Assembly (NCBI GenBank): GCA_947165485.1
Contig: CAMVAP010000001.1
Coordinates: forward strand, 1-64,000
Reading direction: 5' to 3'
Source: an uncultured Prevotellaceae bacterium
GTDB taxonomy: Bacteria; Bacteroidota; Bacteroidia; Bacteroidales; Muribaculaceae
Length of the DNA stretch: 64,000 nucleotides
Shown one piece after another: positions 1 to 64,000 of this stretch. Position 1 is the stretch's first letter, and every line of letters begins with the position of its first letter. A program made the position numbers and the translations under genes. The notes beneath the pieces were generated by a model that saw only the letters and a program-made list of their open reading frames with translations, searched no databases and was not told the DNA's origin.

Positions 1-62
1 GTTAGCGACTAACAACTAACCTATTCAACGAATCGTATGCCGAAAATCAGTGGGGCAAACAT

Positions 63-97
63 GAGGTCGAAAGACCTCGTCAAGGCCAGCGGCCTTG
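63..97. repeat. Paired small hairpins, REP-like unit
   Basis: Two adjacent perfect hairpins: GAGGTC-gaaa-GACCTC (63-78) and CAAGGCC-agc-GGCCTTG (81-97), followed by AATT. The second hairpin recurs almost identically at 28157-28173 and 28400-28416, so this is a dispersed repeat unit rather than a private terminator. No gene precedes it inside the window, so a terminator role cannot be judged. Confidence 0.6.
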
Positions 98-106
98 AAT
101 TTAGCC

Positions 107-437
107 AAGGCGCTGTGTCATAATTGATAAGTTGCAATGGTAACGATATAGCAGTTGACCCTGCGTTGAAACGTCTCTGCATCAAACCGTGCTAACGCAC
201 GGGAAATTAAAAGAAAATTAAATTTTAAAATTAATTTGTTTAATTTCCCGCCCGATAGGGCGGTTAATACCATCGATGGGCCAACTGCTATATCATTGCC
301 AAAAATTAAACAAAAAATTATAAATATAATTAAAATAAAAATATATTTTGTTTAATTTTTTATACGGATTTTTTGTTTAAGTTCTCCCTGCAAAGCACCG
401 ATCATATTGCAAGCAAAGCATGATGTCACAGCGCCTT
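107..437. repeat. Nested palindromic intergenic element, copy A
   Basis: The outer arms AAGGCGCTGTG (107-117) and CACAGCGCCTT (427-437) are perfect inverted repeats. Inside lie CGGGAAATTAAA (200-211) against TTTAATTTCCCG (239-250), and a 15-bp AT-only palindrome (301-315 against 346-360). The 200-250 palindrome is flanked by two GC hairpins: CCGTGC-taac-GCACGG on its left and CCGCCC-gata-GGGCGG on its right. The same plan, with the core in opposite orientation, occurs at 10638-10868. No protein is encoded inside. The remaining 438-734 bp upstream of the first gene show no clear promoter or RNA. Confidence 0.65.
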
Positions 438-734
438 TATGATTGACTTTCTTGTCTTTTTACCCCGGGTTGTGTTAAAGAAGATTAAACGGCTGACTTT
501 TCTTAGATAATTGTTTGGACTATTAAATATTATCCTTAAATTTGCCATTTGGAAAAAGTACAATAGCTGGATGCTGGTTATGAAATCCAATTGCGATGTT
601 AATAATAAGTGGTTATGATCCAAGCACCGAACTAAAGTATTTTTTTGCGATCCCATGGTTGGCGCCCCGGCGTGCAACCATCATGAGAAACTTGTTCCTT
701 GACAACAAATCATTTAATTAACTTTTTTAAAATC

Positions 735-3700
735 ATGGATAAAATGATGAAACACAAACTAACAATTATCATGTCCTGCCTCCTGCTAGCAGTAGGCTGG
801 ACCAGCACCGCCCAGGCGCAACTCAAGCCTGAGTTTATGGCTCAAAAGAAGCATAAGGTGTCGTCTGCGTCCAGTGTGGGCATCCCTGGTGCGAAAAATG
901 TGATGAAAGTGTCCAATGCTCTGTTCATGAGAGAGGATGCTGGTGTGAAGAATTTTGCCAATCACAATGGCAAGCTGCAGGCACCGAATCGCGCACCCAG
1001 ACGTGCAGACATCACAGCCAGTGCTACCCATGTGAGAAGCTGGTATGCTTCTAAAAAGTACGACTGGTACGACGCCAATGGCAACCGCCATCCCGACGTC
1101 AGTATCACAGAACCGGCCACCGATCCCTATCAGATTGCCTATCTGCTGGGTACCACCTATATGAATCCTGAGATTCCGGGTCTCAAGTACTCCGCGGTTA
1201 CAGCTGCGGATAATCCTTATCCAAACATTGAATTTGGATGGGATATCCCCAACAATGCTAGATGGAGTGGCAATAGTGCAGTTAGTGCCGGAACCTACTA
1301 TCCAGGTGTGACAATCTCTGTCCCAAGCTACAATATGACTCTCCGTTCCATCACGGTCTATGGTCAGAATAACACTGTTCTGACTTCATGGGATGCTGTC
1401 ACTGCATGGAATAATGGAGAATACAATTCCTTCACCTCGGATGGAAATACATATTATTACTTTACTTTACCAGGATGGTATTGTAGTGATTATCTGATCG
1501 ATTTCTACGAGAATAGCGTAGATTATGGTTATATGATGGGTCAAAATCACATCTTTATCCCGTCAACTTATTTGAATGGTAATTCAAGCATCCGCGTCGT
1601 TATCAGAGCTTATAGTGATGAAGACGGCGAAATGCTCACTGTGAATGGTGAAGACAAGCCTGTGACGAACTCGTTAGATACCTACACATGGACTATCACA
1701 GGTACCAATACTGCGGCTACAGCCAGTGTTACTCCTCCCACTGAGAACGGTTACACTGTATTCCTTGTTAAGGTAAAAGACGGCACGGGAGCTGCGCCAG
1801 CCTACACCTACACTTGGAATAGCGGCTCAACTAGCCTTATCGACTATTTCGACAACTATATTGATGAGGTTCAGTTGTTGACTGACGGCACGCGCCTGAA
1901 CGAAACTACCGATGATGCTGGTACCATGTTCTCCTATTCCGGTGAGCTGAATAGGTTCTACTTCCTCGGTAAAGGCAATGATTATTGGTGGGGATCATCT
2001 CAATCAGATTGGGCTCCTCACTTAGCTCCAACCTATGACATGTATGAGGAATTCAGTCCTACAACCACTGCAAATGGTGCCCAGACAGAAGATTTCTACT
2101 CCAAACTGCTGTATGGTAACTCCTATAACGTCATCCACGACTGCCGTGGTATGAACTATTTACAACACTACTTCTCGATGTCGGGTAATGCTGGTACCGA
2201 TCATAAGTCCATGACCAATTTGGTCTTCTGGATTCCCGATAGCCGAGGTAAGTATAATCAGCGTGAATATGACGAGGATCATCTGCCCCACGTTGGTCTT
2301 TACACCATTACACTAGAAGCCGAGGCGAAGCCTGCTGACAGCTACTCGACAAGTAACAGAAAGTATGAGGTGACCTGTGACTGGGTATCCTCGCTGAACA
2401 CTATCCTCGACTTTGATGTCGATCAGGATTATGAGCTCTGGATTTACACCTATGACAATAACGGCAATCCTGTAGCGGAAGAGAAGGTAACCGATCTGAT
2501 TGTGGATGAGAATGGTCTCATACACAATTCCACCACCCACTCATATTTGGTAGATCAGAACCCTGAGAGCTATACCATTGTCTATCGCGTGAAGGGCTGG
2601 CCAAAGGATGCCACAAACAGTCCTGGCAAGGATCCTGAAAATGGCACTTTCTATGCCCTGAGTAACCTGGCTCCCGTGCTGATTCCGGGTTATAATGATT
2701 TCCTCTCGCTGGATGTCGCACACTACGAGAGCGACTTTGACCTGAACTCGGAGCACAACTACTACCGCAACTTCTTGTCGGTGGATAACCAGAATTCTGA
2801 TAACGCCCTGACCGCCAGTCGTATCGAGAATAATGAAAATCATTATCAACTCTGGCGCTATGATGTTGCCAAGCCTAATGAGACGATGACCAAAGCTGCC
2901 GATCTCCAGTTCACGGTGGCTAATAGCAAGGTGGAGTATGACATCACCTACGACAACCAGTTCTATGTCGATGAGGCCAACATTTATAATGAGAAGACCA
3001 AGTCTGCACTCTCGGGCTATACCGACCCGAATGCTCTGGGATGCCCAACCCACGGTGAAATTGCCAAAATCAGCGAAGGTGGCGGTGAAGTTCCTCCTGT
3101 TACCTATGATGACATCACTATTACGCCTTCGGGCACTGCTGTCAACTTTACTAGAATCGCAGTAGTTTCTGGAAATACCACTATTACCGAATGGGCTTAT
3201 CCCACAAGTTCTCTTAATTCAGATTGGAATTGCACAAGCGCTTTCAATGTAAGTTCATGGTATGGATGTGGTTTTACAAGTGGCACTATCACTATTCCTG
3301 CTAGTCTGTTTTCTAGCTACTCTAATATCAAGCTACAAATTACAGCCTATGGTGATAATAGCAGCACTTCAATCACAGTTAATGGTGTCCAAACAGGCAT
3401 TACAACAAGTTCGGCTACTTACAATTGGGACATTCTACCAACAGGTGGTGCTACTGGTTTCACGATGTTGAATAACTACCTTGACAACTCAACCTACACC
3501 CAAGTTGGTCAGGTAGTCTTTGACTTACCTTGGAAGTCCATCCAAGTTAAGTTGCAGGAAGAAAGTGCCGGTTCGGCAAGTGGATACTTCTTTATCCAGA
3601 ATAACGGTAGGCTTAGGTTTATCATGCCTGCTGGCTATAACAATGCTAACCTGAGGTTTGTCATCCACAACGCAACCGCTGGCGATGATGGCAGCAATTA

Positions 3701-5339
3701 CTATCATGGCACGTTCACCCTCAGCTCGTCAACAGGTGACAGCCGGACCATTGACATCCCCGAAGGGAGTGCCGCATATGCTGACCGCGATTATGAAGCC
3801 ATCTTTACGGGCATCAGCACTGGTGACGTGATTACCATAACAGGTACTCACGTGCATGACGGTATCCTCTATAACTACTCACCTGACTTCAAGTACATCC
3901 ATGTCTATGTAGAAGGTGGCCATGACGGTATCAGCGAGAATACCCCGCTCAACCTGGCGGCTATCAATTTTGTCGATCAGTTCAAGGCCGAGACCGATAA
4001 GGACCAGCACCCCAAGCGTTACGGCTATGTGCTCAAGCTGGTGGGCGGTACCGACGAGAGCGGTAAACCCGAGGTTCCCGTGCAGCACACCGGTTCCAGC
4101 TTATATGGCTACTACTCGCTGAACCAGATCCAGAACGACACCAAGGCTCCGCTGCTCCAGATGAACGTCATGAACGCCGATGTCAACATGACACTGTCTC
4201 GCGACCCCGAGATTTACTACTTCACCCTGGACCGCAAGTCCAACACCGACGACACCTGGGAGGAACTCTCAGAGCTGCAGAGACGTGAAGACGATAGCTA
4301 CCAGGAGCTGGACAGCAAACTGGACCAGTATAACCAGCAGATCTGCAACCCGCCCGCCGAGTCAACCACTCCGTGGATCGTTGATCGCTATGACAACGAC
4401 GTCATGACGGGTGAGTACAACTCCTCGATGAGCTATGTGCCCATCATCTGGACCCATGGCGACCAGAATAACAGGCGCGTGAAGTGGAACACCGAGGAGA
4501 GGCACAACAGCTATGGTGCCCCCATCTGGATGACTGGTGTGGCCCAGGTCAATTTGACCCAAGCCGTAGCCGAACGCCAGGAGGACGCTTCGACCAAGTG
4601 GACCTATGGCGGCGAGAACTGCAGCCTCTACATGCTTGACAAGATCGAGGCCGTTGCCAAGTTGCCCACCGTCAACAACGTCACCTATGTGCCCTATATG
4701 TTCCGCATCTTTGTCAGGAGTAATAACCACAAGCTGCGCGGCTACAGGAGAGTTGCCGATGGCGAGGATCCCAACATGCCTTCTTCACACTTCGTCGGTG
4801 ACGCTATCGACGACGATGCACTGCAGTGCGTGTGGAGCGGATATGTCAACGATTTGAACAACGACGCCTATGGCGTGACCATCTCCAATCCCGATCCCAA
4901 CACCTATGTCTTCCACAAGAACAAGGTGGATCGCACCAATCCCAATGGTGGCGCATGGGACAAGGACAAGGTATATAACGCCATCTTTGCCGGACTGGAG
5001 AACATTGTCACGGGTACCAAGCCCAACTATACCATCAATCCTGAGGACCTGACGATTGTGGTACGTTTCTACTACCTCGTCGAGGGCTTCAATACCGCCG
5101 CACCTGGACAGCAGCGCAATGGCGACGGTAACGATGATCCTGCCGGCTATGGTGCCGAAGGTTCGGGTGATCCCGGTGGTTGGACTGGCGTGAGCAACCT
5201 CCTGTTCAACAAGACCATCGAGAGCGTGACCTACGTTAATCCGCAGGGTATGCAGAGTGACAAGCCGTTCAGTGGTGTGAACATCGTGATCACCCGTTAC
5301 AGTGACGGCAGCGCCACGACCGCCAAGGTGGTACGTTGA
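735..5339 (+). CDS. Large secreted beta-rich protein with T9SS-type C-terminal domain
   Basis: About 1534 residues, exported: a Lys/His start, a hydrophobic stretch and AQAQ cleavage motif in the first ~30 residues. The open frame reaches a TTG at 699, but ATG 735 or 747 fits better because MKHKLTII there aligns with MRNKLTII of the gene at 6052. Two related beta-sandwich modules (near 1240-1720 and 3120-3440) each end in a TY-W-I motif, and a third variant lies near 3600-3920. The last ~200 residues resemble the C-terminus of the protein at 7612 and end in a GVNIVITRYSDG...KVVR tail, which I read as a T9SS sorting domain variant. The modules at 1240-1720 and 3120-3440 are visibly more AT-rich than the 3' third. 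No enzymatic domain recognised; adhesin or matrix protein is a guess. Confidence 0.85.
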   Translation: MDKMMKHKLTIIMSCLLLAVGWTSTAQAQLKPEFMAQKKHKVSSASSVGIPGAKNVMKVSNALFMREDAGVKNFANHNGKLQAPNRAPRRADITASATHVRSWYASKKYDWYDANGNRHPDVSITEPATDPYQIAYLLGTTYMNPEIPGLKYSAVTAADNPYPNIEFGWDIPNNARWSGNSAVSAGTYYPGVTISVPSYNMTLRSITVYGQNNTVLTSWDAVTAWNNGEYNSFTSDGNTYYYFTLPGWYCSDYLIDFYENSVDYGYMMGQNHIFIPSTYLNGNSSIRVVIRAYSDEDGEMLTVNGEDKPVTNSLDTYTWTITGTNTAATASVTPPTENGYTVFLVKVKDGTGAAPAYTYTWNSGSTSLIDYFDNYIDEVQLLTDGTRLNETTDDAGTMFSYSGELNRFYFLGKGNDYWWGSSQSDWAPHLAPTYDMYEEFSPTTTANGAQTEDFYSKLLYGNSYNVIHDCRGMNYLQHYFSMSGNAGTDHKSMTNLVFWIPDSRGKYNQREYDEDHLPHVGLYTITLEAEAKPADSYSTSNRKYEVTCDWVSSLNTILDFDVDQDYELWIYTYDNNGNPVAEEKVTDLIVDENGLIHNSTTHSYLVDQNPESYTIVYRVKGWPKDATNSPGKDPENGTFYALSNLAPVLIPGYNDFLSLDVAHYESDFDLNSEHNYYRNFLSVDNQNSDNALTASRIENNENHYQLWRYDVAKPNETMTKAADLQFTVANSKVEYDITYDNQFYVDEANIYNEKTKSALSGYTDPNALGCPTHGEIAKISEGGGEVPPVTYDDITITPSGTAVNFTRIAVVSGNTTITEWAYPTSSLNSDWNCTSAFNVSSWYGCGFTSGTITIPASLFSSYSNIKLQITAYGDNSSTSITVNGVQTGITTSSATYNWDILPTGGATGFTMLNNYLDNSTYTQVGQVVFDLPWKSIQVKLQEESAGSASGYFFIQNNGRLRFIMPAGYNNANLRFVIHNATAGDDGSNYYHGTFTLSSSTGDSRTIDIPEGSAAYADRDYEAIFTGISTGDVITITGTHVHDGILYNYSPDFKYIHVYVEGGHDGISENTPLNLAAINFVDQFKAETDKDQHPKRYGYVLKLVGGTDESGKPEVPVQHTGSSLYGYYSLNQIQNDTKAPLLQMNVMNADVNMTLSRDPEIYYFTLDRKSNTDDTWEELSELQRREDDSYQELDSKLDQYNQQICNPPAESTTPWIVDRYDNDVMTGEYNSSMSYVPIIWTHGDQNNRRVKWNTEERHNSYGAPIWMTGVAQVNLTQAVAERQEDASTKWTYGGENCSLYMLDKIEAVAKLPTVNNVTYVPYMFRIFVRSNNHKLRGYRRVADGEDPNMPSSHFVGDAIDDDALQCVWSGYVNDLNNDAYGVTISNPDPNTYVFHKNKVDRTNPNGGAWDKDKVYNAIFAGLENIVTGTKPNYTINPEDLTIVVRFYYLVEGFNTAAPGQQRNGDGNDDPAGYGAEGSGDPGGWTGVSNLLFNKTIESVTYVNPQGMQSDKPFSGVNIVITRYSDGSATTAKVVR

Positions 5340-5351
5340 CCTGATGGCTAG

Positions 5352-5461
5352 TTATTAGGTATTAGGCTTTAGGCTTTAGGTTTTAGGCATTAGGCTTTAG
5401 GCATTTGCTGATGCCGACTAAGAACTAAGAACTAACAACTAAAAACTAAAAACTAAAAATA
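5352..5461. repeat. Two facing heptamer arrays
   Basis: From 5352 to 5407 TAG recurs exactly every 7 bp (consensus GCTTTAG, about seven units). From 5413 to 5461 the unit is ACTAAAA or ACTAAGA (about six units). CTAAA is the complement of TTTAG, so the two arrays face each other and could pair. Similar 7-bp arrays lie at 19066-19113 and 20301-20359. Confidence 0.75.
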
Positions 5462-5482
5462 TAATACTATCTTTGCATGTGG

Positions 5483-5523
5483 GCAAGGGTTCGCTGTCGA
5501 TAGCGGGCCCTTGCTCTTTTTTT
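5483..5523 (+). terminator. Intrinsic terminator-like hairpin
   Basis: GCAAGGG (5483-5489) pairs with CCCTTGC (5508-5514), with an inner CGCT/AGCG stem, followed by a run of seven T (5517-5523). This is the best candidate terminator for the large gene ending at 5339. A TAtcTTTG box at 5468-5475 sits just before it. Confidence 0.6.
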
Positions 5524-5604
5524 AAATAAGTTTCGCAAGTAGATAACTTGCTCACTGTTGATTGTTTATAAGGTTAATGTTTAATGAAATTTCGCTCCAA
5601 ACCC

Positions 5605-5700
5605 TGAAGCCCGTTAGGGCTGGCCAGGTCATCATAGGCAGGGTGTTGAGCGAAGCTGAAGCCCGTTAGTGCAGGCCAGGTCCTGGTCGTCCCTAACGGG
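5605..5700. repeat. 26-bp direct repeat with inverted CCCGTTAGGG motif
   Basis: 5605-5630 and 5657-5682 are near-identical, starting TGAAGCCCGTTAG and ending GGCCAGGTC, 52 bp apart. CCCGTTAGGG (5610-5619) faces its complement CCCTAACGGG (5691-5700), so the block can fold. It lies in the gene-free stretch 5340-6051; between 5701 and 5800 I see nothing further. Confidence 0.55.
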
Positions 5701-5800
5701 ACTCTCCCCCGGACACCACTTAATTGGTATAACTCGCGTAATTAGCCGATGAGTCAGGGTGCCAGGATTGAGTAATTTTAATTTTTTCCTGTAAAAAAGT

Positions 5801-5830
5801 GTTGTGAATTAATTTTTGTATTTATCTTTG
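5801..5830 (+). promoter_or_regulatory. Bacteroidetes promoter for the 508-aa secreted protein
   Basis: GTTG at 5801-5804, 18 bp, then TAtcTTTG at 5823-5830. Predicted start of transcription near 5836 gives a leader of about 215 nt before the ATG at 6052. The leader is GC-rich near 5931-5998 and contains GGCCC-cccga-GGGCC. Confidence 0.6.
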
Positions 5831-6051
5831 CACGGTGCAAAGGGTATTATGCAGGAAGCAAGTAACATAGCTCAATGATTGTGTGTATGTGAGTGATAGG
5901 ATGTGAAGAGTAGAGATGTTTCCACCCGCGACTTGCCCGCCTTTATGGTACCCCCGCGTCTCGTGAGCCGCCCTATAGTGGCCCCCCGAGGGCCGTCCAG
6001 TTTTTCAATAAAGTAACCAGAATTATTAACTATTTAATACAGAATAGAAAG

Positions 6052-7578
6052 ATGAGAAACAAACTAACAATTATCCTGTTCGGCCTGCTCCTAGCAGTAG
6101 GCTGGACCCACGCGATGGCCCAACAGCAGCCAACTGCGTCTCCTGCAGAGCGCCTCGCGCTCTCGGTAGTGGACAACGTGAGTGTGTACGATCCCGTAGC
6201 ACAAACCAACACCTACACCAACACGTTGCAACTCACGCAACCAGCCAACAACAAGCTGACCGCAGGTATGCTTAAGAATGGTGACAACATCATCACCATT
6301 GCCCGCCAAGGAGTGAGAGATGGTCAAAACTTCGGTGCCTCTGCCGATGTTGCCACCATCAAGCTCAACGCCGTTAAAACGACCCCAAGTCTTGAGGTTA
6401 TTAATCAAATAGACTTCGTTAATGATGGTGGTAGTCTTCCTTCTCAAATGGAATATTTCACTAATGCTCAGCTACAAGCGATTGACCCTAATTGGAGTAG
6501 CTCATCAAATGGTGAGGGCTTGGTTAGAACTACCGAAGGATCTGTTTTTTCAAGAGACTATGATGGTTTAACATTCACTGTTCCAAATGGTTATAGTAAT
6601 GCTACTGTAAAGTTTACTGTTTCTGTCGGCTCTAACGCAAATGGAGGATATTTCACATATCAAATCAACAGTGACAGTTGGAGCGTTTGCGCAGGTAATG
6701 TAACGGCCAATAGTACAGTTAATTGGGTATTTAGCGACATTAACAGTGGTGATATCATCAGCTTTTTAGGTGCCAGTGTCTCCAATGGCCAGTTAGGTTT
6801 AGATATCACCCCTTACATAAAATCTATCAAAATCGAGCTTATACCCGTATCCTACATGCCCTCTATTGATGTGATCTATAATGGTGTTACCAATTCTTAC
6901 TCGCCAAATGACTTCATCAATTTGTCGGTTCTGGGGAATGTAACAGATGTATTCAGTGTGGAAACTGCCGACAACAGCCATCCTGACGCTTATTCCTACA
7001 AGGCTGATTTTGATGCTGACATTGTATTACCCGAGCCTGGAACAACAGGAATGGACTTTAGTGCTACAGCAGACTTCACAGCATGTACAACCACCAATTT
7101 GACTTCAGGCACATTCACAGGCTATAATGGATGGTCATTTAATGATAGTTTCGCAGATCAAGATGACAACGATAACATTATTGGCTACATCGAGTACTAT
7201 GGTTCTATTCTCTTCACTATGCCTGCTAACTTCATGGGCAGCACGGTAAATGTTACCGTCACGTCAGGTCCGTGTCTCGACCATGATGGTTCTGGTGTCC
7301 TCTATGTCAACGGGGTTGAGCATACATTCAATGGTGTATCAACCTATACATGGAATGTACCCGTCTATGCCAATGGTGTTATTGAGTTTAAAGCTCCCAG
7401 CAACACTTGGTCGGCTGATATTGCAAGTATCGCAATCACTAGTGGCAATGGTTCATCGATGAATGCACCCATAATTCAGAAGAAGAGCCATAATGATAGT
7501 GGCACTTTACTGAAACGCTCATCAGATAAAGCTGGAAGGGTTACTAGAATCCTCAACTCAAATCTAATGAGGGAATAA
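6052..7578 (+). CDS. Secreted beta-sandwich protein without sorting domain
   Basis: 508 residues. The signal peptide (MRNKLTIILFGLLLAVGWTH, cut near AMA-Q) is nearly the same as in the upstream 1534-aa protein, so the two are paralogous at least at the N-terminus. Two copies of the recurring module are visible: one near residues 160-260 (FTVPNGYSNATVKF) and one near 385-475 (FTMPANF...TYTWNV). It ends in a basic tail, RSSDKAGRVTRILNSNL, not in the KVVR-type domain of its neighbours. Only 33 bp separate it from the next gene, so co-transcription is likely. Function unknown. It could be a truncated relative, or a periplasmic or released protein. Confidence 0.8.
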   Translation: MRNKLTIILFGLLLAVGWTHAMAQQQPTASPAERLALSVVDNVSVYDPVAQTNTYTNTLQLTQPANNKLTAGMLKNGDNIITIARQGVRDGQNFGASADVATIKLNAVKTTPSLEVINQIDFVNDGGSLPSQMEYFTNAQLQAIDPNWSSSSNGEGLVRTTEGSVFSRDYDGLTFTVPNGYSNATVKFTVSVGSNANGGYFTYQINSDSWSVCAGNVTANSTVNWVFSDINSGDIISFLGASVSNGQLGLDITPYIKSIKIELIPVSYMPSIDVIYNGVTNSYSPNDFINLSVLGNVTDVFSVETADNSHPDAYSYKADFDADIVLPEPGTTGMDFSATADFTACTTTNLTSGTFTGYNGWSFNDSFADQDDNDNIIGYIEYYGSILFTMPANFMGSTVNVTVTSGPCLDHDGSGVLYVNGVEHTFNGVSTYTWNVPVYANGVIEFKAPSNTWSADIASIAITSGNGSSMNAPIIQKKSHNDSGTLLKRSSDKAGRVTRILNSNLMRE

Positions 7579-7611
7579 AGGTTACTTTAACGATTAAAAC
7601 ACATCAATGAT

Positions 7612-10600
7612 ATGAAAACGATAATTAACAAATTACGCTATACGCTGCTGCTCGGCTTCATCGCCATTATGGCCTTCGGTGATGGCCTTAATGCGGCAAC
7701 ACTCCAAGTGTGTCAGGGTACGAATACAAACCAATATATCCCTATGTGGTTATATCGCTTTGATGATTACTTGCAGACTCAACAGATGATATATCCTTCC
7801 AGTATGTTGACCCAAATGCAGGGAAAACAAATTACTTCATTGACTTTTTATGCAAATAGTAATATTAGTAGCGTTAGTGGTGGTGTGATAGAAGTATCAC
7901 TAGGTACTACATCTTCAACAACATTTACTTCAAATGCGCTAATTACTACAGGCCTCACAAAGATGGCGACATTTGAGATGAATTCTACTGTTATTTCAGG
8001 AAGCCAACTGACAATAACGTTAGACAGCCCCTATGAGTATAATGGAGGGAATCTTGTCATTCAATTCAATAAAACCACAAATGGTAGCGGATATGAATCT
8101 TCTTCATTTGCTTTTTATGGTGTTAACCAAAGTGGTTATACTTCGATTTACAGATATAAGACATCAACTAATGGTTCATGGACTACAAGTCGTCAGCAAT
8201 TCTTGCCGCGGTTGACATTTGGTTATGAAGATTTACATCCAGAAATTGGGGTGAATCCTAGTGCAGTCACCTTTGATACGGAACCAGGTACAACTCAGAC
8301 CCTAAATGTGGCTGTTACTGGATCTAACCTCACTGGTAACATTTTTGCTACGTTGAATGATGCTAATGGTGTATTTAGTGTAACTCCTGCTAGTTTGGGC
8401 ACTTCTGGCGGTAACCTTACCATTAGCTATTCACCCACCTCTGTTGGTACCCACACGGCCACCATTACACTGACGAGTGCCAATACAGCTTCAGTGACTA
8501 TCACCCTTAATGGTACTTGTAGAATCAAAACAGATGCCACAATCTGCGAAGGAAACGGAACTCAACCTAACCAGTATCTCCCTGTTTACGGCTGGTATTT
8601 TGATGCGAATCAAATTAACCAGATGCTATATCCAGCTGCTAAGTTTGAGAATACAGGCATGAATGGAAAAAAGATTACCAAGATATCTTTCTATCCCACT
8701 AGCAATGGCAATTATTCTGGCATTAATTTTCATAGTGCTAATGGAAGTAACAGTTACGTTAAAATAGAACTTGCGAACATGCCAAGCGGTACTACAGGTT
8801 ATGCTGCATCTACATCACTTAAAGATGCCAATTTCGTTGAGGTTAAAACCATTACAATACCTACCAGTGCTCAACCAAACCTTACAGAATGGGTATTTAA
8901 TGATTTAGAGAATGATTTTGTCTATGAGGGTGGTGATCTGCTTATTCAAGTAACAACATCAGAGGGTGTAGCAGGATATACATATTTCGCAGGTGAAAAC
9001 TTAGGTACTAACAATTATATGAGTTGTTATTCATATAGTGGTGCTTATAACAAAGCACCCACTGGTCAAACGTTCCTGCCGAAGGTGAGGTTTGATTTTG
9101 AGGAGAGTGCCCCCGTCATTAATGGAACTGTTAGCCCCAATAATGTTGCTTTCGGTGCTAAGAACATTGGTGGTACTTACACGGCGACAGTGACCGTAAC
9201 CAATACTGGTAACCAGCCCTTCACTCCTGTGATTGATGTAACAGGCCTTTCTGCAGGCATCTCTGTTAGTCCCACCACCAGCGGACAACTGGCTGCTCAC
9301 GGCACACTTGACTTGACCGTAACCTTCACGCCCACCGCCGAGACCTCTTACAGCGGCTCGTTCTCCGTGACTATCCCCGTTCCTGACGGTGAGGATATCG
9401 TTGTCACTGTTAACGTATCCGGCTCGGGTTACTATGCCAGCACGCTGAAGAGTAACATCGTTGAGGTTCCTGTTTACAAGAGCGAGGCTAAGACGCCGAA
9501 TGCCACCTATGTATTCTCGCAGAATGAGGTGGAAGGTGACACCGATATGAGTCTGAGCTATGGCAGTGACGCCGATATTAAGGTTGATGTGCTTGTCAAG
9601 GACGATGAGCCCATTACCAGCTACGATCTGCGCCACAAGGTGGGCACTGGCAACTGGGCTTCGGTAGCTACTGCCACCCAGGATGCAAGCAACCCCAAGA
9701 GCTACGTCTATAATAACGAGACGTTTGTTATTCCCAGCGACGCAACACAGATGTGGCTGTCGATGACCGACGAGGACGCTGACGCCAGCAGCACAATCTA
9801 CTACGTTCCCGTGACCGTTGCTAACGGTATTGTTACCCAGGGCAACACCTATGGCGCACCCCAGGTGCAGGCCACTGCCGATCCCCTCTCGTTCAATGTC
9901 ACCATTGGCGGTTCCAAGAGCGCTGGCCGTCCTGGTGGCCACTGGACACAGAACGTGAACGGCACCGAGGTGGACTACTGCGTGTACACGCCCGTGGTGT
10001 CTGTCACCAACATCACCCCCGCCTTCAGCGAGAACCGTGTGCCCTACATGATGCGCGCATGGCTGCTCGAGAACCCCAGCGTGCCCTACTATAGCATCAA
10101 GCGTGTGGACAACGGCGACGGCAACACCCACATCGAGGCTGATGTCGAGCTGACCTATCCCAAGCTCCTGGGCGAGCTGTTCCTGGATCCCAACATGTTC
10201 AGTGAGCAGTATCAGATCGGTCATGACTGGAACGGTGAGAGCACTGACCCCTGGAGCAATCCTTGGGGTGATGTCCTGCTGCAGAACGTGTTTGCCGCTC
10301 CCAGCACGCTGCCCCAGAATCAACACCTGGTGATTGCCGTGCGTGCCTACTATTACAAGCCCCAGGCCGCCACGAGCGGCATCATGCTGCGTGACGGTAA
10401 CGAGGCTCCTGGCGACGGCTACGGCATGGGCGAAGGCCAGGGCAACGGTGATGACATCCCCACCAGCGTGGGCAGCATCTACTCCGACCGCACGGTGGTT
10501 GACGTGAAGTATGTCAACGCGCTGGGTCAGCAGAGTGACCGCCCGTTTGACGGCGTGAACATCATCGTGACGCGCTACAGCGACGGCACCATCTCCTCGA

Positions 10601-10617
10601 CCAAGGTGGTCCGTTAA
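7612..10617 (+). CDS. Secreted protein with duplicated beta domain, Ig-like domains and T9SS-type tail
   Basis: 1001 residues with a signal peptide ending near LNA-AT. Two homologous ~190-residue domains (about 28-205 and 305-495) share the pattern NQY-P, QMxYP, GKxIxxxxFY and a final FLPxxxF. Between and after them sit Ig-like ASPM/choice-of-anchor type domains (about 210-300 and 500-605). The last ~200 residues match the C-terminus of the protein at 735-5339 (VPYMMRAWL against VPYMFRIFV, then Gly/Asp-rich linker) and end in GVNIIVTRYSDG...KVVR. The first half of the gene is clearly more AT-rich than the second, suggesting a mosaic. No catalytic motif recognised; surface-bound binding or structural role inferred. 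Confidence 0.85.
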   Translation: MKTIINKLRYTLLLGFIAIMAFGDGLNAATLQVCQGTNTNQYIPMWLYRFDDYLQTQQMIYPSSMLTQMQGKQITSLTFYANSNISSVSGGVIEVSLGTTSSTTFTSNALITTGLTKMATFEMNSTVISGSQLTITLDSPYEYNGGNLVIQFNKTTNGSGYESSSFAFYGVNQSGYTSIYRYKTSTNGSWTTSRQQFLPRLTFGYEDLHPEIGVNPSAVTFDTEPGTTQTLNVAVTGSNLTGNIFATLNDANGVFSVTPASLGTSGGNLTISYSPTSVGTHTATITLTSANTASVTITLNGTCRIKTDATICEGNGTQPNQYLPVYGWYFDANQINQMLYPAAKFENTGMNGKKITKISFYPTSNGNYSGINFHSANGSNSYVKIELANMPSGTTGYAASTSLKDANFVEVKTITIPTSAQPNLTEWVFNDLENDFVYEGGDLLIQVTTSEGVAGYTYFAGENLGTNNYMSCYSYSGAYNKAPTGQTFLPKVRFDFEESAPVINGTVSPNNVAFGAKNIGGTYTATVTVTNTGNQPFTPVIDVTGLSAGISVSPTTSGQLAAHGTLDLTVTFTPTAETSYSGSFSVTIPVPDGEDIVVTVNVSGSGYYASTLKSNIVEVPVYKSEAKTPNATYVFSQNEVEGDTDMSLSYGSDADIKVDVLVKDDEPITSYDLRHKVGTGNWASVATATQDASNPKSYVYNNETFVIPSDATQMWLSMTDEDADASSTIYYVPVTVANGIVTQGNTYGAPQVQATADPLSFNVTIGGSKSAGRPGGHWTQNVNGTEVDYCVYTPVVSVTNITPAFSENRVPYMMRAWLLENPSVPYYSIKRVDNGDGNTHIEADVELTYPKLLGELFLDPNMFSEQYQIGHDWNGESTDPWSNPWGDVLLQNVFAAPSTLPQNQHLVIAVRAYYYKPQAATSGIMLRDGNEAPGDGYGMGEGQGNGDDIPTSVGSIYSDRTVVDVKYVNALGQQSDRPFDGVNIIVTRYSDGTISSTKVVR

Positions 10618-10637
10618 GATAAATTAAAATGAGGGAA

Positions 10638-10868
10638 AGAGGCTGTGTCTTCATGAAATGGACCCCAAAAGTTTTTTGTCCAACTTTTGGGGTCCATTTC
10701 ATAATTGATAAGTTGCAATTCTAACCGCCCTGCGGGCGGGAAATTATTCAAATTATAATTAAATTGATATAAATATAAAATAATAATTAATTTTAATTTA
10801 AAAATTTGATAAATTTCCCGTGCGTTAGCACGGTAATATTATTGAGTCGCAATTATGACACAGCCTCT
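10638..10868. repeat. Nested palindromic intergenic element, copy B
   Basis: Outer inverted arms AGAGGCTGTGTC (10638-10649) and GACACAGCCTCT (10857-10868). Inside are a 21-bp palindrome (10653-10702), the motif CATAATTGATAAGTTGCAAT shared with copy A (A: 119-138; B: from 10699), a CCGCCC-tgc-GGGCGG hairpin, an AT-rich core and a CCGTGC-gttag-type hairpin (GCACGG complement). Relative to copy A the hairpin-core-hairpin block is inverted. It fills most of the gap after the KVVR-ending gene. Confidence 0.7.
10653..10702. mobile_element. IS-end-like 21-bp perfect palindrome inside copy B
   Basis: Arms 10653-10673 and 10682-10702 are perfect inverted repeats that begin ATGAAATGGACCCC, with 8 bp between them. 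The half sequence, read outward-in as TGAAATGGACCCCAAAAGTT, resembles the ends of IS3-family (IS150-type) elements, which typically carry ACCCC..AAAGTT. It interrupts the CTGTGT/CATAATTG junction that is continuous in copy A, so it looks like an inserted solo end pair or MITE. A strong hairpin here may also stop transcription, but there is no T-run. Confidence 0.5.
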
Positions 10869-10939
10869 AAAGAGGGTGTTCTGGCTGTGAATCACGTTAT
10901 TAATGAATTTTAATTTTTGCTGTTATTTTTGTTGGAATT

Positions 10940-10971
10940 GTTGTTTTATTGAGGTTTTTAGTTTAACTTTG
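10940..10971 (+). promoter_or_regulatory. Promoter of the dockerin C10 peptidase
   Basis: GTTG (10940-10943), 20 bp, TAacTTTG (10964-10971). Transcription would start near 10978, leaving a leader of about 105 nt. Confidence 0.65.
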
Positions 10972-11082
10972 CAATCGTTTTTGGGAGCCTAATGTAAGGG
11001 GAGGGGTGTGAACCTCGATCCTTGACGACTGAAACAGAGCGAATTATTTACATAATAACCATTATAATCATCATTTAGTTAC

Positions 11083-13485
11083 ATGAAAAGAATCTTATTG
11101 TTGGCCGCAGTATTATTTGCGGCAATTCAATTGTCGGCTGCTCCTGTTGACTTGGTGGCAGCGCAGGCCAAGGCGCAGAAATTTGTTTCGCAACGTCAAT
11201 ATGACGGCAGGTTGCGTGCCCCCCTTGTCGGTGACATGAAGCTCGTTCATGCCGAGATGAACTCGACGATGCGTGACCGTGCAGCTTATTACATCTTCAA
11301 TACCCCTAACGGCCATGTTGTGGTAGCGGGTGATGACCGTGCCGAGGAAATCCTGGGCTATGGTGACTATCCCATTGACTTTAACAACATCCCCTGCAAC
11401 ATGAAGGCGCTGCTCGACATGTTGAAGGAGCAGATCGAGTATCTGCAGGCCCACGAGGAGTTGCAGGCCTATGCCCCCTCGCTGATGGCTCCCGCCCGCA
11501 TCCCTAGCGTAGCTCCGCTGCTCACCGCCCTGTGGGATCAGGAGGCTCCTTACTGGAAACAGTGCGTCATCAATGGCAACCAGTGCTTGACGGGCTGCCC
11601 TGCCACCTCGGCAGCGATGGTGTTCCACTACTGGAAGTATCCCGACTTTGAGACTCCCGAGATTCCTGCCTACCGTTGCAGCCTGAGCACCGGCTACTGG
11701 TCATCAAGCTATGTAAACGTGGCTGCATTGCCCCCCGTTACCTTTGACTGGGACAACATGCTCGATTCCTATAGCGGTGGATATAACACCGCTCAGGCCG
11801 ATGCCGTTGCCACGCTGATGCGCTATGTGGGTCAGGCCGAGCGCATGGAGTATGGTACCTCGGCTGCCGGCGGCAGTGGTGTGAATGCCGACAGTGTGAG
11901 CCTCATTGCCGATGCCTTCAAGCTGCTGGGCTATGATGAGGAGACCGTGCGCGTGGTCAAGAAGACCAGCGCCTATGAGGGCGGACAGACCCTTTACAAC
12001 AATGAGGAGTGGGCAGCATTGATCCAGGAAGAGCTCAATGAGGGCCGTCCCATCGTCTTCTGCGCTATCGCAGGTGGCCTCTTTGGTGGTGGCCATGCCT
12101 TCAACGTCGATGGCTATGACGCTAACACCGACAAGTACCACATCAACTTTGGCTGGAGTGGCTCGTACAACAACTACTATGCCCTCAACTCTTTCACGGC
12201 TCAGGGTTCTACCTTCAACCAGTACCAGCAGATGGTGATTGGTATCCAGCCTCCCGTCAAGAGTCCGCGCATCAGCACCAACACCAAGGAATTGTCAATG
12301 GAGTGCTACAAGAACAAGACCACTACGTCACAGTTCACCCTCAAGGGCCGCAACCTGGAGGGCAACGTGACCATGACGATTGTTGACGAGAACGACGTGT
12401 TCAGCATTGACAAGGTTAGCCTTGCTCCCAATGCCGACAACAAGGTGGAAGAGACCGTCACGGTGACCTATGCTCCCAAGGCCGAGGGCAATTACACCGC
12501 CCGCATCATCGTGAGCACGCCCAACGCACAAGAGTTTGAGATCACATTGACCGGTACTTCGGTCTATGAGCTGTACCGTCCCATGATGGATCCTGTCGAT
12601 GAATCGACCGTGACCGCTACCGGTTTCCGTGCCAACTGGAGTGATGCCACTCCCGTCGAGAATGTGGTGAGCTACAGCCTGGAGGTGAGGGAGAAACCCA
12701 ATGTGGTTCTCCTGAGCGAGGCTGACTGGAGCAACGTGCCCAGCGAGAGCACCAACCATGCCAGTGATGCACAGAATTATCTCCCCGATGGCTGGTCCTT
12801 TGTCGGTACCAAGCTGTATCTTGACGGTGGCTTCATCTCGGCTGCCCGCAACTCGGTATTCAACATTGACCTCGACGTCATGGGCTTCAATAGGATAAGC
12901 TTCATCGTTAAGGCCAAGAATTACACCAAGGGCACGGGCTCAACGCTCACCTTTGCAACCGACATGGATACCGAGACCATTACCCTCAAGAAGGAAGTGG
13001 ACACCTACCTTGTGGTGCTTGATATCGCCAGCAGCAGGCGTGTGACCATCACCACGGGCTATTATCCCGAGATCCAGAGCATCAAGATCTATGGTGGTGA
13101 GATTACCGACATCGAACCGTTCGCCCTGCGTGGCGCAAGTGAGACCGGTGATGGCACCTACCGCTTGATCGAGGGCATCACCCCCGACAAGTTCTACATG
13201 GTGAACGGCCTCAACCCCGGCACTACCTATCTGTACCGCGTCATGTCCTACTATGTTGACGGTACCCAGAGCCGCTGGAGCAACATGCGTGAGGTGACCC
13301 TGTTGGGTAGCGCTATCTTGAATGGTGACGTGGATGGTAACGGTGTTATTAATATCGATGACTTGTCGCTTCTCGTCGATAGCCTGGTTACTGGCGTTAC
13401 CGTCGCTGGCAATGCCGACGTGGACGGTGATGGCACGGTCACTATTGATGACGTATCGGCGCTCGTCGACTTATTGCTCAAGTAA
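11083..13485 (+). CDS. C10 family cysteine peptidase with C-terminal dockerin
   Basis: 800 residues; streptopain-like secreted protease. Signal peptide to about residue 19 (LSA-AP), a propeptide, then the catalytic domain: Cys172 in TGCPATSAAMVFHYWKYP, His338 in GGGHAFNVDGYD and the INFGWSG loop, all matching SpeB-type enzymes. Then an Ig-like ASPM-type domain (about 395-495), an Fn3-like/beta module, and from about residue 745 two calcium-loop repeats, DVDGNGVINIDD and DVDGDGTVTIDD, i.e. a type I dockerin. A paralogue at 37320-41570 carries a T9SS-like tail instead. No cohesin gene is present in the window, so the dockerin may be structural or bind a partner encoded elsewhere. Confidence 0.92.
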   Translation: MKRILLLAAVLFAAIQLSAAPVDLVAAQAKAQKFVSQRQYDGRLRAPLVGDMKLVHAEMNSTMRDRAAYYIFNTPNGHVVVAGDDRAEEILGYGDYPIDFNNIPCNMKALLDMLKEQIEYLQAHEELQAYAPSLMAPARIPSVAPLLTALWDQEAPYWKQCVINGNQCLTGCPATSAAMVFHYWKYPDFETPEIPAYRCSLSTGYWSSSYVNVAALPPVTFDWDNMLDSYSGGYNTAQADAVATLMRYVGQAERMEYGTSAAGGSGVNADSVSLIADAFKLLGYDEETVRVVKKTSAYEGGQTLYNNEEWAALIQEELNEGRPIVFCAIAGGLFGGGHAFNVDGYDANTDKYHINFGWSGSYNNYYALNSFTAQGSTFNQYQQMVIGIQPPVKSPRISTNTKELSMECYKNKTTTSQFTLKGRNLEGNVTMTIVDENDVFSIDKVSLAPNADNKVEETVTVTYAPKAEGNYTARIIVSTPNAQEFEITLTGTSVYELYRPMMDPVDESTVTATGFRANWSDATPVENVVSYSLEVREKPNVVLLSEADWSNVPSESTNHASDAQNYLPDGWSFVGTKLYLDGGFISAARNSVFNIDLDVMGFNRISFIVKAKNYTKGTGSTLTFATDMDTETITLKKEVDTYLVVLDIASSRRVTITTGYYPEIQSIKIYGGEITDIEPFALRGASETGDGTYRLIEGITPDKFYMVNGLNPGTTYLYRVMSYYVDGTQSRWSNMREVTLLGSAILNGDVDGNGVINIDDLSLLVDSLVTGVTVAGNADVDGDGTVTIDDVSALVDLLLK

Positions 13486-13508
13486 TAAAAGCTAGTATAG
13501 CACATGAT

Positions 13509-13545
13509 ATCAAGGCCGGTGCCCGCTCGTGGCATCGGCCTTGAT
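13509..13545 (+). terminator. 15-bp stem hairpin after the C10 peptidase
   Basis: 13509-13523 pairs with 13531-13545 (ATCAAGGCCGGTGCC against GGCATCGGCCTTGAT, one G-T pair). No T-run follows, but a second GC hairpin (GGTGCC/GGCACC, 13551-13577 region) comes right after. Confidence 0.5.
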
Positions 13546-13604
13546 TGCGCTGGTGCCGCTGGTGCCGTCACAGGCACCGTGGCGGCAAATTGTTGTCAAA
13601 ATAT

Positions 13605-13635
13605 TTTGTCATTTCATCCACTGTAGCTACCTTTG
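13605..13635 (+). promoter_or_regulatory. Promoter of the MenD-like gene
   Basis: Near-ideal: TTTG (13605-13608), 19 bp, TAccTTTG (13628-13635). Start of transcription near 13642, about 30 nt before the ATG. Confidence 0.75.
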
Positions 13636-13671
13636 TTGCAACTGCTACGTCATTGAACCTAAATTTGAGAT

Positions 13672-15414
13672 ATGGATAAATTCTATTCTGCTGAGCGCAA
13701 TGTGCAAATCCTTGTCGCACTGCTCAAGGCCTACGGAATCAGATACGTCATCGCATCGCCAGGCACAACCAACATCAACTTTGTCGCCAGCGTGCAGTTT
13801 GACCCGTTTTTCAAGGTCTTCTCATCGGTGGATGAGCGGTCGGCGGCCTATCTTGCCTGCGGTATCGCTAGCGAGAGTGGTGAACCGGTCGTCCTCTCTT
13901 GCACGGGTGCCACGGCATCGCGCAACTATGTGTCGGGACTCACCGAGGCCTATTACCGCAAGCTGCCCATCCTGGCCGTCACCTCGACCCAGAACCCCAT
14001 GAGGGTGGGGCACCTGGTGCCACAAGTGATCGACCGCTCCCGGCAGCAGGCCGACACCGTGGTCGAGAGCCTGCTCCTGCCCATGGCCAGGAACAAGGAA
14101 CAGGAATGGGACTGCGAGATCAGGGTCAACAAGGCCTTGCTGGCGCTCACGCGTCATGGCGGCGGCCCCGTCCACATCAACCTGGAGACGGCCTACAACC
14201 AGGACTTCTCCCTGCGTGAACTGCCGCCGGCCCGCCGCATCTGGCGCATTATGCCCCACGAGGAGTTCCCGCCCATGCCCCAGAATAAGAAGATTGGTAT
14301 CTTTGTCGGAGCCCATCAGCCGTTCAGTCAAGAGCTAACCGATGCCGTGGATGCCTTCTGCGCCAGCCACGATGCGGTGGTCTTCTGTGACGTGACAAGC
14401 GGCTATCATGGTAAGTATGAGTTCCACCCGGCGCTCGTGGCTTCACAGTTTGACTGGGGAAAAGAACCCATCAGGCCTAACCTGATGATCCACATCGGCG
14501 AGGTGAGTGGCGACTACTCGATGGATGTCGTCGTGGCCGACGACCTGTGGCGCGTCAGTCCCGACGGCGAGTTGCGGGATCGTTTCAAGAGGCTCTCTCA
14601 TGTGTTTGAGATGGAAGAAATCACCTTCTTTAAGCACTATATCACCGACGGACAACCCCGTTCGGCCTACTATGAGGCTTGCCGTGGCTACTACCAGCAG
14701 GCAATGGAAGCGTTGCCTGAACTGCCGTTCTCCAACGTGTGGATAGCCCAGCAGAGCGTGGGGCGTGTGCCCGAGGGCACAACCCTGCACGTGGGCATCC
14801 TCAACTCGTTGCGATGCTGGAGCTACTTTGAGCTGCCCAAGGGGGTGACAACGGCCTGCAATGTGGGTGGCTTTGGCATCGATGGTGATGTCTCGACGCT
14901 CATCGGCGCTTCGCTGGTCAATCCCGATCGCCTGTGCTTTGCGGTAGTGGGTGACCTGGCATTCTTCTATGACCTCAATGTGCTGGGAAACAGGCATGTG
15001 GGAAATAATGTGCGCATCATGCTGATCAACAATGGCCGTGGCACCGAGTTTCACAACTCCGACCACCCTGCATCACGTTTTGGTGCCGATGGTGACTGCT
15101 TCATGGCCGCGGCAGGCCACTTTGGCAACAAGTCCCCCGAGCTGGTCAAGCACTATGCTCAGGACTTGGGGTATAACTACATGAGCGCATCGAGCAAGGA
15201 GGAATATCTGGCTGTGTGCGACACGTTCTTCAGCCCGCAACCCAGCGACCGCCCGATGGTGCTGGAGGTGTTTACCGACAGTGATGACGAGAGCCACGCC
15301 ATCCGTCTGTTGCGCAATGCCATGACCGACGGCACCGGCTCGGTCAAGCAGTTGGCCCGTAGTGTGCTGGGCAATAAACTCACCAGCAAGATAGGCCGCA
15401 TGATCAAGCACTGA
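13672..15414 (+). CDS. ThDP-dependent enzyme, MenD/acetolactate-synthase-like
   Basis: 580 residues, cytoplasmic. The N-terminal pyrimidine-binding domain has the VDERSAAYLACGIA segment with the conserved Glu, followed by CTGATASRNY; this is closest to the MenD pattern (DERSAAF.ALG...CTSGTA.AN). The C-terminal pyrophosphate-binding motif is GDLAFFYDLNVLGNRHVGNN with the usual GD...NN spacing. MenD makes the SEPHCHC intermediate of menaquinone synthesis, but no other men genes are nearby and several MenD positions differ (CTGATASRN for CTSGTAxAN). I therefore infer a ThDP-binding decarboxylase/ligase of unknown substrate. It has its own promoter and is monocistronic. Confidence 0.8.
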   Translation: MDKFYSAERNVQILVALLKAYGIRYVIASPGTTNINFVASVQFDPFFKVFSSVDERSAAYLACGIASESGEPVVLSCTGATASRNYVSGLTEAYYRKLPILAVTSTQNPMRVGHLVPQVIDRSRQQADTVVESLLLPMARNKEQEWDCEIRVNKALLALTRHGGGPVHINLETAYNQDFSLRELPPARRIWRIMPHEEFPPMPQNKKIGIFVGAHQPFSQELTDAVDAFCASHDAVVFCDVTSGYHGKYEFHPALVASQFDWGKEPIRPNLMIHIGEVSGDYSMDVVVADDLWRVSPDGELRDRFKRLSHVFEMEEITFFKHYITDGQPRSAYYEACRGYYQQAMEALPELPFSNVWIAQQSVGRVPEGTTLHVGILNSLRCWSYFELPKGVTTACNVGGFGIDGDVSTLIGASLVNPDRLCFAVVGDLAFFYDLNVLGNRHVGNNVRIMLINNGRGTEFHNSDHPASRFGADGDCFMAAAGHFGNKSPELVKHYAQDLGYNYMSASSKEEYLAVCDTFFSPQPSDRPMVLEVFTDSDDESHAIRLLRNAMTDGTGSVKQLARSVLGNKLTSKIGRMIKH

Positions 15415-15459
15415 CAAGCACCCTGGCGTGAGGTTCCCTGGCAGATGCTTCGGGCAATA

Positions 15460-15519
15460 GTTGCCATGCCTGATGTAACCTTTTAAACTTTTGGCAGTCT
15501 AAAGGTTAGTCATGGCAAC
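15460..15519 (+). terminator. Nested hairpin after the MenD-like gene
   Basis: GTTGCCATG (15460-15468) pairs with CATGGCAAC (15511-15519), and inside it AACCTTT (15477-15483) pairs with AAAGGTT (15501-15507). No T-run, so the terminator call is tentative. Confidence 0.5.
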
Positions 15520-15573
15520 GTATCCAGTCGGCGAGAGATTTCAGTGGGATTCTCAAAAAAAGTGGACGTTTTT

Positions 15574-15604
15574 TTTGACTTTTTGTTAATAAGTTGTACC
15601 TTTG
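15574..15604 (+). promoter_or_regulatory. Consensus promoter of the mini sorting-domain gene
   Basis: TTTG (15574-15577), 19 bp, TAccTTTG (15597-15604), predicted start near 15611. It decides the start codon: the longer open frame would begin inside the -7 box at 15594, so ATG 15633 must be used. Confidence 0.75.
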
Positions 15605-15632
15605 CAGATTGAAACGGATCGTAAAACGCTCT

Positions 15633-15944
15633 ATGAGACGTGTACTCTACATATTGACATTCCTGCTGGCGATGGGTGCGGTTCAAGCCGTCCCAGTGCC
15701 TGACAACTTCTTGCCGCAGCGCATCGAGAACGCTGCGACAGGACCTGCCGCGCAGGGTGCCGAGGGCCGCATCGTCTTCATTGCGGGCAACAGTGATGCC
15801 ACTTTCAGTGTTTATTCAATCACGGGGCAGCTGGTCAAGGTGGTGCGTGTGAGTGCCGACCAACGTGCATCGGTGGATTTCCCCAAGGGATTCTATATCG
15901 TGAAATGCAGTAACCAGTGGTCACGCAAGGTGGTGGTGCGTTGA
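15633..15944 (+). CDS. Minimal secreted protein consisting almost only of a T9SS sorting domain
   Basis: 103 residues from ATG 15633. A signal peptide (MRRVLYILTFLLAMGAVQA) is followed by about 35 linker residues and a canonical T9SS type A domain: FSVYSITGQLVKVVRV, then DFPKGFYIVKC, ending SRKVVVR. There is no cargo domain. It has its own strong promoter, which argues against a dead 3' fragment of a larger gene. It could be a short surface peptide, a decoy or competitor for the sorting machinery, or a remnant that kept a promoter. Function unknown. Confidence 0.75.
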   Translation: MRRVLYILTFLLAMGAVQAVPVPDNFLPQRIENAATGPAAQGAEGRIVFIAGNSDATFSVYSITGQLVKVVRVSADQRASVDFPKGFYIVKCSNQWSRKVVVR

Positions 15945-15966
15945 TGCTGTCACCAGGCAGTGATGT

Positions 15967-15983
15967 GCCGGTCTTTGACCGGC
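15967..15983 (+). terminator. Short hairpin after the mini sorting-domain gene
   Basis: GCCGGTC-ttt-GACCGGC, perfect 7-bp stem 23 bp after the stop codon; no T-run. Confidence 0.4.
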
Positions 15984-16085
15984 GATGAATGATTGAAATG
16001 GGCGTGACTGTGTCGCGTCCGTTGCTTTTTATATACAGTGAGCGAGTGATCAACTTGCTAAACTTGAACTAATAAGTTAGGCCTA

Positions 16086-17534
16086 ATGTTTCTTGCTGAG
16101 CTATTCCCATACGCCAATCTGGTCTATGACATCCTCACGGTGTTGTATGTCCTTACTGTGCTGGCGGTTATCGTCGTGGTGCTGAGCGAGAACCGCAACC
16201 CTGTCAAGTCCATGGCATGGATGCTCGTGCTGGTGCTCCTGCCTGTTGTGGGGCTGGTGATTTATCTGGTCTTTGGGCGCAGCCTCAAGGGCATGAGACT
16301 CATCTCCCGCTCCCACCTGCGCGAGTTGCGCCGCATGAACGATTTCCCCGAGGCAGTCAGCCGTGAGGATGACCTGAGCGACTCGTCGCGCCAACTCATC
16401 TCGCTGGTCAACAAGTTGACCGAGCCACATCTGTTCAAGGGCAACGACATCACCGTGTTTACCACGGGTGAGGAGAAGTTTAGTTCCCTGTTGCGAGACA
16501 TCGAGCAGGCTAGGGAACACATTCACTTGCAATACTTCATTATCGAGAATGACACGTCGGGCCGACGACTTGTCGAGTTGCTGGAGCGCAAGGCCCGTGA
16601 GGGCGTTCAAGTCAAGGTACTCTATGACTATGTGGGCTCGTTTTACATCCACTCCAGGGTGCTCAAGCACATGCGAGCCGCTGGCATTGAGGTGCATCCG
16701 TTCATGGAGCTGACGTTTACCCAGTTCTTGTTTCGACTTAACTGGCGCAACCACCGCAAGATTGTCGTCATCGACGGTAAGGTGGGCTATGTGGGCGGCA
16801 TGAATATTGCCGATCGCTATGTCATCGGTGAAAAGCGTCAACCGGCATGGCGTGATACTCACCTGCGCATTGAGGGTGAGTCGGTTACAGCGATGCAATA
16901 CTCATTTGCCATCGACTGGAATTTCACCACCCGTCGGTTGCTGGACACCGTCCCCAAGCATCAGCAGGCAGGTGCCTTGTCGTCCGATTACCTGGTGCAG
17001 ATGGTGAATAGCGGTCCCACGAGCCGCTGGAACAATATCTCATTTGTGTTTCTCAAGGCCATTACCCTGGCCAAGCATTCACTCTATATCCAGACACCCT
17101 ATTTCCTGCCCAGCGATTCCCTGCTCAAGGCGATGCAGAGTGCCGCGCTGGCAGGTGTTGACGTGCGGCTGATGATACCTCGCCACCCCGACAGTGTGAT
17201 GTTGCGTCTGGCGACTGGCTCCTACTTGAAGGAATGTCTCATGGCCGGCATCAAGATTTACTTCTATGAGCCCACCATGATGCACGCCAAGGTGGTCATC
17301 GTCGATGACGAGTTTGTCACGACGGGCTCGACCAACTTTGATTTCCGCAGCTTTGAACACAACTTTGAGTTCAACGCGCTGGTTTACAGCAAGGAGTTCA
17401 ATGGCAAGATGAAGGCCATCTTTGAGGCCGATATGGAGCACTGCACGCGCATTAGCCTGGGCAAATGGAAACAGCGCCCACTGGTGCAGAAGGCCCTGGA
17501 GTCCATCGTTCGCCTCATCAGCCCAATTTTGTAA
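16086..17534 (+). CDS. cls: Cardiolipin synthase (phospholipase D family)
   Basis: 482 residues. Joins two phosphatidylglycerol molecules to cardiolipin and glycerol at the inner membrane. Two hydrophobic helices fill the first ~60 residues. Both PLD catalytic motifs are intact: HRKIVVIDG with His223 and HAKVVIVDD with His400, each followed by the GS/GG-N-D-R region (GGMNIADR, GSTNFDFRS). Length is typical for bacterial Cls. The stop codon is only 10 bp before ispE, so the two genes are probably one transcript. No perfect -33/-7 promoter was seen upstream. Confidence 0.95.
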   Translation: MFLAELFPYANLVYDILTVLYVLTVLAVIVVVLSENRNPVKSMAWMLVLVLLPVVGLVIYLVFGRSLKGMRLISRSHLRELRRMNDFPEAVSREDDLSDSSRQLISLVNKLTEPHLFKGNDITVFTTGEEKFSSLLRDIEQAREHIHLQYFIIENDTSGRRLVELLERKAREGVQVKVLYDYVGSFYIHSRVLKHMRAAGIEVHPFMELTFTQFLFRLNWRNHRKIVVIDGKVGYVGGMNIADRYVIGEKRQPAWRDTHLRIEGESVTAMQYSFAIDWNFTTRRLLDTVPKHQQAGALSSDYLVQMVNSGPTSRWNNISFVFLKAITLAKHSLYIQTPYFLPSDSLLKAMQSAALAGVDVRLMIPRHPDSVMLRLATGSYLKECLMAGIKIYFYEPTMMHAKVVIVDDEFVTTGSTNFDFRSFEHNFEFNALVYSKEFNGKMKAIFEADMEHCTRISLGKWKQRPLVQKALESIVRLISPIL

Positions 17535-17544
17535 TCACAATAAC

Positions 17545-18366
17545 ATGATCACTTTTCCTAACGCCAAAATCAACCTGGGCTTGAACATTGTGGAGCGCCG
17601 CGCTGACGGATACCACAATATCGAGACCATTTTCTTCCCCATTCCGCTCACCGATGTACTCGAAATCGTCCCCGCTACCGATGGCATGACAACATTGTCA
17701 TGCTATGGCAACAAGGTCGATTGCCCTGTCGAGAAAAATCTGGTCATGAGGGCCTATCGTCTCATGCAGGAGCGTTTTGACTTGCCCCCAGTGGCCATTC
17801 ACCTCTACAAGCATATCCCCGATGGTGCGGGACTGGGCGGTGGCTCCAGCGATGCGGCCCATGCGCTGATGATGCTCAACAAGATGTTTGAACTGGGTGT
17901 CGCCAACGATGAACTTGCTGCGATGGCCGCCACACTGGGTGCCGATTGTGCCTTCTTTATCTACAACCGCCCCATGCTGGCCACAGGCATCGGTGACGTG
18001 TTGTCGCCCGTCGATGTGGATCTCAAGGGCAAGACGCTGTTGCTGGTCAAGCCCCCCATGGGCGTGGATACCCGCACTGCCTATAGCCGCGTGGTCCCGG
18101 CACCCAGCACGATGGATCTGGCGCATCTTGTCGCCCAACCCATCGAGACGTGGGATGGCCTCCTGGCCAATGACTTTGAGCCAAGTGTGTTTGCCGCTCT
18201 GCCGCAGTTGTGGCTCATCAAGGCGCGATTGATGGATGCCGGAGCGCAGTATGCTGCGATGTCGGGCTCGGGCTCGACGGTTTATGGTATCTTCCAGAGT
18301 GACAAACTGGCAGAAGTCGCAACTGACACATTTACCGATTGCGCCACCTTTGTCCTGCAACTGTGA
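17545..18366 (+). CDS. ispE: 4-diphosphocytidyl-2-C-methyl-D-erythritol kinase
   Basis: 273 residues; phosphorylates CDP-methylerythritol in the non-mevalonate isoprenoid pathway. GHMP-kinase features are clear: FPNAKINLGLNI at the N-terminus, the ATP loop PDGAGLGGGSSDAAHA at about residues 92-107, and MSGSGSTVYGIF near the C-terminus. I start at ATG 17545 because the open frame further upstream overlaps cls and has no family similarity. It lies 10 bp after cls and 70 bp before grpE. Confidence 0.95.
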   Translation: MITFPNAKINLGLNIVERRADGYHNIETIFFPIPLTDVLEIVPATDGMTTLSCYGNKVDCPVEKNLVMRAYRLMQERFDLPPVAIHLYKHIPDGAGLGGGSSDAAHALMMLNKMFELGVANDELAAMAATLGADCAFFIYNRPMLATGIGDVLSPVDVDLKGKTLLLVKPPMGVDTRTAYSRVVPAPSTMDLAHLVAQPIETWDGLLANDFEPSVFAALPQLWLIKARLMDAGAQYAAMSGSGSTVYGIFQSDKLAEVATDTFTDCATFVLQL

Positions 18367-18435
18367 CATGAGGCCCCCTGGGACTGGTTTTTGCAGGAAT
18401 TGATAAGGTAAAAGGAATTTTAACACAACTAAGAT

Positions 18436-19026
18436 ATGTCCAAGAAGAATAAGAAACATCAAGATGAAGAGGCCAAGGCCGCTCAGCAAGAGGTTCAGGC
18501 CGATGAAGCCATGAACAACGAGAAGACAGGTGAAACCCCAGCAACCGACGAGAAAGTCGAGGAAGTGACCCCTGAACAACGCATTGCGCAGCTTGAGGAA
18601 CAACTAGAGCACGAGAAGAAGGAATACCTGTTCCTAATGTCGGATTTTGAAAACTTCCGCCGCCGCACGATCAAGGAGAAGGCCGAACTCATCAAGAATG
18701 GAACTGAGGGTGCCATGCGCGACCTCCTTCCCGTGGTCGATGACCTGGAGCGCGCCCTCGATGCCATCAGCAAGGGTGGCGACCTTGACAGCCTCAAGGA
18801 GGGCGTTGATCTCATCTACAATAAGTTTGTGAAATATCTTGAAAGTCAGCATGTCATCGCCATCGACTCGACCGGTAAGGACTTTGATACCGATCTTCAC
18901 GAGGCTGTGACCATGTTCCCCGCCCCTGATCCCTCGATGAAGGGTAAGGTCATCGACACGACCATCAAGGGCTACAAAATCAATGACAAGGTGCTACGCC
19001 ATGCCAAGGTGGTTGTTGGCAGCTGA
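18436..19026 (+). CDS. grpE: Nucleotide exchange factor GrpE
   Basis: 196 residues. Releases ADP from DnaK. A charged Glu/Lys-rich N-terminus and long coiled coil (about 50-110) lead to the dimer head, with FENFRRRTIKEK and LLPVVDDLERAL as family signatures; the C-terminal beta domain ends VLRHAKVVVGS. dnaJ follows 99 bp downstream, the usual Bacteroidetes pairing; dnaK is not in the window. Confidence 0.97.
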   Translation: MSKKNKKHQDEEAKAAQQEVQADEAMNNEKTGETPATDEKVEEVTPEQRIAQLEEQLEHEKKEYLFLMSDFENFRRRTIKEKAELIKNGTEGAMRDLLPVVDDLERALDAISKGGDLDSLKEGVDLIYNKFVKYLESQHVIAIDSTGKDFDTDLHEAVTMFPAPDPSMKGKVIDTTIKGYKINDKVLRHAKVVVGS

Positions 19027-19065
19027 TTGCCATCATCCCATCGAGAAAAAAAGAATAAGAATCAG

Positions 19066-19113
19066 CTAAACTAAAAACTAGAAACTAGAAACTAGAAACT
19101 AGGGACTAGAAAC
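19066..19113. repeat. CTAGAAA heptamer array between grpE and dnaJ
   Basis: About six units of CTAAAAA/CTAGAAA/CTAGGGA with a strict 7-bp period, ending 13 bp before the dnaJ ATG. Related arrays lie at 5352-5461 and 20301-20359. Confidence 0.75.
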
Positions 19114-19125
19114 CAATAAAGAACT

Positions 19126-20304
19126 ATGGCTCAAAAGAGAGATTACTATGAGGTGCTTGGGGTGGACAAGAACGCCACTGCCGATGACTTGAAAAAAGCT
19201 TATCGCAAACTAGCCATCCAGTACCATCCCGACAAGCAGCAAGGCAAGAGCGACGCCGAGAAGAAGGCTGCCGAGGAAAAATTCAAGGAGGCTGCCGAGG
19301 CCTATAACGTCCTCAGCGACCCCGACAAGCGTGCACGCTATGACCAGTTTGGTTTTGATGGCGAGCAGATGGGTGGCGGTGGCTTTAGCGGCGGCATGTC
19401 GATGGATGACATCCTGCGGCAATTTGGAGACCTGTTCGGCGGATTCGGCGGCTTTGGCGGATTCGGTGACTTCTTTGGCGGCGGTGGCGGCGGCGGTCAG
19501 TCTCAGCGCGTGAAGCGTGGAACCGACCTGCGCGTGCGTGTCAAGATGACACTCAACGAGATTGCCAAGGGTGCTGAGAAGAAACTCCGCATCCCCCGCA
19601 TGAAGTCTTGTGACCATTGCCACGGCACGGGTGCCAAGGACGGAACGGCTCTGGAGACTTGCCCCACCTGCCACGGATCAGGTGTTGAGGTGAGGATGCA
19701 GCGCACCATGTTTGGCACGATGCAGTCACAGAGCGTGTGCCACACCTGTGGTGGCAGCGGCAAGCACATCAAGGAGTCTTGCCCCCATTGCCACGGCAAG
19801 GGACTCTTGCGCAAGGAGGACGTGGTGAGCATCAGCATCCCTGCCGGTGTGGCCGACGGCATGACCCTGCGTATGGGACGCCAAGGCAATGATGCCCCTG
19901 GTGGCGGCATCCCTGGTGACCTGCTCGTGGTGATTGAGGAAGTGCGTGACGCACAACTCACCCGTGATGGTAATGACCTCATTTACAATCTGATGCTTGA
20001 TATTCCCACTGCCGTGCTCGGTGGCAAGGTGGATGTCCCCACCGTTGATGGCAAGGCGCGCGTGACCATCAAGCCCGGTACACAGCCCGGTAGCATCTTG
20101 CGCCTGCGTGGCAAGGGATTACCCTCGCCCGAGCGCTATGGTACGGGCGATCTGCTCATCAATGTCATGGTCTATATGCCCGAGAAGCTGAACGACAAGG
20201 AGAAAGAAGCCATCACCATGCTCCAAAACAGTGGCGAGCACGTCAAGCCCAGTGAAGGTGATAAGAGCCGCATCTTCTCCCGCCTGCGCCACATCTTTGA
20301 CTAA
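19126..20304 (+). CDS. dnaJ: Chaperone protein DnaJ
   Basis: 392 residues. Co-chaperone that stimulates DnaK ATPase. J domain with HPD at residues 34-36, a Gly/Phe-rich region (about 83-125), four zinc-binding repeats [24 protein letters not shown] and CPHCHGKG, then the two substrate-binding beta domains. Complete type I DnaJ of normal length. Its stop codon (20302-20304) is the first CTAAC-like unit of the heptamer array that follows. Likely co-transcribed with grpE. Confidence 0.98.
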
Positions 20305-20359
20305 CAACCAACAACTAACAACTAACAACTAACAACTAACAACTAACAACTAACAACTA
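20301..20359. repeat. AACTAAC heptamer array overlapping the dnaJ stop
   Basis: About eight units of CTAACAA with a 7-bp period; the dnaJ TAA stop lies inside the first unit. The array ends 9 bp before the next start codon (20369), so it forms nearly the whole dnaJ-rluA spacer. Confidence 0.85.
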
Positions 20360-20368
20360 TAACACCTA

Positions 20369-21280
20369 ATGCCCCGCCACGATCACCGAGTGCCCCGCAA
20401 CGACGACAAGGCCGTCGTGCGTGAAGTCAAGCAGCCCGACAAGTTGCTCAACTTTGTCATGAATTGCCTGGATGGCATCAGCCGCAATAAGGCCAAATCG
20501 ATTCTCGCCCACGGTGGTGTCACCGTCGATGGCCAGGTGCAGACCCATGTGGACTATCCGCTCGATGAGGGCTGCGTTGTCAGCATTCGCCGTCATGCGC
20601 GTCCCTCGTCTGCCAACAGTCCCTATTACCGCATCGTCTATGAGGACCGCTGGATTGTCGTGGTCGATAAGCAGCAAGGTGTGCTGTCAATGCCTGTGGG
20701 TGCTGGCAGCCTCAACATGAAGACATTGCTTGACCGGCATTTTACCGAGACACGTCAGCGTTGCACGGCCCATGTGGTGCACCGTCTGGACTGCCGCACA
20801 TCGGGGCTCATGGTCTATGCCAAGAGTGTTGACGTGCAGCAACAGATGACAGCCGACTGGCATTCTACCATCATCGACCGCCGTTATGTCGCTGTGGTTG
20901 AGGGCGTCATGGAGGATCCAGCAGGCAAGGTTGAGAGTTGGTTACATGACACCGATCGCATGATCGTCGTGAGCAGTCCTGTCGATGATGGTGGCAAGTG
21001 GGCCGCTACCGAGTGGGAACTTGTGGAGCAGGCCGACCGTCGCTCGTTGCTCTACCTGCATCTGCTCACGGGACGCAAGAACCAGATACGCGTCCACATG
21101 GCCGACATCGGTCATCCCGTGGTGGGAGATGGCAAATACGGCCACCAGGATGATCCTGGCAGCCGCATGTGTCTGCACGCCTTCCGTCTGGCGTTCCATC
21201 ACCCGGTGACGGGCGAACCATTATACTTTGAGACACCTATTCCCCGCTTCTTTGGCACTGCGCTTCACGCCAAGCCTTAA
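20369..21280 (+). CDS. RluA family pseudouridine synthase
   Basis: 303 residues; isomerises uridine to pseudouridine in rRNA or tRNA. An N-terminal S4-type RNA-binding region (KLLNFVMNCLDGISRNKAKS, about 25-75) precedes the catalytic domain. The catalytic Asp141 is in HRLDCRTSGLMVYAKS, where Cys stands in place of the usual Arg/Lys after Asp. TGRKNQIRVH and the GDGKYG segment complete the family signature. RluC/RluD subtype cannot be told by eye. It converges with the gene at 21292 with only 11 bp between. Confidence 0.92.
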   Translation: MPRHDHRVPRNDDKAVVREVKQPDKLLNFVMNCLDGISRNKAKSILAHGGVTVDGQVQTHVDYPLDEGCVVSIRRHARPSSANSPYYRIVYEDRWIVVVDKQQGVLSMPVGAGSLNMKTLLDRHFTETRQRCTAHVVHRLDCRTSGLMVYAKSVDVQQQMTADWHSTIIDRRYVAVVEGVMEDPAGKVESWLHDTDRMIVVSSPVDDGGKWAATEWELVEQADRRSLLYLHLLTGRKNQIRVHMADIGHPVVGDGKYGHQDDPGSRMCLHAFRLAFHHPVTGEPLYFETPIPRFFGTALHAKP

Positions 21281-21291
21281 GACGACGGCTG

Positions 21292-22980
21292 TTAGAACGG
21301 CGGTTTGATGGGCTGGCTTCCATCATCATGGTTTGACTTCTCTTCTCTAGTGCTGGCGTCAACATCCTCGTTGCGCTGGCGCAGGTCCTTGATGTAGGCC
21401 AACTCGCGGATAGCATAATCGGCATTGTCCTCCTCACCCAGCATCTGGGTGAAGATTTTCTCAGCTTTGTCAAGCTGGTTGAAGTTGATGTAGGCGTAGC
21501 CACGGCGACGGCGCAGGAAATTGATGAAGTCCCTGATGCTATCAGGCATCTCCTCGTCCTCGCTGAAGTTGCGTTTCACCTCATCCATTACGGCCTCGGT
21601 GTAGCTGAACAGGCGCACGTCCTTGCCGTTGGCCATCGTGTTGACCATCTCCATCGTGTGACGGATGTTGCCGTCGTTGCTTGTGAGGTCAAGGTAGTAG
21701 AATGCCTGTTTGTACAAGCCCAGTTCGTTGTAGCAGAAGCCCAGCTTGTAGGCCGTTTCCAGAAACATGCGCTTGCCCTCGGGACCCATCTCAAAGAAGT
21801 CGCAGCGGTAGCTGTTGTACACGTTCTCCAGATAGAGTATCGCCTCATAGTAGCGTCCGCTGTTGAACGCCTGAATACCCCAGTACATGTTGTAGGCCAC
21901 GTCAGCGACCCTGACTTGGCCCAGCAGCAGCTGGTCTTCGGTCAGGCTGTCTTTCTCGCCATTGTGCGCCTTGAGCTGGGCATCGCTCCACATGTACTCA
22001 AACTCCTGCTGGCGCTTCTTGTCATCGTTGCGGTCCAGAGCGATGAGCAGGCTCACGCTGTGGGGCTGGCGGCCCTCGTTGCTCAACGAGTTCTGTCGGC
22101 TGGCATTGCGGGGCTGTATGGTGACGGTAACGCGGCTGTAGATGCTGCGGTCATCCTCGCCCTCGGCAGTGATGCTGATGGTCGCCATCATCGGCTTCTC
22201 GTCGCGGCCCTGTTTGTAGTGAAGGTCGATGAGGGCATAGTCGCGGGCCAGACGCGCTTCTTTGCCAGTCCCTTGTACCAGGGCATGGCGCAGGTCGTAG
22301 TTGCGGATGGACGTTTCGTCCTCGATACGCTGCTGACCGCTAACGGTGTTCACGGTCATGAACAGCAGTTGGCACTCGAGCAACGGGTTGATGGTTTCTA
22401 GCAGTTGCCATAATGACAGGCTACCTGTGCCAGCAGAGATACTGGTGACATTCGCACCCATCTGGTGGGACAATTCCAGGCGGCGCAACAAGAACATCTC
22501 TCGGTGATGCTTGTATAACTCACTCTCCATATCGATGTCCTCATAGTCCTTGCTGATGGATACGGCCTCGTCATAGTCGCGTATCCAGTGGCGCTGGAAG
22601 TGAAATGCGGCTTTCAGCTCGCTCAGCATCGTGTTGGCGTCAAAGGTGTTATTGAAGAACGACAGATGAACGCTCACCTGGCTGTCCTCATGGTCGAGCG
22701 AGTAGGTGAACTTGAACAGGATGTTGCTGTTATTGTGTTCGTTGCACTTAGAGCGCACAAGGGGCAGTTGGGAAACGGGAACGGTGGTGATCGAGGGAAA
22801 GGTCACATCGACGCAGTCATCCTGCTGACGGATGGCAGCGACAAAGTGGCCGGCTTGAAACTCAAAGTTGAAGTAGGTCGCACCGTTTTCCTCCTGGTTG
22901 ACGGTATAGGTGCAGTTGTAATCTTTGAGAAATTTTTCAAAGTTAGCCTTTATCGAGTCTTTTTTCTTCCTAATGCGCAT
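21292..22980 (-). CDS. TPR-like protein of unknown role
   Basis: 562 residues from the ATG at 22980 (MRIRKKKDSIKANFEKFLKDY); the open frame extends further upstream but without a plausible start. The N-terminal ~130 residues resemble a YbjN-like sensory/chaperone fold. The C-terminal third is helical with TPR-like repeats (GIQAFNSGRYYEAILYLENV, LGFCYNELGLYKQAFYYLDL, INFNQLDKAEKIFTQML). No signal peptide, so probably cytoplasmic. It is common in Bacteroidales but, to my knowledge, uncharacterised. May form a loose minus-strand unit with the two genes upstream. Confidence 0.8.
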   Translation of the reverse strand: MRIRKKKDSIKANFEKFLKDYNCTYTVNQEENGATYFNFEFQAGHFVAAIRQQDDCVDVTFPSITTVPVSQLPLVRSKCNEHNNSNILFKFTYSLDHEDSQVSVHLSFFNNTFDANTMLSELKAAFHFQRHWIRDYDEAVSISKDYEDIDMESELYKHHREMFLLRRLELSHQMGANVTSISAGTGSLSLWQLLETINPLLECQLLFMTVNTVSGQQRIEDETSIRNYDLRHALVQGTGKEARLARDYALIDLHYKQGRDEKPMMATISITAEGEDDRSIYSRVTVTIQPRNASRQNSLSNEGRQPHSVSLLIALDRNDDKKRQQEFEYMWSDAQLKAHNGEKDSLTEDQLLLGQVRVADVAYNMYWGIQAFNSGRYYEAILYLENVYNSYRCDFFEMGPEGKRMFLETAYKLGFCYNELGLYKQAFYYLDLTSNDGNIRHTMEMVNTMANGKDVRLFSYTEAVMDEVKRNFSEDEEMPDSIRDFINFLRRRRGYAYINFNQLDKAEKIFTQMLGEEDNADYAIRELAYIKDLRQRNEDVDASTREEKSNHDDGSQPIKPPF

Positions 22981-23062
22981 AGTGGTAGATGTGTTTATAA
23001 GGGCAAAATGTACATCAATATTGCAATTATCGTGCCAACTATTGTGCCTATTGTCGTGCTTG

Positions 23063-23905
23063 CTATCGTGCCAAGGTGGGGAATGTGCCGCCAAAGTAGC
23101 GGCGCTGCAGTCCCAGATAGGCCGCGGTGTCAAGTTTCATCTGGTTGTGCCAGCGGTCAAGGCTGTCACGCAGGCCCTGACGTCTCTTGGCTACAATCCA
23201 TGACTGGAATTGGGACAGGCTGATGGCTAACGAGCGATCCAGATTGGGAAGGCGCGACCCCATGGCGCGGGCAATGGAGCGGTTGACCACGGCATAGCGT
23301 ATCTCGCCGCCTGCCACCATCATCATCAATTGTTCGGGACCGTACTGCTCATCCACGTGGACATAGATCGTATCGCCAATCTCGCGGCTCAAGCTGGCGA
23401 TGCGGGCTATCATGGGCGACCCTTTCACGACCCACACCGTGTCGCCTGCCAGATCCAGCTGGGAGTGGATGGCTTGGTGACCGCGGCGTTGCACGAGTAC
23501 CTGCTGGTCAATGTAAATCGGCTTGGTGAAGGCATAGCGCACGGTATCGCCTGCGGTCATGGGGAACTGGGCCACCACAACGTCATATCGACCGCTTTCC
23601 AGCCCACTGAGCGCCTTTTCAAGCGTCACAATGGGGTGAAACTTCATGGGCACCCCGGTGCTGTCGGACATCCTGCGCAGCAGGTCGTAATTGTAGCCGC
23701 CCAGGGTGTCGTCATAGGTGTAATAGGTCACAGGCGAGTACTCGATGGCAATGTCGAGGGTGTCGCCGCCACTGGGCTGCTCGGCAATATCAGTGACGGG
23801 CTTGTCACACATGCTCAGGGCGACCATGAAGGCCACGACCACAGCCAGCAGTATCACATACAGTGCTATTTGTCCCCGCTTGGCGGGATGTTGTTGTCTA
23901 ATCAT
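23063..23905 (-). CDS. Membrane-anchored solute-binding-like protein (SBP_bac_3 / MltF N-domain type)
   Basis: 280 residues from ATG 23905. One N-terminal membrane segment (about 12-31), then a type II periplasmic binding fold: LDIAIEYSPVTYYTYDDTLGGYNYDLLRRM, a GRYDVVVAQFPMT hinge, and VKGSP. This matches family 3 solute-binding proteins and the non-catalytic domain of MltF; the lytic transglycosylase half is absent. No ABC transporter genes adjoin it, so it may be a sensor of amino acids or muropeptides (inference). It lies 20 bp after the DUF5672 gene. Confidence 0.8.
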   Translation of the reverse strand: MIRQQHPAKRGQIALYVILLAVVVAFMVALSMCDKPVTDIAEQPSGGDTLDIAIEYSPVTYYTYDDTLGGYNYDLLRRMSDSTGVPMKFHPIVTLEKALSGLESGRYDVVVAQFPMTAGDTVRYAFTKPIYIDQQVLVQRRGHQAIHSQLDLAGDTVWVVKGSPMIARIASLSREIGDTIYVHVDEQYGPEQLMMMVAGGEIRYAVVNRSIARAMGSRLPNLDRSLAISLSQFQSWIVAKRRQGLRDSLDRWHNQMKLDTAAYLGLQRRYFGGTFPTLAR

Positions 23906-23925
23906 GATAAGGTGTTGTGACTGGT

Positions 23926-24765
23926 TTACAGTCCATTGATGTGTTGTTTCCAGAAGGCTCGGTTCCTGCGACGGGCAAAGGCATGGGTCGCCATGGGCAA
24001 TTGACCGCCAGTGAGGCGCATGGCCATCGTGGGGTGGGATTCTATCGAGAAGTGAACGGCTTCCTGATAAGGGGCTATCTGCAGCGTGCCAGGACACCAC
24101 TCATTGACGCGCACCGACCACACCACGTCCTCAAAGTTCTCGCTCGTGCTGGCATCGCCTGCGGCACGCGATAGGGTTTCTGCCAGCTGGATGGATGCAT
24201 CGTGCAGGTGGCGGGTGTGACGCAGCGAGCAGCCGCCATTGCCCACCCGGTATTTCAAGTTGATGGGATGACTTGCCGTGTGCCGCTTGCCCATCAGGCG
24301 GCGCATCATGTAGATGGCACGGCGAGGCAAGTTCCATCCGCTCACGTCACCGATGGCGGGCAGCCATGGCGCGCCGATGTAGTCATAGCCCCGCTGGCAC
24401 CATTGCTCCAGCTCGTCCCTGAAGACATACACGTCGCTCTGGCAGATGAAGATGTAGCGGGAATCCAGGAAACGGCGATACAGGTCGGTCGAGAGCATCA
24501 GGCGGTTATAACCTTCACGACCGGCAAAGTAACTGTCCTCAAATGCCTCAACACGGTATCGCGGGGCGCCTCCGATGAGGTCTGGCAACGCAGATAGGTC
24601 AAGACTCTCGGGCTTGATGATAGCGATGTCGTGATGCGCAAGCACCTTGAAGCACTGCCGCAGTGCGAGCAGTTCAGTATCACTCAAGTTAAGGGTGTAC
24701 AACGGAATAACGACCGTCACCAGCCGTTGTTCACCATGGTTGATATGTCCCGTAATGCTATCCAT
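23926..24765 (-). CDS. DUF5672 family protein, probable glycosyltransferase
   Basis: 279 residues. VTVVIPLYTLNLSDTELLALRQC opens the domain; ENFEDVVWS, QSDVYVFRD and the YDYIGAPW segment are typical of DUF5672 proteins, which have a GT-A-like layout (IFICQSDVYVF as the metal-binding DxD-like site). Such proteins occur in surface polysaccharide loci; here there is no cluster, only the solute-binding-like gene 20 bp downstream. Acceptor and donor unknown. A promoter sits directly before the start, so the leader is very short. Confidence 0.85.
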   Translation of the reverse strand: MDSITGHINHGEQRLVTVVIPLYTLNLSDTELLALRQCFKVLAHHDIAIIKPESLDLSALPDLIGGAPRYRVEAFEDSYFAGREGYNRLMLSTDLYRRFLDSRYIFICQSDVYVFRDELEQWCQRGYDYIGAPWLPAIGDVSGWNLPRRAIYMMRRLMGKRHTASHPINLKYRVGNGGCSLRHTRHLHDASIQLAETLSRAAGDASTSENFEDVVWSVRVNEWCPGTLQIAPYQEAVHFSIESHPTMAMRLTGGQLPMATHAFARRRNRAFWKQHINGL

Positions 24766-24778
24766 ATAATTCCATCAG

Positions 24779-24810
24779 CAAAATTACCACAAAAACCTGG
24801 AACCACCAAG
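24779..24810 (-). promoter_or_regulatory. Promoter of the DUF5672 gene
   Basis: Read on the minus strand: CTTG (24810-24807), 20 bp, TAatTTTG (24786-24779). Predicted start near 24772, only about 7 nt before the ATG at 24765. Confidence 0.55.
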
Positions 24811-24825
24811 CGCAACCTGCACAAT

Positions 24826-24861
24826 ACCGCTGGTTCCCAATCGCACACGGGAACCAGCGGT
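24826..24861 (-). terminator. Terminator of the aminotransferase gene
   Basis: Perfect 13-bp stem ACCGCTGGTTCCC (24826-24838) / GGGAACCAGCGGT (24849-24861), 36 bp beyond the aminotransferase stop. No clear T-run on the minus strand. Confidence 0.55.
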
Positions 24862-24896
24862 AGATGATAAGGTCTTGTAAAAGGGGATGACGCGGT

Positions 24897-26090
24897 TTAG
24901 CGGGCGTTGTAGGCCTCAAGGGCTTTTTCAAGCACCACGAGGGCACGCTTCAGGTCGTCGATCTTGAGCACGTAGGCCATGCGCACCTCGTTCTTGCCCA
25001 GGCCTGGAGTGGCATAGAAACCGCTGGCAGGAGCCATCATCACGGTCTCGCCCTCGTAGTTGAACTCCTCAAGACACCAGCGGCAGAAGTCGTCGATGTC
25101 CTTCACCGGCAGCTTGGCAACGGTGTAGAAGGCACCCATGGGCATCGGGCTATAGACTCCGGGGATCTTGTTCAGACCCTCGACCAGGCAATTGCGGCGG
25201 GCGATGTACTCGTCATAGACGGCCTTGTGATAGGCCTGGGGTGCCTGGAGCGAAGCCTCGGCAACGATCTGGCCCAGCAGGGGAGGACTCAGGCGAGCCT
25301 GAGCGAGCTTCATAGCGGCAGCGCGCACTTCCTTGTTGCGGGTGATAAAGGCTCCGATGCGGATGCCGCACTCGCTGTAACGCTTGGACACACTGTCGAT
25401 CATGATCACGTTGTTCTCGATTCCCTCCAGGTGCATGGCGCTGGTATAGGGCGCATCGCTGTAGATGAATTCACGATACACTTCGTCGGCAAACAGGAAC
25501 AGGTCATATTTCTTCACCAGGTCGCGCAGGCGCATGAGCTCCTCGCGGCTGTACAGGGTGCCGGTGGGGTTGTTGGGGTTGCAGATCATGATGGCGCGCG
25601 TGCGCTCGTTGATGACCTTTTCAAACTCCTCGACGGGAGGCAGGGCAAAACCATCCTCGATGTGGGTGGTGATGGTGCGTACCACGGCGCCGGTCTCACA
25701 GGCAAAGCCCATGTAGTTGGCATAGGCGGGCTCGGGGATAATGATCTCGTCACCAGGGTTGAGGCACACCATGAAGGCCATCTGCACGGCCTCACTGCCG
25801 CCACAGGTCACGATGATGTCGTCCACATCCAGGTTGATGTCATAGCGCTTGTAGTAACCTACCAGCTTCTCCAGATACTGGGGATAGCCCTGTGAGGGGC
25901 TGTATTCGAGCACCTTGCGGTCAACGTGCTTGAGTGCTTCCAGACCTTCTTCGGGTGTGGGCAGGTCGGGCTGACCGATGTTGAGGTGATACACTTTGAT
26001 ACCGCGTTTCTTGGCGTCGGCTGCAAACGGGGCCAGCTTCCTGATGGGCGATGCCGGCATCTTCACGCTGCGTTCTGATAGTTTAGGCAT
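24897..26090 (-). CDS. PLP-dependent class I/II aminotransferase
   Basis: 397 residues, cytoplasmic. Aspartate-aminotransferase fold: GQPDLPTPE, the cofactor loop GGSEAVQMA, NPNNPTGTLYS, the DEVYREF segment and the Schiff-base Lys in SVSKRYSECGIRIG. The final Arg motif NEVRMAY binds the substrate carboxylate. Substrate (aspartate, tyrosine or alanine) cannot be told by eye. A TAatTTTG box lies at 26159-26152 on the minus strand but no -33 element at the right distance. Confidence 0.92.
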   Translation of the reverse strand: MPKLSERSVKMPASPIRKLAPFAADAKKRGIKVYHLNIGQPDLPTPEEGLEALKHVDRKVLEYSPSQGYPQYLEKLVGYYKRYDINLDVDDIIVTCGGSEAVQMAFMVCLNPGDEIIIPEPAYANYMGFACETGAVVRTITTHIEDGFALPPVEEFEKVINERTRAIMICNPNNPTGTLYSREELMRLRDLVKKYDLFLFADEVYREFIYSDAPYTSAMHLEGIENNVIMIDSVSKRYSECGIRIGAFITRNKEVRAAAMKLAQARLSPPLLGQIVAEASLQAPQAYHKAVYDEYIARRNCLVEGLNKIPGVYSPMPMGAFYTVAKLPVKDIDDFCRWCLEEFNYEGETVMMAPASGFYATPGLGKNEVRMAYVLKIDDLKRALVVLEKALEAYNAR

Positions 26091-26364
26091 AATTAGTTAT
26101 TAAAAAATAGTGTTAATGATATTGTTGTAAAGTCGTTTTGTTCTATGCCGACAAAATTACTATAAAAATTGAACAACTCGAACACAAAAGCGCACAAAAT
26201 GTGATTTCTTATAATTCCACCCTCATTGCAGGCCCCTAAAGAGATAAAATCAATTTCTTATCGACTAGGCGTGAGGCTCGGCTGCCGGAACAGTTACTTT
26301 ACCCTGTAAAAGATTTAATAAATGTTAAATGGGGGGGGTAGTAGTGAAATTGTAAATATTATTA
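26091..26364. other. Gene-free divergent spacer
   Basis: Separates the aminotransferase from the divergent secreted protein. Apart from the -7-like boxes (26152-26159 minus, 26365-26372 plus) and a G8 run near 26331-26338, I see no gene, RNA or repeat. Confidence 0.5.
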
Positions 26365-26372
26365 TATCTTTG
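26365..26372 (+). promoter_or_regulatory. -7 box of the 508-aa secreted protein
   Basis: TAtcTTTG. No TTG at 19-21 bp upstream, so this is a half promoter. Confidence 0.4.
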
Positions 26373-26408
26373 CACATCATAATAATTACTAATTAAATTT
26401 AAATGCTT

Positions 26409-27935
26409 ATGAAAAAGACATTACTTTTCACATTATTGGCCCTGCTGGGCATGACCCAGGCAGCGGCGCAGGAATATGAGTACGTCCCCTTTGTGCGTGA
26501 GGGCGTCAAGTGGGTGTGTGACGCACCTTATCTGGAGTGGATGCAAATGTGGCACAACTATTATACTCTGGAACTCGCTGGAGATACCGTCATTGACGGA
26601 AAGACCTATAAAGCGATGCATAAGTATAGCGGTGATGCCATCAATGAAATGAATGATACAATTCCTGTTTATCTGAGAGAAGAAGATAAGGTGGTGTATG
26701 GTATCGTTCCTGATGGAAAAACCTATGATGAATGCCCTGTGGGTATGAACTGGTGGCCCGAAGCTCGTGAAGTCGTACAAAGTGGTCAGGAATTTATCCT
26801 GTATGATTTCAATGATCCGGTTAATTTCATCAAAGACAACATTAAATATCCGATTCAGGGTAGTCCTAATGGATACTATGTATATGACGTTATTCCTGAC
26901 CAAATAGTGGTAGCCGGAAAGAAAGTGAATCGCTATATGTATGATGCTTCGTGTATTATCGAAGGCATCGGTTGCGATGGCGTAAACCATGGCTATCCTC
27001 TTTCTGCCTTGAGTCAAATGCTTTGTTATGTCATAGAGAAAGGTGATACCATATATACTTCCAAGAGTTTAGAAATACCTTGGGATACTGGAATCGATGA
27101 CGAAGACTATAACAGAGAATTGCCGATTCCTCGCCAAGGGGTTCAATGGGTGAATGAACGTGTTTCCGTTGACAATGGCGACACTACTAGCTATTACTAC
27201 AAATACGAATTTCGTGGCTACGATTCGCAAGGTTTCGCCCAATGCTATCATTATACTGGCGAGACACTGAACAGTTCTCCAGACAAAAGTGTTTGGGCGA
27301 AATATCAAAGTTGGGAGTATGGCCTAGATACGAGCAATGGTATGATTAAGGATAATATTCCGTTTAATAAGGTGAAAGGTGAAGGTAGAGACATGATGTA
27401 CTTTGGCAGTTCTATGGGCTTTGGATTTCTGGAAATGTATCATTTCCAAAATTATGCCACTGACATTGAATCCGGCTATACTCCAAACTGGTATATCTAT
27501 CGTCAAAAGGAAGATTTCCTGAACCGAGAAAATCTTATTGAGGTAGATCCATTAATTATCGAGGGGATTAAATGTCACCGTTTTGCCTATATAGGAGAGC
27601 AAGGTGATACGTTGGCCTATGTAGTTCAAGGCATCGGCTTTGACAGCTATGATATGGGTGACCTGCTCACTCCGTTTACCCGCAAGCCTGATCCCAATGC
27701 CGACCATCAAGAGTGGTGCGGGTTGAGTCACTTGGTGAAAAATGGCCAGATTATCTACAAAGGAATGCGCTATCGTGAAGGAGCATTTGACGGCATCGAC
27801 GAGGTGGCCAACGACAAGGCACGCCACCCGATGGACGACAACTACTACAACTTGATGGGCCAGCCCGTGGGCAAGGATGTGCCGACAACGCCCGGCATCT
27901 ACATCCACAACGGCAAGAAAATCGTCGTGCAGTAA
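26409..27935 (+). CDS. Secreted duplicated-domain protein with short T9SS-type tail
   Basis: About 508 residues from ATG 26409 (MKKTLLFTLLALLGMTQAAAQ signal peptide; an ATG two codons earlier is possible). The mature part is two related halves: VPFVREGVKWVCDAP...DGKTYKAMHKY (about 25-220) and IPRQGVQWVNERV...IIEGIKCHRF (about 235-430). The C-terminus NLMGQPVGKDVPTTPGIYIH, ending GKKIVVQ, is a classic short T9SS type A sorting domain. Similar proteins are frequent in Prevotella-type genomes with unknown role. A 24-bp perfect palindrome follows the stop. Confidence 0.85.
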   Translation: MKKTLLFTLLALLGMTQAAAQEYEYVPFVREGVKWVCDAPYLEWMQMWHNYYTLELAGDTVIDGKTYKAMHKYSGDAINEMNDTIPVYLREEDKVVYGIVPDGKTYDECPVGMNWWPEAREVVQSGQEFILYDFNDPVNFIKDNIKYPIQGSPNGYYVYDVIPDQIVVAGKKVNRYMYDASCIIEGIGCDGVNHGYPLSALSQMLCYVIEKGDTIYTSKSLEIPWDTGIDDEDYNRELPIPRQGVQWVNERVSVDNGDTTSYYYKYEFRGYDSQGFAQCYHYTGETLNSSPDKSVWAKYQSWEYGLDTSNGMIKDNIPFNKVKGEGRDMMYFGSSMGFGFLEMYHFQNYATDIESGYTPNWYIYRQKEDFLNRENLIEVDPLIIEGIKCHRFAYIGEQGDTLAYVVQGIGFDSYDMGDLLTPFTRKPDPNADHQEWCGLSHLVKNGQIIYKGMRYREGAFDGIDEVANDKARHPMDDNYYNLMGQPVGKDVPTTPGIYIHNGKKIVVQ

Positions 27936-27955
27936 TAGCATAACAACAAGATGAT

Positions 27956-28019
27956 TCTGAAGAAACTGAGGCATCCGCAATCGTATTGAAATGAATGCGG
28001 ATGCCTCAGTTTCTTCAGA
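27956..28019 (+). terminator. 24-bp perfect palindrome after the secreted protein
   Basis: 27956-27979 is the exact complement of 27996-28019 (arms start TCTGAAGAAACTGAGG), with a 16-bp loop. It begins 20 bp after the stop codon. Such a long stem would terminate or protect the mRNA 3' end, though no T-run follows. Confidence 0.6.
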
Positions 28020-28134
28020 TGAATCAGTGGTTAAAAAATCCATTACTGTCCGGTAAAAAATCAGCAAGGTTGCATAAGCACTTCGGGATCAAAGCTATTA
28101 TGATGTTTTTGTTTGAAGGGGCTTGCTTTGTCAG

Positions 28135-28437
28135 GCGAGCAGGTCGAAGGCCTGCGCAAGGCCGCTGGCCTTGAATTGAGGCAACCCCAGGGCGCACTGG
28201 CCGAAGGTCAGTGAGGCCTGGGGAGAGACGCTCATGTCGATATGGGCCCTGAAGGGGGCCACTCACTACGACAAGCGCACCATAGTCAAATTGCCTGATT
28301 CTGACGTTATTGGCCCTCTTCGAGGCCCGCTCCTATTATGGTCTGCTTTCCCTAGGCCACACTGACCTTCGGCCAGTGCGCCCTAGGGTTAAGAATAGTC
28401 AAGGCCGCTGGCCTTGTGCAGGCCTTCTGCCTGCTAG
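28135..28437. repeat. Inverted pair of multi-hairpin REP-like units
   Basis: The left unit (28135-28223) and right unit (28349-28437) are inverted, imperfect copies. Each carries the hairpin CAAGGCC-gct-GGCCTTG (28157-28173; 28400-28416), a GAAGGCCTGC segment and a larger hairpin built on GGGCGCACTGGCCGAAGGTC. The ~125-bp centre holds GGCCC..GGGCC hairpins too. It lies between two convergent genes, the usual site of REP/BIME elements. Two short open frames inside are by-products of the GC-rich hairpins. Confidence 0.65.
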
Positions 28438-28464
28438 ACTTTCCCCAGACACCAATGTAAAAAA

Positions 28465-30468
28465 TCAGTTGACGAAGTTGACGCTCACGCCCACTTGCAG
28501 GCGGGCAGGGTTGAGGGGATAATGGGGGATGGCAAAGTAGGAAGTGCCGCTCTTGATCTTCTGGTTAAAGTGGGTCCAGGCGACAAAGAAGCGGGCCTGC
28601 TTCATCTTGAAGTTGGCATACAGGTTTATGATGGCAAAGTTCCCGCATTCCAACTCTCGCTGGCTGTGGAAGGTCATCGTGGCGGGGTTGTAGGTCGGGG
28701 CATAGTACTTGGTGTAATAGTTGCCGTCAACACCCATCTGCACGTGCAGCACGCGGGCGATGGTAAACGTGGCATACAGGTTGCTGTAGATCGCAAACTT
28801 GGGCAGCGGCAGCACCTGATCGTTGCTGCTCGTCTGCAACGTGAGGCTGTTTTCCCAGTTGAAGGCCTTGAAGTGCAAGCCTTGTCGCCACTGGGCGTTA
28901 AAGACGTGGATGGCACCGCTGTGCTGGGCGGGCAAGCCAGCACCGTCAAAGAAGATGTAGTCGGTCAAGGTCTCATAGCCCACATTCACATGGGTCCACG
29001 AGAAGGGGATATCGAGCTCACCGCCCACGCGCACCCGTTTGGTCTTGGAAAAACTGTTTTCCCACACATAGTGGTTAGAGACAAAATGCTTCAACAGATA
29101 GGGCACTGACAGGTTCTTAAAGTAGCCGTAGCCCTTGACGCTCACCGTGTCGCCCAGCAGCTTGAGCCGTGTGGTCACGTCACCAGTGATGTCAATCTCG
29201 CCCGCCACATCGCCCAGCACACCAAATTGTGCCGTAGCATTGTAGCGCAGCAGCGAGCCCCGTTGCTTGGTGAGCTGGCCGCCCAGCCACATCACGTTCT
29301 GTGTCACGCGGTGCGGCACAATGGCGGGGATGGCATCGAGGCCGTCGGGCAGCACGTCGCCCGTCACGCTGTCGGTCACCTGGGTAAAACGCCTCACCTC
29401 ATGGGTGCCATAGACGGCAAACCCGAATTTGGCATACTTGTTGAAGCCTTCCAGCATCGATACTCCCACGGTGTTGCGCAGCCGCCAGTAGCTCGTTTTC
29501 TCATCGGTACCTCCCAGACCCAGATAGGTGTGGTCAAACAGGAGGGTGTCCTCCCGGCCCGAACTGTTCAGGAACTGGTGCAAGCTGTGCTTGAAGTCGA
29601 GTGTCCAGATGAAACTCGTCACGGGCACATAGGTGCGGTCGATGACAGTGTCGGTCACGCTATCGCGGCGATAGCGGTAGAAGCCCACCTTGTAGCGCTG
29701 GTTCAAGTACAACTGGCTGCCCTCCAGATGGCTGTGGGCACTGCTCAACAGCGTGGGGATGCTCTTGTTATCGACACGGGTCTCGCCGCCCTGCACCTCG
29801 GCAGGATCGGTGATGTAGCGGTCGTCGGTGATGCCGCCGCTTTCCTTGGTCGTGTAGTTGTAGTGGTTAAAGAACGCCTGCATCTCGTAGCGGTCTCCCA
29901 TGTGTGACCCAAACAGGCGCCACGTGAAATCCTTGTCGGCCTGTAAATCGTAGGAGCCCTTGCTGTAGATGTAGTCCAGACCACCGCCCACCTGGGTCTT
30001 GCGGTTCACGTTGCCCGAGAACTCCAGCTGGGTGCGGTCCAGGTTGCTGTACTTGTCGCCGCCCGTCGAGTGGCTGAGCAGCGTCATGGGGATGCGCGTG
30101 TTGTAGTAGCGCATCGTGCCGGTGTCATGCATCCAGGCTGCGATCGCGTCCTCAAAGAAGAACTCGCTCATCAATGGCCGCTCAAAGAAGATCTGGTTTT
30201 GTCCCGGTGCCCCATAGTTGCCAGTCGTTGCCCAGGCGTCGCTCACCATCGACGGCACCATCGTGCGGTGATAGTTCAGGTGGATGGTGTCGATGGTCGA
30301 GGGATAGTGCAGACCCAGCGGCTCGCTCACGCTCCAAGCCACCGACGGCTCCACTCGCTGCTTCTTGCCCTTGGCGGGTTTAGAAGTCTCCTGCGTGAAC
30401 TGGGCCACAGCCACATGGGCCACAGCCGCCATCACCATCATGGACAATATGACAAGACATCTCTTCAT
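28465..30468 (-). CDS. Putative outer-membrane porin (Porin_10 type)
   Basis: About 667 residues from ATG 30468 (MKRCLVILSMMVMAAVAHVAVA signal peptide). The body is Tyr/aromatic-rich alternating beta strands with features of the Bacteroidetes Porin_10 family: an early ATTGNYGAPGQNQIFFERP segment, DRTQLEFSGNVNRKTQVGGG and a final strand ending in Asn (VSVNFVN) instead of Phe. Located in the outer membrane as a beta barrel of unknown substrate. A TAtcTTTG box (30485-30478 minus) overlaps the upstream codons of the open frame, which supports the later start. Confidence 0.85.
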   Translation of the reverse strand: MKRCLVILSMMVMAAVAHVAVAQFTQETSKPAKGKKQRVEPSVAWSVSEPLGLHYPSTIDTIHLNYHRTMVPSMVSDAWATTGNYGAPGQNQIFFERPLMSEFFFEDAIAAWMHDTGTMRYYNTRIPMTLLSHSTGGDKYSNLDRTQLEFSGNVNRKTQVGGGLDYIYSKGSYDLQADKDFTWRLFGSHMGDRYEMQAFFNHYNYTTKESGGITDDRYITDPAEVQGGETRVDNKSIPTLLSSAHSHLEGSQLYLNQRYKVGFYRYRRDSVTDTVIDRTYVPVTSFIWTLDFKHSLHQFLNSSGREDTLLFDHTYLGLGGTDEKTSYWRLRNTVGVSMLEGFNKYAKFGFAVYGTHEVRRFTQVTDSVTGDVLPDGLDAIPAIVPHRVTQNVMWLGGQLTKQRGSLLRYNATAQFGVLGDVAGEIDITGDVTTRLKLLGDTVSVKGYGYFKNLSVPYLLKHFVSNHYVWENSFSKTKRVRVGGELDIPFSWTHVNVGYETLTDYIFFDGAGLPAQHSGAIHVFNAQWRQGLHFKAFNWENSLTLQTSSNDQVLPLPKFAIYSNLYATFTIARVLHVQMGVDGNYYTKYYAPTYNPATMTFHSQRELECGNFAIINLYANFKMKQARFFVAWTHFNQKIKSGTSYFAIPHYPLNPARLQVGVSVNFVN

Positions 30469-30477
30469 TTCAGCCGA

Positions 30478-30485
30478 CAAAGATA
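30478..30485 (-). promoter_or_regulatory. -7 box of the porin gene
   Basis: TAtcTTTG on the minus strand, 10 bp before the ATG. The nearest TTTG is only 15 bp further upstream, shorter than usual, and the leader would be almost absent. Confidence 0.35.
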
Positions 30486-30528
30486 ACGCTTTTTTTCTAT
30501 CAAATCATGTGGAGTGGGGAATAGACAT

Positions 30529-30618
30529 GGCAACCGCACCAAATTTATCACGCGATGCGTAACCCGCTTTTGCGGCTATGGTTTTGATAAACTCACATTG
30601 AAATCTGGTGCGGTTGCC
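30529..30618. terminator. Three-stem palindrome between efflux operon end and porin
   Basis: Outer stem GGCAACCGCACC (30529-30540) / GGTGCGGTTGCC (30607-30618); second stem TTTATCA (30544-30550) / TGATAAA (30585-30591); inner hairpin CCGC-tttt-GCGG (30564-30575). It starts 9 bp beyond the stop of the PG0541-like gene (30628) and probably ends the efflux transcript. Confidence 0.5.
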
Positions 30619-30627
30619 TCCAGTGGT

Positions 30628-30921
30628 CTAGATGGTACGCTCCACTGGGAGGACAAAGGCGCGCAAGCCCAGTTTGGGGGTTGCCACGTCCATCTGGTGC
30701 AACTCGTCAAGTACGACATCCACGCGGCGGTCGTCCACCACCGTCAGGATGGCCGAGGCAATCGAGGGCCAGGCGTGGGTGGCATAGTGGGGTTCACCAT
30801 TCTTGCTGCCACGTCCCTGCACCTCGCGCCATCCGGTAAAGCCGCGGCAGTTGAGCAGATGCAGTTTATCGACAATGCGGTCATAATAGGCCTCGTCAAA
30901 GGCTATAAATATCGCTTTCAT
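30628..30921 (-). CDS. PG0541-type transporter-associated protein
   Basis: 97 residues, small cytoplasmic alpha/beta protein of ferredoxin-like (P-II-like) appearance. MKAIFIAFDEAYYDRIVDKLHLLNCRGFTGW and AWPSIASAILTVVDD match the small protein family found beside RND efflux genes in Bacteroidetes (PG0541 in Porphyromonas). It lies 20 bp after the RND pump gene and is the last gene of the operon. It may sense a ligand or modulate the pump; this is inference from context. Confidence 0.8.
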   Translation of the reverse strand: MKAIFIAFDEAYYDRIVDKLHLLNCRGFTGWREVQGRGSKNGEPHYATHAWPSIASAILTVVDDRRVDVVLDELHQMDVATPKLGLRAFVLPVERTI

Positions 30922-30941
30922 TTCTTCCTGTTTTTTTATTG

Positions 30942-33900
30942 TTATTTCTTCTCATGCAGTTTCTTGCGGGTGCGTCGGATGCCCGTCAAGGCAAAGATGG
31001 TGTACATCGTGGGCACAAACAGCAGGGTCATCACAGTGGACATCGTCAGACCACCGATTACCGCGGTACCCATCGGGCGCCACATCTCACTACCCACACC
31101 GGTACCGATAGCCATGGGCACCATACCCAGGATAGTCGTCAACGACGTCATCAACACAGGACGCAGACGCGAGTGACCACCATTGATCACTGCTCGGCGG
31201 ATGCTCATGCCGCGCTCGCGGTTCAGGTTGATGTAGTCGATAAGCACAATACCGTTTTTCACCACAATACCAATAAGCATGATGGCACCGATCATCGACA
31301 TCACGTTCAGGTTGGTGCGCGTCAACAGCAGGATGATCACGATACCCGAGAAGGCAAACATGATCGAGGTCATGATGATGGCAGGATAGGTGAACGACTC
31401 AAACTGGGCGGCCATCACAATGTAAACGAGCAGGATGATGAGGATGGCCAGAATTCCCAGATCGCCGAATGAGTCTTGCTGGTCCTCATAACTACCACTC
31501 AACTGGATCATAACATCGGCAGGCTTGTCCATCTTGTCGATGAGTGGTTGGGCATCGGCAATGACCTCACTCATCGGGCGTTCTTGAACAACGGTCGAAA
31601 CGGTGATGATGCGCTCACGGTCCTTACGCTCGATGGTGGGCGGATAGAAGCGCTCAACAACGGTACCCACTTCCTTGAGGCGAACACCTGTACCCATCGA
31701 GTTGTAAAGCATGATGTTCTCGATGTCGCTGATGCTGCGACGGTGCTCGGGATCATACATCACCTTGATGTCATACTCCATACCGTCCTCACGGAAGTAG
31801 CTGGCCGTCGAACCGTTGATGCGGTTACGCAGGGCGGTGGCGGCAGTGCTCAGGTTCAGACCGTAAAGGGCCAACTTCTCGCGGTCAAAGTCCACATGGT
31901 ACTCGGGCTGATAGTCGCTACGGCTGATGTTGATGTCGGCAGCGCCCTTCACACTCTCGAGGATGCGCTTCAAGCGCTGAGCCACGCTGTCGGTCTTGGT
32001 GAAATCATAGCCATAGATCTCATAGTTCAGCGTGTTCTGTCCGCTCATGCCGCCGCCACGGCCACCACCCACATTAACCAGGGCTCGCTTGAGCTCGGGG
32101 TAGTTCTTGAGGTCTTCACGCATCATGCCTGCAATCTCGGTGATGCCGCGCTCGCGCTCGTTGGAGTTGGTGAGCATGATGTTCATCGAGATGATGTGTG
32201 AGCCATTGCTCTGCATCGAGGCAAAGGTGTTGTCGCTGCTAGCCTGACCCACAGTATAGTTGAAGGACTTGATCTCAGGATACTTCTGGGTCCACTCCTT
32301 GTACAGGCGCTGGCTGACGTCCTTGGCCAGGTCAACCCTGGAACCAATGGGCAACTCAAGGGTAACTCCCAGACGGCCATTGTCATTGGTTGGGAAGAAC
32401 TCGGTGCCCACAAACTTCATCAAGAACATCGATGCGACAAAGATACCCAGTGCTGTTGCCGAGGTGATCCAGCGATGGGCGACACACACGTCAAGCACCT
32501 TGGCATAGAAGTCGTCAATCTTGTCGAGCACCTTGAGGATGGGACCATACACCTTCTGGAAAATCTTGGTGTCGCCCACGTTGAGGCGCAACAGGCGGCT
32601 ACACAGCATGGGGGTCAACATCAAGGCGCAGATGAGCGACAGCACCATCATGATGGTCACCATCCAGCCCAGCTGCTTGAACAGCACACCCGTCATACCC
32701 TTGACCATAGTCAACGGGAAGAACACGGCGATCAGCGTTAGGGTCGAGGCCATTACCGAGAGGGCTACCTCGTTGGTACCGTTAACGGCGGCCTGCATCG
32801 GTGCCGAGCCGCGCTCGATGTGGGTCGTCACGTTCTCGAGCACCACAATAGCGTCATCGACCACCATACCGATGGCAATGGACAATGCCGACAACGATAC
32901 GATATTCAACGAGTTGCCAGTCGCATACAGGTAGATGAACGATGCAATCAGCGAGATGGGGATGGTCACCAGCACGATGACGGTTGCACGCCAGCGCCCC
33001 AGGAACACAAACACCACAATACCCACAAACAACAAGGCGAACAGCACCGTCTCAACCAGCGAGGCGATGGTGTTGCGGATGTTGTCGCTCGTATCGACGA
33101 TGTATCCCAGCTTGATGTCGCTCGGGAGGTTCTTCTGGATCTTGGGCAACTCTTGAGCAATCTTTTCCGAAATCTGCACCGAGTTGGCACCCGATTGCTT
33201 CTGCACGATGATCATCGCACCCTTTTGACCATTATTGAAACTCTCCTGGGCCCGCTCCTCAAGTGAGTCGTCGATGCGGGCCACGTCGCTCAGGTGGACA
33301 ACACCACCAGTGGGAGACATGCCCACGACCATGGCACCCATCTGCTGCGGGTCGCTGAACTCACCCTGCACGCGCAGGGGGTAGGTCTCGTTACCGATAT
33401 CAAAGGTACCGCCCGGGATGTTGCGGTTCTCGGCACCGACCAGGGCGGCTATCGTCTCAACGCTCAGGTTATAGGCTTCCATGCGCAGGGGGTCCAGATA
33501 GATGTGAACCTCACGCTTGGGCGCACCGGCGATAGATACTGAGCCGACACCATCCACACGGGCCAGCGGGTTGGCCACGTTCTCATCCAGAATCTTATAC
33601 AGGCCAGGCATACTCTGTCCTGCCTGCACCGACAGCAGCACAATGGGGATCATGTCACTGCTGAACTTGAAGATGATGGGCGTGTTGGCATCATCGGGCA
33701 ACATACTCGACACCATGTCGAGTTTGTCGCGCACATCGTTGGTCAACGCCTCAATGTCATAGCCGTACTCAAATTCAAGGGTTACAATCGAGATGTTCTC
33801 ACGACTGTTACTGGTGATATGCTTGAGATGCTCTACCGAGTTGAGGGCATTCTCTAGGGGGCGGGTCACGTTCTGCTCAATATCCGATGCGCTGGTACCC

Positions 33901-34055
33901 GCATAGCTGGTCATGACCATAATGGTGTTGGTCTCCACATCGGGGAACAGGTCAATGGGCAAACTCCTGAGCGAGAACAGACCGAGCACAATCAGTGCCA
34001 CGAACACAAGGATCGTGGTTACCGGTCGTTTGACTGAACTGGAATATAGACTCAT
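30942..34055 (-). CDS. RND efflux pump, inner-membrane permease
   Basis: 1037 residues, full length for the AcrB/MexB (HAE1) family: proton-driven export of hydrophobic compounds. Twelve membrane helices in the 1+5, 1+5 pattern with two large periplasmic loops. SVKRPVTTILVFVALIVLGL opens helix 1, and helix 4 carries the proton-relay pair in AIGMVVDDAIVVLENV. Residues GSRVDLAKDVSQRLY and the FFPTNDNGRLGV segment are typical. It is preceded by the MFP gene (10 bp) and the TolC gene, forming a complete tripartite pump. Confidence 0.96.
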   Translation of the reverse strand: MSLYSSSVKRPVTTILVFVALIVLGLFSLRSLPIDLFPDVETNTIMVMTSYAGTSASDIEQNVTRPLENALNSVEHLKHITSNSRENISIVTLEFEYGYDIEALTNDVRDKLDMVSSMLPDDANTPIIFKFSSDMIPIVLLSVQAGQSMPGLYKILDENVANPLARVDGVGSVSIAGAPKREVHIYLDPLRMEAYNLSVETIAALVGAENRNIPGGTFDIGNETYPLRVQGEFSDPQQMGAMVVGMSPTGGVVHLSDVARIDDSLEERAQESFNNGQKGAMIIVQKQSGANSVQISEKIAQELPKIQKNLPSDIKLGYIVDTSDNIRNTIASLVETVLFALLFVGIVVFVFLGRWRATVIVLVTIPISLIASFIYLYATGNSLNIVSLSALSIAIGMVVDDAIVVLENVTTHIERGSAPMQAAVNGTNEVALSVMASTLTLIAVFFPLTMVKGMTGVLFKQLGWMVTIMMVLSLICALMLTPMLCSRLLRLNVGDTKIFQKVYGPILKVLDKIDDFYAKVLDVCVAHRWITSATALGIFVASMFLMKFVGTEFFPTNDNGRLGVTLELPIGSRVDLAKDVSQRLYKEWTQKYPEIKSFNYTVGQASSDNTFASMQSNGSHIISMNIMLTNSNERERGITEIAGMMREDLKNYPELKRALVNVGGGRGGGMSGQNTLNYEIYGYDFTKTDSVAQRLKRILESVKGAADINISRSDYQPEYHVDFDREKLALYGLNLSTAATALRNRINGSTASYFREDGMEYDIKVMYDPEHRRSISDIENIMLYNSMGTGVRLKEVGTVVERFYPPTIERKDRERIITVSTVVQERPMSEVIADAQPLIDKMDKPADVMIQLSGSYEDQQDSFGDLGILAILIILLVYIVMAAQFESFTYPAIIMTSIMFAFSGIVIILLLTRTNLNVMSMIGAIMLIGIVVKNGIVLIDYINLNRERGMSIRRAVINGGHSRLRPVLMTSLTTILGMVPMAIGTGVGSEMWRPMGTAVIGGLTMSTVMTLLFVPTMYTIFALTGIRRTRKKLHEKK

Positions 34056-34064
34056 GACTGAACG

Positions 34065-35078
34065 TTATTTCTTGAGTTGAACTTTAGCTCCATCTTGCAG
34101 GCGTGATGCGCCAGCGATAACCACTTGGCTGCCGGTTGTAAGGCCGCCCTTGATCTCATAACGGTCCTCCAGACGCTGACCCAGTTCCACTTCACGCAAC
34201 TCGACTTCGCCACCCTGGTAAACCCAGACGTAACGCACACCCGAGCCCACCTGCTTCTGCACGGCACGGTCTGGAACGACAACGCTGTGGCTCGTGCCAT
34301 AGTTGAAGTTCACGCGGGCAAACATGCCGGTGCGCACCTTGTCCTGACGGTTGGTGATGGTTACCTCGACCTGGAAGGTGCGGCTCGTGGCATCAACAGT
34401 GGGATGGATGAGGTAAACTTGACCGTTGAAGGTCTCGTCGCCGTAGGTGTCAAACTTCACCGTCACGGGCATACCTCTTTTCACCTTGGGGTACTCAGTC
34501 TCGTTGACGTTGACGATGACCTTTAACGGCTGCTGCTGCTCGATGGTCAGCACGGGAAGTCCGGCGGGCAGGTCGCCAGCATCATAATTCTTGGCAGTCA
34601 CCACGCCGCTCACGGGAGAGGTGAGCACGGTGTTCTCCTGCATGGTGCGGATGGCACGCGCGTTGGCGTCATACTGTGCCTGCAATTGATCCACCTGCTG
34701 TTGGGTTCCGCCACCGATTTTCACCAGTTCCCGGGCACGGTCGAGCTCACGCTTCAAGTTGGCCAGGGCAATCTGCTGCTGGGCGATGTTCACGTCATCG
34801 AGGATGACCAGACGTTGGCCTCGAGCCACTCGTGAGCCCACGTCAACCAGGATGCGCTTGATGCGCGCCCCGCTGTTCGACGAGATGTTGTTGGTCTTGA
34901 AGGCCTCCACGGTTCCCGTGTACTCGCTGGTCTGCTTTACGGCTTCCTCACCGATGGTCACCACCTCGACGATGGGCAGTTCCTCCTTCACTTCGGTTGT
35001 CTTCTTCTCCTCCTTGCTGGAGCATGATGCCAATGCCAGGACGAGCATAGCAATCGATAAAAATCTCTTTGTCTTCAT
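34065..35078 (-). CDS. RND efflux periplasmic adaptor (MFP), lipoprotein
   Basis: 337 residues. Lipoprotein signal with Cys19 in LALASCSSKEE, so it is anchored by lipid. Barrel-sandwich/lipoyl half motifs SNSGARIKRILVDVGSRVARGQ and TSPVSGVVTAKNYDAGDL flank a coiled coil (about 105-150), followed by the beta-barrel and membrane-proximal domains. Links the pump to the TolC channel. Second structural gene of the operon, 10 bp before the pump gene and about 60 bp after tolC. Confidence 0.95.
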   Translation of the reverse strand: MKTKRFLSIAMLVLALASCSSKEEKKTTEVKEELPIVEVVTIGEEAVKQTSEYTGTVEAFKTNNISSNSGARIKRILVDVGSRVARGQRLVILDDVNIAQQQIALANLKRELDRARELVKIGGGTQQQVDQLQAQYDANARAIRTMQENTVLTSPVSGVVTAKNYDAGDLPAGLPVLTIEQQQPLKVIVNVNETEYPKVKRGMPVTVKFDTYGDETFNGQVYLIHPTVDATSRTFQVEVTITNRQDKVRTGMFARVNFNYGTSHSVVVPDRAVQKQVGSGVRYVWVYQGGEVELREVELGQRLEDRYEIKGGLTTGSQVVIAGASRLQDGAKVQLKK

Positions 35079-35137
35079 TACTTCTTGATGATATTTTGTT
35101 GTTTGTATTTTGCTTTTTTAGTCTAAAATATAATGTG

Positions 35138-36475
35138 CTATCTCACGTAGTGCGTGTTACCCAGCACATACTCCAGGTCGCTCTCGGCCACCAGATAATT
35201 GTAGATGGCCTGATAATAAGCCAGGCGGGCTGCCATCAGGGCATCCTCGGTGTCACGCAGCTGGATGAACGAGGCGGCACCGATCTTGAAACTCTTCTGC
35301 ATGATGTCGTTAGCCTTCTCGGCCATCGTCACTCCAGCCTCGTTACTCTCGATCTGCTTGAGGTTCTTGGAGATGACGTTGTTCTGGGTCTCGACCTGCA
35401 TGTGCAGGCTGCGCTCCAGGTTCTCGCGTTGCCATTTCATCTCATCGAGGGCAATCTGGGCCTGTTTCTGCTTGAAGTAGCGCTGACCTCCCTGGAAGAT
35501 GGGGAAGGCGAGGGTCAGGCCCACGCTCGATGCGCGGCTCCACCGCAGGCCGGTGAAGGGGCTGCCGTTGTTCATCGAGTGCCACATGAGGCTGGCATTA
35601 CCACTCAGCGTGGGGTACCAGGCCATCTTCTGCACATCGAGGGCCTTTTTCAGGTAATCGGTCTGCAAGTCCATCGACTTGAGGCTGGTGTTGTTGGCCA
35701 GTGTGGTATCACTGCCCAGGGTGTTGCTCAGCGCGCGGGCATACATCTCGCCCCTGAAGTCGTTCAACTGCTGGCTCGGCGCAATCTCTGTGCGCACGTC
35801 CATGCCCATGAGCACCTTGAGTTGGAGCAGCAGGGCAGTGATGGAGTTCTCGGCTTCGAGTATCGAGGGCTCTAAGTTGGTCACTGCCACGTTGGCGCGC
35901 AGCACATCATACTCTGATGCTGCTCCCAGGTCAAATTTCTTCTGAAAGATCTCGGCGTTCAACTTGGCGGTGGCGTGGTTCTCTTCGATCACGCGCTTGC
36001 TGTCTTGAGCCAGCAACAGGGCATAATAGGCTTTTTCTACTTGATTGACCAGCGACAGCTTGTTGGCGCGGGCTTTCTCGTAGTTCTGCAGAATCTGGTT
36101 CTCGCTCAGTTTGATGGATTTCCACAGTTGGGGAACTACCAGGGGAATTTGGGCCTGTAAACCGGCGGAGTGGGTGTTGTCATTACCCATCTTGATGGCC
36201 ATGGAGCCGTTGGGGGTGTCCATGTACATCGTCTGTAACGCCAGGTTGCGGGTATATTGGCCTGCCAAGTTGATGGTGGGCAGCAGCTGCCCCAGCACCT
36301 CCTTGCGGCTATAATCCACACGGGTGATTTCCATTTCCTGCACCTTGATAGTGGGATTCTCATTCAGGGCAATGTTGATGCAATCATCGAGTGACAACAA
36401 CAATTGTGCTTGAGCACTCATCGCTCCGCCCAATAGCATTAATAAAATAATGTAGAAAAATCTTTTGTTGAACAT
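35138..36475 (-). CDS. TolC family outer-membrane channel protein
   Basis: 445 residues. Signal peptide ends near AQAQ. Two repeated halves of long alpha-helical hairpins and beta strands: LSLDDCINIALNENPTIK opens the first, and QAQIALDEMKWQRENLERSLHMQVE lies in the second. This is the usual OEP/TolC layout. Forms the exit duct for the RND pump. First structural gene after tetR (15-bp gap), so it is co-transcribed with its regulator. Confidence 0.95.
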   Translation of the reverse strand: MFNKRFFYIILLMLLGGAMSAQAQLLLSLDDCINIALNENPTIKVQEMEITRVDYSRKEVLGQLLPTINLAGQYTRNLALQTMYMDTPNGSMAIKMGNDNTHSAGLQAQIPLVVPQLWKSIKLSENQILQNYEKARANKLSLVNQVEKAYYALLLAQDSKRVIEENHATAKLNAEIFQKKFDLGAASEYDVLRANVAVTNLEPSILEAENSITALLLQLKVLMGMDVRTEIAPSQQLNDFRGEMYARALSNTLGSDTTLANNTSLKSMDLQTDYLKKALDVQKMAWYPTLSGNASLMWHSMNNGSPFTGLRWSRASSVGLTLAFPIFQGGQRYFKQKQAQIALDEMKWQRENLERSLHMQVETQNNVISKNLKQIESNEAGVTMAEKANDIMQKSFKIGAASFIQLRDTEDALMAARLAYYQAIYNYLVAESDLEYVLGNTHYVR

Positions 36476-36490
36476 TGTGATATTGTAGTT

Positions 36491-37111
36491 TTATTGATTT
36501 TGCTGTGCTAGGTGCTGTTTCTCGAGGTACTCGATCATCTCGATGCCCTTGACGGTGGCCACGCCGCGCAGGAAGCTGATGAACATGTGCTCAAACACAT
36601 CGGCTTGGTCAAAACCGTAGCTGGACGCATTGTTTGACTTGTGCAGCTCGCGCATCGACAACACGAACAGGTAGGCTGCAATAGCTGGGTTGATGCGCTT
36701 GATCACCAATCCCTGCTCCTGGGCCTGACTCAGCACGTGGGCGAGCCCCATCACCGTCGTGCGCTCATTCTCGATGTGGGCATCAAAGATGTCGGGGTAC
36801 AGGCGCTTCAAGTCATTGAGAAAGACCATCGATGTGGTTTCATACATGGCTCGGGCGCGCTGATAGACCTTGAACATGGCCTCAAAGCAGTTGCTCGACG
36901 TGTCAAAGATTTCCTTGACCTCGGCGTTCTTAGCCTCGTGATGGCGGCGCAGGCACTCGGCTATGAGTGAGCGCTTGTCGGGGAAGGTCTCATAGAGTGT
37001 ACGCTTGGATATACCGCAGGCGCGGGCCACTTCGTCCATGGTCATGGACGTAGGTCCTACGCTCATCAGCATCTTGCTACTTTCGGTAACGATGCGTTCT
37101 CTGGTGTCCAT
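36491..37111 (-). CDS. TetR family transcriptional regulator
   Basis: 206 residues. N-terminal helix-turn-helix: RERIVTESSKMLMSVGPTSMTMDEVARACGISKRTLYETFPDKRSL, with the ISKRTLYETFPDK recognition helix. The C-terminal ligand domain is variable. It is the first gene of the efflux operon and so probably represses its own promoter and the pump. A 28-bp inverted repeat overlaps that promoter (37165-37192). Confidence 0.95.
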   Translation of the reverse strand: MDTRERIVTESSKMLMSVGPTSMTMDEVARACGISKRTLYETFPDKRSLIAECLRRHHEAKNAEVKEIFDTSSNCFEAMFKVYQRARAMYETTSMVFLNDLKRLYPDIFDAHIENERTTVMGLAHVLSQAQEQGLVIKRINPAIAAYLFVLSMRELHKSNNASSYGFDQADVFEHMFISFLRGVATVKGIEMIEYLEKQHLAQQNQ

Positions 37112-37154
37112 TGTTTATTGATGAATAGTTTGCTTCCTTGTTGATTACGGGCTG

Positions 37155-37185
37155 CAAAATTAGAGAAAACTTTCAAAACTCCAAA
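37155..37185 (-). promoter_or_regulatory. Promoter of the efflux operon
   Basis: On the minus strand TTTG (37185-37182), 19 bp, TAatTTTG (37162-37155), a full match. Predicted start near 37148, about 37 nt before the tetR ATG. Confidence 0.75.
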
Positions 37186-37192
37186 AGTTTTC
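37165..37192. promoter_or_regulatory. Candidate TetR operator
   Basis: GAAAACTTT (37165-37173) and AAAGTTTTC (37184-37192) form a perfect 9-bp inverted repeat with 10 bp between. It covers the promoter spacer and the -33 box; a bound dimer would block the polymerase. Size and position fit TetR/QacR-type operators. No other copy was noticed in the window. Confidence 0.6.
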
Positions 37193-37238
37193 TTGGTTTT
37201 TGTTTTAAATAAGCGTTGAGATTTATTTACTTTAACAA

Positions 37239-37308
37239 AGTGAGGGCGGTGCCCGCGATGGCGCCGCCCTCACTGTCAGGGATGTCTATCAGGATAAGCC
37301 CCTGATAG
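37239..37308 (-). terminator. Two hairpins after the large C10 peptidase
   Basis: CTATCAGG (37286-37293) / CCTGATAG (37301-37308) comes 12 bp after the stop. Then a 15-bp stem AGTGAGGGCGGTGCC (37239-37253) / GGCGCCGCCCTCACT (37260-37274, one T-G pair) is followed on the minus strand by TTTGTTAAAG. Confidence 0.6.
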
Positions 37309-37319
37309 CGTTAGTTGCT

Positions 37320-40300
37320 TTAATACAGAACTTTGCTGCTCTTCATCGTGCCGTTCTTGTAGCGGGTCACAACGATGTTGACACCGTCCCAAGGCTCCTT
37401 GCTCTGAACACCAGACATGTTGACGTAGGTTACCGACTCGATCTCGTCACCATCGGCGGCAATCGAGTTGACAGCGGTCTGGTTACCCATATTCAGGGCA
37501 ACGAGCGTTACTTCCTGGGTATTGCTGGTTGCGGTCGTGCCGTCAACATAGTTGGCAACGAGGTAATAGGAGTAGGTGCCACCCTCAACCAGGTTGCTCA
37601 AGGTGATGCTGGTGCTGCCTGCCTCGATGTCGGTGATCACAAAGTCGGTGTTGTCACCAGTAGCGGTAGCATTGAGGGTGCCCGTGCCGGCATAAACACT
37701 GATCAGAGCCATATCGGGCGAATAGCTGCTGTCGGTCGAGTAGATGGTGATCACATCACCAGCGCTGGCCGTTACAGTCCAAGCATAGGTCTCGCCCTTA
37801 ACGAAGGTGTGGCCCACAGCCGAGGTCTTGGCCGACTTCACCGTGATGTTACCGGCACCGTAGCTGGTGTTGGCAGTAGTGATCTGGACGGTGAAGGTGG
37901 CATTGCTGTAGCCCGAGGGCACAGTGAAGTAGATGTAACCATAGGTTGTCGTCGAGTTCCACCACCATGATGAGGTGGAATTCTTGGTATAGATGGCTCC
38001 ATTACCAGCCTTCACGTTAGAACCGCTCCAGGGTGCGCTCAGCGTTACACTGGCATAGCTGCCCGTGTAGTTGCTGCCATCCAGGCTGCCCAGCAGCGTT
38101 GTGGTCGGCTCGTCATCGCCACCAGGCTGAGCGGTGAGGGTTCCATACAGCGTGTAGCTCGACACGGCCGATGCCGATACGTCATGGCTCCAGTTAGCGG
38201 TAAAGCCAGTGCTGCTGATGTTGGTAGCATCGTTCAGCACAGGAGTAGCCTTGGCGATGGTGGCGTTACCAGTGATGGAAACGGTCTTGCTGGTTGCGCC
38301 AGCGCTGGCCACAGCGACAGTGGCGGTCTGGGTGCCATAGGCGGTGGGCTTGTAGGTAACGGTCACGTTGACGCCATTAGCGGCATTGGCTGCGGTGATG
38401 GTGGTCGGCGTGATGCTGAACACGCTTGCGCCGCTCAAGGTCAAGGTCACATTGTCGGTGAGGTCAGCGCCCGTTACCTTGAAGGTGGCCGTTGCTGTAC
38501 CGTCCACGTTGGCAGTCATGTTCAAGCTGGCGGGAGTAACCGTCAGGGTCGGCGTTGCGGCCTGCTCTTCCTCCTTGAGGGTGACGGTCTGCTCGTTACT
38601 CCAGTCGCTCTCGCTGCCATCGGTGTAGATAGCCTTCACCTTATAAGTATAGGTAGCAGCGGCAGTCAGGCCCTGTACAGTGTAGTACTTGTTGGTGATG
38701 CCGGTGATCGTGCGGGCATCAGCATCGCCGGTCTCAGTGGCATTGAGCGATACATTGCCTGCATAGACCTCAACGAGCGACAGGTCAGGAGAATAGCTGC
38801 TGTCGGTCGTGGTGAGGGTAATCACATCACCCGAGCTGGCGGTCACGGTCCAGGTGTAGGTTTCACCCTTGGCAAAGGTGTGGCCCACTGCGCTGGTCTT
38901 GGTCGACGCAACGGTGACGTTGCCCGTGCCATAAGAGCCGGTAACAGTCGTGATCTTCACGCTGAAGGTGGCATTGGTGTAGCCAGTGGGCACGGTAAAC
39001 GTGATCTTGCCGCTCTTGGTAAAATAAACGGCATTGTTACCGCCCTTGACGTTGGTGCCGCCCCACGGCGAGGTCAGCGTGATCGTCTTGTAGCTGCCAG
39101 TGTAGCCGCTACCGTCGATGCTGCCCAGCAGGGTTGCTCCTGTCGAGGGTGTCGTGCCTCCGCCTTCTCCATTCACCTGAAGGGTGTAGCTGGCGACATT
39201 GTCGCTGGCGGTCTGGTCGGTCCAGTCAGCACGGAAGCTTGAGCTGGTGATGTAGCTGCTGTTGGCTGCGCTCATCACGGGAGTGTAGGTCACCAGGGCG
39301 GGGGTGCTCTCATTCAGGGTTACCTCCTGCTCGTTGCTCCATGAGCTCTCGGTGCCGTCGGTGTAGATGGCTTTCACCTTGTAAACAAAGGTGGCGCCCT
39401 CCTTCAGATTATTGACGGTGTAGTACTTGTTGGTGATACCCGTGATGGTACGGCTGCTTTCGCCACCAGTCTCGTTGGCGTTCAGCATGTTGACCGTCGC
39501 GTCACCGGCAATGATCTCAATGGCGCTCACGCTGATGTAGTTGCTCGTCGAACCAATAGTCACCTTGTCACTCGATGAGCAGTTCAGCACAAAGGTGTAC
39601 TCGGTGCTGTTGTCGGTCAGGGCCTGGGTCTTAGTGGCGCTACCAGTGCCCACGCTCAGGGTTGCACTGCCATAATAGCTTGAGTAGTAGGAATAGGCCT
39701 TCACCTTAACAGTCACCTGACTGTAACCGTTCAGGTTGTAAGTGGGTGATACCAGGTTGCCACCAGTGATGAGCATTCCCGTGTTGGCATATACATAGGT
39801 GGATGCCGTCCATCCAGTGCCCAGGTAGGTGGCGATATTGCTCGACACATCGCTCAGGTAGCCTTCAGAGTTGGTCACCTGGGTCACACTGCTCAGGTCG
39901 ATGCTTGCCAGCTGGCTGGTGGCAGGCGTGGTACCCTTCTCGGTCACCTGCAGCGTATAGCTGGCCACATTAGCGCTAGATGTTTGGTCGGTCCAGTTGG
40001 CACGGAAGCTGTTGGTGGTGATATAGCTGCTGTTGGCTGCGCTCATCACGGGAGTATAGGTCTCCAGTGCGGCAGCAGTGGCAGTTCCGCTCATCGAGAC
40101 GTTCACATCGGTCGCACCGCTGGTCGATACCTTGATGCTGCCCGAGTGCGAGCCTGCTGCGGTGGGCTTGTAGGTCACAGTGACGGTTGTGCCGCTGGCA
40201 GCTGCGCTGGCACTGATGGTCGTGGGCGACACGGTGTAAACACCATTGGCATCGGTCAGCGACAGGGTCACGTTGCCAGTGAGGTTAGCGCCCTTCACGG

Positions 40301-41570
40301 TGAAGGTCTTGGTAGCGGTCTGACCTGCGGTAGCGCTGAATGACAGCGTTGTCGGGCTGACGGTCAGCGTCGGGGTTGCAGGAGTGCTGCTGGGCGGCTG
40401 GATGCCGATCACCATCTGCTGATAGACATTGAAATTGTAGCTGCTGTAGCCGAAGGAGTTCAGCGAGCACCAGGCATTGCCCTCACCACTCCAACCGAAG
40501 TTGACGTGGTACTTGTTAGTGCTGCTGTTGTAACCATCGACGTTGAAGGCGTGGCCACCGCCGCTGGTGCTCACGGCACAGAAGACGATAGGACGGCCGG
40601 CCGCCATCTCTTCCTGAATCAGGGCAGCCCACTGACTATCGCTGTACAGGGTGGTACCACCGCTATAGGCACTGGTCTTCTTGACAAAGCGCGTGGTGCT
40701 TGAGTCGTAGCCGAAGAAGATGAAAGCGTCGCGAATGTTGCAAACACTGTCAACACTCACACCGCTACCACCTGCTGCGCTCGTACCGTAGCCCATTCGC
40801 TCGGCCTGGCCGACATAGTGCATCAGCGTTGCAACAGCGGTTCCCTGAGCCGTGGTATAACTGCCGGTATAATCGTCCAGCATGTTGGCCCAGTCAAACG
40901 TCGTTGAGGGCAGCGCCGAGTGGGTGTAACTCTTCGAGCCATAGCTCGAGTAACTGATGGTAGAAGTATAACCAGGAACAGCGGGCGTTGCTGCCGTCGG
41001 GTACTTCCAGTGGTAGAACACCATCGAGGCCGACGTGGCGGGGCAGCCCGTCAAGCACTGGTAGCTGCCAAACTTACACTGGTTGTAGAACGGTGCCGAC
41101 TGGTCCCAGATAGCGGTCAGTAGCGGGCCATAGGTCGTGGCGCGCAACGACGGCGTGCTGGGAGCGACAGCCAGCGTGCGGGACTGCAGGCCCGGGTGCT
41201 CTTGCAAGAACATGATCTGATCCTTGTACTGTCCGAGCATGTCCCTCAGACCCAGAGGCAAGTTGTTCACATCACTCAAGGGGCGATCGCCCACCATGAG
41301 GATCTCCTCGGCACGGTCATCACCGGCAACCACAATAAATGTGGTGCTCGTGTTATAGATGTAATAAACTGGCTCGTTGAGCTTTACATTGCCCATCTCG
41401 GCCTTGAGCAGCACCGGTTGCAGCGCTGCTGGAGACATTATTTTACCTGCATAAAGTTGATTTGAAAGATAACTTTGTGCCTTCATCTTGGCCGTTGCCT
41501 GATCCACAGGGGCGGCCGACAATGACATCGCCATAATCGCGGCTGTCAGGAAAAACAAAATTTTCTTCAT
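37320..41570 (-). CDS. Giant C10 family cysteine peptidase with T9SS-type tail
   Basis: 1416 residues. Signal peptide ends near LSA-AP, followed by a propeptide and a streptopain-like domain: Cys176 in TGCPATSASMVFYHWKYP, His340 in GGGHAFNVDGYN and VNFGWSGEG. The long C-terminal stalk alternates Ig-like ASPM-type domains (near 400-495 and 975-1070), three Fn3-like domains (SYITTNSFRANWTDQ, SYITSSSFRADWTDQ, ISSTGFTANWSHD) and copies of the recurring beta module (FTVPTGYTNATFSV, FTVPSGYSNATFTV). It ends GVNIVVTRYKNG...KVLY, the same sorting-domain type as the proteins at 735 and 7612. Paralogue of the dockerin peptidase at 11083. Own promoter at 41656-41687. Confidence 0.92.
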   Translation of the reverse strand: MKKILFFLTAAIMAMSLSAAPVDQATAKMKAQSYLSNQLYAGKIMSPAALQPVLLKAEMGNVKLNEPVYYIYNTSTTFIVVAGDDRAEEILMVGDRPLSDVNNLPLGLRDMLGQYKDQIMFLQEHPGLQSRTLAVAPSTPSLRATTYGPLLTAIWDQSAPFYNQCKFGSYQCLTGCPATSASMVFYHWKYPTAATPAVPGYTSTISYSSYGSKSYTHSALPSTTFDWANMLDDYTGSYTTAQGTAVATLMHYVGQAERMGYGTSAAGGSGVSVDSVCNIRDAFIFFGYDSSTTRFVKKTSAYSGGTTLYSDSQWAALIQEEMAAGRPIVFCAVSTSGGGHAFNVDGYNSSTNKYHVNFGWSGEGNAWCSLNSFGYSSYNFNVYQQMVIGIQPPSSTPATPTLTVSPTTLSFSATAGQTATKTFTVKGANLTGNVTLSLTDANGVYTVSPTTISASAAASGTTVTVTYKPTAAGSHSGSIKVSTSGATDVNVSMSGTATAAALETYTPVMSAANSSYITTNSFRANWTDQTSSANVASYTLQVTEKGTTPATSQLASIDLSSVTQVTNSEGYLSDVSSNIATYLGTGWTASTYVYANTGMLITGGNLVSPTYNLNGYSQVTVKVKAYSYYSSYYGSATLSVGTGSATKTQALTDNSTEYTFVLNCSSSDKVTIGSTSNYISVSAIEIIAGDATVNMLNANETGGESSRTITGITNKYYTVNNLKEGATFVYKVKAIYTDGTESSWSNEQEVTLNESTPALVTYTPVMSAANSSYITSSSFRADWTDQTASDNVASYTLQVNGEGGGTTPSTGATLLGSIDGSGYTGSYKTITLTSPWGGTNVKGGNNAVYFTKSGKITFTVPTGYTNATFSVKITTVTGSYGTGNVTVASTKTSAVGHTFAKGETYTWTVTASSGDVITLTTTDSSYSPDLSLVEVYAGNVSLNATETGDADARTITGITNKYYTVQGLTAAATYTYKVKAIYTDGSESDWSNEQTVTLKEEEQAATPTLTVTPASLNMTANVDGTATATFKVTGADLTDNVTLTLSGASVFSITPTTITAANAANGVNVTVTYKPTAYGTQTATVAVASAGATSKTVSITGNATIAKATPVLNDATNISSTGFTANWSHDVSASAVSSYTLYGTLTAQPGGDDEPTTTLLGSLDGSNYTGSYASVTLSAPWSGSNVKAGNGAIYTKNSTSSWWWNSTTTYGYIYFTVPSGYSNATFTVQITTANTSYGAGNITVKSAKTSAVGHTFVKGETYAWTVTASAGDVITIYSTDSSYSPDMALISVYAGTGTLNATATGDNTDFVITDIEAGSTSITLSNLVEGGTYSYYLVANYVDGTTATSNTQEVTLVALNMGNQTAVNSIAADGDEIESVTYVNMSGVQSKEPWDGVNIVVTRYKNGTMKSSKVLY

Positions 41571-41655
41571 AAGCCTTTAAGATTAAAATGATAATAATTA
41601 ATGGTTATATTGATAAAAGACATTTCTCGCCATCAGTTACAAATAAATATCGCCC

Positions 41656-41687
41656 CAAAGGTAACAGTTTATTGTCAATTGTGCAAA
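41656..41687 (-). promoter_or_regulatory. Promoter of the large C10 peptidase
   Basis: Minus strand TTTG (41687-41684), 20 bp, TAccTTTG (41663-41656). Start near 41649 gives a leader of about 80 nt. Confidence 0.75.
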
Positions 41688-41791
41688 TAAAATTCAATAT
41701 TTTTTAAAAATCGGTGTCAAACATGACAAACTGTTCGACTTTTGCAACAATATTACAAGTGTTTGGACTCTACCGGAATAGGTGGGCAACG

Positions 41792-41823
41792 CTTGCAGGA
41801 TTTATCAAAAAACGCTACCTTTG
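41792..41823 (+). promoter_or_regulatory. Promoter of the DUF2461 gene
   Basis: CTTG (41792-41795), 20 bp, TAccTTTG (41816-41823); leader of about 17 nt. Confidence 0.65.
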
Positions 41824-41846
41824 CATGAAATAAAAAACTACAACTC

Positions 41847-42512
41847 ATGAAATCAGCAAGCAACATATCCGAGGTTTTAGCCTTTCTCCGTCAGCTCGCC
41901 ATCAACAACGACCGCACTTGGTTCAAGGCCCGCAAGCCGCAGTATGACACCCTGCGTGGCGCTTGGGAGCAAGACATGGAACGGCTCATCTCACTGGTCG
42001 CCGAGTTTTTCCCCGACGTGCGCGGCCTCAATGTCAAGGATTGTGTGTATCGCATCTACCGCGACATCCGGTTTTCCCATGACAAGAGTCCTTACAAGAC
42101 CTATTTCTCGGGTGTCATCGGCAAGGGCGGCAGGCACACCGTCCAGTCGGGCTACTATGTGCACATCGGGGTCGAGGAGATGATGCTGTGCGGTGGCATC
42201 TGGTGGCCCGAGAAAACGATTCTTGACCAGCTGCGCGGCTTGATTGACGCCGAGCCCGAGGAGTTTCTTGCCATCGTCAACAACCCTGCCATCACCTCGC
42301 GCTATGAGTGGATGTCACAGTCGCTCAAGACGGTCCCCAAGGGCTACCCTAAGGATCATCCCCTGGCACAATACCTCAAGATGAAAGAGTACTTGATGGT
42401 CAAGCGGGTGGATGAAAGCTACTTTGACTGCGAGGATTGGGTTGAGCGTGTCGCTCAGGACTTACAACCTTTAAAACCTTTGCATGATTTCCTTAATTAT
42501 GTGTTTGAATAA
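41847..42512 (+). CDS. DUF2461 domain protein
   Basis: 221 residues, cytoplasmic, no signal peptide. FLRQLAINNDRTWFKARKPQYD, YRIYRDIRFSHDKSPYKTYF, the YYVHIG segment and GGIWWPE are the hallmarks of the DUF2461 (TIGR02453) family. The family is widespread in bacteria and fungi; no biochemical role is known to me. Monocistronic. Confidence 0.92.
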   Translation: MKSASNISEVLAFLRQLAINNDRTWFKARKPQYDTLRGAWEQDMERLISLVAEFFPDVRGLNVKDCVYRIYRDIRFSHDKSPYKTYFSGVIGKGGRHTVQSGYYVHIGVEEMMLCGGIWWPEKTILDQLRGLIDAEPEEFLAIVNNPAITSRYEWMSQSLKTVPKGYPKDHPLAQYLKMKEYLMVKRVDESYFDCEDWVERVAQDLQPLKPLHDFLNYVFE

Positions 42513-42558
42513 CCGTGATTAGGTTATAAATCGTAATTTGGGAATTTGCCACTATTTT

Positions 42559-42613
42559 GGCAAAAGTATCGGCATTTTGTCACTTCAATGTGACGAAATC
42601 CGATTTTTTTGCC
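42559..42613 (+). terminator. Long imperfect hairpin after the DUF2461 gene
   Basis: GGCAAAA (42559-42565) pairs with TTTTGCC (42607-42613) and GTCAC (42579-42583) with GTGAC (42590-42594), with further pairing between. A run of seven T lies in the right arm (42604-42610). The rest of the 42513-42817 spacer holds only a -7-like box. Confidence 0.5.
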
Positions 42614-42708
42614 ATGATTTGTGCCCTTTTTGCGACTTGAAACGGAATTTTTTATGGGCGATAGTGTTAATTTCTTAATAAAATAATACCTATTAAAAAA
42701 AATGGTAG

Positions 42709-42716
42709 TAACTTTG
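42709..42716 (+). promoter_or_regulatory. -7 box of the pyrophosphatase gene
   Basis: TAacTTTG, about 100 bp before the ATG; no -33 element at standard distance. Confidence 0.4.
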
Positions 42717-42817
42717 TGCCCGATTTTTAAGGGCATCCTTTGGGTGTGCCTGCATGGAAACCGCGAATAATATAAAATTTTCAACATAAACACAAGTAAA
42801 ATTATTAGAGAACATCT

Positions 42818-45247
42818 ATGAAGAAATCCTTTGTTTTACTGCTGGCATTGGCCTCATCGCTGGGGCTCAGCGCTAGTGAAGCCGACCTGGTGATGCCAGA
42901 GTCGTTGCATGATTTCAGCTTCCTGCACTGGGGATTCCTCGTGTGCATTTTGGGTATGTTGTTCGGTGTTTATCACTTTGTCAAGACCAAGAATCTTCCC
43001 GTGCATGACGCTATGCGCGAGATTGGTGAGGTGATTTACAAGACTTGTTCGACCTACCTCAAGCAGCAGGGCCGTTTCCTGGCCATCCTGTTTGTCTTCA
43101 TCGGCGTGGTTGTCGCCTTCTACTTTGGCGGATTGAGCGGAATGAAGGTTTGGGAGGTATGCATTATCCTGCTGTCCACCATCATTGGTATGCTCGGCTC
43201 CTATGCCGTTGCTGCCTATGGTATCCGCATGAACACTTATGCTAACGCCCGCATGGCGTTTGCTTCGTTGCGCCGCGACCCGCTGCGCTTGCTCAATATT
43301 CCCTTGAATGCAGGTATGAGCATTGGCGTGATGCTGGTGTGCGTTGAGCTCATCATCATGCTTGTCATCCTGCTGTATGTCCCCTGTGATCTGGCTGGTG
43401 TCTGCCTGATTGGCTTTGCCATCGGTGAGAGCCTTGGTGCCAGCGCCCTGCGCATCGCTGGTGGTATCTTCACCAAGATTGCCGATATCGGTAGTGACCT
43501 GATGAAGGTGGTCTTCAAGATTGGTGAGGATGATCCCCGCAATCCTGGTGTGATTGCCGACTGTACTGGTGATAACGCTGGTGACAGTGTTGGCCCCACT
43601 GCCGATGGTTTTGAGACCTACGGTGTGACTGGTGTCGCTCTGGTATCGTTCATCCTGCTTGCTGTCAAGGATCCCGAGATGCAGAGGAACCTGCTCGTGT
43701 GGATTTTCTCGATGCGCATCTTGATGGTCATCACCTCGGTTGTTGCTTACTGGATTAACAAGGCATTCTGCAAGGCAAAGTATGCAGGCAAGGACAGCCT
43801 CGATTTCGAGAAACCGCTGACTTCGCTCGTTTGGTTTGCCAGTGTGCTGAGTATTGCAGTAACCTATATCGTATCCTATATGCAGCTGGGCAATATCGCC
43901 GATCACCCCAACCTGTGGTGGCAGCTTGCAAGCATTATCTCGATGGGTACCCTGGGCGCTGCCCTCATCCCCGAGATTACCAAGATCTTTACTTCGCCCA
44001 AGAGTGGTCACGTCCTGGAGGTCGTTAAGGCTTCCCACCATGGTGGCGCTTCACTGAATATCCTCAGTGGTTTTGTTGCTGGTAACTTCTCAGGCTTCTG
44101 GACCGGTCTGGCATTCGTGCTGTTGATGTTCGTCGGCTATGCCTTCTCTATCGACATCCCCGAGACGTTGATGTCCTATCCTGCTATCTTTGCCTTCGGT
44201 CTTGTGGCCTTCGGTATGCTGGGTATGGGTCCTGTGACCATCGCTGTTGACAGCTACGGTCCCGTGACCGATAACGCCCAGAGCGTCTATGAGCTCTCCC
44301 TCATCGAGGAGGTCCCCAACAAGGACGAAGAGATTGAGCGTGATTTCGGTTTCAAGCCCGACTGGGAGAAGTCCAAGCACTATCTGGAGGAGAACGACGG
44401 TGCCGGCAATACCTTCAAGGCCACTGCCAAGCCCGTGCTCATCGGTACCGCAGTCGTTGGTGCCACCACGATGATCTTCTCGATCATCCTCGTCATCCAG
44501 AAGACCCTGGGCGTTGACCCCGCCAGCCTGCTCAACCTGTTGAATCCTTACACCATCATCGGCTTCCTGCTGGGTGGCTGTGTTATCTACTGGTTCACCG
44601 GTGCTTCGACCCAGGCCGTTACCGTCGGTGCCAACCGTGCCGTTGCCTTCATCAAGGACCACATCAAGCTCGATCCCAACGCCCCCAAGAAGGCCGACAC
44701 CAAGTCGTCGGTCGAGGTCGTTAAGATTTGCACCCAGTATGCCCAGAAGGGTATGTTCAACATCTTCCTGGCCATCTTCTTCTTCGCACTCGGTTTCGCC
44801 TGCTTGGCATCGCCGGGTAGTGTGGGTGGCAACAACGCCGTTTCGCTCTTCGTTTCTTACCTGATCTCGATTGCTTTGTTCGGTCTGTTCCAGGCTGTAT
44901 TCATGGCCAACGCCGGTGGTAGCTGGGATAACAGTAAGAAGGTCGTTGAGGTTGACCTCGACCTCAAGGGTACCGATCTGCACGACGCATCGGTTGTCGG
45001 TGACACCGTTGGTGACCCCTTCAAGGACACCTCTTCTGTTTCCTTGAACCCCATCATCAAGTTCACCACCCTGTTTGGTCTGCTGGCTATGGAGATGGCG
45101 ATTGCCCCCAACTTCCAGGCTGTAGCTCCCTGGTTTGGCATCGTGTTCACCCTCGTGGCAGTATTCTTTGTATGGCGCTCCTTCTACCGTATGCGCATCG
45201 ATGACAGCATCGACAACATCATCAACGCCTACAACAACAAGAAGTAA
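42818..45247 (+). CDS. hppA: Membrane ion-pumping pyrophosphatase
   Basis: 809 residues, about 16 membrane helices. Hydrolyses pyrophosphate and pumps Na+ and/or H+. The substrate site is in EDDPRNPGVIADCTGDNAGDS and further Asp-rich loops (DNAQSVYELS; GDPFKDTSSVSLNPIIK). The first ~20 residues look like a cleavable signal peptide (LASSLGLSASEA) before the first core helix. In GNTFKATAK a Lys stands where many K+-dependent members have Ala, but a second diagnostic position looks Ala-like, so ion and K+ dependence are not settled by eye. Monocistronic, strongly expressed codon style. Confidence 0.95.
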   Translation: MKKSFVLLLALASSLGLSASEADLVMPESLHDFSFLHWGFLVCILGMLFGVYHFVKTKNLPVHDAMREIGEVIYKTCSTYLKQQGRFLAILFVFIGVVVAFYFGGLSGMKVWEVCIILLSTIIGMLGSYAVAAYGIRMNTYANARMAFASLRRDPLRLLNIPLNAGMSIGVMLVCVELIIMLVILLYVPCDLAGVCLIGFAIGESLGASALRIAGGIFTKIADIGSDLMKVVFKIGEDDPRNPGVIADCTGDNAGDSVGPTADGFETYGVTGVALVSFILLAVKDPEMQRNLLVWIFSMRILMVITSVVAYWINKAFCKAKYAGKDSLDFEKPLTSLVWFASVLSIAVTYIVSYMQLGNIADHPNLWWQLASIISMGTLGAALIPEITKIFTSPKSGHVLEVVKASHHGGASLNILSGFVAGNFSGFWTGLAFVLLMFVGYAFSIDIPETLMSYPAIFAFGLVAFGMLGMGPVTIAVDSYGPVTDNAQSVYELSLIEEVPNKDEEIERDFGFKPDWEKSKHYLEENDGAGNTFKATAKPVLIGTAVVGATTMIFSIILVIQKTLGVDPASLLNLLNPYTIIGFLLGGCVIYWFTGASTQAVTVGANRAVAFIKDHIKLDPNAPKKADTKSSVEVVKICTQYAQKGMFNIFLAIFFFALGFACLASPGSVGGNNAVSLFVSYLISIALFGLFQAVFMANAGGSWDNSKKVVEVDLDLKGTDLHDASVVGDTVGDPFKDTSSVSLNPIIKFTTLFGLLAMEMAIAPNFQAVAPWFGIVFTLVAVFFVWRSFYRMRIDDSIDNIINAYNNKK

Positions 45248-45303
45248 TCCCCAAATTTTGACCCATCAAGGGCTTCATTGCGAGCCCCCGTCAATAATTG
45301 TCA

Positions 45304-45333
45304 AGGCGGCGAGACCACACGGTCCCGCCGCCT
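45304..45333 (+). terminator. Hairpin after hppA
   Basis: AGGCGGCG-a-GACC-acac-GGTC-c-CGCCGCCT, nearly perfect, 57 bp after the stop codon; weak T-run. Confidence 0.6.
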
Positions 45334-45601
45334 GACTTTCATGATTCCCACATGAAATGAAAAGGTTATTATTAGCTGTCCGAAGAATAATCAGGGCTCA
45401 GCGGATAAAAGGGTTTTCTGTCCCGATGATGCGCCCACATCGCCCTCCACCTCCTTTAAGGGACACCTCTGCTACCATGCATCAGAGATACAACTACCCG
45501 ATAATCATACTTTAGGTCCAAAAAATGTGTTAAAAATCACATTTTTCCCACCTAAAGTGTGATTCTGCGTTATCAAGGCCTGGCGATTTGGGTTGAGTTG
45601 G
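45334..45601. other. Convergent spacer with nested palindrome
   Basis: Contains a two-level palindrome: ACTTTAGG (45509-45516) / CCTAAAGT (45551-45558) around AAAAATGTG (45521-45529) / CACATTTTT (45538-45546). It probably terminates the minus-strand gene ending at 45602. In 45334-45508 I recognise nothing. Confidence 0.5.
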
Positions 45602-46213
45602 TTACCTTTCGGTAGTGACAATCTGTAATGGCACGAGGTATCTGTCAATGTCACCACTCATTGGGTTTTCATTGCCGTCAAGAACTTCAAGTTGCTCACT
45701 CAAGGCCTCAGAGAAACGGTTATTCTCGACCTGATAGTTGACCAATTTCGTACCGTTGAGCGCAAAACGTACATTTACTATTCTGCCTTGTATGATCTCG
45801 TTGATTTGTTCACGAGAAACCATGAAGACGAGGTCGTCATCAATGCCGTGGGATGCTGACTGTGAATTGTTGACTTCTTTAATGCCCGCGCCAACAGTAT
45901 TGAATTCCAAAACTTTACCATTACTTAATGTCAGCAAAATGGGCTGTGCTTCAACCAAAAGCAGCCTTCTGTCTGATCTGGAGCGAAGCCCTGACATTCT
46001 GATGGAATATTGTTGGTCACTACTACTCTTGTTCTCGGCGATTAAATGTACCTCCAGGTTAAGCGTGTTTTCTGTAAGTACATTTTCATGAGATTCTGGA
46101 GAAATGGCCATATTTGAGGGCACGGGCCTTTTAATGTCTGCGCTACTGGATTTGCTTTGTGAAAACAAGGCAAATGGCATCAATGAGGTGAGAAGTAATA
46201 CAATCGTTTTCAT
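45602..46213 (-). CDS. Small secreted protein of unknown function
   Basis: 203 residues from ATG 46213 (MKTIVLLLTSLMPFALFSQS signal peptide). The mature part is polar and predicted beta/alpha without cysteines, with a central RRLLLVEAQPILLTLSNGKVLEF segment and DDLVFMVSREQINEIIQG. No known domain recognised and no sorting tail, so it is probably periplasmic. A TAtcTTTG box lies at 46250-46243 on the minus strand, without a proper -33 partner. Confidence 0.7.
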   Translation of the reverse strand: MKTIVLLLTSLMPFALFSQSKSSSADIKRPVPSNMAISPESHENVLTENTLNLEVHLIAENKSSSDQQYSIRMSGLRSRSDRRLLLVEAQPILLTLSNGKVLEFNTVGAGIKEVNNSQSASHGIDDDLVFMVSREQINEIIQGRIVNVRFALNGTKLVNYQVENNRFSEALSEQLEVLDGNENPMSGDIDRYLVPLQIVTTER

Positions 46214-46250
46214 AATACAATACTTTTTATGATGATTTTTCGCAAAGATA

Positions 46251-46546
46251 TTATGAATTCTTATCAATACCTGCATTTTTAATACTATTTATACTTTGTT
46301 TTAACTTCACAACAAATGTCATTATTAGCACCTATTTTGAATGTCCAAAAAAATGTAAAATCTGATTTTGTCAGTGGTCAATTCATTTTTTTAATGTAGA
46401 TGATCATTTAGTGAGTTTAAGGGCTTGAGGATATCAATGAATCCTTATCAAGATGCGGGCTGGATGGAAAACATCCCGCTATATGCTATATCTGCTTATT
46501 TCAGTAAGAAAATCATCATTTGTTGGTAAATATTCACTCTTTTTTG
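46251..46546. other. Gene-free divergent spacer
   Basis: AT-rich region between the small secreted protein and the vor operon. No open frame, hairpin or repeat stands out apart from promoter elements at its two edges. Confidence 0.5.
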
Positions 46547-46577
46547 CTTGCTATGTCCCCAAAAAGAAGTATTTTTG
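46547..46577 (+). promoter_or_regulatory. Promoter of the vor operon
   Basis: CTTG (46547-46550), 19 bp, TAttTTTG (46570-46577); leader of about 45 nt. Confidence 0.65.
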
Positions 46578-46627
46578 CGGTAATTGTAAGACTAACTATT
46601 TATAACCTTTAAACTATATCTATATTT

Positions 46628-46858
46628 ATGGCAAAAATTCATGGAGCCGTAGTAGTGAATACGGAGCGATGCAAGGGATGCCGCCTGTGTGTTGTGGCAT
46701 GCCCATGCAATGTATTGAACCTCAAAGAGAAAGAGGTGAATGACCGCGGATATCATTTCGCGTATATGGAGCAACCGGAGGCTTGTATCGGTTGCCAGAG
46801 TTGTGCACTCGTTTGCCCTGATGCCTGCATCGAGGTTTATCGTGTGACGGAGAAATAA
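46628..46858 (+). CDS. 2-oxoacid:ferredoxin oxidoreductase, ferredoxin-like delta subunit
   Basis: 76 residues. Two [4Fe-4S] motifs: CKGCRLCVVACPCNVL and CIGCQSCALVCPDACI. It is the electron-transfer subunit of the complex made with the three genes downstream. First gene of a compact four-gene operon (gaps of 34, 7 and 19 bp). Confidence 0.93.
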   Translation: MAKIHGAVVVNTERCKGCRLCVVACPCNVLNLKEKEVNDRGYHFAYMEQPEACIGCQSCALVCPDACIEVYRVTEK

Positions 46859-46892
46859 TAGAGACTAACCATTTAAACTACTGTCGAACAAT

Positions 46893-47978
46893 ATGAACGA
46901 TAAAGTAACATTGATGAAGGGTAACGAAGCCCTCGCCATGGCTATGATTCGCTACGGCGCCGACGGATATTTCGGCTACCCAATCACTCCGCAGAGTGAG
47001 GTGCTTGAGAAACTCGAGGAAGAAATGCCTTGGGACACTACTGGTATGGTTGTACTGCAGGCCGAGAGTGAGGTCGCTGCCATCAACATGGTGTATGGTG
47101 GTGCCATGACCGGTAAGGCTGTCTGCACTTCTACTTCCAGCCCTGGCTTCAGCCTCATGCAGGAGGGTGTGTCCTATCTCGCTGCCAGCGAGGTTCCCGC
47201 TCTGTTGATCAACGTACAGCGCGGTGGTCCTGGTCTGGGTACTATCCACGCTTCTCAGGCCGACTACTTCCAGGCTTGCAAGGGTGGCGGTCACGGTGAC
47301 TACCACATGATCGTGCTCGCTCCCAGCAGTGTTCAGGAGATGGCCGACATGGTCGCTCTGGGATTTGACTTGGCCTTCAAGTATCGTTGTGTGTCGATGA
47401 TTCTCGCCGATGGTACCATCGGCCAGCTCATGGAGAAGGTGGTTCTGCCCGAGCAGCGTCCGCGCCGCACCGAGGAGCAGATCCGCGAGCAGTGCCCCTG
47501 GGCCGTTAACGGTCGCAAGGGTATGCGTCCCAGCAATGTCGTTACCAGCCTTGAGCTCGACGACGACAAGATGGAGGAGAACAACTGGCGCTTCCAGGCT
47601 TGCTACCGCGAGATCGAGAAGAATGAGACCCGTTGCGAACTCATCGACGTTGAGGATTGCGATTATCTGATCACCGCTTTTGGCACTACCGCCCGAATCG
47701 CCATGAAGACGATGGAGCTGGCTCGCCAGGAGGGCATCAAGGTGGGCATGTTCCGTCCCATCACCTTGTGGCCCTTCCCCGAGAAGCAGCTTCGTGAGGC
47801 TGCCAAGAATGTCAAGGGCATCCTGTGTGTTGAGCTCAACGCCGGCCAGATGGTCGAGGATGTGAAACTTGCCGTTGAATGCAAGATGCCGGTTGAGCAC
47901 TATGGCCGCTTCGGTGGTAACGTGCCCACTCCCGACGAGCTGTTGAACGTACTGAAAGAGAAACTCATTAATAAGTAA
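46893..47978 (+). CDS. vorB: 2-oxoacid:ferredoxin oxidoreductase alpha subunit (VorB type)
   Basis: 361 residues. LMKGNEALAMAMIRYGADGYFGYPITPQSEV and QAESEVAAINMVYGGAMTGK are the alpha-subunit signatures of the enzymes that decarboxylate 2-oxoacids (branched-chain 2-oxoacid, or 2-oxoglutarate in KorA) to acyl-CoA with ferredoxin. TSTSSPGFSLMQEG and the C-terminal GKxFRPxTLWPFPE-like region (FRPITLWPFPEKQL) agree. Sequence is closest in style to the proteins annotated VorB; specificity is not proven. Confidence 0.93.
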   Translation: MNDKVTLMKGNEALAMAMIRYGADGYFGYPITPQSEVLEKLEEEMPWDTTGMVVLQAESEVAAINMVYGGAMTGKAVCTSTSSPGFSLMQEGVSYLAASEVPALLINVQRGGPGLGTIHASQADYFQACKGGGHGDYHMIVLAPSSVQEMADMVALGFDLAFKYRCVSMILADGTIGQLMEKVVLPEQRPRRTEEQIREQCPWAVNGRKGMRPSNVVTSLELDDDKMEENNWRFQACYREIEKNETRCELIDVEDCDYLITAFGTTARIAMKTMELARQEGIKVGMFRPITLWPFPEKQLREAAKNVKGILCVELNAGQMVEDVKLAVECKMPVEHYGRFGGNVPTPDELLNVLKEKLINK

Positions 47979-47985
47979 TAACGCA

Positions 47986-48765
47986 ATGGAACTTAACGAT
48001 ATCATTAAACCTGAGAATAAAGTTTATTCTGCACCTGCGCTGCTGAACCAAGTTCACATGCACTATTGCCCTGGTTGCAGCCATGGCGTTGTACACAAAC
48101 TCGTGGCCCAGGTCATCGAGGAAATGGGTGTTGCTGAAAAGACCGTAGGCATTTCGCCCGTTGGTTGCGCCGTGTTTGCTTACAACTACATCGACGTGGA
48201 CTGGGAGGAGGCTCCCCACGGACGTGCCACCGCTCTGGCTACCGCTGTTAAGCGCCTGTGGCCCGAGAACCTGGTGTTCACCTACCAGGGCGACGGTGAC
48301 TTCTCGGCTATCGGTACCTGCGAGTCGATTCACGCTTGCAACCGTGGTGAGAACATCGCCATCATCTTCATCAACAATGCTATCTACGGTATGACCGGTG
48401 GACAGATGGCTCCCACGACCCTGCTGGGTCAGAAGACCGCTACCTGCCCCTATGGCCGCCGTCCGGACCTGAATGGTTATCCCCTGGCCATCACCCCGCT
48501 TCTGGCTCAACTCGACGGTACCTGCTACGTGACCCGTCAGAGCGTTCACACGCCCGCCAACGTACGCAAGGCCAAAGCCGCCCTGCGCAAGGCTTTTGAG
48601 AACAGCATCAACTGCAAGGGCACCTCGGTTGTCGAGATCGTCAGCGCTTGCAACACGGGTTGGAAACTCACTCCCGAGAAGGCCAACAAGTGGATGGAAG
48701 AGAACATGTTCGCCAAGTATCCCCTGGGAGACCTGAAGAACTTAGAAGATGGTATTCAACGCTAA
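47986..48765 (+). CDS. 2-oxoacid:ferredoxin oxidoreductase beta subunit (ThDP-binding)
   Basis: 259 residues. HYCPGCSHGVVHKL and the ThDP/Mg motif GDGDFSAIG...NNAIYGMTGGQ are intact. It provides the thiamine diphosphate site of the complex. The gene follows vorB after 7 bp, so translation is probably coupled. Confidence 0.93.
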   Translation: MELNDIIKPENKVYSAPALLNQVHMHYCPGCSHGVVHKLVAQVIEEMGVAEKTVGISPVGCAVFAYNYIDVDWEEAPHGRATALATAVKRLWPENLVFTYQGDGDFSAIGTCESIHACNRGENIAIIFINNAIYGMTGGQMAPTTLLGQKTATCPYGRRPDLNGYPLAITPLLAQLDGTCYVTRQSVHTPANVRKAKAALRKAFENSINCKGTSVVEIVSACNTGWKLTPEKANKWMEENMFAKYPLGDLKNLEDGIQR

Positions 48766-48784
48766 AAATTAACAAGACACTATT

Positions 48785-49324
48785 ATGATTAACGAAATAG
48801 TTATTGCCGGTTTCGGCGGACAGGGTGTATTGTCAATGGGTAAGATCCTGGCCTACTCTGGTCTGATGGAAGACAAGGAGGTTTGCTGGCTCCCCTCTTA
48901 CGGTCCCGAACAGCGTGGTGGTACTGCCAACGTTACCGTTATCGTGAGCGATGAGCGCATCAGCTCGCCCGTCCTCAACACCTATGACGTGGTAGTTGTG
49001 CTCAACCAGCAGTCTCTCGACAAGTTTGAGAGCAAGGTAAAACCCGGTGGTATCTTGATGTATGACACCTATGGCATCCACAAGAAACCCACCCGCACCG
49101 ACATCAAGATTTATCCTATCGATGCAACCGAGAAGTCTATTGAGATGAAGAACTCCAAGACCTTCAACATGATCGTGCTGGGTTCAATGCTCAAGGTGCG
49201 CCCCATGGTGACCATCGAGAGCGTGCTCAAGGCCCTCAAGAAGACCCTTCCCGAGCGCCACTGGCACCTCATCCCCCTCAACGAGGAGGCTCTCAAGGAG
49301 GGTGGCAACCTCATCAAGGAGTAA
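48785..49324 (+). CDS. 2-oxoacid:ferredoxin oxidoreductase gamma subunit
   Basis: 179 residues. EIVIAGFGGQGVLSMGKILAYSG and the SYGPEQRGGTANVTVIVSD segment are diagnostic of the gamma (CoA-binding) subunit. Last gene of the operon; a strong terminator follows 20 bp after the stop. Confidence 0.93.
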   Translation: MINEIVIAGFGGQGVLSMGKILAYSGLMEDKEVCWLPSYGPEQRGGTANVTVIVSDERISSPVLNTYDVVVVLNQQSLDKFESKVKPGGILMYDTYGIHKKPTRTDIKIYPIDATEKSIEMKNSKTFNMIVLGSMLKVRPMVTIESVLKALKKTLPERHWHLIPLNEEALKEGGNLIKE

Positions 49325-49343
49325 TAGACCACAACCTGTTATA

Positions 49344-49379
49344 AATCAAGCGGTTGGCCATTTGGCCAACCGCTTGATT
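49344..49379 (+). terminator. Terminator of the vor operon
   Basis: Perfect 16-bp stem, AATCAAGCGGTTGGCC (49344-49359) with GGCCAACCGCTTGATT (49364-49379) and a 4-nt loop. It also faces the convergent endonuclease gene and may work in both directions. Confidence 0.75.
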
Positions 49380-49380
49380 C

Positions 49381-49425
49381 GTTATGTCTGTTATGTCCGT
49401 TACTTCCGTTATCTCCGTTGCATCC
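49381..49425. repeat. Nine-bp tandem array
   Basis: Five units of GTTATGTCC-like sequence with an exact 9-bp period, between the vor terminator and the stop codon of the endonuclease gene (49439). Confidence 0.7.
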
Positions 49426-49438
49426 GCCTCACTGTGGG

Positions 49439-51139
49439 TTACTGCACGGCAACCTTCCATGCACTGCGGCTCGCAGCGGTCTTCAACAGGTAAATGCCGC
49501 GTGGCAGCGGGATAATCATGTCGTCCTTGAGGTTGTCGATGCGCACAACTTCTTGACCGGCTATGTTATAGATGCTCGCCTGACCCATTTCCTCGCTGCA
49601 TTTCACCAGGATACCGCCATCCATGGCCAGCAGTTGCAAGGGCTTGTCGGCAGCAATGCCAGTGAGCCCGCTATGGTCAAGGGTGATGACATTGGACGGC
49701 TCACTCATGTAGCCCAGGCGGTAGGATTGCACATAGTAGGTGTGAGACTCTCCCTGCTTGCGGTCGTCAAACGTGTAACTCGTCGTGCTGCCATCGTCGG
49801 TGGTGAAGGTCTCGGTGCGTGTCTCGCCACTATCTTTGTTATAGACTGTGCGGGTGATGACATAGTAGTCCACCTCCTCGCTGGCAGCCCGCCAGTTGGC
49901 GACATAGGTGGTACCATCGATGCCTGTTGCGGGAAGCGCTTGGAGCTGGGTAAGGGTGGGAACAGCGACACAGCGTGCACGCAATTCCACGCCCACGCTG
50001 CCTGTCAAGCCTCCGTCCAGAATGAGCAGACGGGCTGTGTGGTCACCCGTGGTGGTGGGTGTATAAGTGATCTGTAGCGGATAGCCCTCGGCACTGTTCC
50101 CTGCCGTGCGGCTCACGGTCGTCACCGGGATGCTGAACATCTCGTAGTCATAGCGGTAGAGTTGAAGCGACAGCGGGTTGTTCAGGCCTCGACCCTTGAT
50201 ATAGAGCGTGTAGTCCAGCGATTTGCCCAGCGCCACCTCTCCAAAGTCGAGCACCGTGCCCTGGACAGGAGCAATCAGTTCGGGATCGCCGCTATAGGTC
50301 GTGGTGTCACCTGCCTCGCTCACATAGAATACCTGCCCCTGGCGGTTGCCCCAGATGTACTCAAACAACTCAGGGAAATCGATGAAGGGATTGCGGTTGT
50401 TCTGGTACTTCTGCACTGCCTCGTTGCGACTCGTCTCCTTGTCGCTCACCGCATCGTTGCGTGCCCAGCGGCACAACAAGTCGATCGACCACTCGTTGAA
50501 GCCTTTCCACGAGTTGTTGGTGAGCATGTAGGTGTATTTCCACTTGTAGTGCTGATAGGCACAAGCCATGTAGAAATAGGTGCGGGCAAAGTCACCCTTG
50601 TAGCGGTCATCGGGCTCAAACACCGAGTTGCTGCCTCCACCTTGGCCCGACTTGGGGGATCCCACACGGGTCACCCCATTGTCAAAGTAGGCACTTGACA
50701 CCTCTCCCAGCGGGTAGTTCGACTTGGCCATGTTAGCGTCACCGTCCGAGGGGTACAGGTGATTGATGTCGGTGTAGCCGGCATAACCCTGTGTCTCGTC
50801 ATAGCCGCCCCACCAGCTCTTGGGCATCGAGTGCTCCTTGTGCATGCCATACACGCCACTGGTGCCGCCCCTGAAGTAGTAGGTCCTGTTGCTGTACATG
50901 TCCCACACCTTGCTGGCATCGTCGGCCTGGCAGTCGGTTTCGGCAAAGTATATCCACAGGCTGCCGTAACTCAATGTGGTGTGCCGTTGGGCAAGTTCGC
51001 TGATGGCGTCTTTCAACGCTTCTCCGCTCTTGCCGTCGAGCGAACTGTAATATCCTGTGGGAATCGTCGCGCCACAACACGTCCATGACAGGACAACCGT
51101 CAGGCTTAGGGCCAATCGCATGATCTGATTCTGGTTCAT
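49439..51139 (-). CDS. Secreted endonuclease I with Ig-like, Fn3 and T9SS domains
   Basis: 566 residues; extracellular non-specific DNase. Signal peptide ends near CCGA. The EndA/NucM-type domain (about 25-265) has EHSMPKSWWGG with the catalytic His, DINHLYPSDGDANMAKSNYP, and FARTYFYMAC and NPFIDFPELFEYIWG. Then an ASPM-type Ig-like domain (about 285-385), an Fn3-like domain (about 390-490), and a canonical sorting domain (ASIYNIAGQEVVRI...PRGIYLLKT, ending WKVAVQ). Probably scavenges DNA or dissolves NETs/biofilm (inference). TAacTTTG at 51176-51169 (minus) may be its -7 box. Confidence 0.93.
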   Translation of the reverse strand: MNQNQIMRLALSLTVVLSWTCCGATIPTGYYSSLDGKSGEALKDAISELAQRHTTLSYGSLWIYFAETDCQADDASKVWDMYSNRTYYFRGGTSGVYGMHKEHSMPKSWWGGYDETQGYAGYTDINHLYPSDGDANMAKSNYPLGEVSSAYFDNGVTRVGSPKSGQGGGSNSVFEPDDRYKGDFARTYFYMACAYQHYKWKYTYMLTNNSWKGFNEWSIDLLCRWARNDAVSDKETSRNEAVQKYQNNRNPFIDFPELFEYIWGNRQGQVFYVSEAGDTTTYSGDPELIAPVQGTVLDFGEVALGKSLDYTLYIKGRGLNNPLSLQLYRYDYEMFSIPVTTVSRTAGNSAEGYPLQITYTPTTTGDHTARLLILDGGLTGSVGVELRARCVAVPTLTQLQALPATGIDGTTYVANWRAASEEVDYYVITRTVYNKDSGETRTETFTTDDGSTTSYTFDDRKQGESHTYYVQSYRLGYMSEPSNVITLDHSGLTGIAADKPLQLLAMDGGILVKCSEEMGQASIYNIAGQEVVRIDNLKDDMIIPLPRGIYLLKTAASRSAWKVAVQ

Positions 51140-51168
51140 TGCATATAGAAATTGATGGGTTGAGTGGG

Positions 51169-51176
51169 CAAAGTTA
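51169..51176 (-). promoter_or_regulatory. -7 box of the endonuclease gene
   Basis: TAacTTTG on the minus strand, about 30 bp before the ATG; nearest TTG is 24 bp further, a little too far. Confidence 0.4.
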
Positions 51177-51244
51177 ATAAAAATCTGATTATCACCATGT
51201 CAACTCATCACTTTTTTCTATTTAAGTGGGGTCCGCCCACCGTG

Positions 51245-52714
51245 TCAGGCCATTTCGGTCTCGTTTACCCAGTTGATGAGATACACGCGGTCACGAGCGC
51301 GGGTCATCGCGGTGTAGAGCCAGCGGTAGAAGTCCATCGACTGCATCGCATCGGGCATGATGCCCCCCATGTCGATAAACACGTTGCGCCATTGCCCGCC
51401 CTGCGCCTTGTGGCACGTCACGGCATAGGCATACTTGACCTGCAAGGCATTGAAGTAGGGATGCTCCTTCAGGGCTTTATAACGTGCACGCTTGTCGCCC
51501 GTGAGTTCTTCCCACACCTCGTTGAACATGCGATCGCTCTGTTCGCGGTTCAGTGCCGGGGTGTCGCTCAACAAGCAATCGACCACAATCTTGCAGTCCA
51601 TCTCCACGCCATCGTGGTCGGGAAACTCGACCGTCACGTTGGCAAATCGCAGGCCGTACTTGTGCTCGATGTCACCCCACACGCGCCTCACGCGGCACAC
51701 GTCGCCGTTGGCGATAAAGTCCAGTTGCTCATAGTCACGAGCCCAGTAGTAGTTGTTCTTGGCCACGAGCAGCATGTCATCGTTCACGAGCAGGTCCTCG
51801 CGGTAGAGTATCGTGTTGCGCACGCCCATATTAAACAATGTGGCGCGCTTGTTGCTGCGGGTCACGATGATGGTCTCGCCCATGCCGTCGCGGTCATAGC
51901 AGTCGCTGATGGTCTCAAGCAGGAATTCGCTTGACACGGCTTGGATGTCCTCCATGTCATCGAGGTCAAAGTGTGGCCGTCCTAACAGGCCATCTTCCAT
52001 CGCTTGTCGCAGCAGGGTGGCGTTGTGCAGGATGCCACTCTCTTGGGCTTGGCGGGCTATTTCGCGTAGGAATACGCCATAGGTCGTCAGCCCCAGTGAA
52101 CGCAGTATCTCGTCATCCAATGCGGGGCTCACGAGTTGTCCCACAGGAGGCAGCTGGGCATTGTCGCCCATGAGCACCAGTTTGCATCCCATACCGTTAT
52201 AGACATATCCGACAAGGTCTTCGAGCAACCGCCCGCTGCCGAACATCGACCCATCGTTGGCATTGCTGATCATCGATGCCTCATCAACAATAAACAGAGT
52301 GTTGGTATGCTTATTCTCGGCCAGGCCGAAGGCATCAATGCCGTAGCCTTGCTGGCGGTAGATCTTGCGGTGGATAGTATAGGCAGGATGTCCTGAATAG
52401 TCGCTAAAGATGTGAGCTGCGCGGCCCGTCGGCGCCATCAGTACCGATTTCTTGCCCTGCTGGTGCAGCGCCTTGACAATGGCACCGGTGAGCGACGTTT
52501 TGCCTGTGCCAGCATACCCCCCCAGGATAAACACCGAGCGCTCGGGAGCATAGAGCAGGAAGTGGGCCAGCGCCACGATGACCATCATCTGGTCGTCGTT
52601 GGGGTCATAGGGGAGCCAGCGCAGCACGTCCACTGCAAGCTGCTTTACCCGCGCATCTTGGCGATCGGCGCCACCCGTGTTGTTGTAAGTCGATAGTCGC
52701 TCGTTGTTATTCAT
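51245..52714 (-). CDS. RecD-like/Dda-like superfamily 1 DNA helicase
   Basis: 489 residues, cytoplasmic. Walker A GGYAGTGKTS (65-74), Walker B LFIVDEASM (about 143-151), motif III GDNAQLPPVG, and the C-terminal UvrD_C_2 region YAVTCHKAQGGQW with the final YTAMTRAR. This places it with RecD2/Dda-type 5'-3' helicases, shorter than RecD2 and lacking its long N-terminal part. Probably acts in repair or recombination. Single gene, tRNA-Ser divergent upstream. Confidence 0.92.
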   Translation of the reverse strand: MNNNERLSTYNNTGGADRQDARVKQLAVDVLRWLPYDPNDDQMMVIVALAHFLLYAPERSVFILGGYAGTGKTSLTGAIVKALHQQGKKSVLMAPTGRAAHIFSDYSGHPAYTIHRKIYRQQGYGIDAFGLAENKHTNTLFIVDEASMISNANDGSMFGSGRLLEDLVGYVYNGMGCKLVLMGDNAQLPPVGQLVSPALDDEILRSLGLTTYGVFLREIARQAQESGILHNATLLRQAMEDGLLGRPHFDLDDMEDIQAVSSEFLLETISDCYDRDGMGETIIVTRSNKRATLFNMGVRNTILYREDLLVNDDMLLVAKNNYYWARDYEQLDFIANGDVCRVRRVWGDIEHKYGLRFANVTVEFPDHDGVEMDCKIVVDCLLSDTPALNREQSDRMFNEVWEELTGDKRARYKALKEHPYFNALQVKYAYAVTCHKAQGGQWRNVFIDMGGIMPDAMQSMDFYRWLYTAMTRARDRVYLINWVNETEMA

Positions 52715-52745
52715 GGCTACAAAAATATTAAAAAATCAAGAAAAA

Positions 52746-52778
52746 CTTGCGTTTTTCCGCCAAATTGTATTACCTTTG
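52746..52778 (+). promoter_or_regulatory. Promoter of tRNA-Ser
   Basis: CTTG (52746-52749), 21 bp, TAccTTTG (52771-52778), 17 bp before the tRNA 5' end. Confidence 0.65.
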
Positions 52779-52795
52779 CCCCGCATTTAGCGCAT

Positions 52796-52886
52796 GGAGT
52801 GATGCTCGAGTGGCTGAAGAGGCACGCCTGGAAAGCGTGTATACGTCAAAAGCGTATCCCGAGTTCGAATCTCGGTCACTCCGCCA
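52796..52886 (+). tRNA. tRNA-Ser (anticodon GGA), CCA encoded
   Basis: Acceptor stem GGAGTGA (52796-52802) pairs with TCACTCC (52876-52882), discriminator G, encoded CCA (52884-52886). The anticodon stem-loop reads ACGCCTGGAAAGCGT with anticodon GGA; a long variable arm (TACGTCAAAAGCGTA) and GTTCGAATC T-loop confirm a serine type II tRNA. Reads UCC/UCU. Confidence 0.97.
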
Positions 52887-52890
52887 AAAA

Positions 52891-52914
52891 GGACGACAAC
52901 AGTCGTCCTTTTTT
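52891..52914 (+). terminator. Terminator of tRNA-Ser
   Basis: GGACGAC-aaca-GTCGTCC followed by six T (52909-52914); five bases after the CCA end. Confidence 0.9.
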
Positions 52915-53064
52915 ATATAACGAAAACAAGAAATACAAGATACACAATCTTCATCTTGGTAGCCACTTAACAAAGATAATCAAGATAGCTATAATGGCTA
53001 TTTTGTTGAATTACAGATGTTTGTGTAGCTATTATGTGTGATTCGTTAGCGGGGGTAACGGTGG

Positions 53065-54570
53065 TCAGCAATTCGATTTATTCACCCGGCTGGGTTCAAC
53101 ACTATCGCGACTGGTTGCGATACCCGTTGGTGCAACGGCATCCCCCACGATATTTTTAAAATCTTTCCAAACGGGTGCTGCAAGATAAGCTGCTAATGAC
53201 GCCGCTGGCACATGGAGTGTCGCAGAATTTGTCATATAAAGAATGTTGGTAAAAGTAGATTCGCAACATTTAGGAGGAGTGGTTGCGTAACAATAGACGT
53301 CGTTTAGATGGATACAGCAAGAGAATGCCCCTTCGCCGATGTAAGTGACGGAGTTGGGGATGCTGACGGTGGTCAGGTTAGAGCCGGAAGAGAAGGCACC
53401 ATCTGCTATTCCTGTGGTCCCTTCTCTTAGTGTAATGCTTGTTCCTTCGGGCATGTCACCTTTGTATCCATAAGCGACCAATCCTGCATAGACCCATCCG
53501 TCAGGTTGGTTGTCGTACCAAGCGGTGCCATCGAACGCCTTGAAGGCAATGGTTGTGACGGAGTTGGGGATGTTGATGGTGGTCAGGCTGGAGCAATTAT
53601 TGAACGCTTCATAGCCGATGGTCGTGACGGAGTTGGGGATGTTGATGGTGGTCAGGTTGGAGCAATTATTGAACGCACCTTCGCCGATAGAAGTGACGGA
53701 GTTGGGGATGGTCGTGTTCATGCAACCAGCAATTAATGTATTGGTTGCCGTTTCGATAATGGCATTGCAGTTGTTGCGAGAATCGTACTTTGGATTATCG
53801 CTAGCTACTGAGATGGTGGCTAGGCTGGAGCAGCCAGAGAACGCAAATGGCTTGATGGTCGTGACGGAGTTAGGTATGTTGATGGTGGTCAGGCCGCTGC
53901 AATTATTGAACGCTTTATAGCCGATGGTCGTGACGGAGTTGGGTATATTGATGTTAGTCAGGTTGGAGCAGCCAGCGAACGCGCCGCCGATGATGGAAGT
54001 GACGGACTTGGGGAGGCCGGCCGAGTCATAGAACGACGCGCAGCCGCCGATAGAAGTGACGGAGTTGGGGATGGTCGTGTTCATGCAACCAGCAATTAAT
54101 GTATTGGTTGCCGTTTCGATAATGGCATTGCAGTTATTGCGAGAATCGTACTTTGGATTATCGCTAGCTACCGAGATGGCGGCTAGGTTGGAGCAGCCAG
54201 CGAACGCCCCGTCATCGATCGAAGTGACGGAGTTAGGGATGGTGATGTCGGTTAGGTTGGAGCAGCTACCGAACGCAAAGAAGTCGATGGAGGTGACGGG
54301 GTAGATTGTGTCGCCGTGGGTAATGGCGGCGGGGATGGTTAGCACGCTGGGGTATTCTTTGGAGTATTCATTGGAGAATTTAATGAGAGATTCGTAATAA
54401 CGTGATCCCATGAAGGGAACGGTGGCGGTGCTGCCTTTGATGCTGTAGTAGATGCCGTTAACCTTGAACTTGGAGCCTGATTTTGACACACTCTTTTTGC
54501 CAGAGCATGATACCATGGCCAGCAATAGTAGGGGCAGCAGCAGTAGGGTGGTATTGGTGAGATGTTTCAT
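53065..54570 (-). CDS. BspA-type leucine-rich repeat lipoprotein 1
   Basis: 501 residues from ATG 54570. Lipoprotein-like signal (LLLLAMVSCSGKK). The body is a chain of ~23-residue LRR_5 units of the type SVTSIGEGAFNNCSNLTTINIPN, interrupted twice by a 35-residue cassette (NPKYDSRNNCNAIIETATNT) at DNA 53704-53808 and 54067-54171, and by a TAWYDNQPDGWVYAG unit. Ends VWKDFKNIVGDA without a sorting domain. BspA-like proteins bind host or microbial partners at the surface. First of three tandem paralogues; promoter duplicated with the gene. Confidence 0.92.
   Translation of the reverse strand: MKHLTNTTLLLLPLLLLAMVSCSGKKSVSKSGSKFKVNGIYYSIKGSTATVPFMGSRYYESLIKFSNEYSKEYPSVLTIPAAITHGDTIYPVTSIDFFAFGSCSNLTDITIPNSVTSIDDGAFAGCSNLAAISVASDNPKYDSRNNCNAIIETATNTLIAGCMNTTIPNSVTSIGGCASFYDSAGLPKSVTSIIGGAFAGCSNLTNINIPNSVTTIGYKAFNNCSGLTTINIPNSVTTIKPFAFSGCSSLATISVASDNPKYDSRNNCNAIIETATNTLIAGCMNTTIPNSVTSIGEGAFNNCSNLTTINIPNSVTTIGYEAFNNCSSLTTINIPNSVTTIAFKAFDGTAWYDNQPDGWVYAGLVAYGYKGDMPEGTSITLREGTTGIADGAFSSGSNLTTVSIPNSVTYIGEGAFSCCIHLNDVYCYATTPPKCCESTFTNILYMTNSATLHVPAASLAAYLAAPVWKDFKNIVGDAVAPTGIATSRDSVEPSRVNKSNC
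53704..54171 (-). repeat. Two copies of the 105-bp LRR cassette
   Basis: 53704-53808 and 54067-54171 are nearly identical and also match 56633-56737 and 56939-57043 (a diverged fifth copy at 57245-57349) in the third paralogue. All are in frame (35 codons). Confidence 0.8.
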
Positions 54571-54642
54571 GATGAGATATTGTTTAGTTGTTATTTTCCT
54601 GGTGTTATTATGCAATGTTGCGGATCGCTTGCAATCCAATGG

Positions 54643-54674
54643 CAAAGGTAGGGCTTTCCCATGGAAAGTGCAAA
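54643..54674 (-). promoter_or_regulatory. Promoter of LRR gene 1
   Basis: Minus strand TTTG (54674-54671), 20 bp, TAccTTTG (54650-54643). The surrounding ~150 bp is repeated before LRR genes 2 and 3. Confidence 0.75.
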
Positions 54675-54831
54675 AAATCAGGGCGCCCCATTTTTATAAT
54701 AAAAAACAACTGGAACAACTTGGACAACTATTTTGTTGAATGATAGATGTTTGTGTAGCTATTATGTGCGATTCGTTAGCAGGGGTAACGGTGGTCAGCA
54801 ATTCGATTTATTCACCCGGCTGGGTTCAACA

Positions 54832-56133
54832 CTATCGCGACTGGTTGCGATGCCCGTTGGTAGCGTCGGCATCCCCCACGATATTTTTATAATCCTTCCA
54901 AACGGGTGCTGCACGATATGCTGCTAATGACGCCGCTGGCACATGGAGTGTCGTAGAATTTGTCTTAGAAAGAATGTTGGTAAAAGTAGATTGGCAACAT
55001 TTAGGAGGGGTGGTTGCGTAACAATAGAGGTCGTTTAGATGGATACAGTCTGAGAATGCCCCTTCGCCGATGTAAGTGACGGAGTTGGGGATGTTGATGG
55101 CGGCAAGGTTGGAGCAGTTAGAGAACGCAAAGTCAGCAATTCCTTTTGTCCCTTCTTTTAGTGTGATGGTTGTTCCCTCAGGCTTGGTGCCTTTGTATTC
55201 ATAAGCGACTAATCCTGCATAGACTAATCCGTCAGGTTGGTTGTCGTACCAAGAGGTGCCAGAGAACGCATCATAGCCTATGGCTGTGACGGAATTTGGG
55301 ATGTTGATGGTGGTCAGGCTGGAGCAGCCAGAGAACGCATAGGAGCCGATGTAAGTGACGGAGTTGGGAATGTTGATGGTGGTCAGGCTGGAGCAATTAT
55401 TGAACGCACCTTCGCCGATGTAAGTGACGGAGTTGGGGATGTTGATGGCGGCAAGGTTGGAGCAGTTAGAGAACGCAAAGTCAGCAATTCCTTTTGTCCC
55501 TTCTTTTAGTGTGATGGTTGTTCCCTCAGGCTTGGTGCCTTTGTATTCATAAGCGACTAATCCTGCATAGACTAATCCGTCAGGTTGGTTGTCGTACCAA
55601 GAGGTGCCAGAGAACGCATCATAGCCTATGGCTGTGACGGAATTTGGGATGTTGATGGTGGTCAGGCCGCTGCAATTATTGAACGCTTTATAGCCGATGG
55701 TCGTGACGGAGTTGGGTATATTGATGTTAGTCAGGTTGGAGCAGCCAGCGAACGCGCCGCCGATGATGGAAGTGACGGACTTGGGGATGTTGATGTTGGT
55801 TAGGCTGGAGCAGCTAGAGAACGCATAGGAGCCGATGGAAGTGACAGAGTTGGGGATATTGATGTTGGTTAGGTTGGAGCAGTCACGGAAAGCAGAATAG
55901 CTGATGAAGGTGACGGGATAAGTTTTGTTATTGTAGGTGACGGTGGCGGGGATGGTCACCGAGCCAGAGTATTCATTGGAATACTGGGAAGGTGATGATC
56001 CCTTGTAGGTGACGAAGGCGGTGGTGCCGATGATGTAGTAGTAGATGCCGTCGACTTCGATGTCGTGGGCGTGGGTGAGGGTTGGCAGTAATAGGGCCAG
56101 CAGCAGGAGGGTGGCTTTGATGAGATGTTTCAT
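54832..56133 (-). CDS. BspA-type leucine-rich repeat protein 2
   Basis: 433 residues. Signal peptide (LLLALLLPTLTHAHD) lacks the lipobox cysteine of its two neighbours, so it should be released or anchored differently. LRR_5 units throughout. An exact ~258-bp block occurs twice (55061-55318 and 55409-55666; offset 348 bp = 116 codons), giving two copies of TSWYDNQPDGLVYAGLVAYE and the next LRRs. Ends ATNGHRNQSR. Part of the tandem family, probably made by duplication and gene conversion. Confidence 0.92.
   Translation of the reverse strand: MKHLIKATLLLLALLLPTLTHAHDIEVDGIYYYIIGTTAFVTYKGSSPSQYSNEYSGSVTIPATVTYNNKTYPVTFISYSAFRDCSNLTNINIPNSVTSIGSYAFSSCSSLTNINIPKSVTSIIGGAFAGCSNLTNINIPNSVTTIGYKAFNNCSGLTTINIPNSVTAIGYDAFSGTSWYDNQPDGLVYAGLVAYEYKGTKPEGTTITLKEGTKGIADFAFSNCSNLAAINIPNSVTYIGEGAFNNCSSLTTINIPNSVTYIGSYAFSGCSSLTTINIPNSVTAIGYDAFSGTSWYDNQPDGLVYAGLVAYEYKGTKPEGTTITLKEGTKGIADFAFSNCSNLAAINIPNSVTYIGEGAFSDCIHLNDLYCYATTPPKCCQSTFTNILSKTNSTTLHVPAASLAAYRAAPVWKDYKNIVGDADATNGHRNQSR
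55061..55666 (-). repeat. Exact internal duplication in LRR gene 2
   Basis: 55061-55318 equals 55409-55666 over the whole length as read by eye. Offset 348 bp keeps the frame. Flanks diverge sharply on both sides. Confidence 0.85.
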
Positions 56134-56205
56134 GATGAGGTATTATTTAGTTGTCATTTTCCTGGTGTTATTATGCAATGTTGCGGATCGCTTGCAATCC
56201 AATGG

Positions 56206-56237
56206 CAAAGGTAGGGCTTTCCCATGGAAAGTGCAAA
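56206..56237 (-). promoter_or_regulatory. Promoter of LRR gene 2
   Basis: Minus strand TTTG (56237-56234), 20 bp, TAccTTTG (56213-56206); same sequence context as the promoter at 54643. Confidence 0.75.
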
Positions 56238-56395
56238 AAATCAGGGCGCCCCATTTTTATAATAAAAAACAACTGGAACAACTTGGACAACTATTTTGTT
56301 GAATGATAGGTGTTTGTGTGGTTATTATGTGTGATTCGTTAGCGGGGGCAACAGTGGCAGTCAATTCGATTTATTCACCCGGCCGGGTTTCAACA

Positions 56396-57865
56396 CTATC
56401 GCGACTGGTTGCGATACCCGTTGGTAGCGTCGGCATCACCCACAATCTTCTTGAACTTGCTCCAAACGGGGGCTTTATGATAAGCTGCTAATGACGCCGC
56501 TGGCACATGGAGTGTCGCGGAATAGTTGATATAACAAGAGTTCTCGCATCTAGGGGGAGTGGTTGCGTAGCAATAGACGTCTTTTAAAGAAGGACAATCC
56601 AGGAACTCCTCGTTGATGGAAGTGACGGATTTGGGGATGGTCGTGTTCATGCAACCAGCAATTAATGTATTGGTTGCCGTTTCGATAATGGCATTGCAGT
56701 TGTTGCGAGAATCGTACTTTGGATTATCGCTAGCTACTGAGATGGAGGTTAGGCTGGAGCAGCTATAGAACGTATGGTCGCCGATGGAAGTGACGGAGTT
56801 AGGGATGCTGATGTTAGTCAAGCCAGAGCAGCCTTCGAACGCCATGTCGCCGATGGTCGTGACGGAGTTGGGGATGTTGATGGAGGTTAGGCTAGAGCAG
56901 TTAGAGAACGCCTCGTCGCCGATGGAAGTGACGGATTTGGGGATGGTCGTGTTCATGCAACCAGCAATTAATGTATTGGTTGCCGTTTCGATAATGGCAT
57001 TGCAGTTGTTGCGAGAATCGTACTTTGGATTATCGCTAACTACTGAGATGGAGGCTAGGCCAGAGCAGCCCAGGAACGCCCAGCCGTCGATGTTTGTGAC
57101 AGAGTTGGGTATGTCGATGCTGGAGAGGGAAGTACATTCGGCGAACGCAATCCACTGGATCGAAGTGACGGAGTTTGGGATGTTGATGGCGGTTAGGCTG
57201 GAGCGGCCCAGGAACGCCCCGGCGCCGATGGAAGTGACGGAGTTAGGGATAGTCGTGTTTTTGCAACCAGCAATTAATGTATTGGTTGCCGTTTCGATAA
57301 TGGCATTGCAGTTGTTGCGAGAATCGTAGTTTGTGTTATTACTAGCAACTGAGATGTTTTCAAGGCTAGAGCAGCATGAGAATGCAGAGTTAGTGATGTC
57401 TGTGACGGAGTTGGGTATGTTGATGCTGGTTAGGCTGGAGCAGCCATCGAACGCCTCGTCGCCGATGGAAGTGACGGAGTTGGGGATGTTGATGTTGGTT
57501 AGGCTGGAGCAGCCTCGGAACGCATAGCGGTCGATGTTTGTAACGGATTTGGGTATATTGATGTTGGTAAGACCGTAGCAGTGATCGAACGCGCCGTAGC
57601 CGATGGAAGTGACGGAGTAGGTCGTGCCGTGGTAGGTGACGGTAGCGGGGATGGTCACCGAGCCAGAGTAATCATTGGAAAACTGGGAATCTGATGTTCC
57701 TTTGAAGGTGACTTCGACTTCATTGCTATTGATTTTGTTGTAGATGATGCCGTTGACCTCGAACGTGGAGTCTGAATTTGGCACACTCTGATTGCCAGAG
57801 CATGATATCATGGTCAGCAATAGTAGGGCCAGCAGTAGGAGGGTGGCTTTGATGAAATGTTTCAT
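56396..57865 (-). CDS. BspA-type leucine-rich repeat lipoprotein 3
   Basis: 489 residues. Lipoprotein-like signal (LLLLTMISCSGNQS). About ten LRR_5 units (SVTSIGDEAFDGCSSLTSINIPN) interspersed with three 35-residue NPKYDSRNN-type cassettes (DNA 56633-56737, 56939-57043 and a diverged one at 57245-57349). C-terminus VWSKFKKIVGDADATNGY matches gene 2. Surface adhesin-like protein without T9SS tail. Confidence 0.92.
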   Translation of the reverse strand: MKHFIKATLLLLALLLLTMISCSGNQSVPNSDSTFEVNGIIYNKINSNEVEVTFKGTSDSQFSNDYSGSVTIPATVTYHGTTYSVTSIGYGAFDHCYGLTNINIPKSVTNIDRYAFRGCSSLTNINIPNSVTSIGDEAFDGCSSLTSINIPNSVTDITNSAFSCCSSLENISVASNNTNYDSRNNCNAIIETATNTLIAGCKNTTIPNSVTSIGAGAFLGRSSLTAINIPNSVTSIQWIAFAECTSLSSIDIPNSVTNIDGWAFLGCSGLASISVVSDNPKYDSRNNCNAIIETATNTLIAGCMNTTIPKSVTSIGDEAFSNCSSLTSINIPNSVTTIGDMAFEGCSGLTNISIPNSVTSIGDHTFYSCSSLTSISVASDNPKYDSRNNCNAIIETATNTLIAGCMNTTIPKSVTSINEEFLDCPSLKDVYCYATTPPRCENSCYINYSATLHVPAASLAAYHKAPVWSKFKKIVGDADATNGYRNQSR

Positions 57866-57937
57866 GATGAGGTATTATTTAGTTGTCATTTTCCTGGTGT
57901 TATTATGCAATGTTGCGGATCGCTTGCAATCCAATGG

Positions 57938-57969
57938 CAAAGGTAGGGCTTTCCCATGGAAAGTGCAAA
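57938..57969 (-). promoter_or_regulatory. Promoter of LRR gene 3
   Basis: Minus strand TTTG (57969-57966), 20 bp, TAccTTTG (57945-57938). The repeated upstream segment ends near 57981, earlier than at the other two genes. Confidence 0.75.
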
Positions 57970-58051
57970 AAATTAGGGCGATTATTGTACAGGCCAAAGG
58001 CCTGCACTACCACAACATGCTGCACAGGGATGGGATGGGTGCTGCGGGGAG

Positions 58052-59566
58052 TCATGGTTTAGTTGACGCCGGGGCTGTGGCAATGCCACAGCACGGGGAA
58101 CCGTTTGGGAGGGGCGGAAGTGTTAATGAATTGTTAATTGAGGGGACGGTGGTACCCTTGGGGAGCAGTGGAACATCAACGCCCCGCCCTGATGGGATGA
58201 ACTTTGAGGAAGAGGCAGCGACGGAGTCGCTGCATACATTGACCCTGTCGCGGGTGGCCGTGCTGGCGCTGTTGCATGCTGAGGTGGCAGCGACGGAGTC
58301 GCTGCATACGCTGACCCTGTCGCGGGTGGCCGTGCTGGCGCTGTTGCATGCTGAGGTGGCAGCGACGGAGTCGCTGCATACGCTGACCCTGTCGCGGGTG
58401 GCCGTGCTGGCGCTGTTGCATGCTGAGGTGGCAGCGACGGAGTCGCTGCATACGCTGACCCTGTCGCGGGTGGCCGTGCTGGCGCTGTTGCATGCTGAGG
58501 TGGCAGCGACGGAGTCGCTGCATACGCTGACCCTGTCGCGGGTGGCCGTGCTGGCGCTGTTGCATGCTGAGGTGGCAGCGACGGAGTCGCTGCCCACGCT
58601 GACCCTGTCGCGGGGCTCGTTGCCCTTATCGCTGGTCGCGGTGGGGGTGGTGTCTTTTTTGACGGGGGTGGTTTCGTGGGGGAGGTTGTCGGTGTCGATG
58701 GTGAAATGGAACTCGCTGATGTCGGGGTGACAACTGAGGTCGTAGCTGATGGTGTGGCGGACGGTGGTGACTTCGCGCTGGGTGGAGAGCGAGAAGACGT
58801 CGTTGGCGTTCATGAATAGTTGCTTGCCGAGGTTGCCTGTGGTGCTGGCTTTCTTGCTGAGATGGTTGTAGCCAATGAAGAGAAAGGCGGTGTTGCTGTG
58901 GTTGAGAACATCGCGGACGACGTGGATTACCTCGGTGGCGATGTTGATGCCGCAGTGGGGCATGAAATGGTCGATGTCATCGATGACGACGAGGTCGGGC
59001 TTCTTATTCTTGATGAGGGTCTCGATGGCTCGGTTGATGTACCAGAAGTCGTAACGCTGGCCGCCGAGGATGTCGAGGCAGATGAAGTGGAGGTCTTGCT
59101 TGTGGATGGCATGGGCTGCGAGCTCGCGGTAGATGGCGGCGCTGATGTGGGGGCCGTGGAGGGTGTCAATCCAGAGGACCTTGCAGCGGCTGCAGCGGGG
59201 GGAGGGAGCGAGGGAATCGCTGCCCACGCTGACCCTGTCGCTATTGCGGGCGGTGGGGGCAGCGACGGAGTCGCTGCATACATTGACCCTGTCGCGGGTG
59301 GCCATGCTGGTCTTGTCGTTGTTGATATTGTTGTTATCGCTGGTGAGGACTTGGATGGCGAGGTGCTTGGCGAAATGGTGGGCACGGCAGGTCTCCTTGC
59401 CAGTGAGGTAGGTGACATGGTGCTGGCGCAGGATGGGCTGGCCGTTGATGGTGACCAGTGGCTTGATAGTGAAGTCGCTGAGATTGGTGTCACATGTGAA
59501 CTGGCAGGATTCCCACGCTTCCTGGGTACCCTGGCTGTTGGGCTGACGATAATAGTTGATTTCCAT
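58052..59566 (-). CDS. RecA-like ATPase relative with eroded P-loop and tandem repeat tail
   Basis: 504 residues, no signal peptide. Residues ~48-300 follow the RecA/RepA-like ATPases of Bacteroidetes mobile elements: VTYLTGKETCRAHHFAKHLA at the Walker A position (no GxxxxGK[ST]), KVLWIDTLHGPHIS, Walker B DLVVIDDIDHFM (191-202) and a TGNLGKQLFMNANDVFSL segment. A repeat-derived insert (about 89-121) sits between P-loop and the next strand, and residues ~318-470 are six copies of a 24-residue unit containing RDRVSVCSDSVAA. ATP hydrolysis is doubtful. It may be a domesticated or decaying replication/mobilisation protein. Own promoter upstream. Confidence 0.75.
   Translation of the reverse strand: MEINYYRQPNSQGTQEAWESCQFTCDTNLSDFTIKPLVTINGQPILRQHHVTYLTGKETCRAHHFAKHLAIQVLTSDNNNINNDKTSMATRDRVNVCSDSVAAPTARNSDRVSVGSDSLAPSPRCSRCKVLWIDTLHGPHISAAIYRELAAHAIHKQDLHFICLDILGGQRYDFWYINRAIETLIKNKKPDLVVIDDIDHFMPHCGINIATEVIHVVRDVLNHSNTAFLFIGYNHLSKKASTTGNLGKQLFMNANDVFSLSTQREVTTVRHTISYDLSCHPDISEFHFTIDTDNLPHETTPVKKDTTPTATSDKGNEPRDRVSVGSDSVAATSACNSASTATRDRVSVCSDSVAATSACNSASTATRDRVSVCSDSVAATSACNSASTATRDRVSVCSDSVAATSACNSASTATRDRVSVCSDSVAATSACNSASTATRDRVNVCSDSVAASSSKFIPSGRGVDVPLLPKGTTVPSINNSLTLPPLPNGSPCCGIATAPASTKP
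58214..58614 (-). repeat. 72-bp tandem repeat with internal hairpin
   Basis: Five full units (58214-58285, -58357, -58429, -58501, -58573) and a partial sixth, nearly identical. Each unit starts with the perfect palindrome GCAGCGAC-gga-GTCGCTGC (first at 58215-58233). 72 bp = 24 codons, so copy number can change without frameshift. Further single copies lie at 59259-59277 and, degenerate, near 59208. Confidence 0.92.
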
Positions 59567-59610
59567 GGTGTTTTTCTTGGTTTTATAATTGATAATAATT
59601 ATAGTTGATG

Positions 59611-59642
59611 CAAAGGTAGTAAATTATTGAGGGCTTGTCAAG
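59611..59642 (-). promoter_or_regulatory. Promoter of the RecA-like gene
   Basis: Minus strand CTTG (59642-59639), 20 bp, TAccTTTG (59618-59611). Confidence 0.6.
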
Positions 59643-59666
59643 AGGGATGGGGTGGTTTTCTTATCT

Positions 59667-59808
59667 TTCTCGACGGCTCCGCCGTCGAGAACGGGACACG
59701 TTGCGGTGTTTGCTGGACGGACTGGATGGGACTTTATAATAAAAAAACAACTGGAACAACTTGGATAACTATCTGATTGATTGACAGTTGTTTGAGTTGC
59801 TCCAGTTG
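59667..59808. repeat. Two palindromes upstream of the RecA-like gene
   Basis: TTCTCGACGGC-tcc-GCCGTCGAGAA (59667-59691) is a perfect 11-bp stem. CAACTGGAACAACT (59748-59761) pairs with AGTTGCTCCAGTTG (59795-59808) with one mismatch and may end the OPT transporter transcript (stop at 59838). The CAACTGGAACAACTTGG motif also occurs upstream of LRR genes 1 and 2. Confidence 0.6.
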
Positions 59809-59837
59809 TCTTTGTTGTTTTCTTGTGATGCCGTGGT

Positions 59838-61799
59838 TTAGTTGTCTTTCTTGGCGCGCAGGCAGGAGACGGCCAGGAAGAGGATGAGGGCGATGTACAT
59901 CACGATGGCGAGAACGTTGCTGGCGGTCTCACTCAGGGGGCTGGTGTACTTGAAGCCGAAGAAGATCATGGCAGCGCTGACGACACCCATGAGGGCACCA
60001 CCCGCGATGAAACCGCTGGCCAGCAGGGTACCGCGCTCCTTGCGGGCGTTGTTAACTTTCTCATCCTTGCTGCGGCTGCCGACAAACCAACTGATGATGG
60101 CGCCGACGAGCAGCGGTGCGTTGAGTTGCAAGGGGATGAACATACCCAGCGAGAAGGGCAGGGCAGGCACCTTCAACCAGTTGAGCAACAGGGCCAGAAT
60201 GGCACCCACGCCGTAGAGTAACCAAGGCGTCTCACCACCCATCATGAGGGGCTTGATGACGGCTGCCATAGCGTTGGCCTGGGGAGCAACGAGGGCGTTC
60301 TCGCCAGTGAAACCGTAGGCCTCATTGAGGATGATCATCACACCACCCACGGTAGCTGCCGACACGAGGGTGCCGACAAACTTCCACGTCTGCTGCTTGG
60401 CAGGGGTGGTACCGATCCAGTAACCGATCTTCATATCGGTCACCATGCCACCAGCCATCGACAGGGCGGTGCACACCACGCCACCGATGACCATAGCGGC
60501 AACGATACCCTTGGAACCGTTAAGGCCGATGGCCACAAAGATGACGCTGGCCACGATCAAGGTCATCAACGTCATTCCCGACACGGGGTTGCTGCCCACG
60601 ATGGCGATAGCGTTAGCTGCCACAGTGGTAAACAGGAAGGCGATAACCAGCACAACGATAAAGGCGACTACCGTCTGCATCAGGTTGTGGATTACACCGA
60701 TATAGAAGAACACGAAGGTCACCAGCAAGGCTGCCAGCAGGGCAAACACGAGCACCTTCATCGAGATGTCGCGCTGGTGGCGCTCCACCTGCATGTTCTG
60801 GTCCTGGCCCTTGAAGGCCTGGCCTGCCAGACCTGCGGCATTCTTGATGACACCCCACGACTTGACGATGCCGATGATACCGCTCATGGCGATACCGCCG
60901 ATACCGATGTAGCGGGCACCGCCAGCAAAGATCTGGTCAGGTGCCATCTGGGCGTACTCGGGATTCATGCCCAACAGGGGCACGATCACCCACCAGATGA
61001 AGGCACTACCGGCAAAGATGATGAAGGCGTAGGGCAAGCCGATGATATAGCCCAGACCCAGCACGGCGGCACCGGTGTTGATCTTGAAGATCATCTTCAC
61101 GTTGTCGGTAAAGCCTTGAAGGGCAGGGATAGCCTGGGTCGTGAGCACCTCTTTCCACCAGCCAAAGGTCGAGAGCAGGAAGTCATACAGACCACCCACC
61201 AGACCGGCGATGAGCAGCGGACGGGCCTGGTCGCCGCCCTTCTGGCCACTGACGAGCACCTGGGTAGTCGCGGTAGCCTCGGGGAACGGGAACTTGCCGT
61301 GCATGTCGCTCACAAAGTACTTGCGGAAGGGGATAAAGAACAGAATACCCAAGATACCACCCAGCAGCGAGCTGAGAAACACTTCCAGGAAGTTGACAGT
61401 GATCTCGGGATACTCGGCTTGCAGGATATACAGGGCGGGCAGGGTGAAGATGGCACCGGCCACGATGATGCCCGATGCGGCACCAATCGACTGGATGATG
61501 ACATTCTCGCCCAGCGAGTTCTTGCGCTTGGTCACCGCACCGATGCCGGCTGCGATGATGGCGATGGGAATAGCGGCTTCAAACACCTGGCCCACCTTCA
61601 GACCCAGATAGGCTGCGGCGGCACTGAAGATGACCGCCATGATCAGACCCAGCGAAACGCTGTAGGGCGTGATCTCGGGATACGTCTTGTCGGGCTTCAA
61701 GATGGGGACATACTTCTCCCCAGGCTTGAGTTCGCGAGCGGCGTTCTCGGGCAGCGCGATCTCTTCTTGCTGTTGTTCAACAATCATTTCGTCTTTCAT
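59838..61799 (-). CDS. Oligopeptide transporter, OPT family
   Basis: 653 residues, about 15 membrane helices. ITPYSVSLGLIMAVIFSAAAAYLGLKVGQVFEAAIPIAI opens the fold; FPEATATTQVLVSGQ and GGMVTDMKIGYWIG are signatures of the bacterial OPT branch, thought to import small peptides or metal chelates with protons. Cytoplasmic N-terminus with a Glu-rich lead (EQQQEEIALPENAARELKPGEK). Single gene; a degenerate -7 box (TATCTTCG near 61885-61893 minus) is all I see upstream. Confidence 0.93.
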   Translation of the reverse strand: MKDEMIVEQQQEEIALPENAARELKPGEKYVPILKPDKTYPEITPYSVSLGLIMAVIFSAAAAYLGLKVGQVFEAAIPIAIIAAGIGAVTKRKNSLGENVIIQSIGAASGIIVAGAIFTLPALYILQAEYPEITVNFLEVFLSSLLGGILGILFFIPFRKYFVSDMHGKFPFPEATATTQVLVSGQKGGDQARPLLIAGLVGGLYDFLLSTFGWWKEVLTTQAIPALQGFTDNVKMIFKINTGAAVLGLGYIIGLPYAFIIFAGSAFIWWVIVPLLGMNPEYAQMAPDQIFAGGARYIGIGGIAMSGIIGIVKSWGVIKNAAGLAGQAFKGQDQNMQVERHQRDISMKVLVFALLAALLVTFVFFYIGVIHNLMQTVVAFIVVLVIAFLFTTVAANAIAIVGSNPVSGMTLMTLIVASVIFVAIGLNGSKGIVAAMVIGGVVCTALSMAGGMVTDMKIGYWIGTTPAKQQTWKFVGTLVSAATVGGVMIILNEAYGFTGENALVAPQANAMAAVIKPLMMGGETPWLLYGVGAILALLLNWLKVPALPFSLGMFIPLQLNAPLLVGAIISWFVGSRSKDEKVNNARKERGTLLASGFIAGGALMGVVSAAMIFFGFKYTSPLSETASNVLAIVMYIALILFLAVSCLRAKKDN

Positions 61800-61942
61800 A
61801 AATAAAAAATGTATTTAAGTTATTATTGGTCTTTAGTCCTTGGTTTCTAGTTGTTGATTTTTGGTTTAAAATGGTTAACAAACTGCGAAGATAAGCAAAA
61901 AACAACAATCCATCATCATCAAGGGTGGGAAATATGGTATTT

Positions 61943-61973
61943 TTTGTGAGAATGAAGATTTTAATTATCTTTG
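61943..61973 (+). promoter_or_regulatory. Promoter of the 272-aa secreted protein
   Basis: TTTG (61943-61946), 19 bp, TAtcTTTG (61966-61973), full consensus; leader of about 25 nt. Confidence 0.75.
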
Positions 61974-62003
61974 CAGACTTAACTCATTAAACGAATTATC
62001 GAT

Positions 62004-62822
62004 ATGATCAAGAAATTCATTGTGCTGGCCTTCATGGCCATGTTGACCATAGGTGGGGCATTGAGAGCCCAGAATGCTTATTGCAGCAAGGATGTCACAC
62101 TCGAGAGCCTGACGGCCTACATGGACACCATGCGATCGGTTGACCCTGCCATCAAGTTGTTTTACACCAACCTGATCAACAATCCCACCCACAGTTACCG
62201 CATCGAGCATCTGGACCTGGGGTTCAACGGATGCACAGGGCGTGTTGACGAGCATGTGGTGCTGGCCAACGGTAACACGCGTGACAATATCTTTGTCTTC
62301 AACGAGCAGGGCTTGCTCACTCGCTCGGTCATCCAGGGCAGCAAGGGCAATAAGACCGAGGTCAATTACACCTACTCTTATGACCCCGTGCTGGGATTCA
62401 CCCTCAAGCAGAGCAAGAGCAAGAGCCGCGCCATCAACTATTCGCCCATCTATGGCGAACACGGGCGACGTGAAAGTGTCAAGGGCAGCAACGGTAGCCG
62501 CCAGGACTATTCTTATAACGAACAAGGGCATCTGTCCAAGCGTGTGATTACCCAGCCGGGTAGTGACCATCGCACACTCATCTATCAGGATGGTTACATC
62601 ATCCGTGAGGAAGTGGGTGGCAAGGTGTTCCGCTATCACTATGACTTTGATACTGCCACAGGTAAGAAATTCCTTATTGCCATCAAGGAACTCAAGGGCA
62701 ATGATGTGGTGCACGAGCGCACGTTCGACTACGACATCGACACCCATGGCCGCTACACCCGCGTCGTCGTCGCCCTCGACGGCAAGCACCAGATGACCAT
62801 CACGAGGAGTTATAGTTTGTAG
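62004..62822 (+). CDS. Secreted YD/RHS-like beta protein of unknown function
   Basis: 272 residues with signal peptide (MIKKFIVLAFMAMLTIGGALRAQ). The mature part has repeated strands with N/D-E-x-G-x-L turns (FVFNEQGLLTRSVI, YSYNEQGHLSKRVI, YDIDTHGRYTRVVV), the look of short RHS/YD-type repeats. Two cysteines. No sorting tail, so probably periplasmic or outer-membrane associated. The next gene (porE-like) starts 104 bp downstream on the same strand and could be co-transcribed, since no separate promoter was found there. Confidence 0.75.
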   Translation: MIKKFIVLAFMAMLTIGGALRAQNAYCSKDVTLESLTAYMDTMRSVDPAIKLFYTNLINNPTHSYRIEHLDLGFNGCTGRVDEHVVLANGNTRDNIFVFNEQGLLTRSVIQGSKGNKTEVNYTYSYDPVLGFTLKQSKSKSRAINYSPIYGEHGRRESVKGSNGSRQDYSYNEQGHLSKRVITQPGSDHRTLIYQDGYIIREEVGGKVFRYHYDFDTATGKKFLIAIKELKGNDVVHERTFDYDIDTHGRYTRVVVALDGKHQMTITRSYSL

Positions 62823-62925
62823 TTCCTGGTTTCTAGTCGAGAGGAATAGGGCTTTAGATATCGTTGATACAATAAAATGGGGGAAAGTGACGTTTTTATT
62901 GTTAAAGCAATAGCAACGTGATTTC

Positions 62926-64000
62926 ATGAAACGGATTCTCTATATAGTCGTGGGCATGATGCTCGCATCGGTAGTATTGTCGTTAGCTTCCTGCAAGGGT
63001 CCCAAACTCAAGGATGCCGACGAAGCCTATGACCGTGGTGAGTACTTTGATGCCGCAACCATTTACCGCAAACTCTACAACCGATATAACCGCAAGGAGG
63101 ACGCTTGGTTGCGAGGCGAGCTGGCCTTCCAACTGGGCATGTGCCACTTGAAGCTCAACCAGGGCAACCGTGCCACAGCGGCCTTCCAGAATGCCATCCG
63201 CTATGAGTATGAAGATACGACGGTCATGTTGCGCCTGGCTCAGGCCCAGCAGATGGAGGGACAGTATGCAGCGGCCATCAAGAGTTACAACGAGTATCTG
63301 GACATCGCGCCTGATAGCTGGGAAGCCCGTGTGGGCATCCGCGGCTGTGAGTTGGCTCCGCAGTGGAAGGAGGAAGGCTCACGCTATATCGTCAAGTCGT
63401 ATTATAGCTCGCGACGTGCCGACTACTGCCCCATGTACCTCGATAAGAACATGGAATACCTCTACTTCACCTCGACCAACGAGAAATCCACTGGCGAGTT
63501 GCGCAGTGAGATCACGGGCACCAAGAAGGGCGACATTTATTTCATGAAGAAAGACGAGAAGGGCGTGTGGTCACGGCCCGAGATCGTGGATGGCGGCTTG
63601 AACACCGAGCATGACGAGGGTGCCGCGGCATTCTCGCCCGACGGCTCGACCATGTATCTGGCACGCGCTGTGCGACAGGACTGGCCCACAACAGTCGAGA
63701 TCTATACCAGTAGCCGCAGCGAGGCCAAGTGGAGCGCGCCCCAGAAGTTTGAAATCACTGCCGACACTCTGAGTAACTACAGCGATCCCGCAGTCAGCCC
63801 AGATGGGCAATGGCTCTACTTTGCCAGCGATATGCCCGGTGGACAAGGTGGCACCGACATCTGGCGCATCAACCTCAAGGACAAGCACGGCACCCTGGAG
63901 AACCTGGGGCCGCAAATCAATACCAAGGGTAACGAGCGCTTCCCTAACATGCGCACCGACAGCCTCTTGTACTTTTCCAGCAACGGCCATCCCGGCATGG
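62926..64000 (+). CDS. PorE-like T9SS lipoprotein (TPR + beta-propeller), 3' truncated by window end
   Basis: 358 codons are present, open to the window edge. ATG 62926 gives MKRILYIVVGMMLASVVLS with the lipobox cysteine in LASCKGP. TPR-like repeats (DAATIYRKLYNRYNRKED, LAFQLGMCHLKLNQGNRATA, YAAAIKSYNEYLDIAPDSW; about 35-125) lead into WD40/PD40-type propeller blades with MYLDKNMEYLYFTS, AAFSPDGSTMYLA, AVSPDGQWLYFASDMPGGQG and MRTDSLLYFSSNGHPG. This order matches PorE (PG1058) of the Porphyromonas type IX secretion system, whose carboxypeptidase-regulatory and OmpA-like domains would lie beyond the edge. It agrees with the sorting-domain proteins in the window. Confidence 0.85.
   Translation, partial: MKRILYIVVGMMLASVVLSLASCKGPKLKDADEAYDRGEYFDAATIYRKLYNRYNRKEDAWLRGELAFQLGMCHLKLNQGNRATAAFQNAIRYEYEDTTVMLRLAQAQQMEGQYAAAIKSYNEYLDIAPDSWEARVGIRGCELAPQWKEEGSRYIVKSYYSSRRADYCPMYLDKNMEYLYFTSTNEKSTGELRSEITGTKKGDIYFMKKDEKGVWSRPEIVDGGLNTEHDEGAAAFSPDGSTMYLARAVRQDWPTTVEIYTSSRSEAKWSAPQKFEITADTLSNYSDPAVSPDGQWLYFASDMPGGQGGTDIWRINLKDKHGTLENLGPQINTKGNERFPNMRTDSLLYFSSNGHPGM

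Follow-up and report, generated by a model that had tools for sequence, protein, structure and literature searches.

The window, the whole 64,000-nucleotide stretch of DNA analyzed here, contains at positions 58052..59566 on the minus strand a single open frame with an ATG start that encodes a protein of 504 aa. We refer to this gene and its homologues by a label of our own, c0. The open frame, its homologues, and a profile match identify the product as a diverged AAA_25/RepA-like protein. The minus strand encodes a degenerate P-loop, TGKETCRAHHFAK (TGKETCRAHHF, 59366..59404), a Walker B-like LVVIDDIDH (58967..58993), and, in frame past a tandem array, the C-terminal motif SINNSLTLPP (58112..58141), which is common to many of 20 aligned proteins. 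Ahead of the gene is a promoter-like TTGACA-n-TACCTTTG (59611..59641, minus strand). The corresponding pattern, TTGACA-n-TAnnTTTG, recurs upstream of c0 homologues, being found at 16 of 30 c0 genes, that of the window included, versus 42 of 5,800 random 200-bp windows, in keeping with the promoter that a first-pass annotation had assigned to the gene.

Upstream of c0 in the window is a gene for an OPT transporter (PF03169), present in 94 of 101 congeneric genomes, and the gene at 56399-57865 was confirmed to encode a BspA-type LRR protein. The genes at 53549-57865, which adjoin the putative inserted unit described below, have internal repeats of 69, 138, 306, and 348 bp. Elsewhere in the window, another hairpin, CAAGGCC-n3-GGCCTTG, lies at 28157-28173 and 28400-28416; it recurs in other genomes, at 7529 in locus L065 and at 11764 and 11982 in locus L068. 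Arrays of 7-bp tandem repeats (ACTAACA, ATTAGGC, and others) are located at 5354-5469, 19068-19113, and 20300-20359.

Examination of the c0 frame revealed seven exact GCAGCGAC-TCC-GTCGCTGC hairpins and one degenerate hairpin, all in frame, confirming the palindromic repeat-derived sequence noted in the first-pass annotation in the core and as six copies in the tail. On the plus strand, the exact palindrome GCAGCGACGGAGTCGCTGC starts at 58215, 58287, 58359, 58431, 58503, 58575, and 59259. Six of these copies make up the tandem array in the tail (58211..58614, minus strand), which is built of 72-bp units and encodes repeats of RDRVSVCSDSVAATSACNSASTAT; TRF placed it at 58214-58614, with a period of 72, 5.6 copies, and 98% matches. 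The seventh exact copy (59255..59289, minus strand, frame 0) encodes VNVCSDSVAA in a core loop, as does the degenerate copy (59201..59235, minus strand) for VSVGSDSLAP, whose palindrome, at 59205, has three mismatches. With up to three mismatches allowed, the palindrome was matched nine times in the window, versus 0.44 expected by chance, and none of 100 shuffles reached nine; the ninth match, at 22835, looks unrelated.

A single-sequence search found c0 relatives in 23 of 61 congeneric genomes, G004, G025, and G059 giving no more than weak RepA-like matches. A profile search (E ≤ 1e-10) matched 32 of 101 genomes, of which G025 was again RepA-like, leaving 31 with c0 or a fragment of it. The absence of c0 from a draft genome is uncertain, since G052 was scored as lacking c0, yet its contig C103 begins, by eye, with a c0-like C terminus. 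In a family-wide sample, c0 was present in 15 of 297 genomes, all within one of 30 genera. The records among the matches listed are titled as uncultured Bacteroidales, Prevotellaceae, Muribaculaceae, and Porphyromonadaceae MAGs, with one labelled Coriobacteriaceae (L078); some come from water-buffalo omasum or roe-deer abomasum, and RUG in the record names presumably stands for rumen. Relative to its nearest homologues, the window gene shows about 55-69% identity in the core, rising to as much as 75% in the N-terminal segment.

All c0 proteins aligned depart from Walker A, GxxxxGK[ST], and have TGxxxCxAH in its place. Residues T55, G56, C60, A62, H63, and A66 at the P-loop position, and D196, D199, H200, and C205, which lie in the Walker B strand or beyond it, are invariant among the 26 aligned members. 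The altered P-loop, found in 26 of 26, is therefore a family trait, and decay of this motif in the window gene, as which it had earlier been read, was rejected. Comparison of the c0 family by hhalign with AAA_25-type proteins of the same genus (two proteins, one of them assigned to AAA_25) gave 97.4%, with E 9.1e-12 over 281 columns, in agreement with the RecA/RepA-like core that had been proposed; Pfam matches of single c0 sequences were below cut-off. Judged by these profiles, the c0 family is a genus-restricted, diverged relative of the AAA_25/RepA-type ATPases. Solved structures gave no match for the window protein, and with the c0 profile only FtsY (E 0.014-0.017). For two proteins, the best E in PHROGs was 0.025, and PADLOC yielded no match. 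A viral origin was considered and rejected, no viral relative of c0 having been confirmed in a search of viral_contigs.

In many c0 homologues, [IV]N[NT]SLTLPP comes after a C-terminal segment whose place in the window protein is taken by the array, the motif being retained; the segment is also absent from the homologues at L011, L013, and L014, by alignment, and L031 and L032, by sequence. Simple Nei-Gojobori counts over 247 codons of the core, made against 18 homologues, gave pN of 0.18-0.36 and pS of 0.31-0.64, with pN below pS in 17 of 18 comparisons, the exception being L076. The dN/dS of the window core was approximately 0.16 to 0.57, and above 1 versus L076.

The hairpins associated with c0 share, genus-wide, a GTC-n-GT, an 8-bp stem, and a 3-nt loop. 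Among hairpins with a 3-nt loop and a stem of at least 6, a GT 12 nt before the loop was found for 53 of 83 on the gene strand within 600 bp of c0, versus 24 of 334 farther away. Fifty-two such elements align gap-free, with 99.5% standard pairs and both-sided changes at seven of eight pairs, the pairing and the GT being in part a product of selection because the rows were picked for perfect stems of at least 6 and for the GT. The tetranucleotide 5' of the hairpin is GT[AG]G in 21 of the 52, GT[AG]T in 25, and other in six. From these elements, a covariance model, R1, was built; two plus-strand hairpins considered unrelated, the minus-strand hairpins, and duplicate rows had been excluded beforehand. 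R1 scored the array copies at 33.0-34.4 bits each and the exact core-loop copy at 34.5 bits, all of them training members, and the degenerate copy at 9.1 bits (E 3.7).

In the genome from which the window comes, R1 at E ≤ 1 matched at least 32 places, at least 23 of them outside the window, and at least 20 of these at E ≤ 0.01. At E ≤ 5e-4, at least 64 of 101 congeneric genomes had R1 hits, including all 31 with c0 or a fragment and at least 33 of the 70 without a c0 hit. In the latter, the same elements are scattered between genes of ordinary kinds, as seen in 20 stretches, one of which, L180, proved to hold a c0-like end. Confinement of the repeat class to the window gene was rejected on the R1 hits elsewhere in this and congeneric genomes, as was a requirement of the REPs for c0, on the hits in genomes without it. 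Hits of R1 also lie within about 125 bp of contig ends in this genome (G000; contigs C64, C28, C77, C36, C70, C85, C8, and C89), which suggests that REP arrays break the assembly and are hence under-counted.

In build, these repeats are REP-like, and we take them for REP elements of the RAYT (REP-associated tyrosine transposase) kind. Hits of R1 flank 19 of 20 RAYT loci at E ≤ 0.01, the remaining locus, L143, having one only at 0.045, and three lie beside a putative RAYT gene on contig C20 of the window genome. None were found at that genome's six other Y1_Tnp loci (L087-L092), of which L092, a weak Y1_Tnp match near a contig end, might be RAYT-like. Relatives of RAYT are present in at least 80 of 101 genomes. 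Both putative RAYT frames examined in the window genome contain DHLH, together with YIDDNP in L093 (by pattern) and YLQDNP at C20 (by eye); against the REP_Tyr_transpos profile NF047646, the genome's own RAYT gave E 6e-9 and 35.9 bits, below the cut-off of 80. The frame on C20 (L109:1547-2296) ends at 277 aa, stop to stop, versus 323-341 aa in three other RAYT frames, and a second short frame follows it.

Since R1 was trained on elements near c0, a second model, R2, was built from 78 elements located away from c0, some at RAYT loci and others in genomes lacking c0 hits; these were themselves chosen by R1, and the absence of c0 at the training loci was judged by eye from frame lists, L180 being excluded. 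The in-gene GCAGCGAC copies, on which R2 was untrained, were not recognized by it: the array copies received 3.4-4.6 bits, and the exact core-loop copy 1.9 bits over its inner nine bases only. Their membership rests on architecture, namely the GTC-n-GT spacing, and on near-identical tagged stems elsewhere, from which we infer that they are members of the REP family rather than look-alikes.

Such near-identical tagged stems were found at loci L046, L050, L055, and L080. In L080 the element GTCCCGTGGGCAGCGGCTCCGCCGCTGTC adjoins c0, and in L055 (genome G087) the element GGGTCAATGTGTGCAGCGGCTCCGTCGCTGT is intergenic. The exact hairpin occurs twice in genome G006, one copy being in frame inside a DNA_alkylation gene; in this DNA alkylation repair gene (L050:1039-1905, G006:C12), the Pfam match is split into two stretches. 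With up to two mismatches allowed, the palindrome was found in 14 of 101 genomes, some matches having no GT tag, versus four matches in four genomes for a reversed-pattern control. It had been considered that the repeat might be confined to this gene and explained by simple slippage. As to the exact stem in its own genome, this held: in 3.03 Mb and 100 contigs, the stem with any 3-nt loop occurs at seven places, all within c0, and the tail array is a tandem expansion. It did not hold for the near-identical tagged stems, which one relative has between genes and another has in frame in its repair gene.

A tagged hairpin is present in the core loop in five of 18 c0 loops (the window, L061, L063, L072, and L078), always in frame 0; L072 is not an intact c0, its match starting only at residue 113 and its frame before the loop being unlike c0. 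When six related coding loops were compared, the 8-bp pairing was complete (8/8 pairs, G-U included) in five, and it is kept in L061 and L078 despite differing residues (QAS versus RAT). The loops are not independent, since three of the six carry one identical stem. A further stem type was seen by eye at the same loop position in L152 and, by its residues, in L062.

The REPs co-localize with c0 and share its orientation. Over 31 c0 loci (521 kb), R1 at E ≤ 0.0073 gave 95 hits, its own training elements included, and every one of them has the orientation of c0. Of these, 46 precede the gene and 27 follow it by no more than 600 bp, 13 lie inside it, and nine are elsewhere; the gene limits of L071, L072, and L077 had been set by hand. 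A hit lies near or inside c0 at 28 of the 31 loci; L060, L066, and L067 have none at this cut-off. R2 at E ≤ 0.01, applied to the window and the 31 loci, gave, counted by eye, 59 hits, again all on the c0 strand, of which six are far from c0. In ten c0-bearing whole genomes, R2 at E ≤ 0.001 gave at least 124 hits, at least 73 of them away from c0 and the listed RAYT genes. Within 600 bp of c0, a share of 43.7 kb of about 29.9 Mb (0.15%), 23 hits were found where about 0.2 would be expected, and 23 of 23 are on the c0 strand. The c0 list for these genomes has 20 entries, five of them lengthened by eye to the full frame, and includes fragments, one of them a 32-aa remnant (G009:C19). At least 28 R2 hits neighbor listed RAYT genes (13 in the orientation of the gene and 15 against it), a share that is favored by the several training elements of R2 taken from RAYT loci of these ten genomes. 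R2 thus keeps the c0 enrichment found with R1, though losing the in-gene subtype.

The window c0 is itself flanked by two REP-like hairpins on the gene (minus) strand, both of them R1 training members. The downstream one (57984..58018) scored 32.9 bits with R1 and 33.8 bits with R2, which was untrained on it, whereas the upstream one (59666..59700) scored 23.7 bits with R1 and 5.6 bits with R2, which does not see it. Behind the OPT gene, genomes G097, whose OPT gene is 99% identical, and G026 run straight into the LRR gene, without c0. Their flanks align with those of the window down to 59733 and from 57979 on, with 8 bp between in place of 1,753 bp in the window, and the same empty sequence was seen by eye in G054 and G006. 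In-gene hairpins in frame and empty sites in relatives are thus both observed. The clean empty site in close relatives indicates that a unit of 1,753 bp (57980..59732, minus strand; flank alignments with L224 and L229, and L239 and L241 by eye), consisting of the gene and a REP near each end, was probably inserted at the window locus. Of this REP-bounded insertion without counterpart in close relatives, the first-pass annotation had made no mention. The edges of the unit lie 32 bp before the upstream and 4 bp after the downstream hairpin. Insertion was not seamless, 8 bp having been replaced, and no target tetranucleotide was identified for the unit at this locus. Among 20 regions fetched from behind OPT genes, five (G040, G043, G068, G081, and G025) have a RAYT gene at the same spot.

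Judged from its neighbors, mfd is a second locus at which c0 is present or absent. Among 30 mfd loci, c0 adjoins mfd in G007 and G089, and a partial c0 in the opposite orientation does so in G017; in five others a simple finder detected a REP-like hairpin without c0, and 22 have neither. The gene that follows mfd in G059, which lacks c0, was found beyond c0 in L064 (92% identical) and L056 (87%). In two pairs of copies, each within one genome, similarity is kept across c0 and lost around it. Similarity between L058 and L063 spans 1,269 bp, beginning 138 and 91 bp before the start and ending 46 and 44 bp behind the stop, respectively. That between L084 and L086 (97% over 1,434 bp) begins 200 and 199 bp ahead of the start and ends at about the stop, and an extra 261-bp block at 79% lies upstream. 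The pairs L082/L083 and L056/L064 are syntenic and hence uninformative on the ends of the unit, and comparison of L080 with L083 gave no match. On the contig of L086, a second, shorter c0 frame lies upstream of the full one, at about 5337-6285, with R1 hits adjoining.

The reading that we favor, with a probability of roughly two in three, is that REP copies entered c0, a functional solitary gene, in frame, and that c0 itself resides in a REP-bounded unit moved in trans by RAYT. The REP copies would land in frame at two tolerant places of c0, namely its C-terminal region and the variable loop that links the P-loop to the following strand, and one copy in the tail would have been amplified as a 72-bp tandem repeat, which, the unit being 24 codons, keeps the frame. 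Having a REP hairpin close to either end, both in the orientation of the gene, the c0 unit would resemble the ends of IS200/IS605 elements, and RAYT, acting in trans on single-stranded hairpins, would most likely have moved or copied it to its place between the OPT transporter and LRR genes. Given that REP-like hairpins bound c0 and repeatedly enter it in one orientation, and that the unit is cleanly present or absent in close relatives, a REP-bounded unit moved by RAYT is the most economical explanation. The role of RAYT as mover we infer; the in-gene inserts would presumably be harmless, and a function of c0 is likewise presumed. A bolder version, possible in our estimation but doubtful, is that c0 units are non-autonomous elements of a new class, in which direct REP hairpins carry a solitary gene for a RecA-like protein and which RAYT moves in trans. 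The nucleotide pocket, now rich in Cys and His, might bind metal, the protein might act on the same hairpins, and REP insertion would be a continuing source of protein segments. Both the IS200-like geometry and the metal site in c0 are our own reading.

It is conceivable instead that c0 is an older, immobile gene whose surroundings attract or tolerate REPs as passive colonizers, and that the relatives lost it by deletion. The REPs found without c0, the REP-like hairpins in frame in an unrelated gene, and the c0 loci common to several genomes are all in keeping with this idea. We nevertheless consider it unlikely, as four relatives, including that with the 99%-identical OPT, have an identical empty sequence whereas the core of c0 is only about 55-69% identical to its closest homologues, and as 23 of 23 hits share the strand of the gene. 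The sense-only orientation also raises the prospect that the hairpins are working parts of c0, bound as RNA or DNA by its protein in autoregulation or in its own activity, so that copies are selected. The pairing kept in five of six coding loops despite residue changes, and the invariant C60, H63, H200, and C205, which hint at an altered active site, would be explained as well. The same elements, however, lie beside RAYT and unrelated genes, their stems vary widely between loci, three of 31 loci have none at the cut-off, and one stem recurs unchanged in three of the six loops, all of which makes this account improbable. Least credible, and in our view very improbable, is a decaying ATPase gene full of simple slippage repeats. 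The tandem 72-bp array and the loss of the C-terminal segment found in most homologues would fit such decay, but the degenerate P-loop is common to all aligned members, the frame is open with its C-terminal motif retained, the repeats are built like a dispersed hairpin family, and the low pN relative to pS does not favor it. The colonization by a selfish repeat proposed in the first-pass annotation was thus borne out; the decay of the gene, also proposed there, is not favored.

The favored reading, a RAYT-moved c0 unit, hints at a transposase that may transport an entire gene as well as tiny repeats. Whether RAYTs only spread REPs or also move genes is made testable by the occupied and empty sites, REP-bounded ends, and in-frame REP-like segments within one genus, and the core loop illustrates that one place in a protein can repeatedly gain new sequence from a selfish hairpin. 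In a limited survey of the literature on RAYT, REPIN, and TnpAREP, we found no case of a passenger gene moved by RAYT.

Both end hairpins of IS200/IS605 elements are on one strand, and the c0 unit is similar in having hairpins near both ends on the same strand with a tag 5' of the hairpin; it differs in containing no internal HUH transposase, the likeness being drawn from sequence geometry. One account describes IS200/IS605 elements as bearing subterminal hairpins at either end, with a guide-like tag on their 5' side (PMC6006769). As portrayed in two papers, REPs are short dispersed hairpins with a 5' GT tag that flank RAYT (TnpA-REP) genes (PMC3733652, PMC6006769). These papers also describe REPs in frame inside genes, including DNA-repair genes (PMC3733652), and within tnpA-REP genes of subclass 2.4 (PMC6006769), and Rickettsia palindromic elements inserted in frame in protein genes (PMC3733652). 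The latter resemble the c0 hairpins as palindromes in frame in protein genes but are a different element, and in c0 several stem types recur in one loop and one copy was amplified sixfold. Compared with AAA_25 (RepA-like) ATPases, c0 shares the profile similarity, the Walker B, and in many homologues the C-terminal segment; unlike them, it has lost the P-loop in all aligned members and is a solitary gene restricted to one of the genera sampled. The c0-linked hairpins are like REPs of the RAYT systems in being short, GT-tagged, dispersed, RAYT-flanking, and in some cases in frame. They differ in the near-even presence of GT[AG]G and GT[AG]T and in that they bound, and are enriched at, a gene family other than a transposase, in a single orientation. 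In-frame insertion alone, having been described already, is not new; a solitary gene bounded by REPs is, to our knowledge, a new variant.
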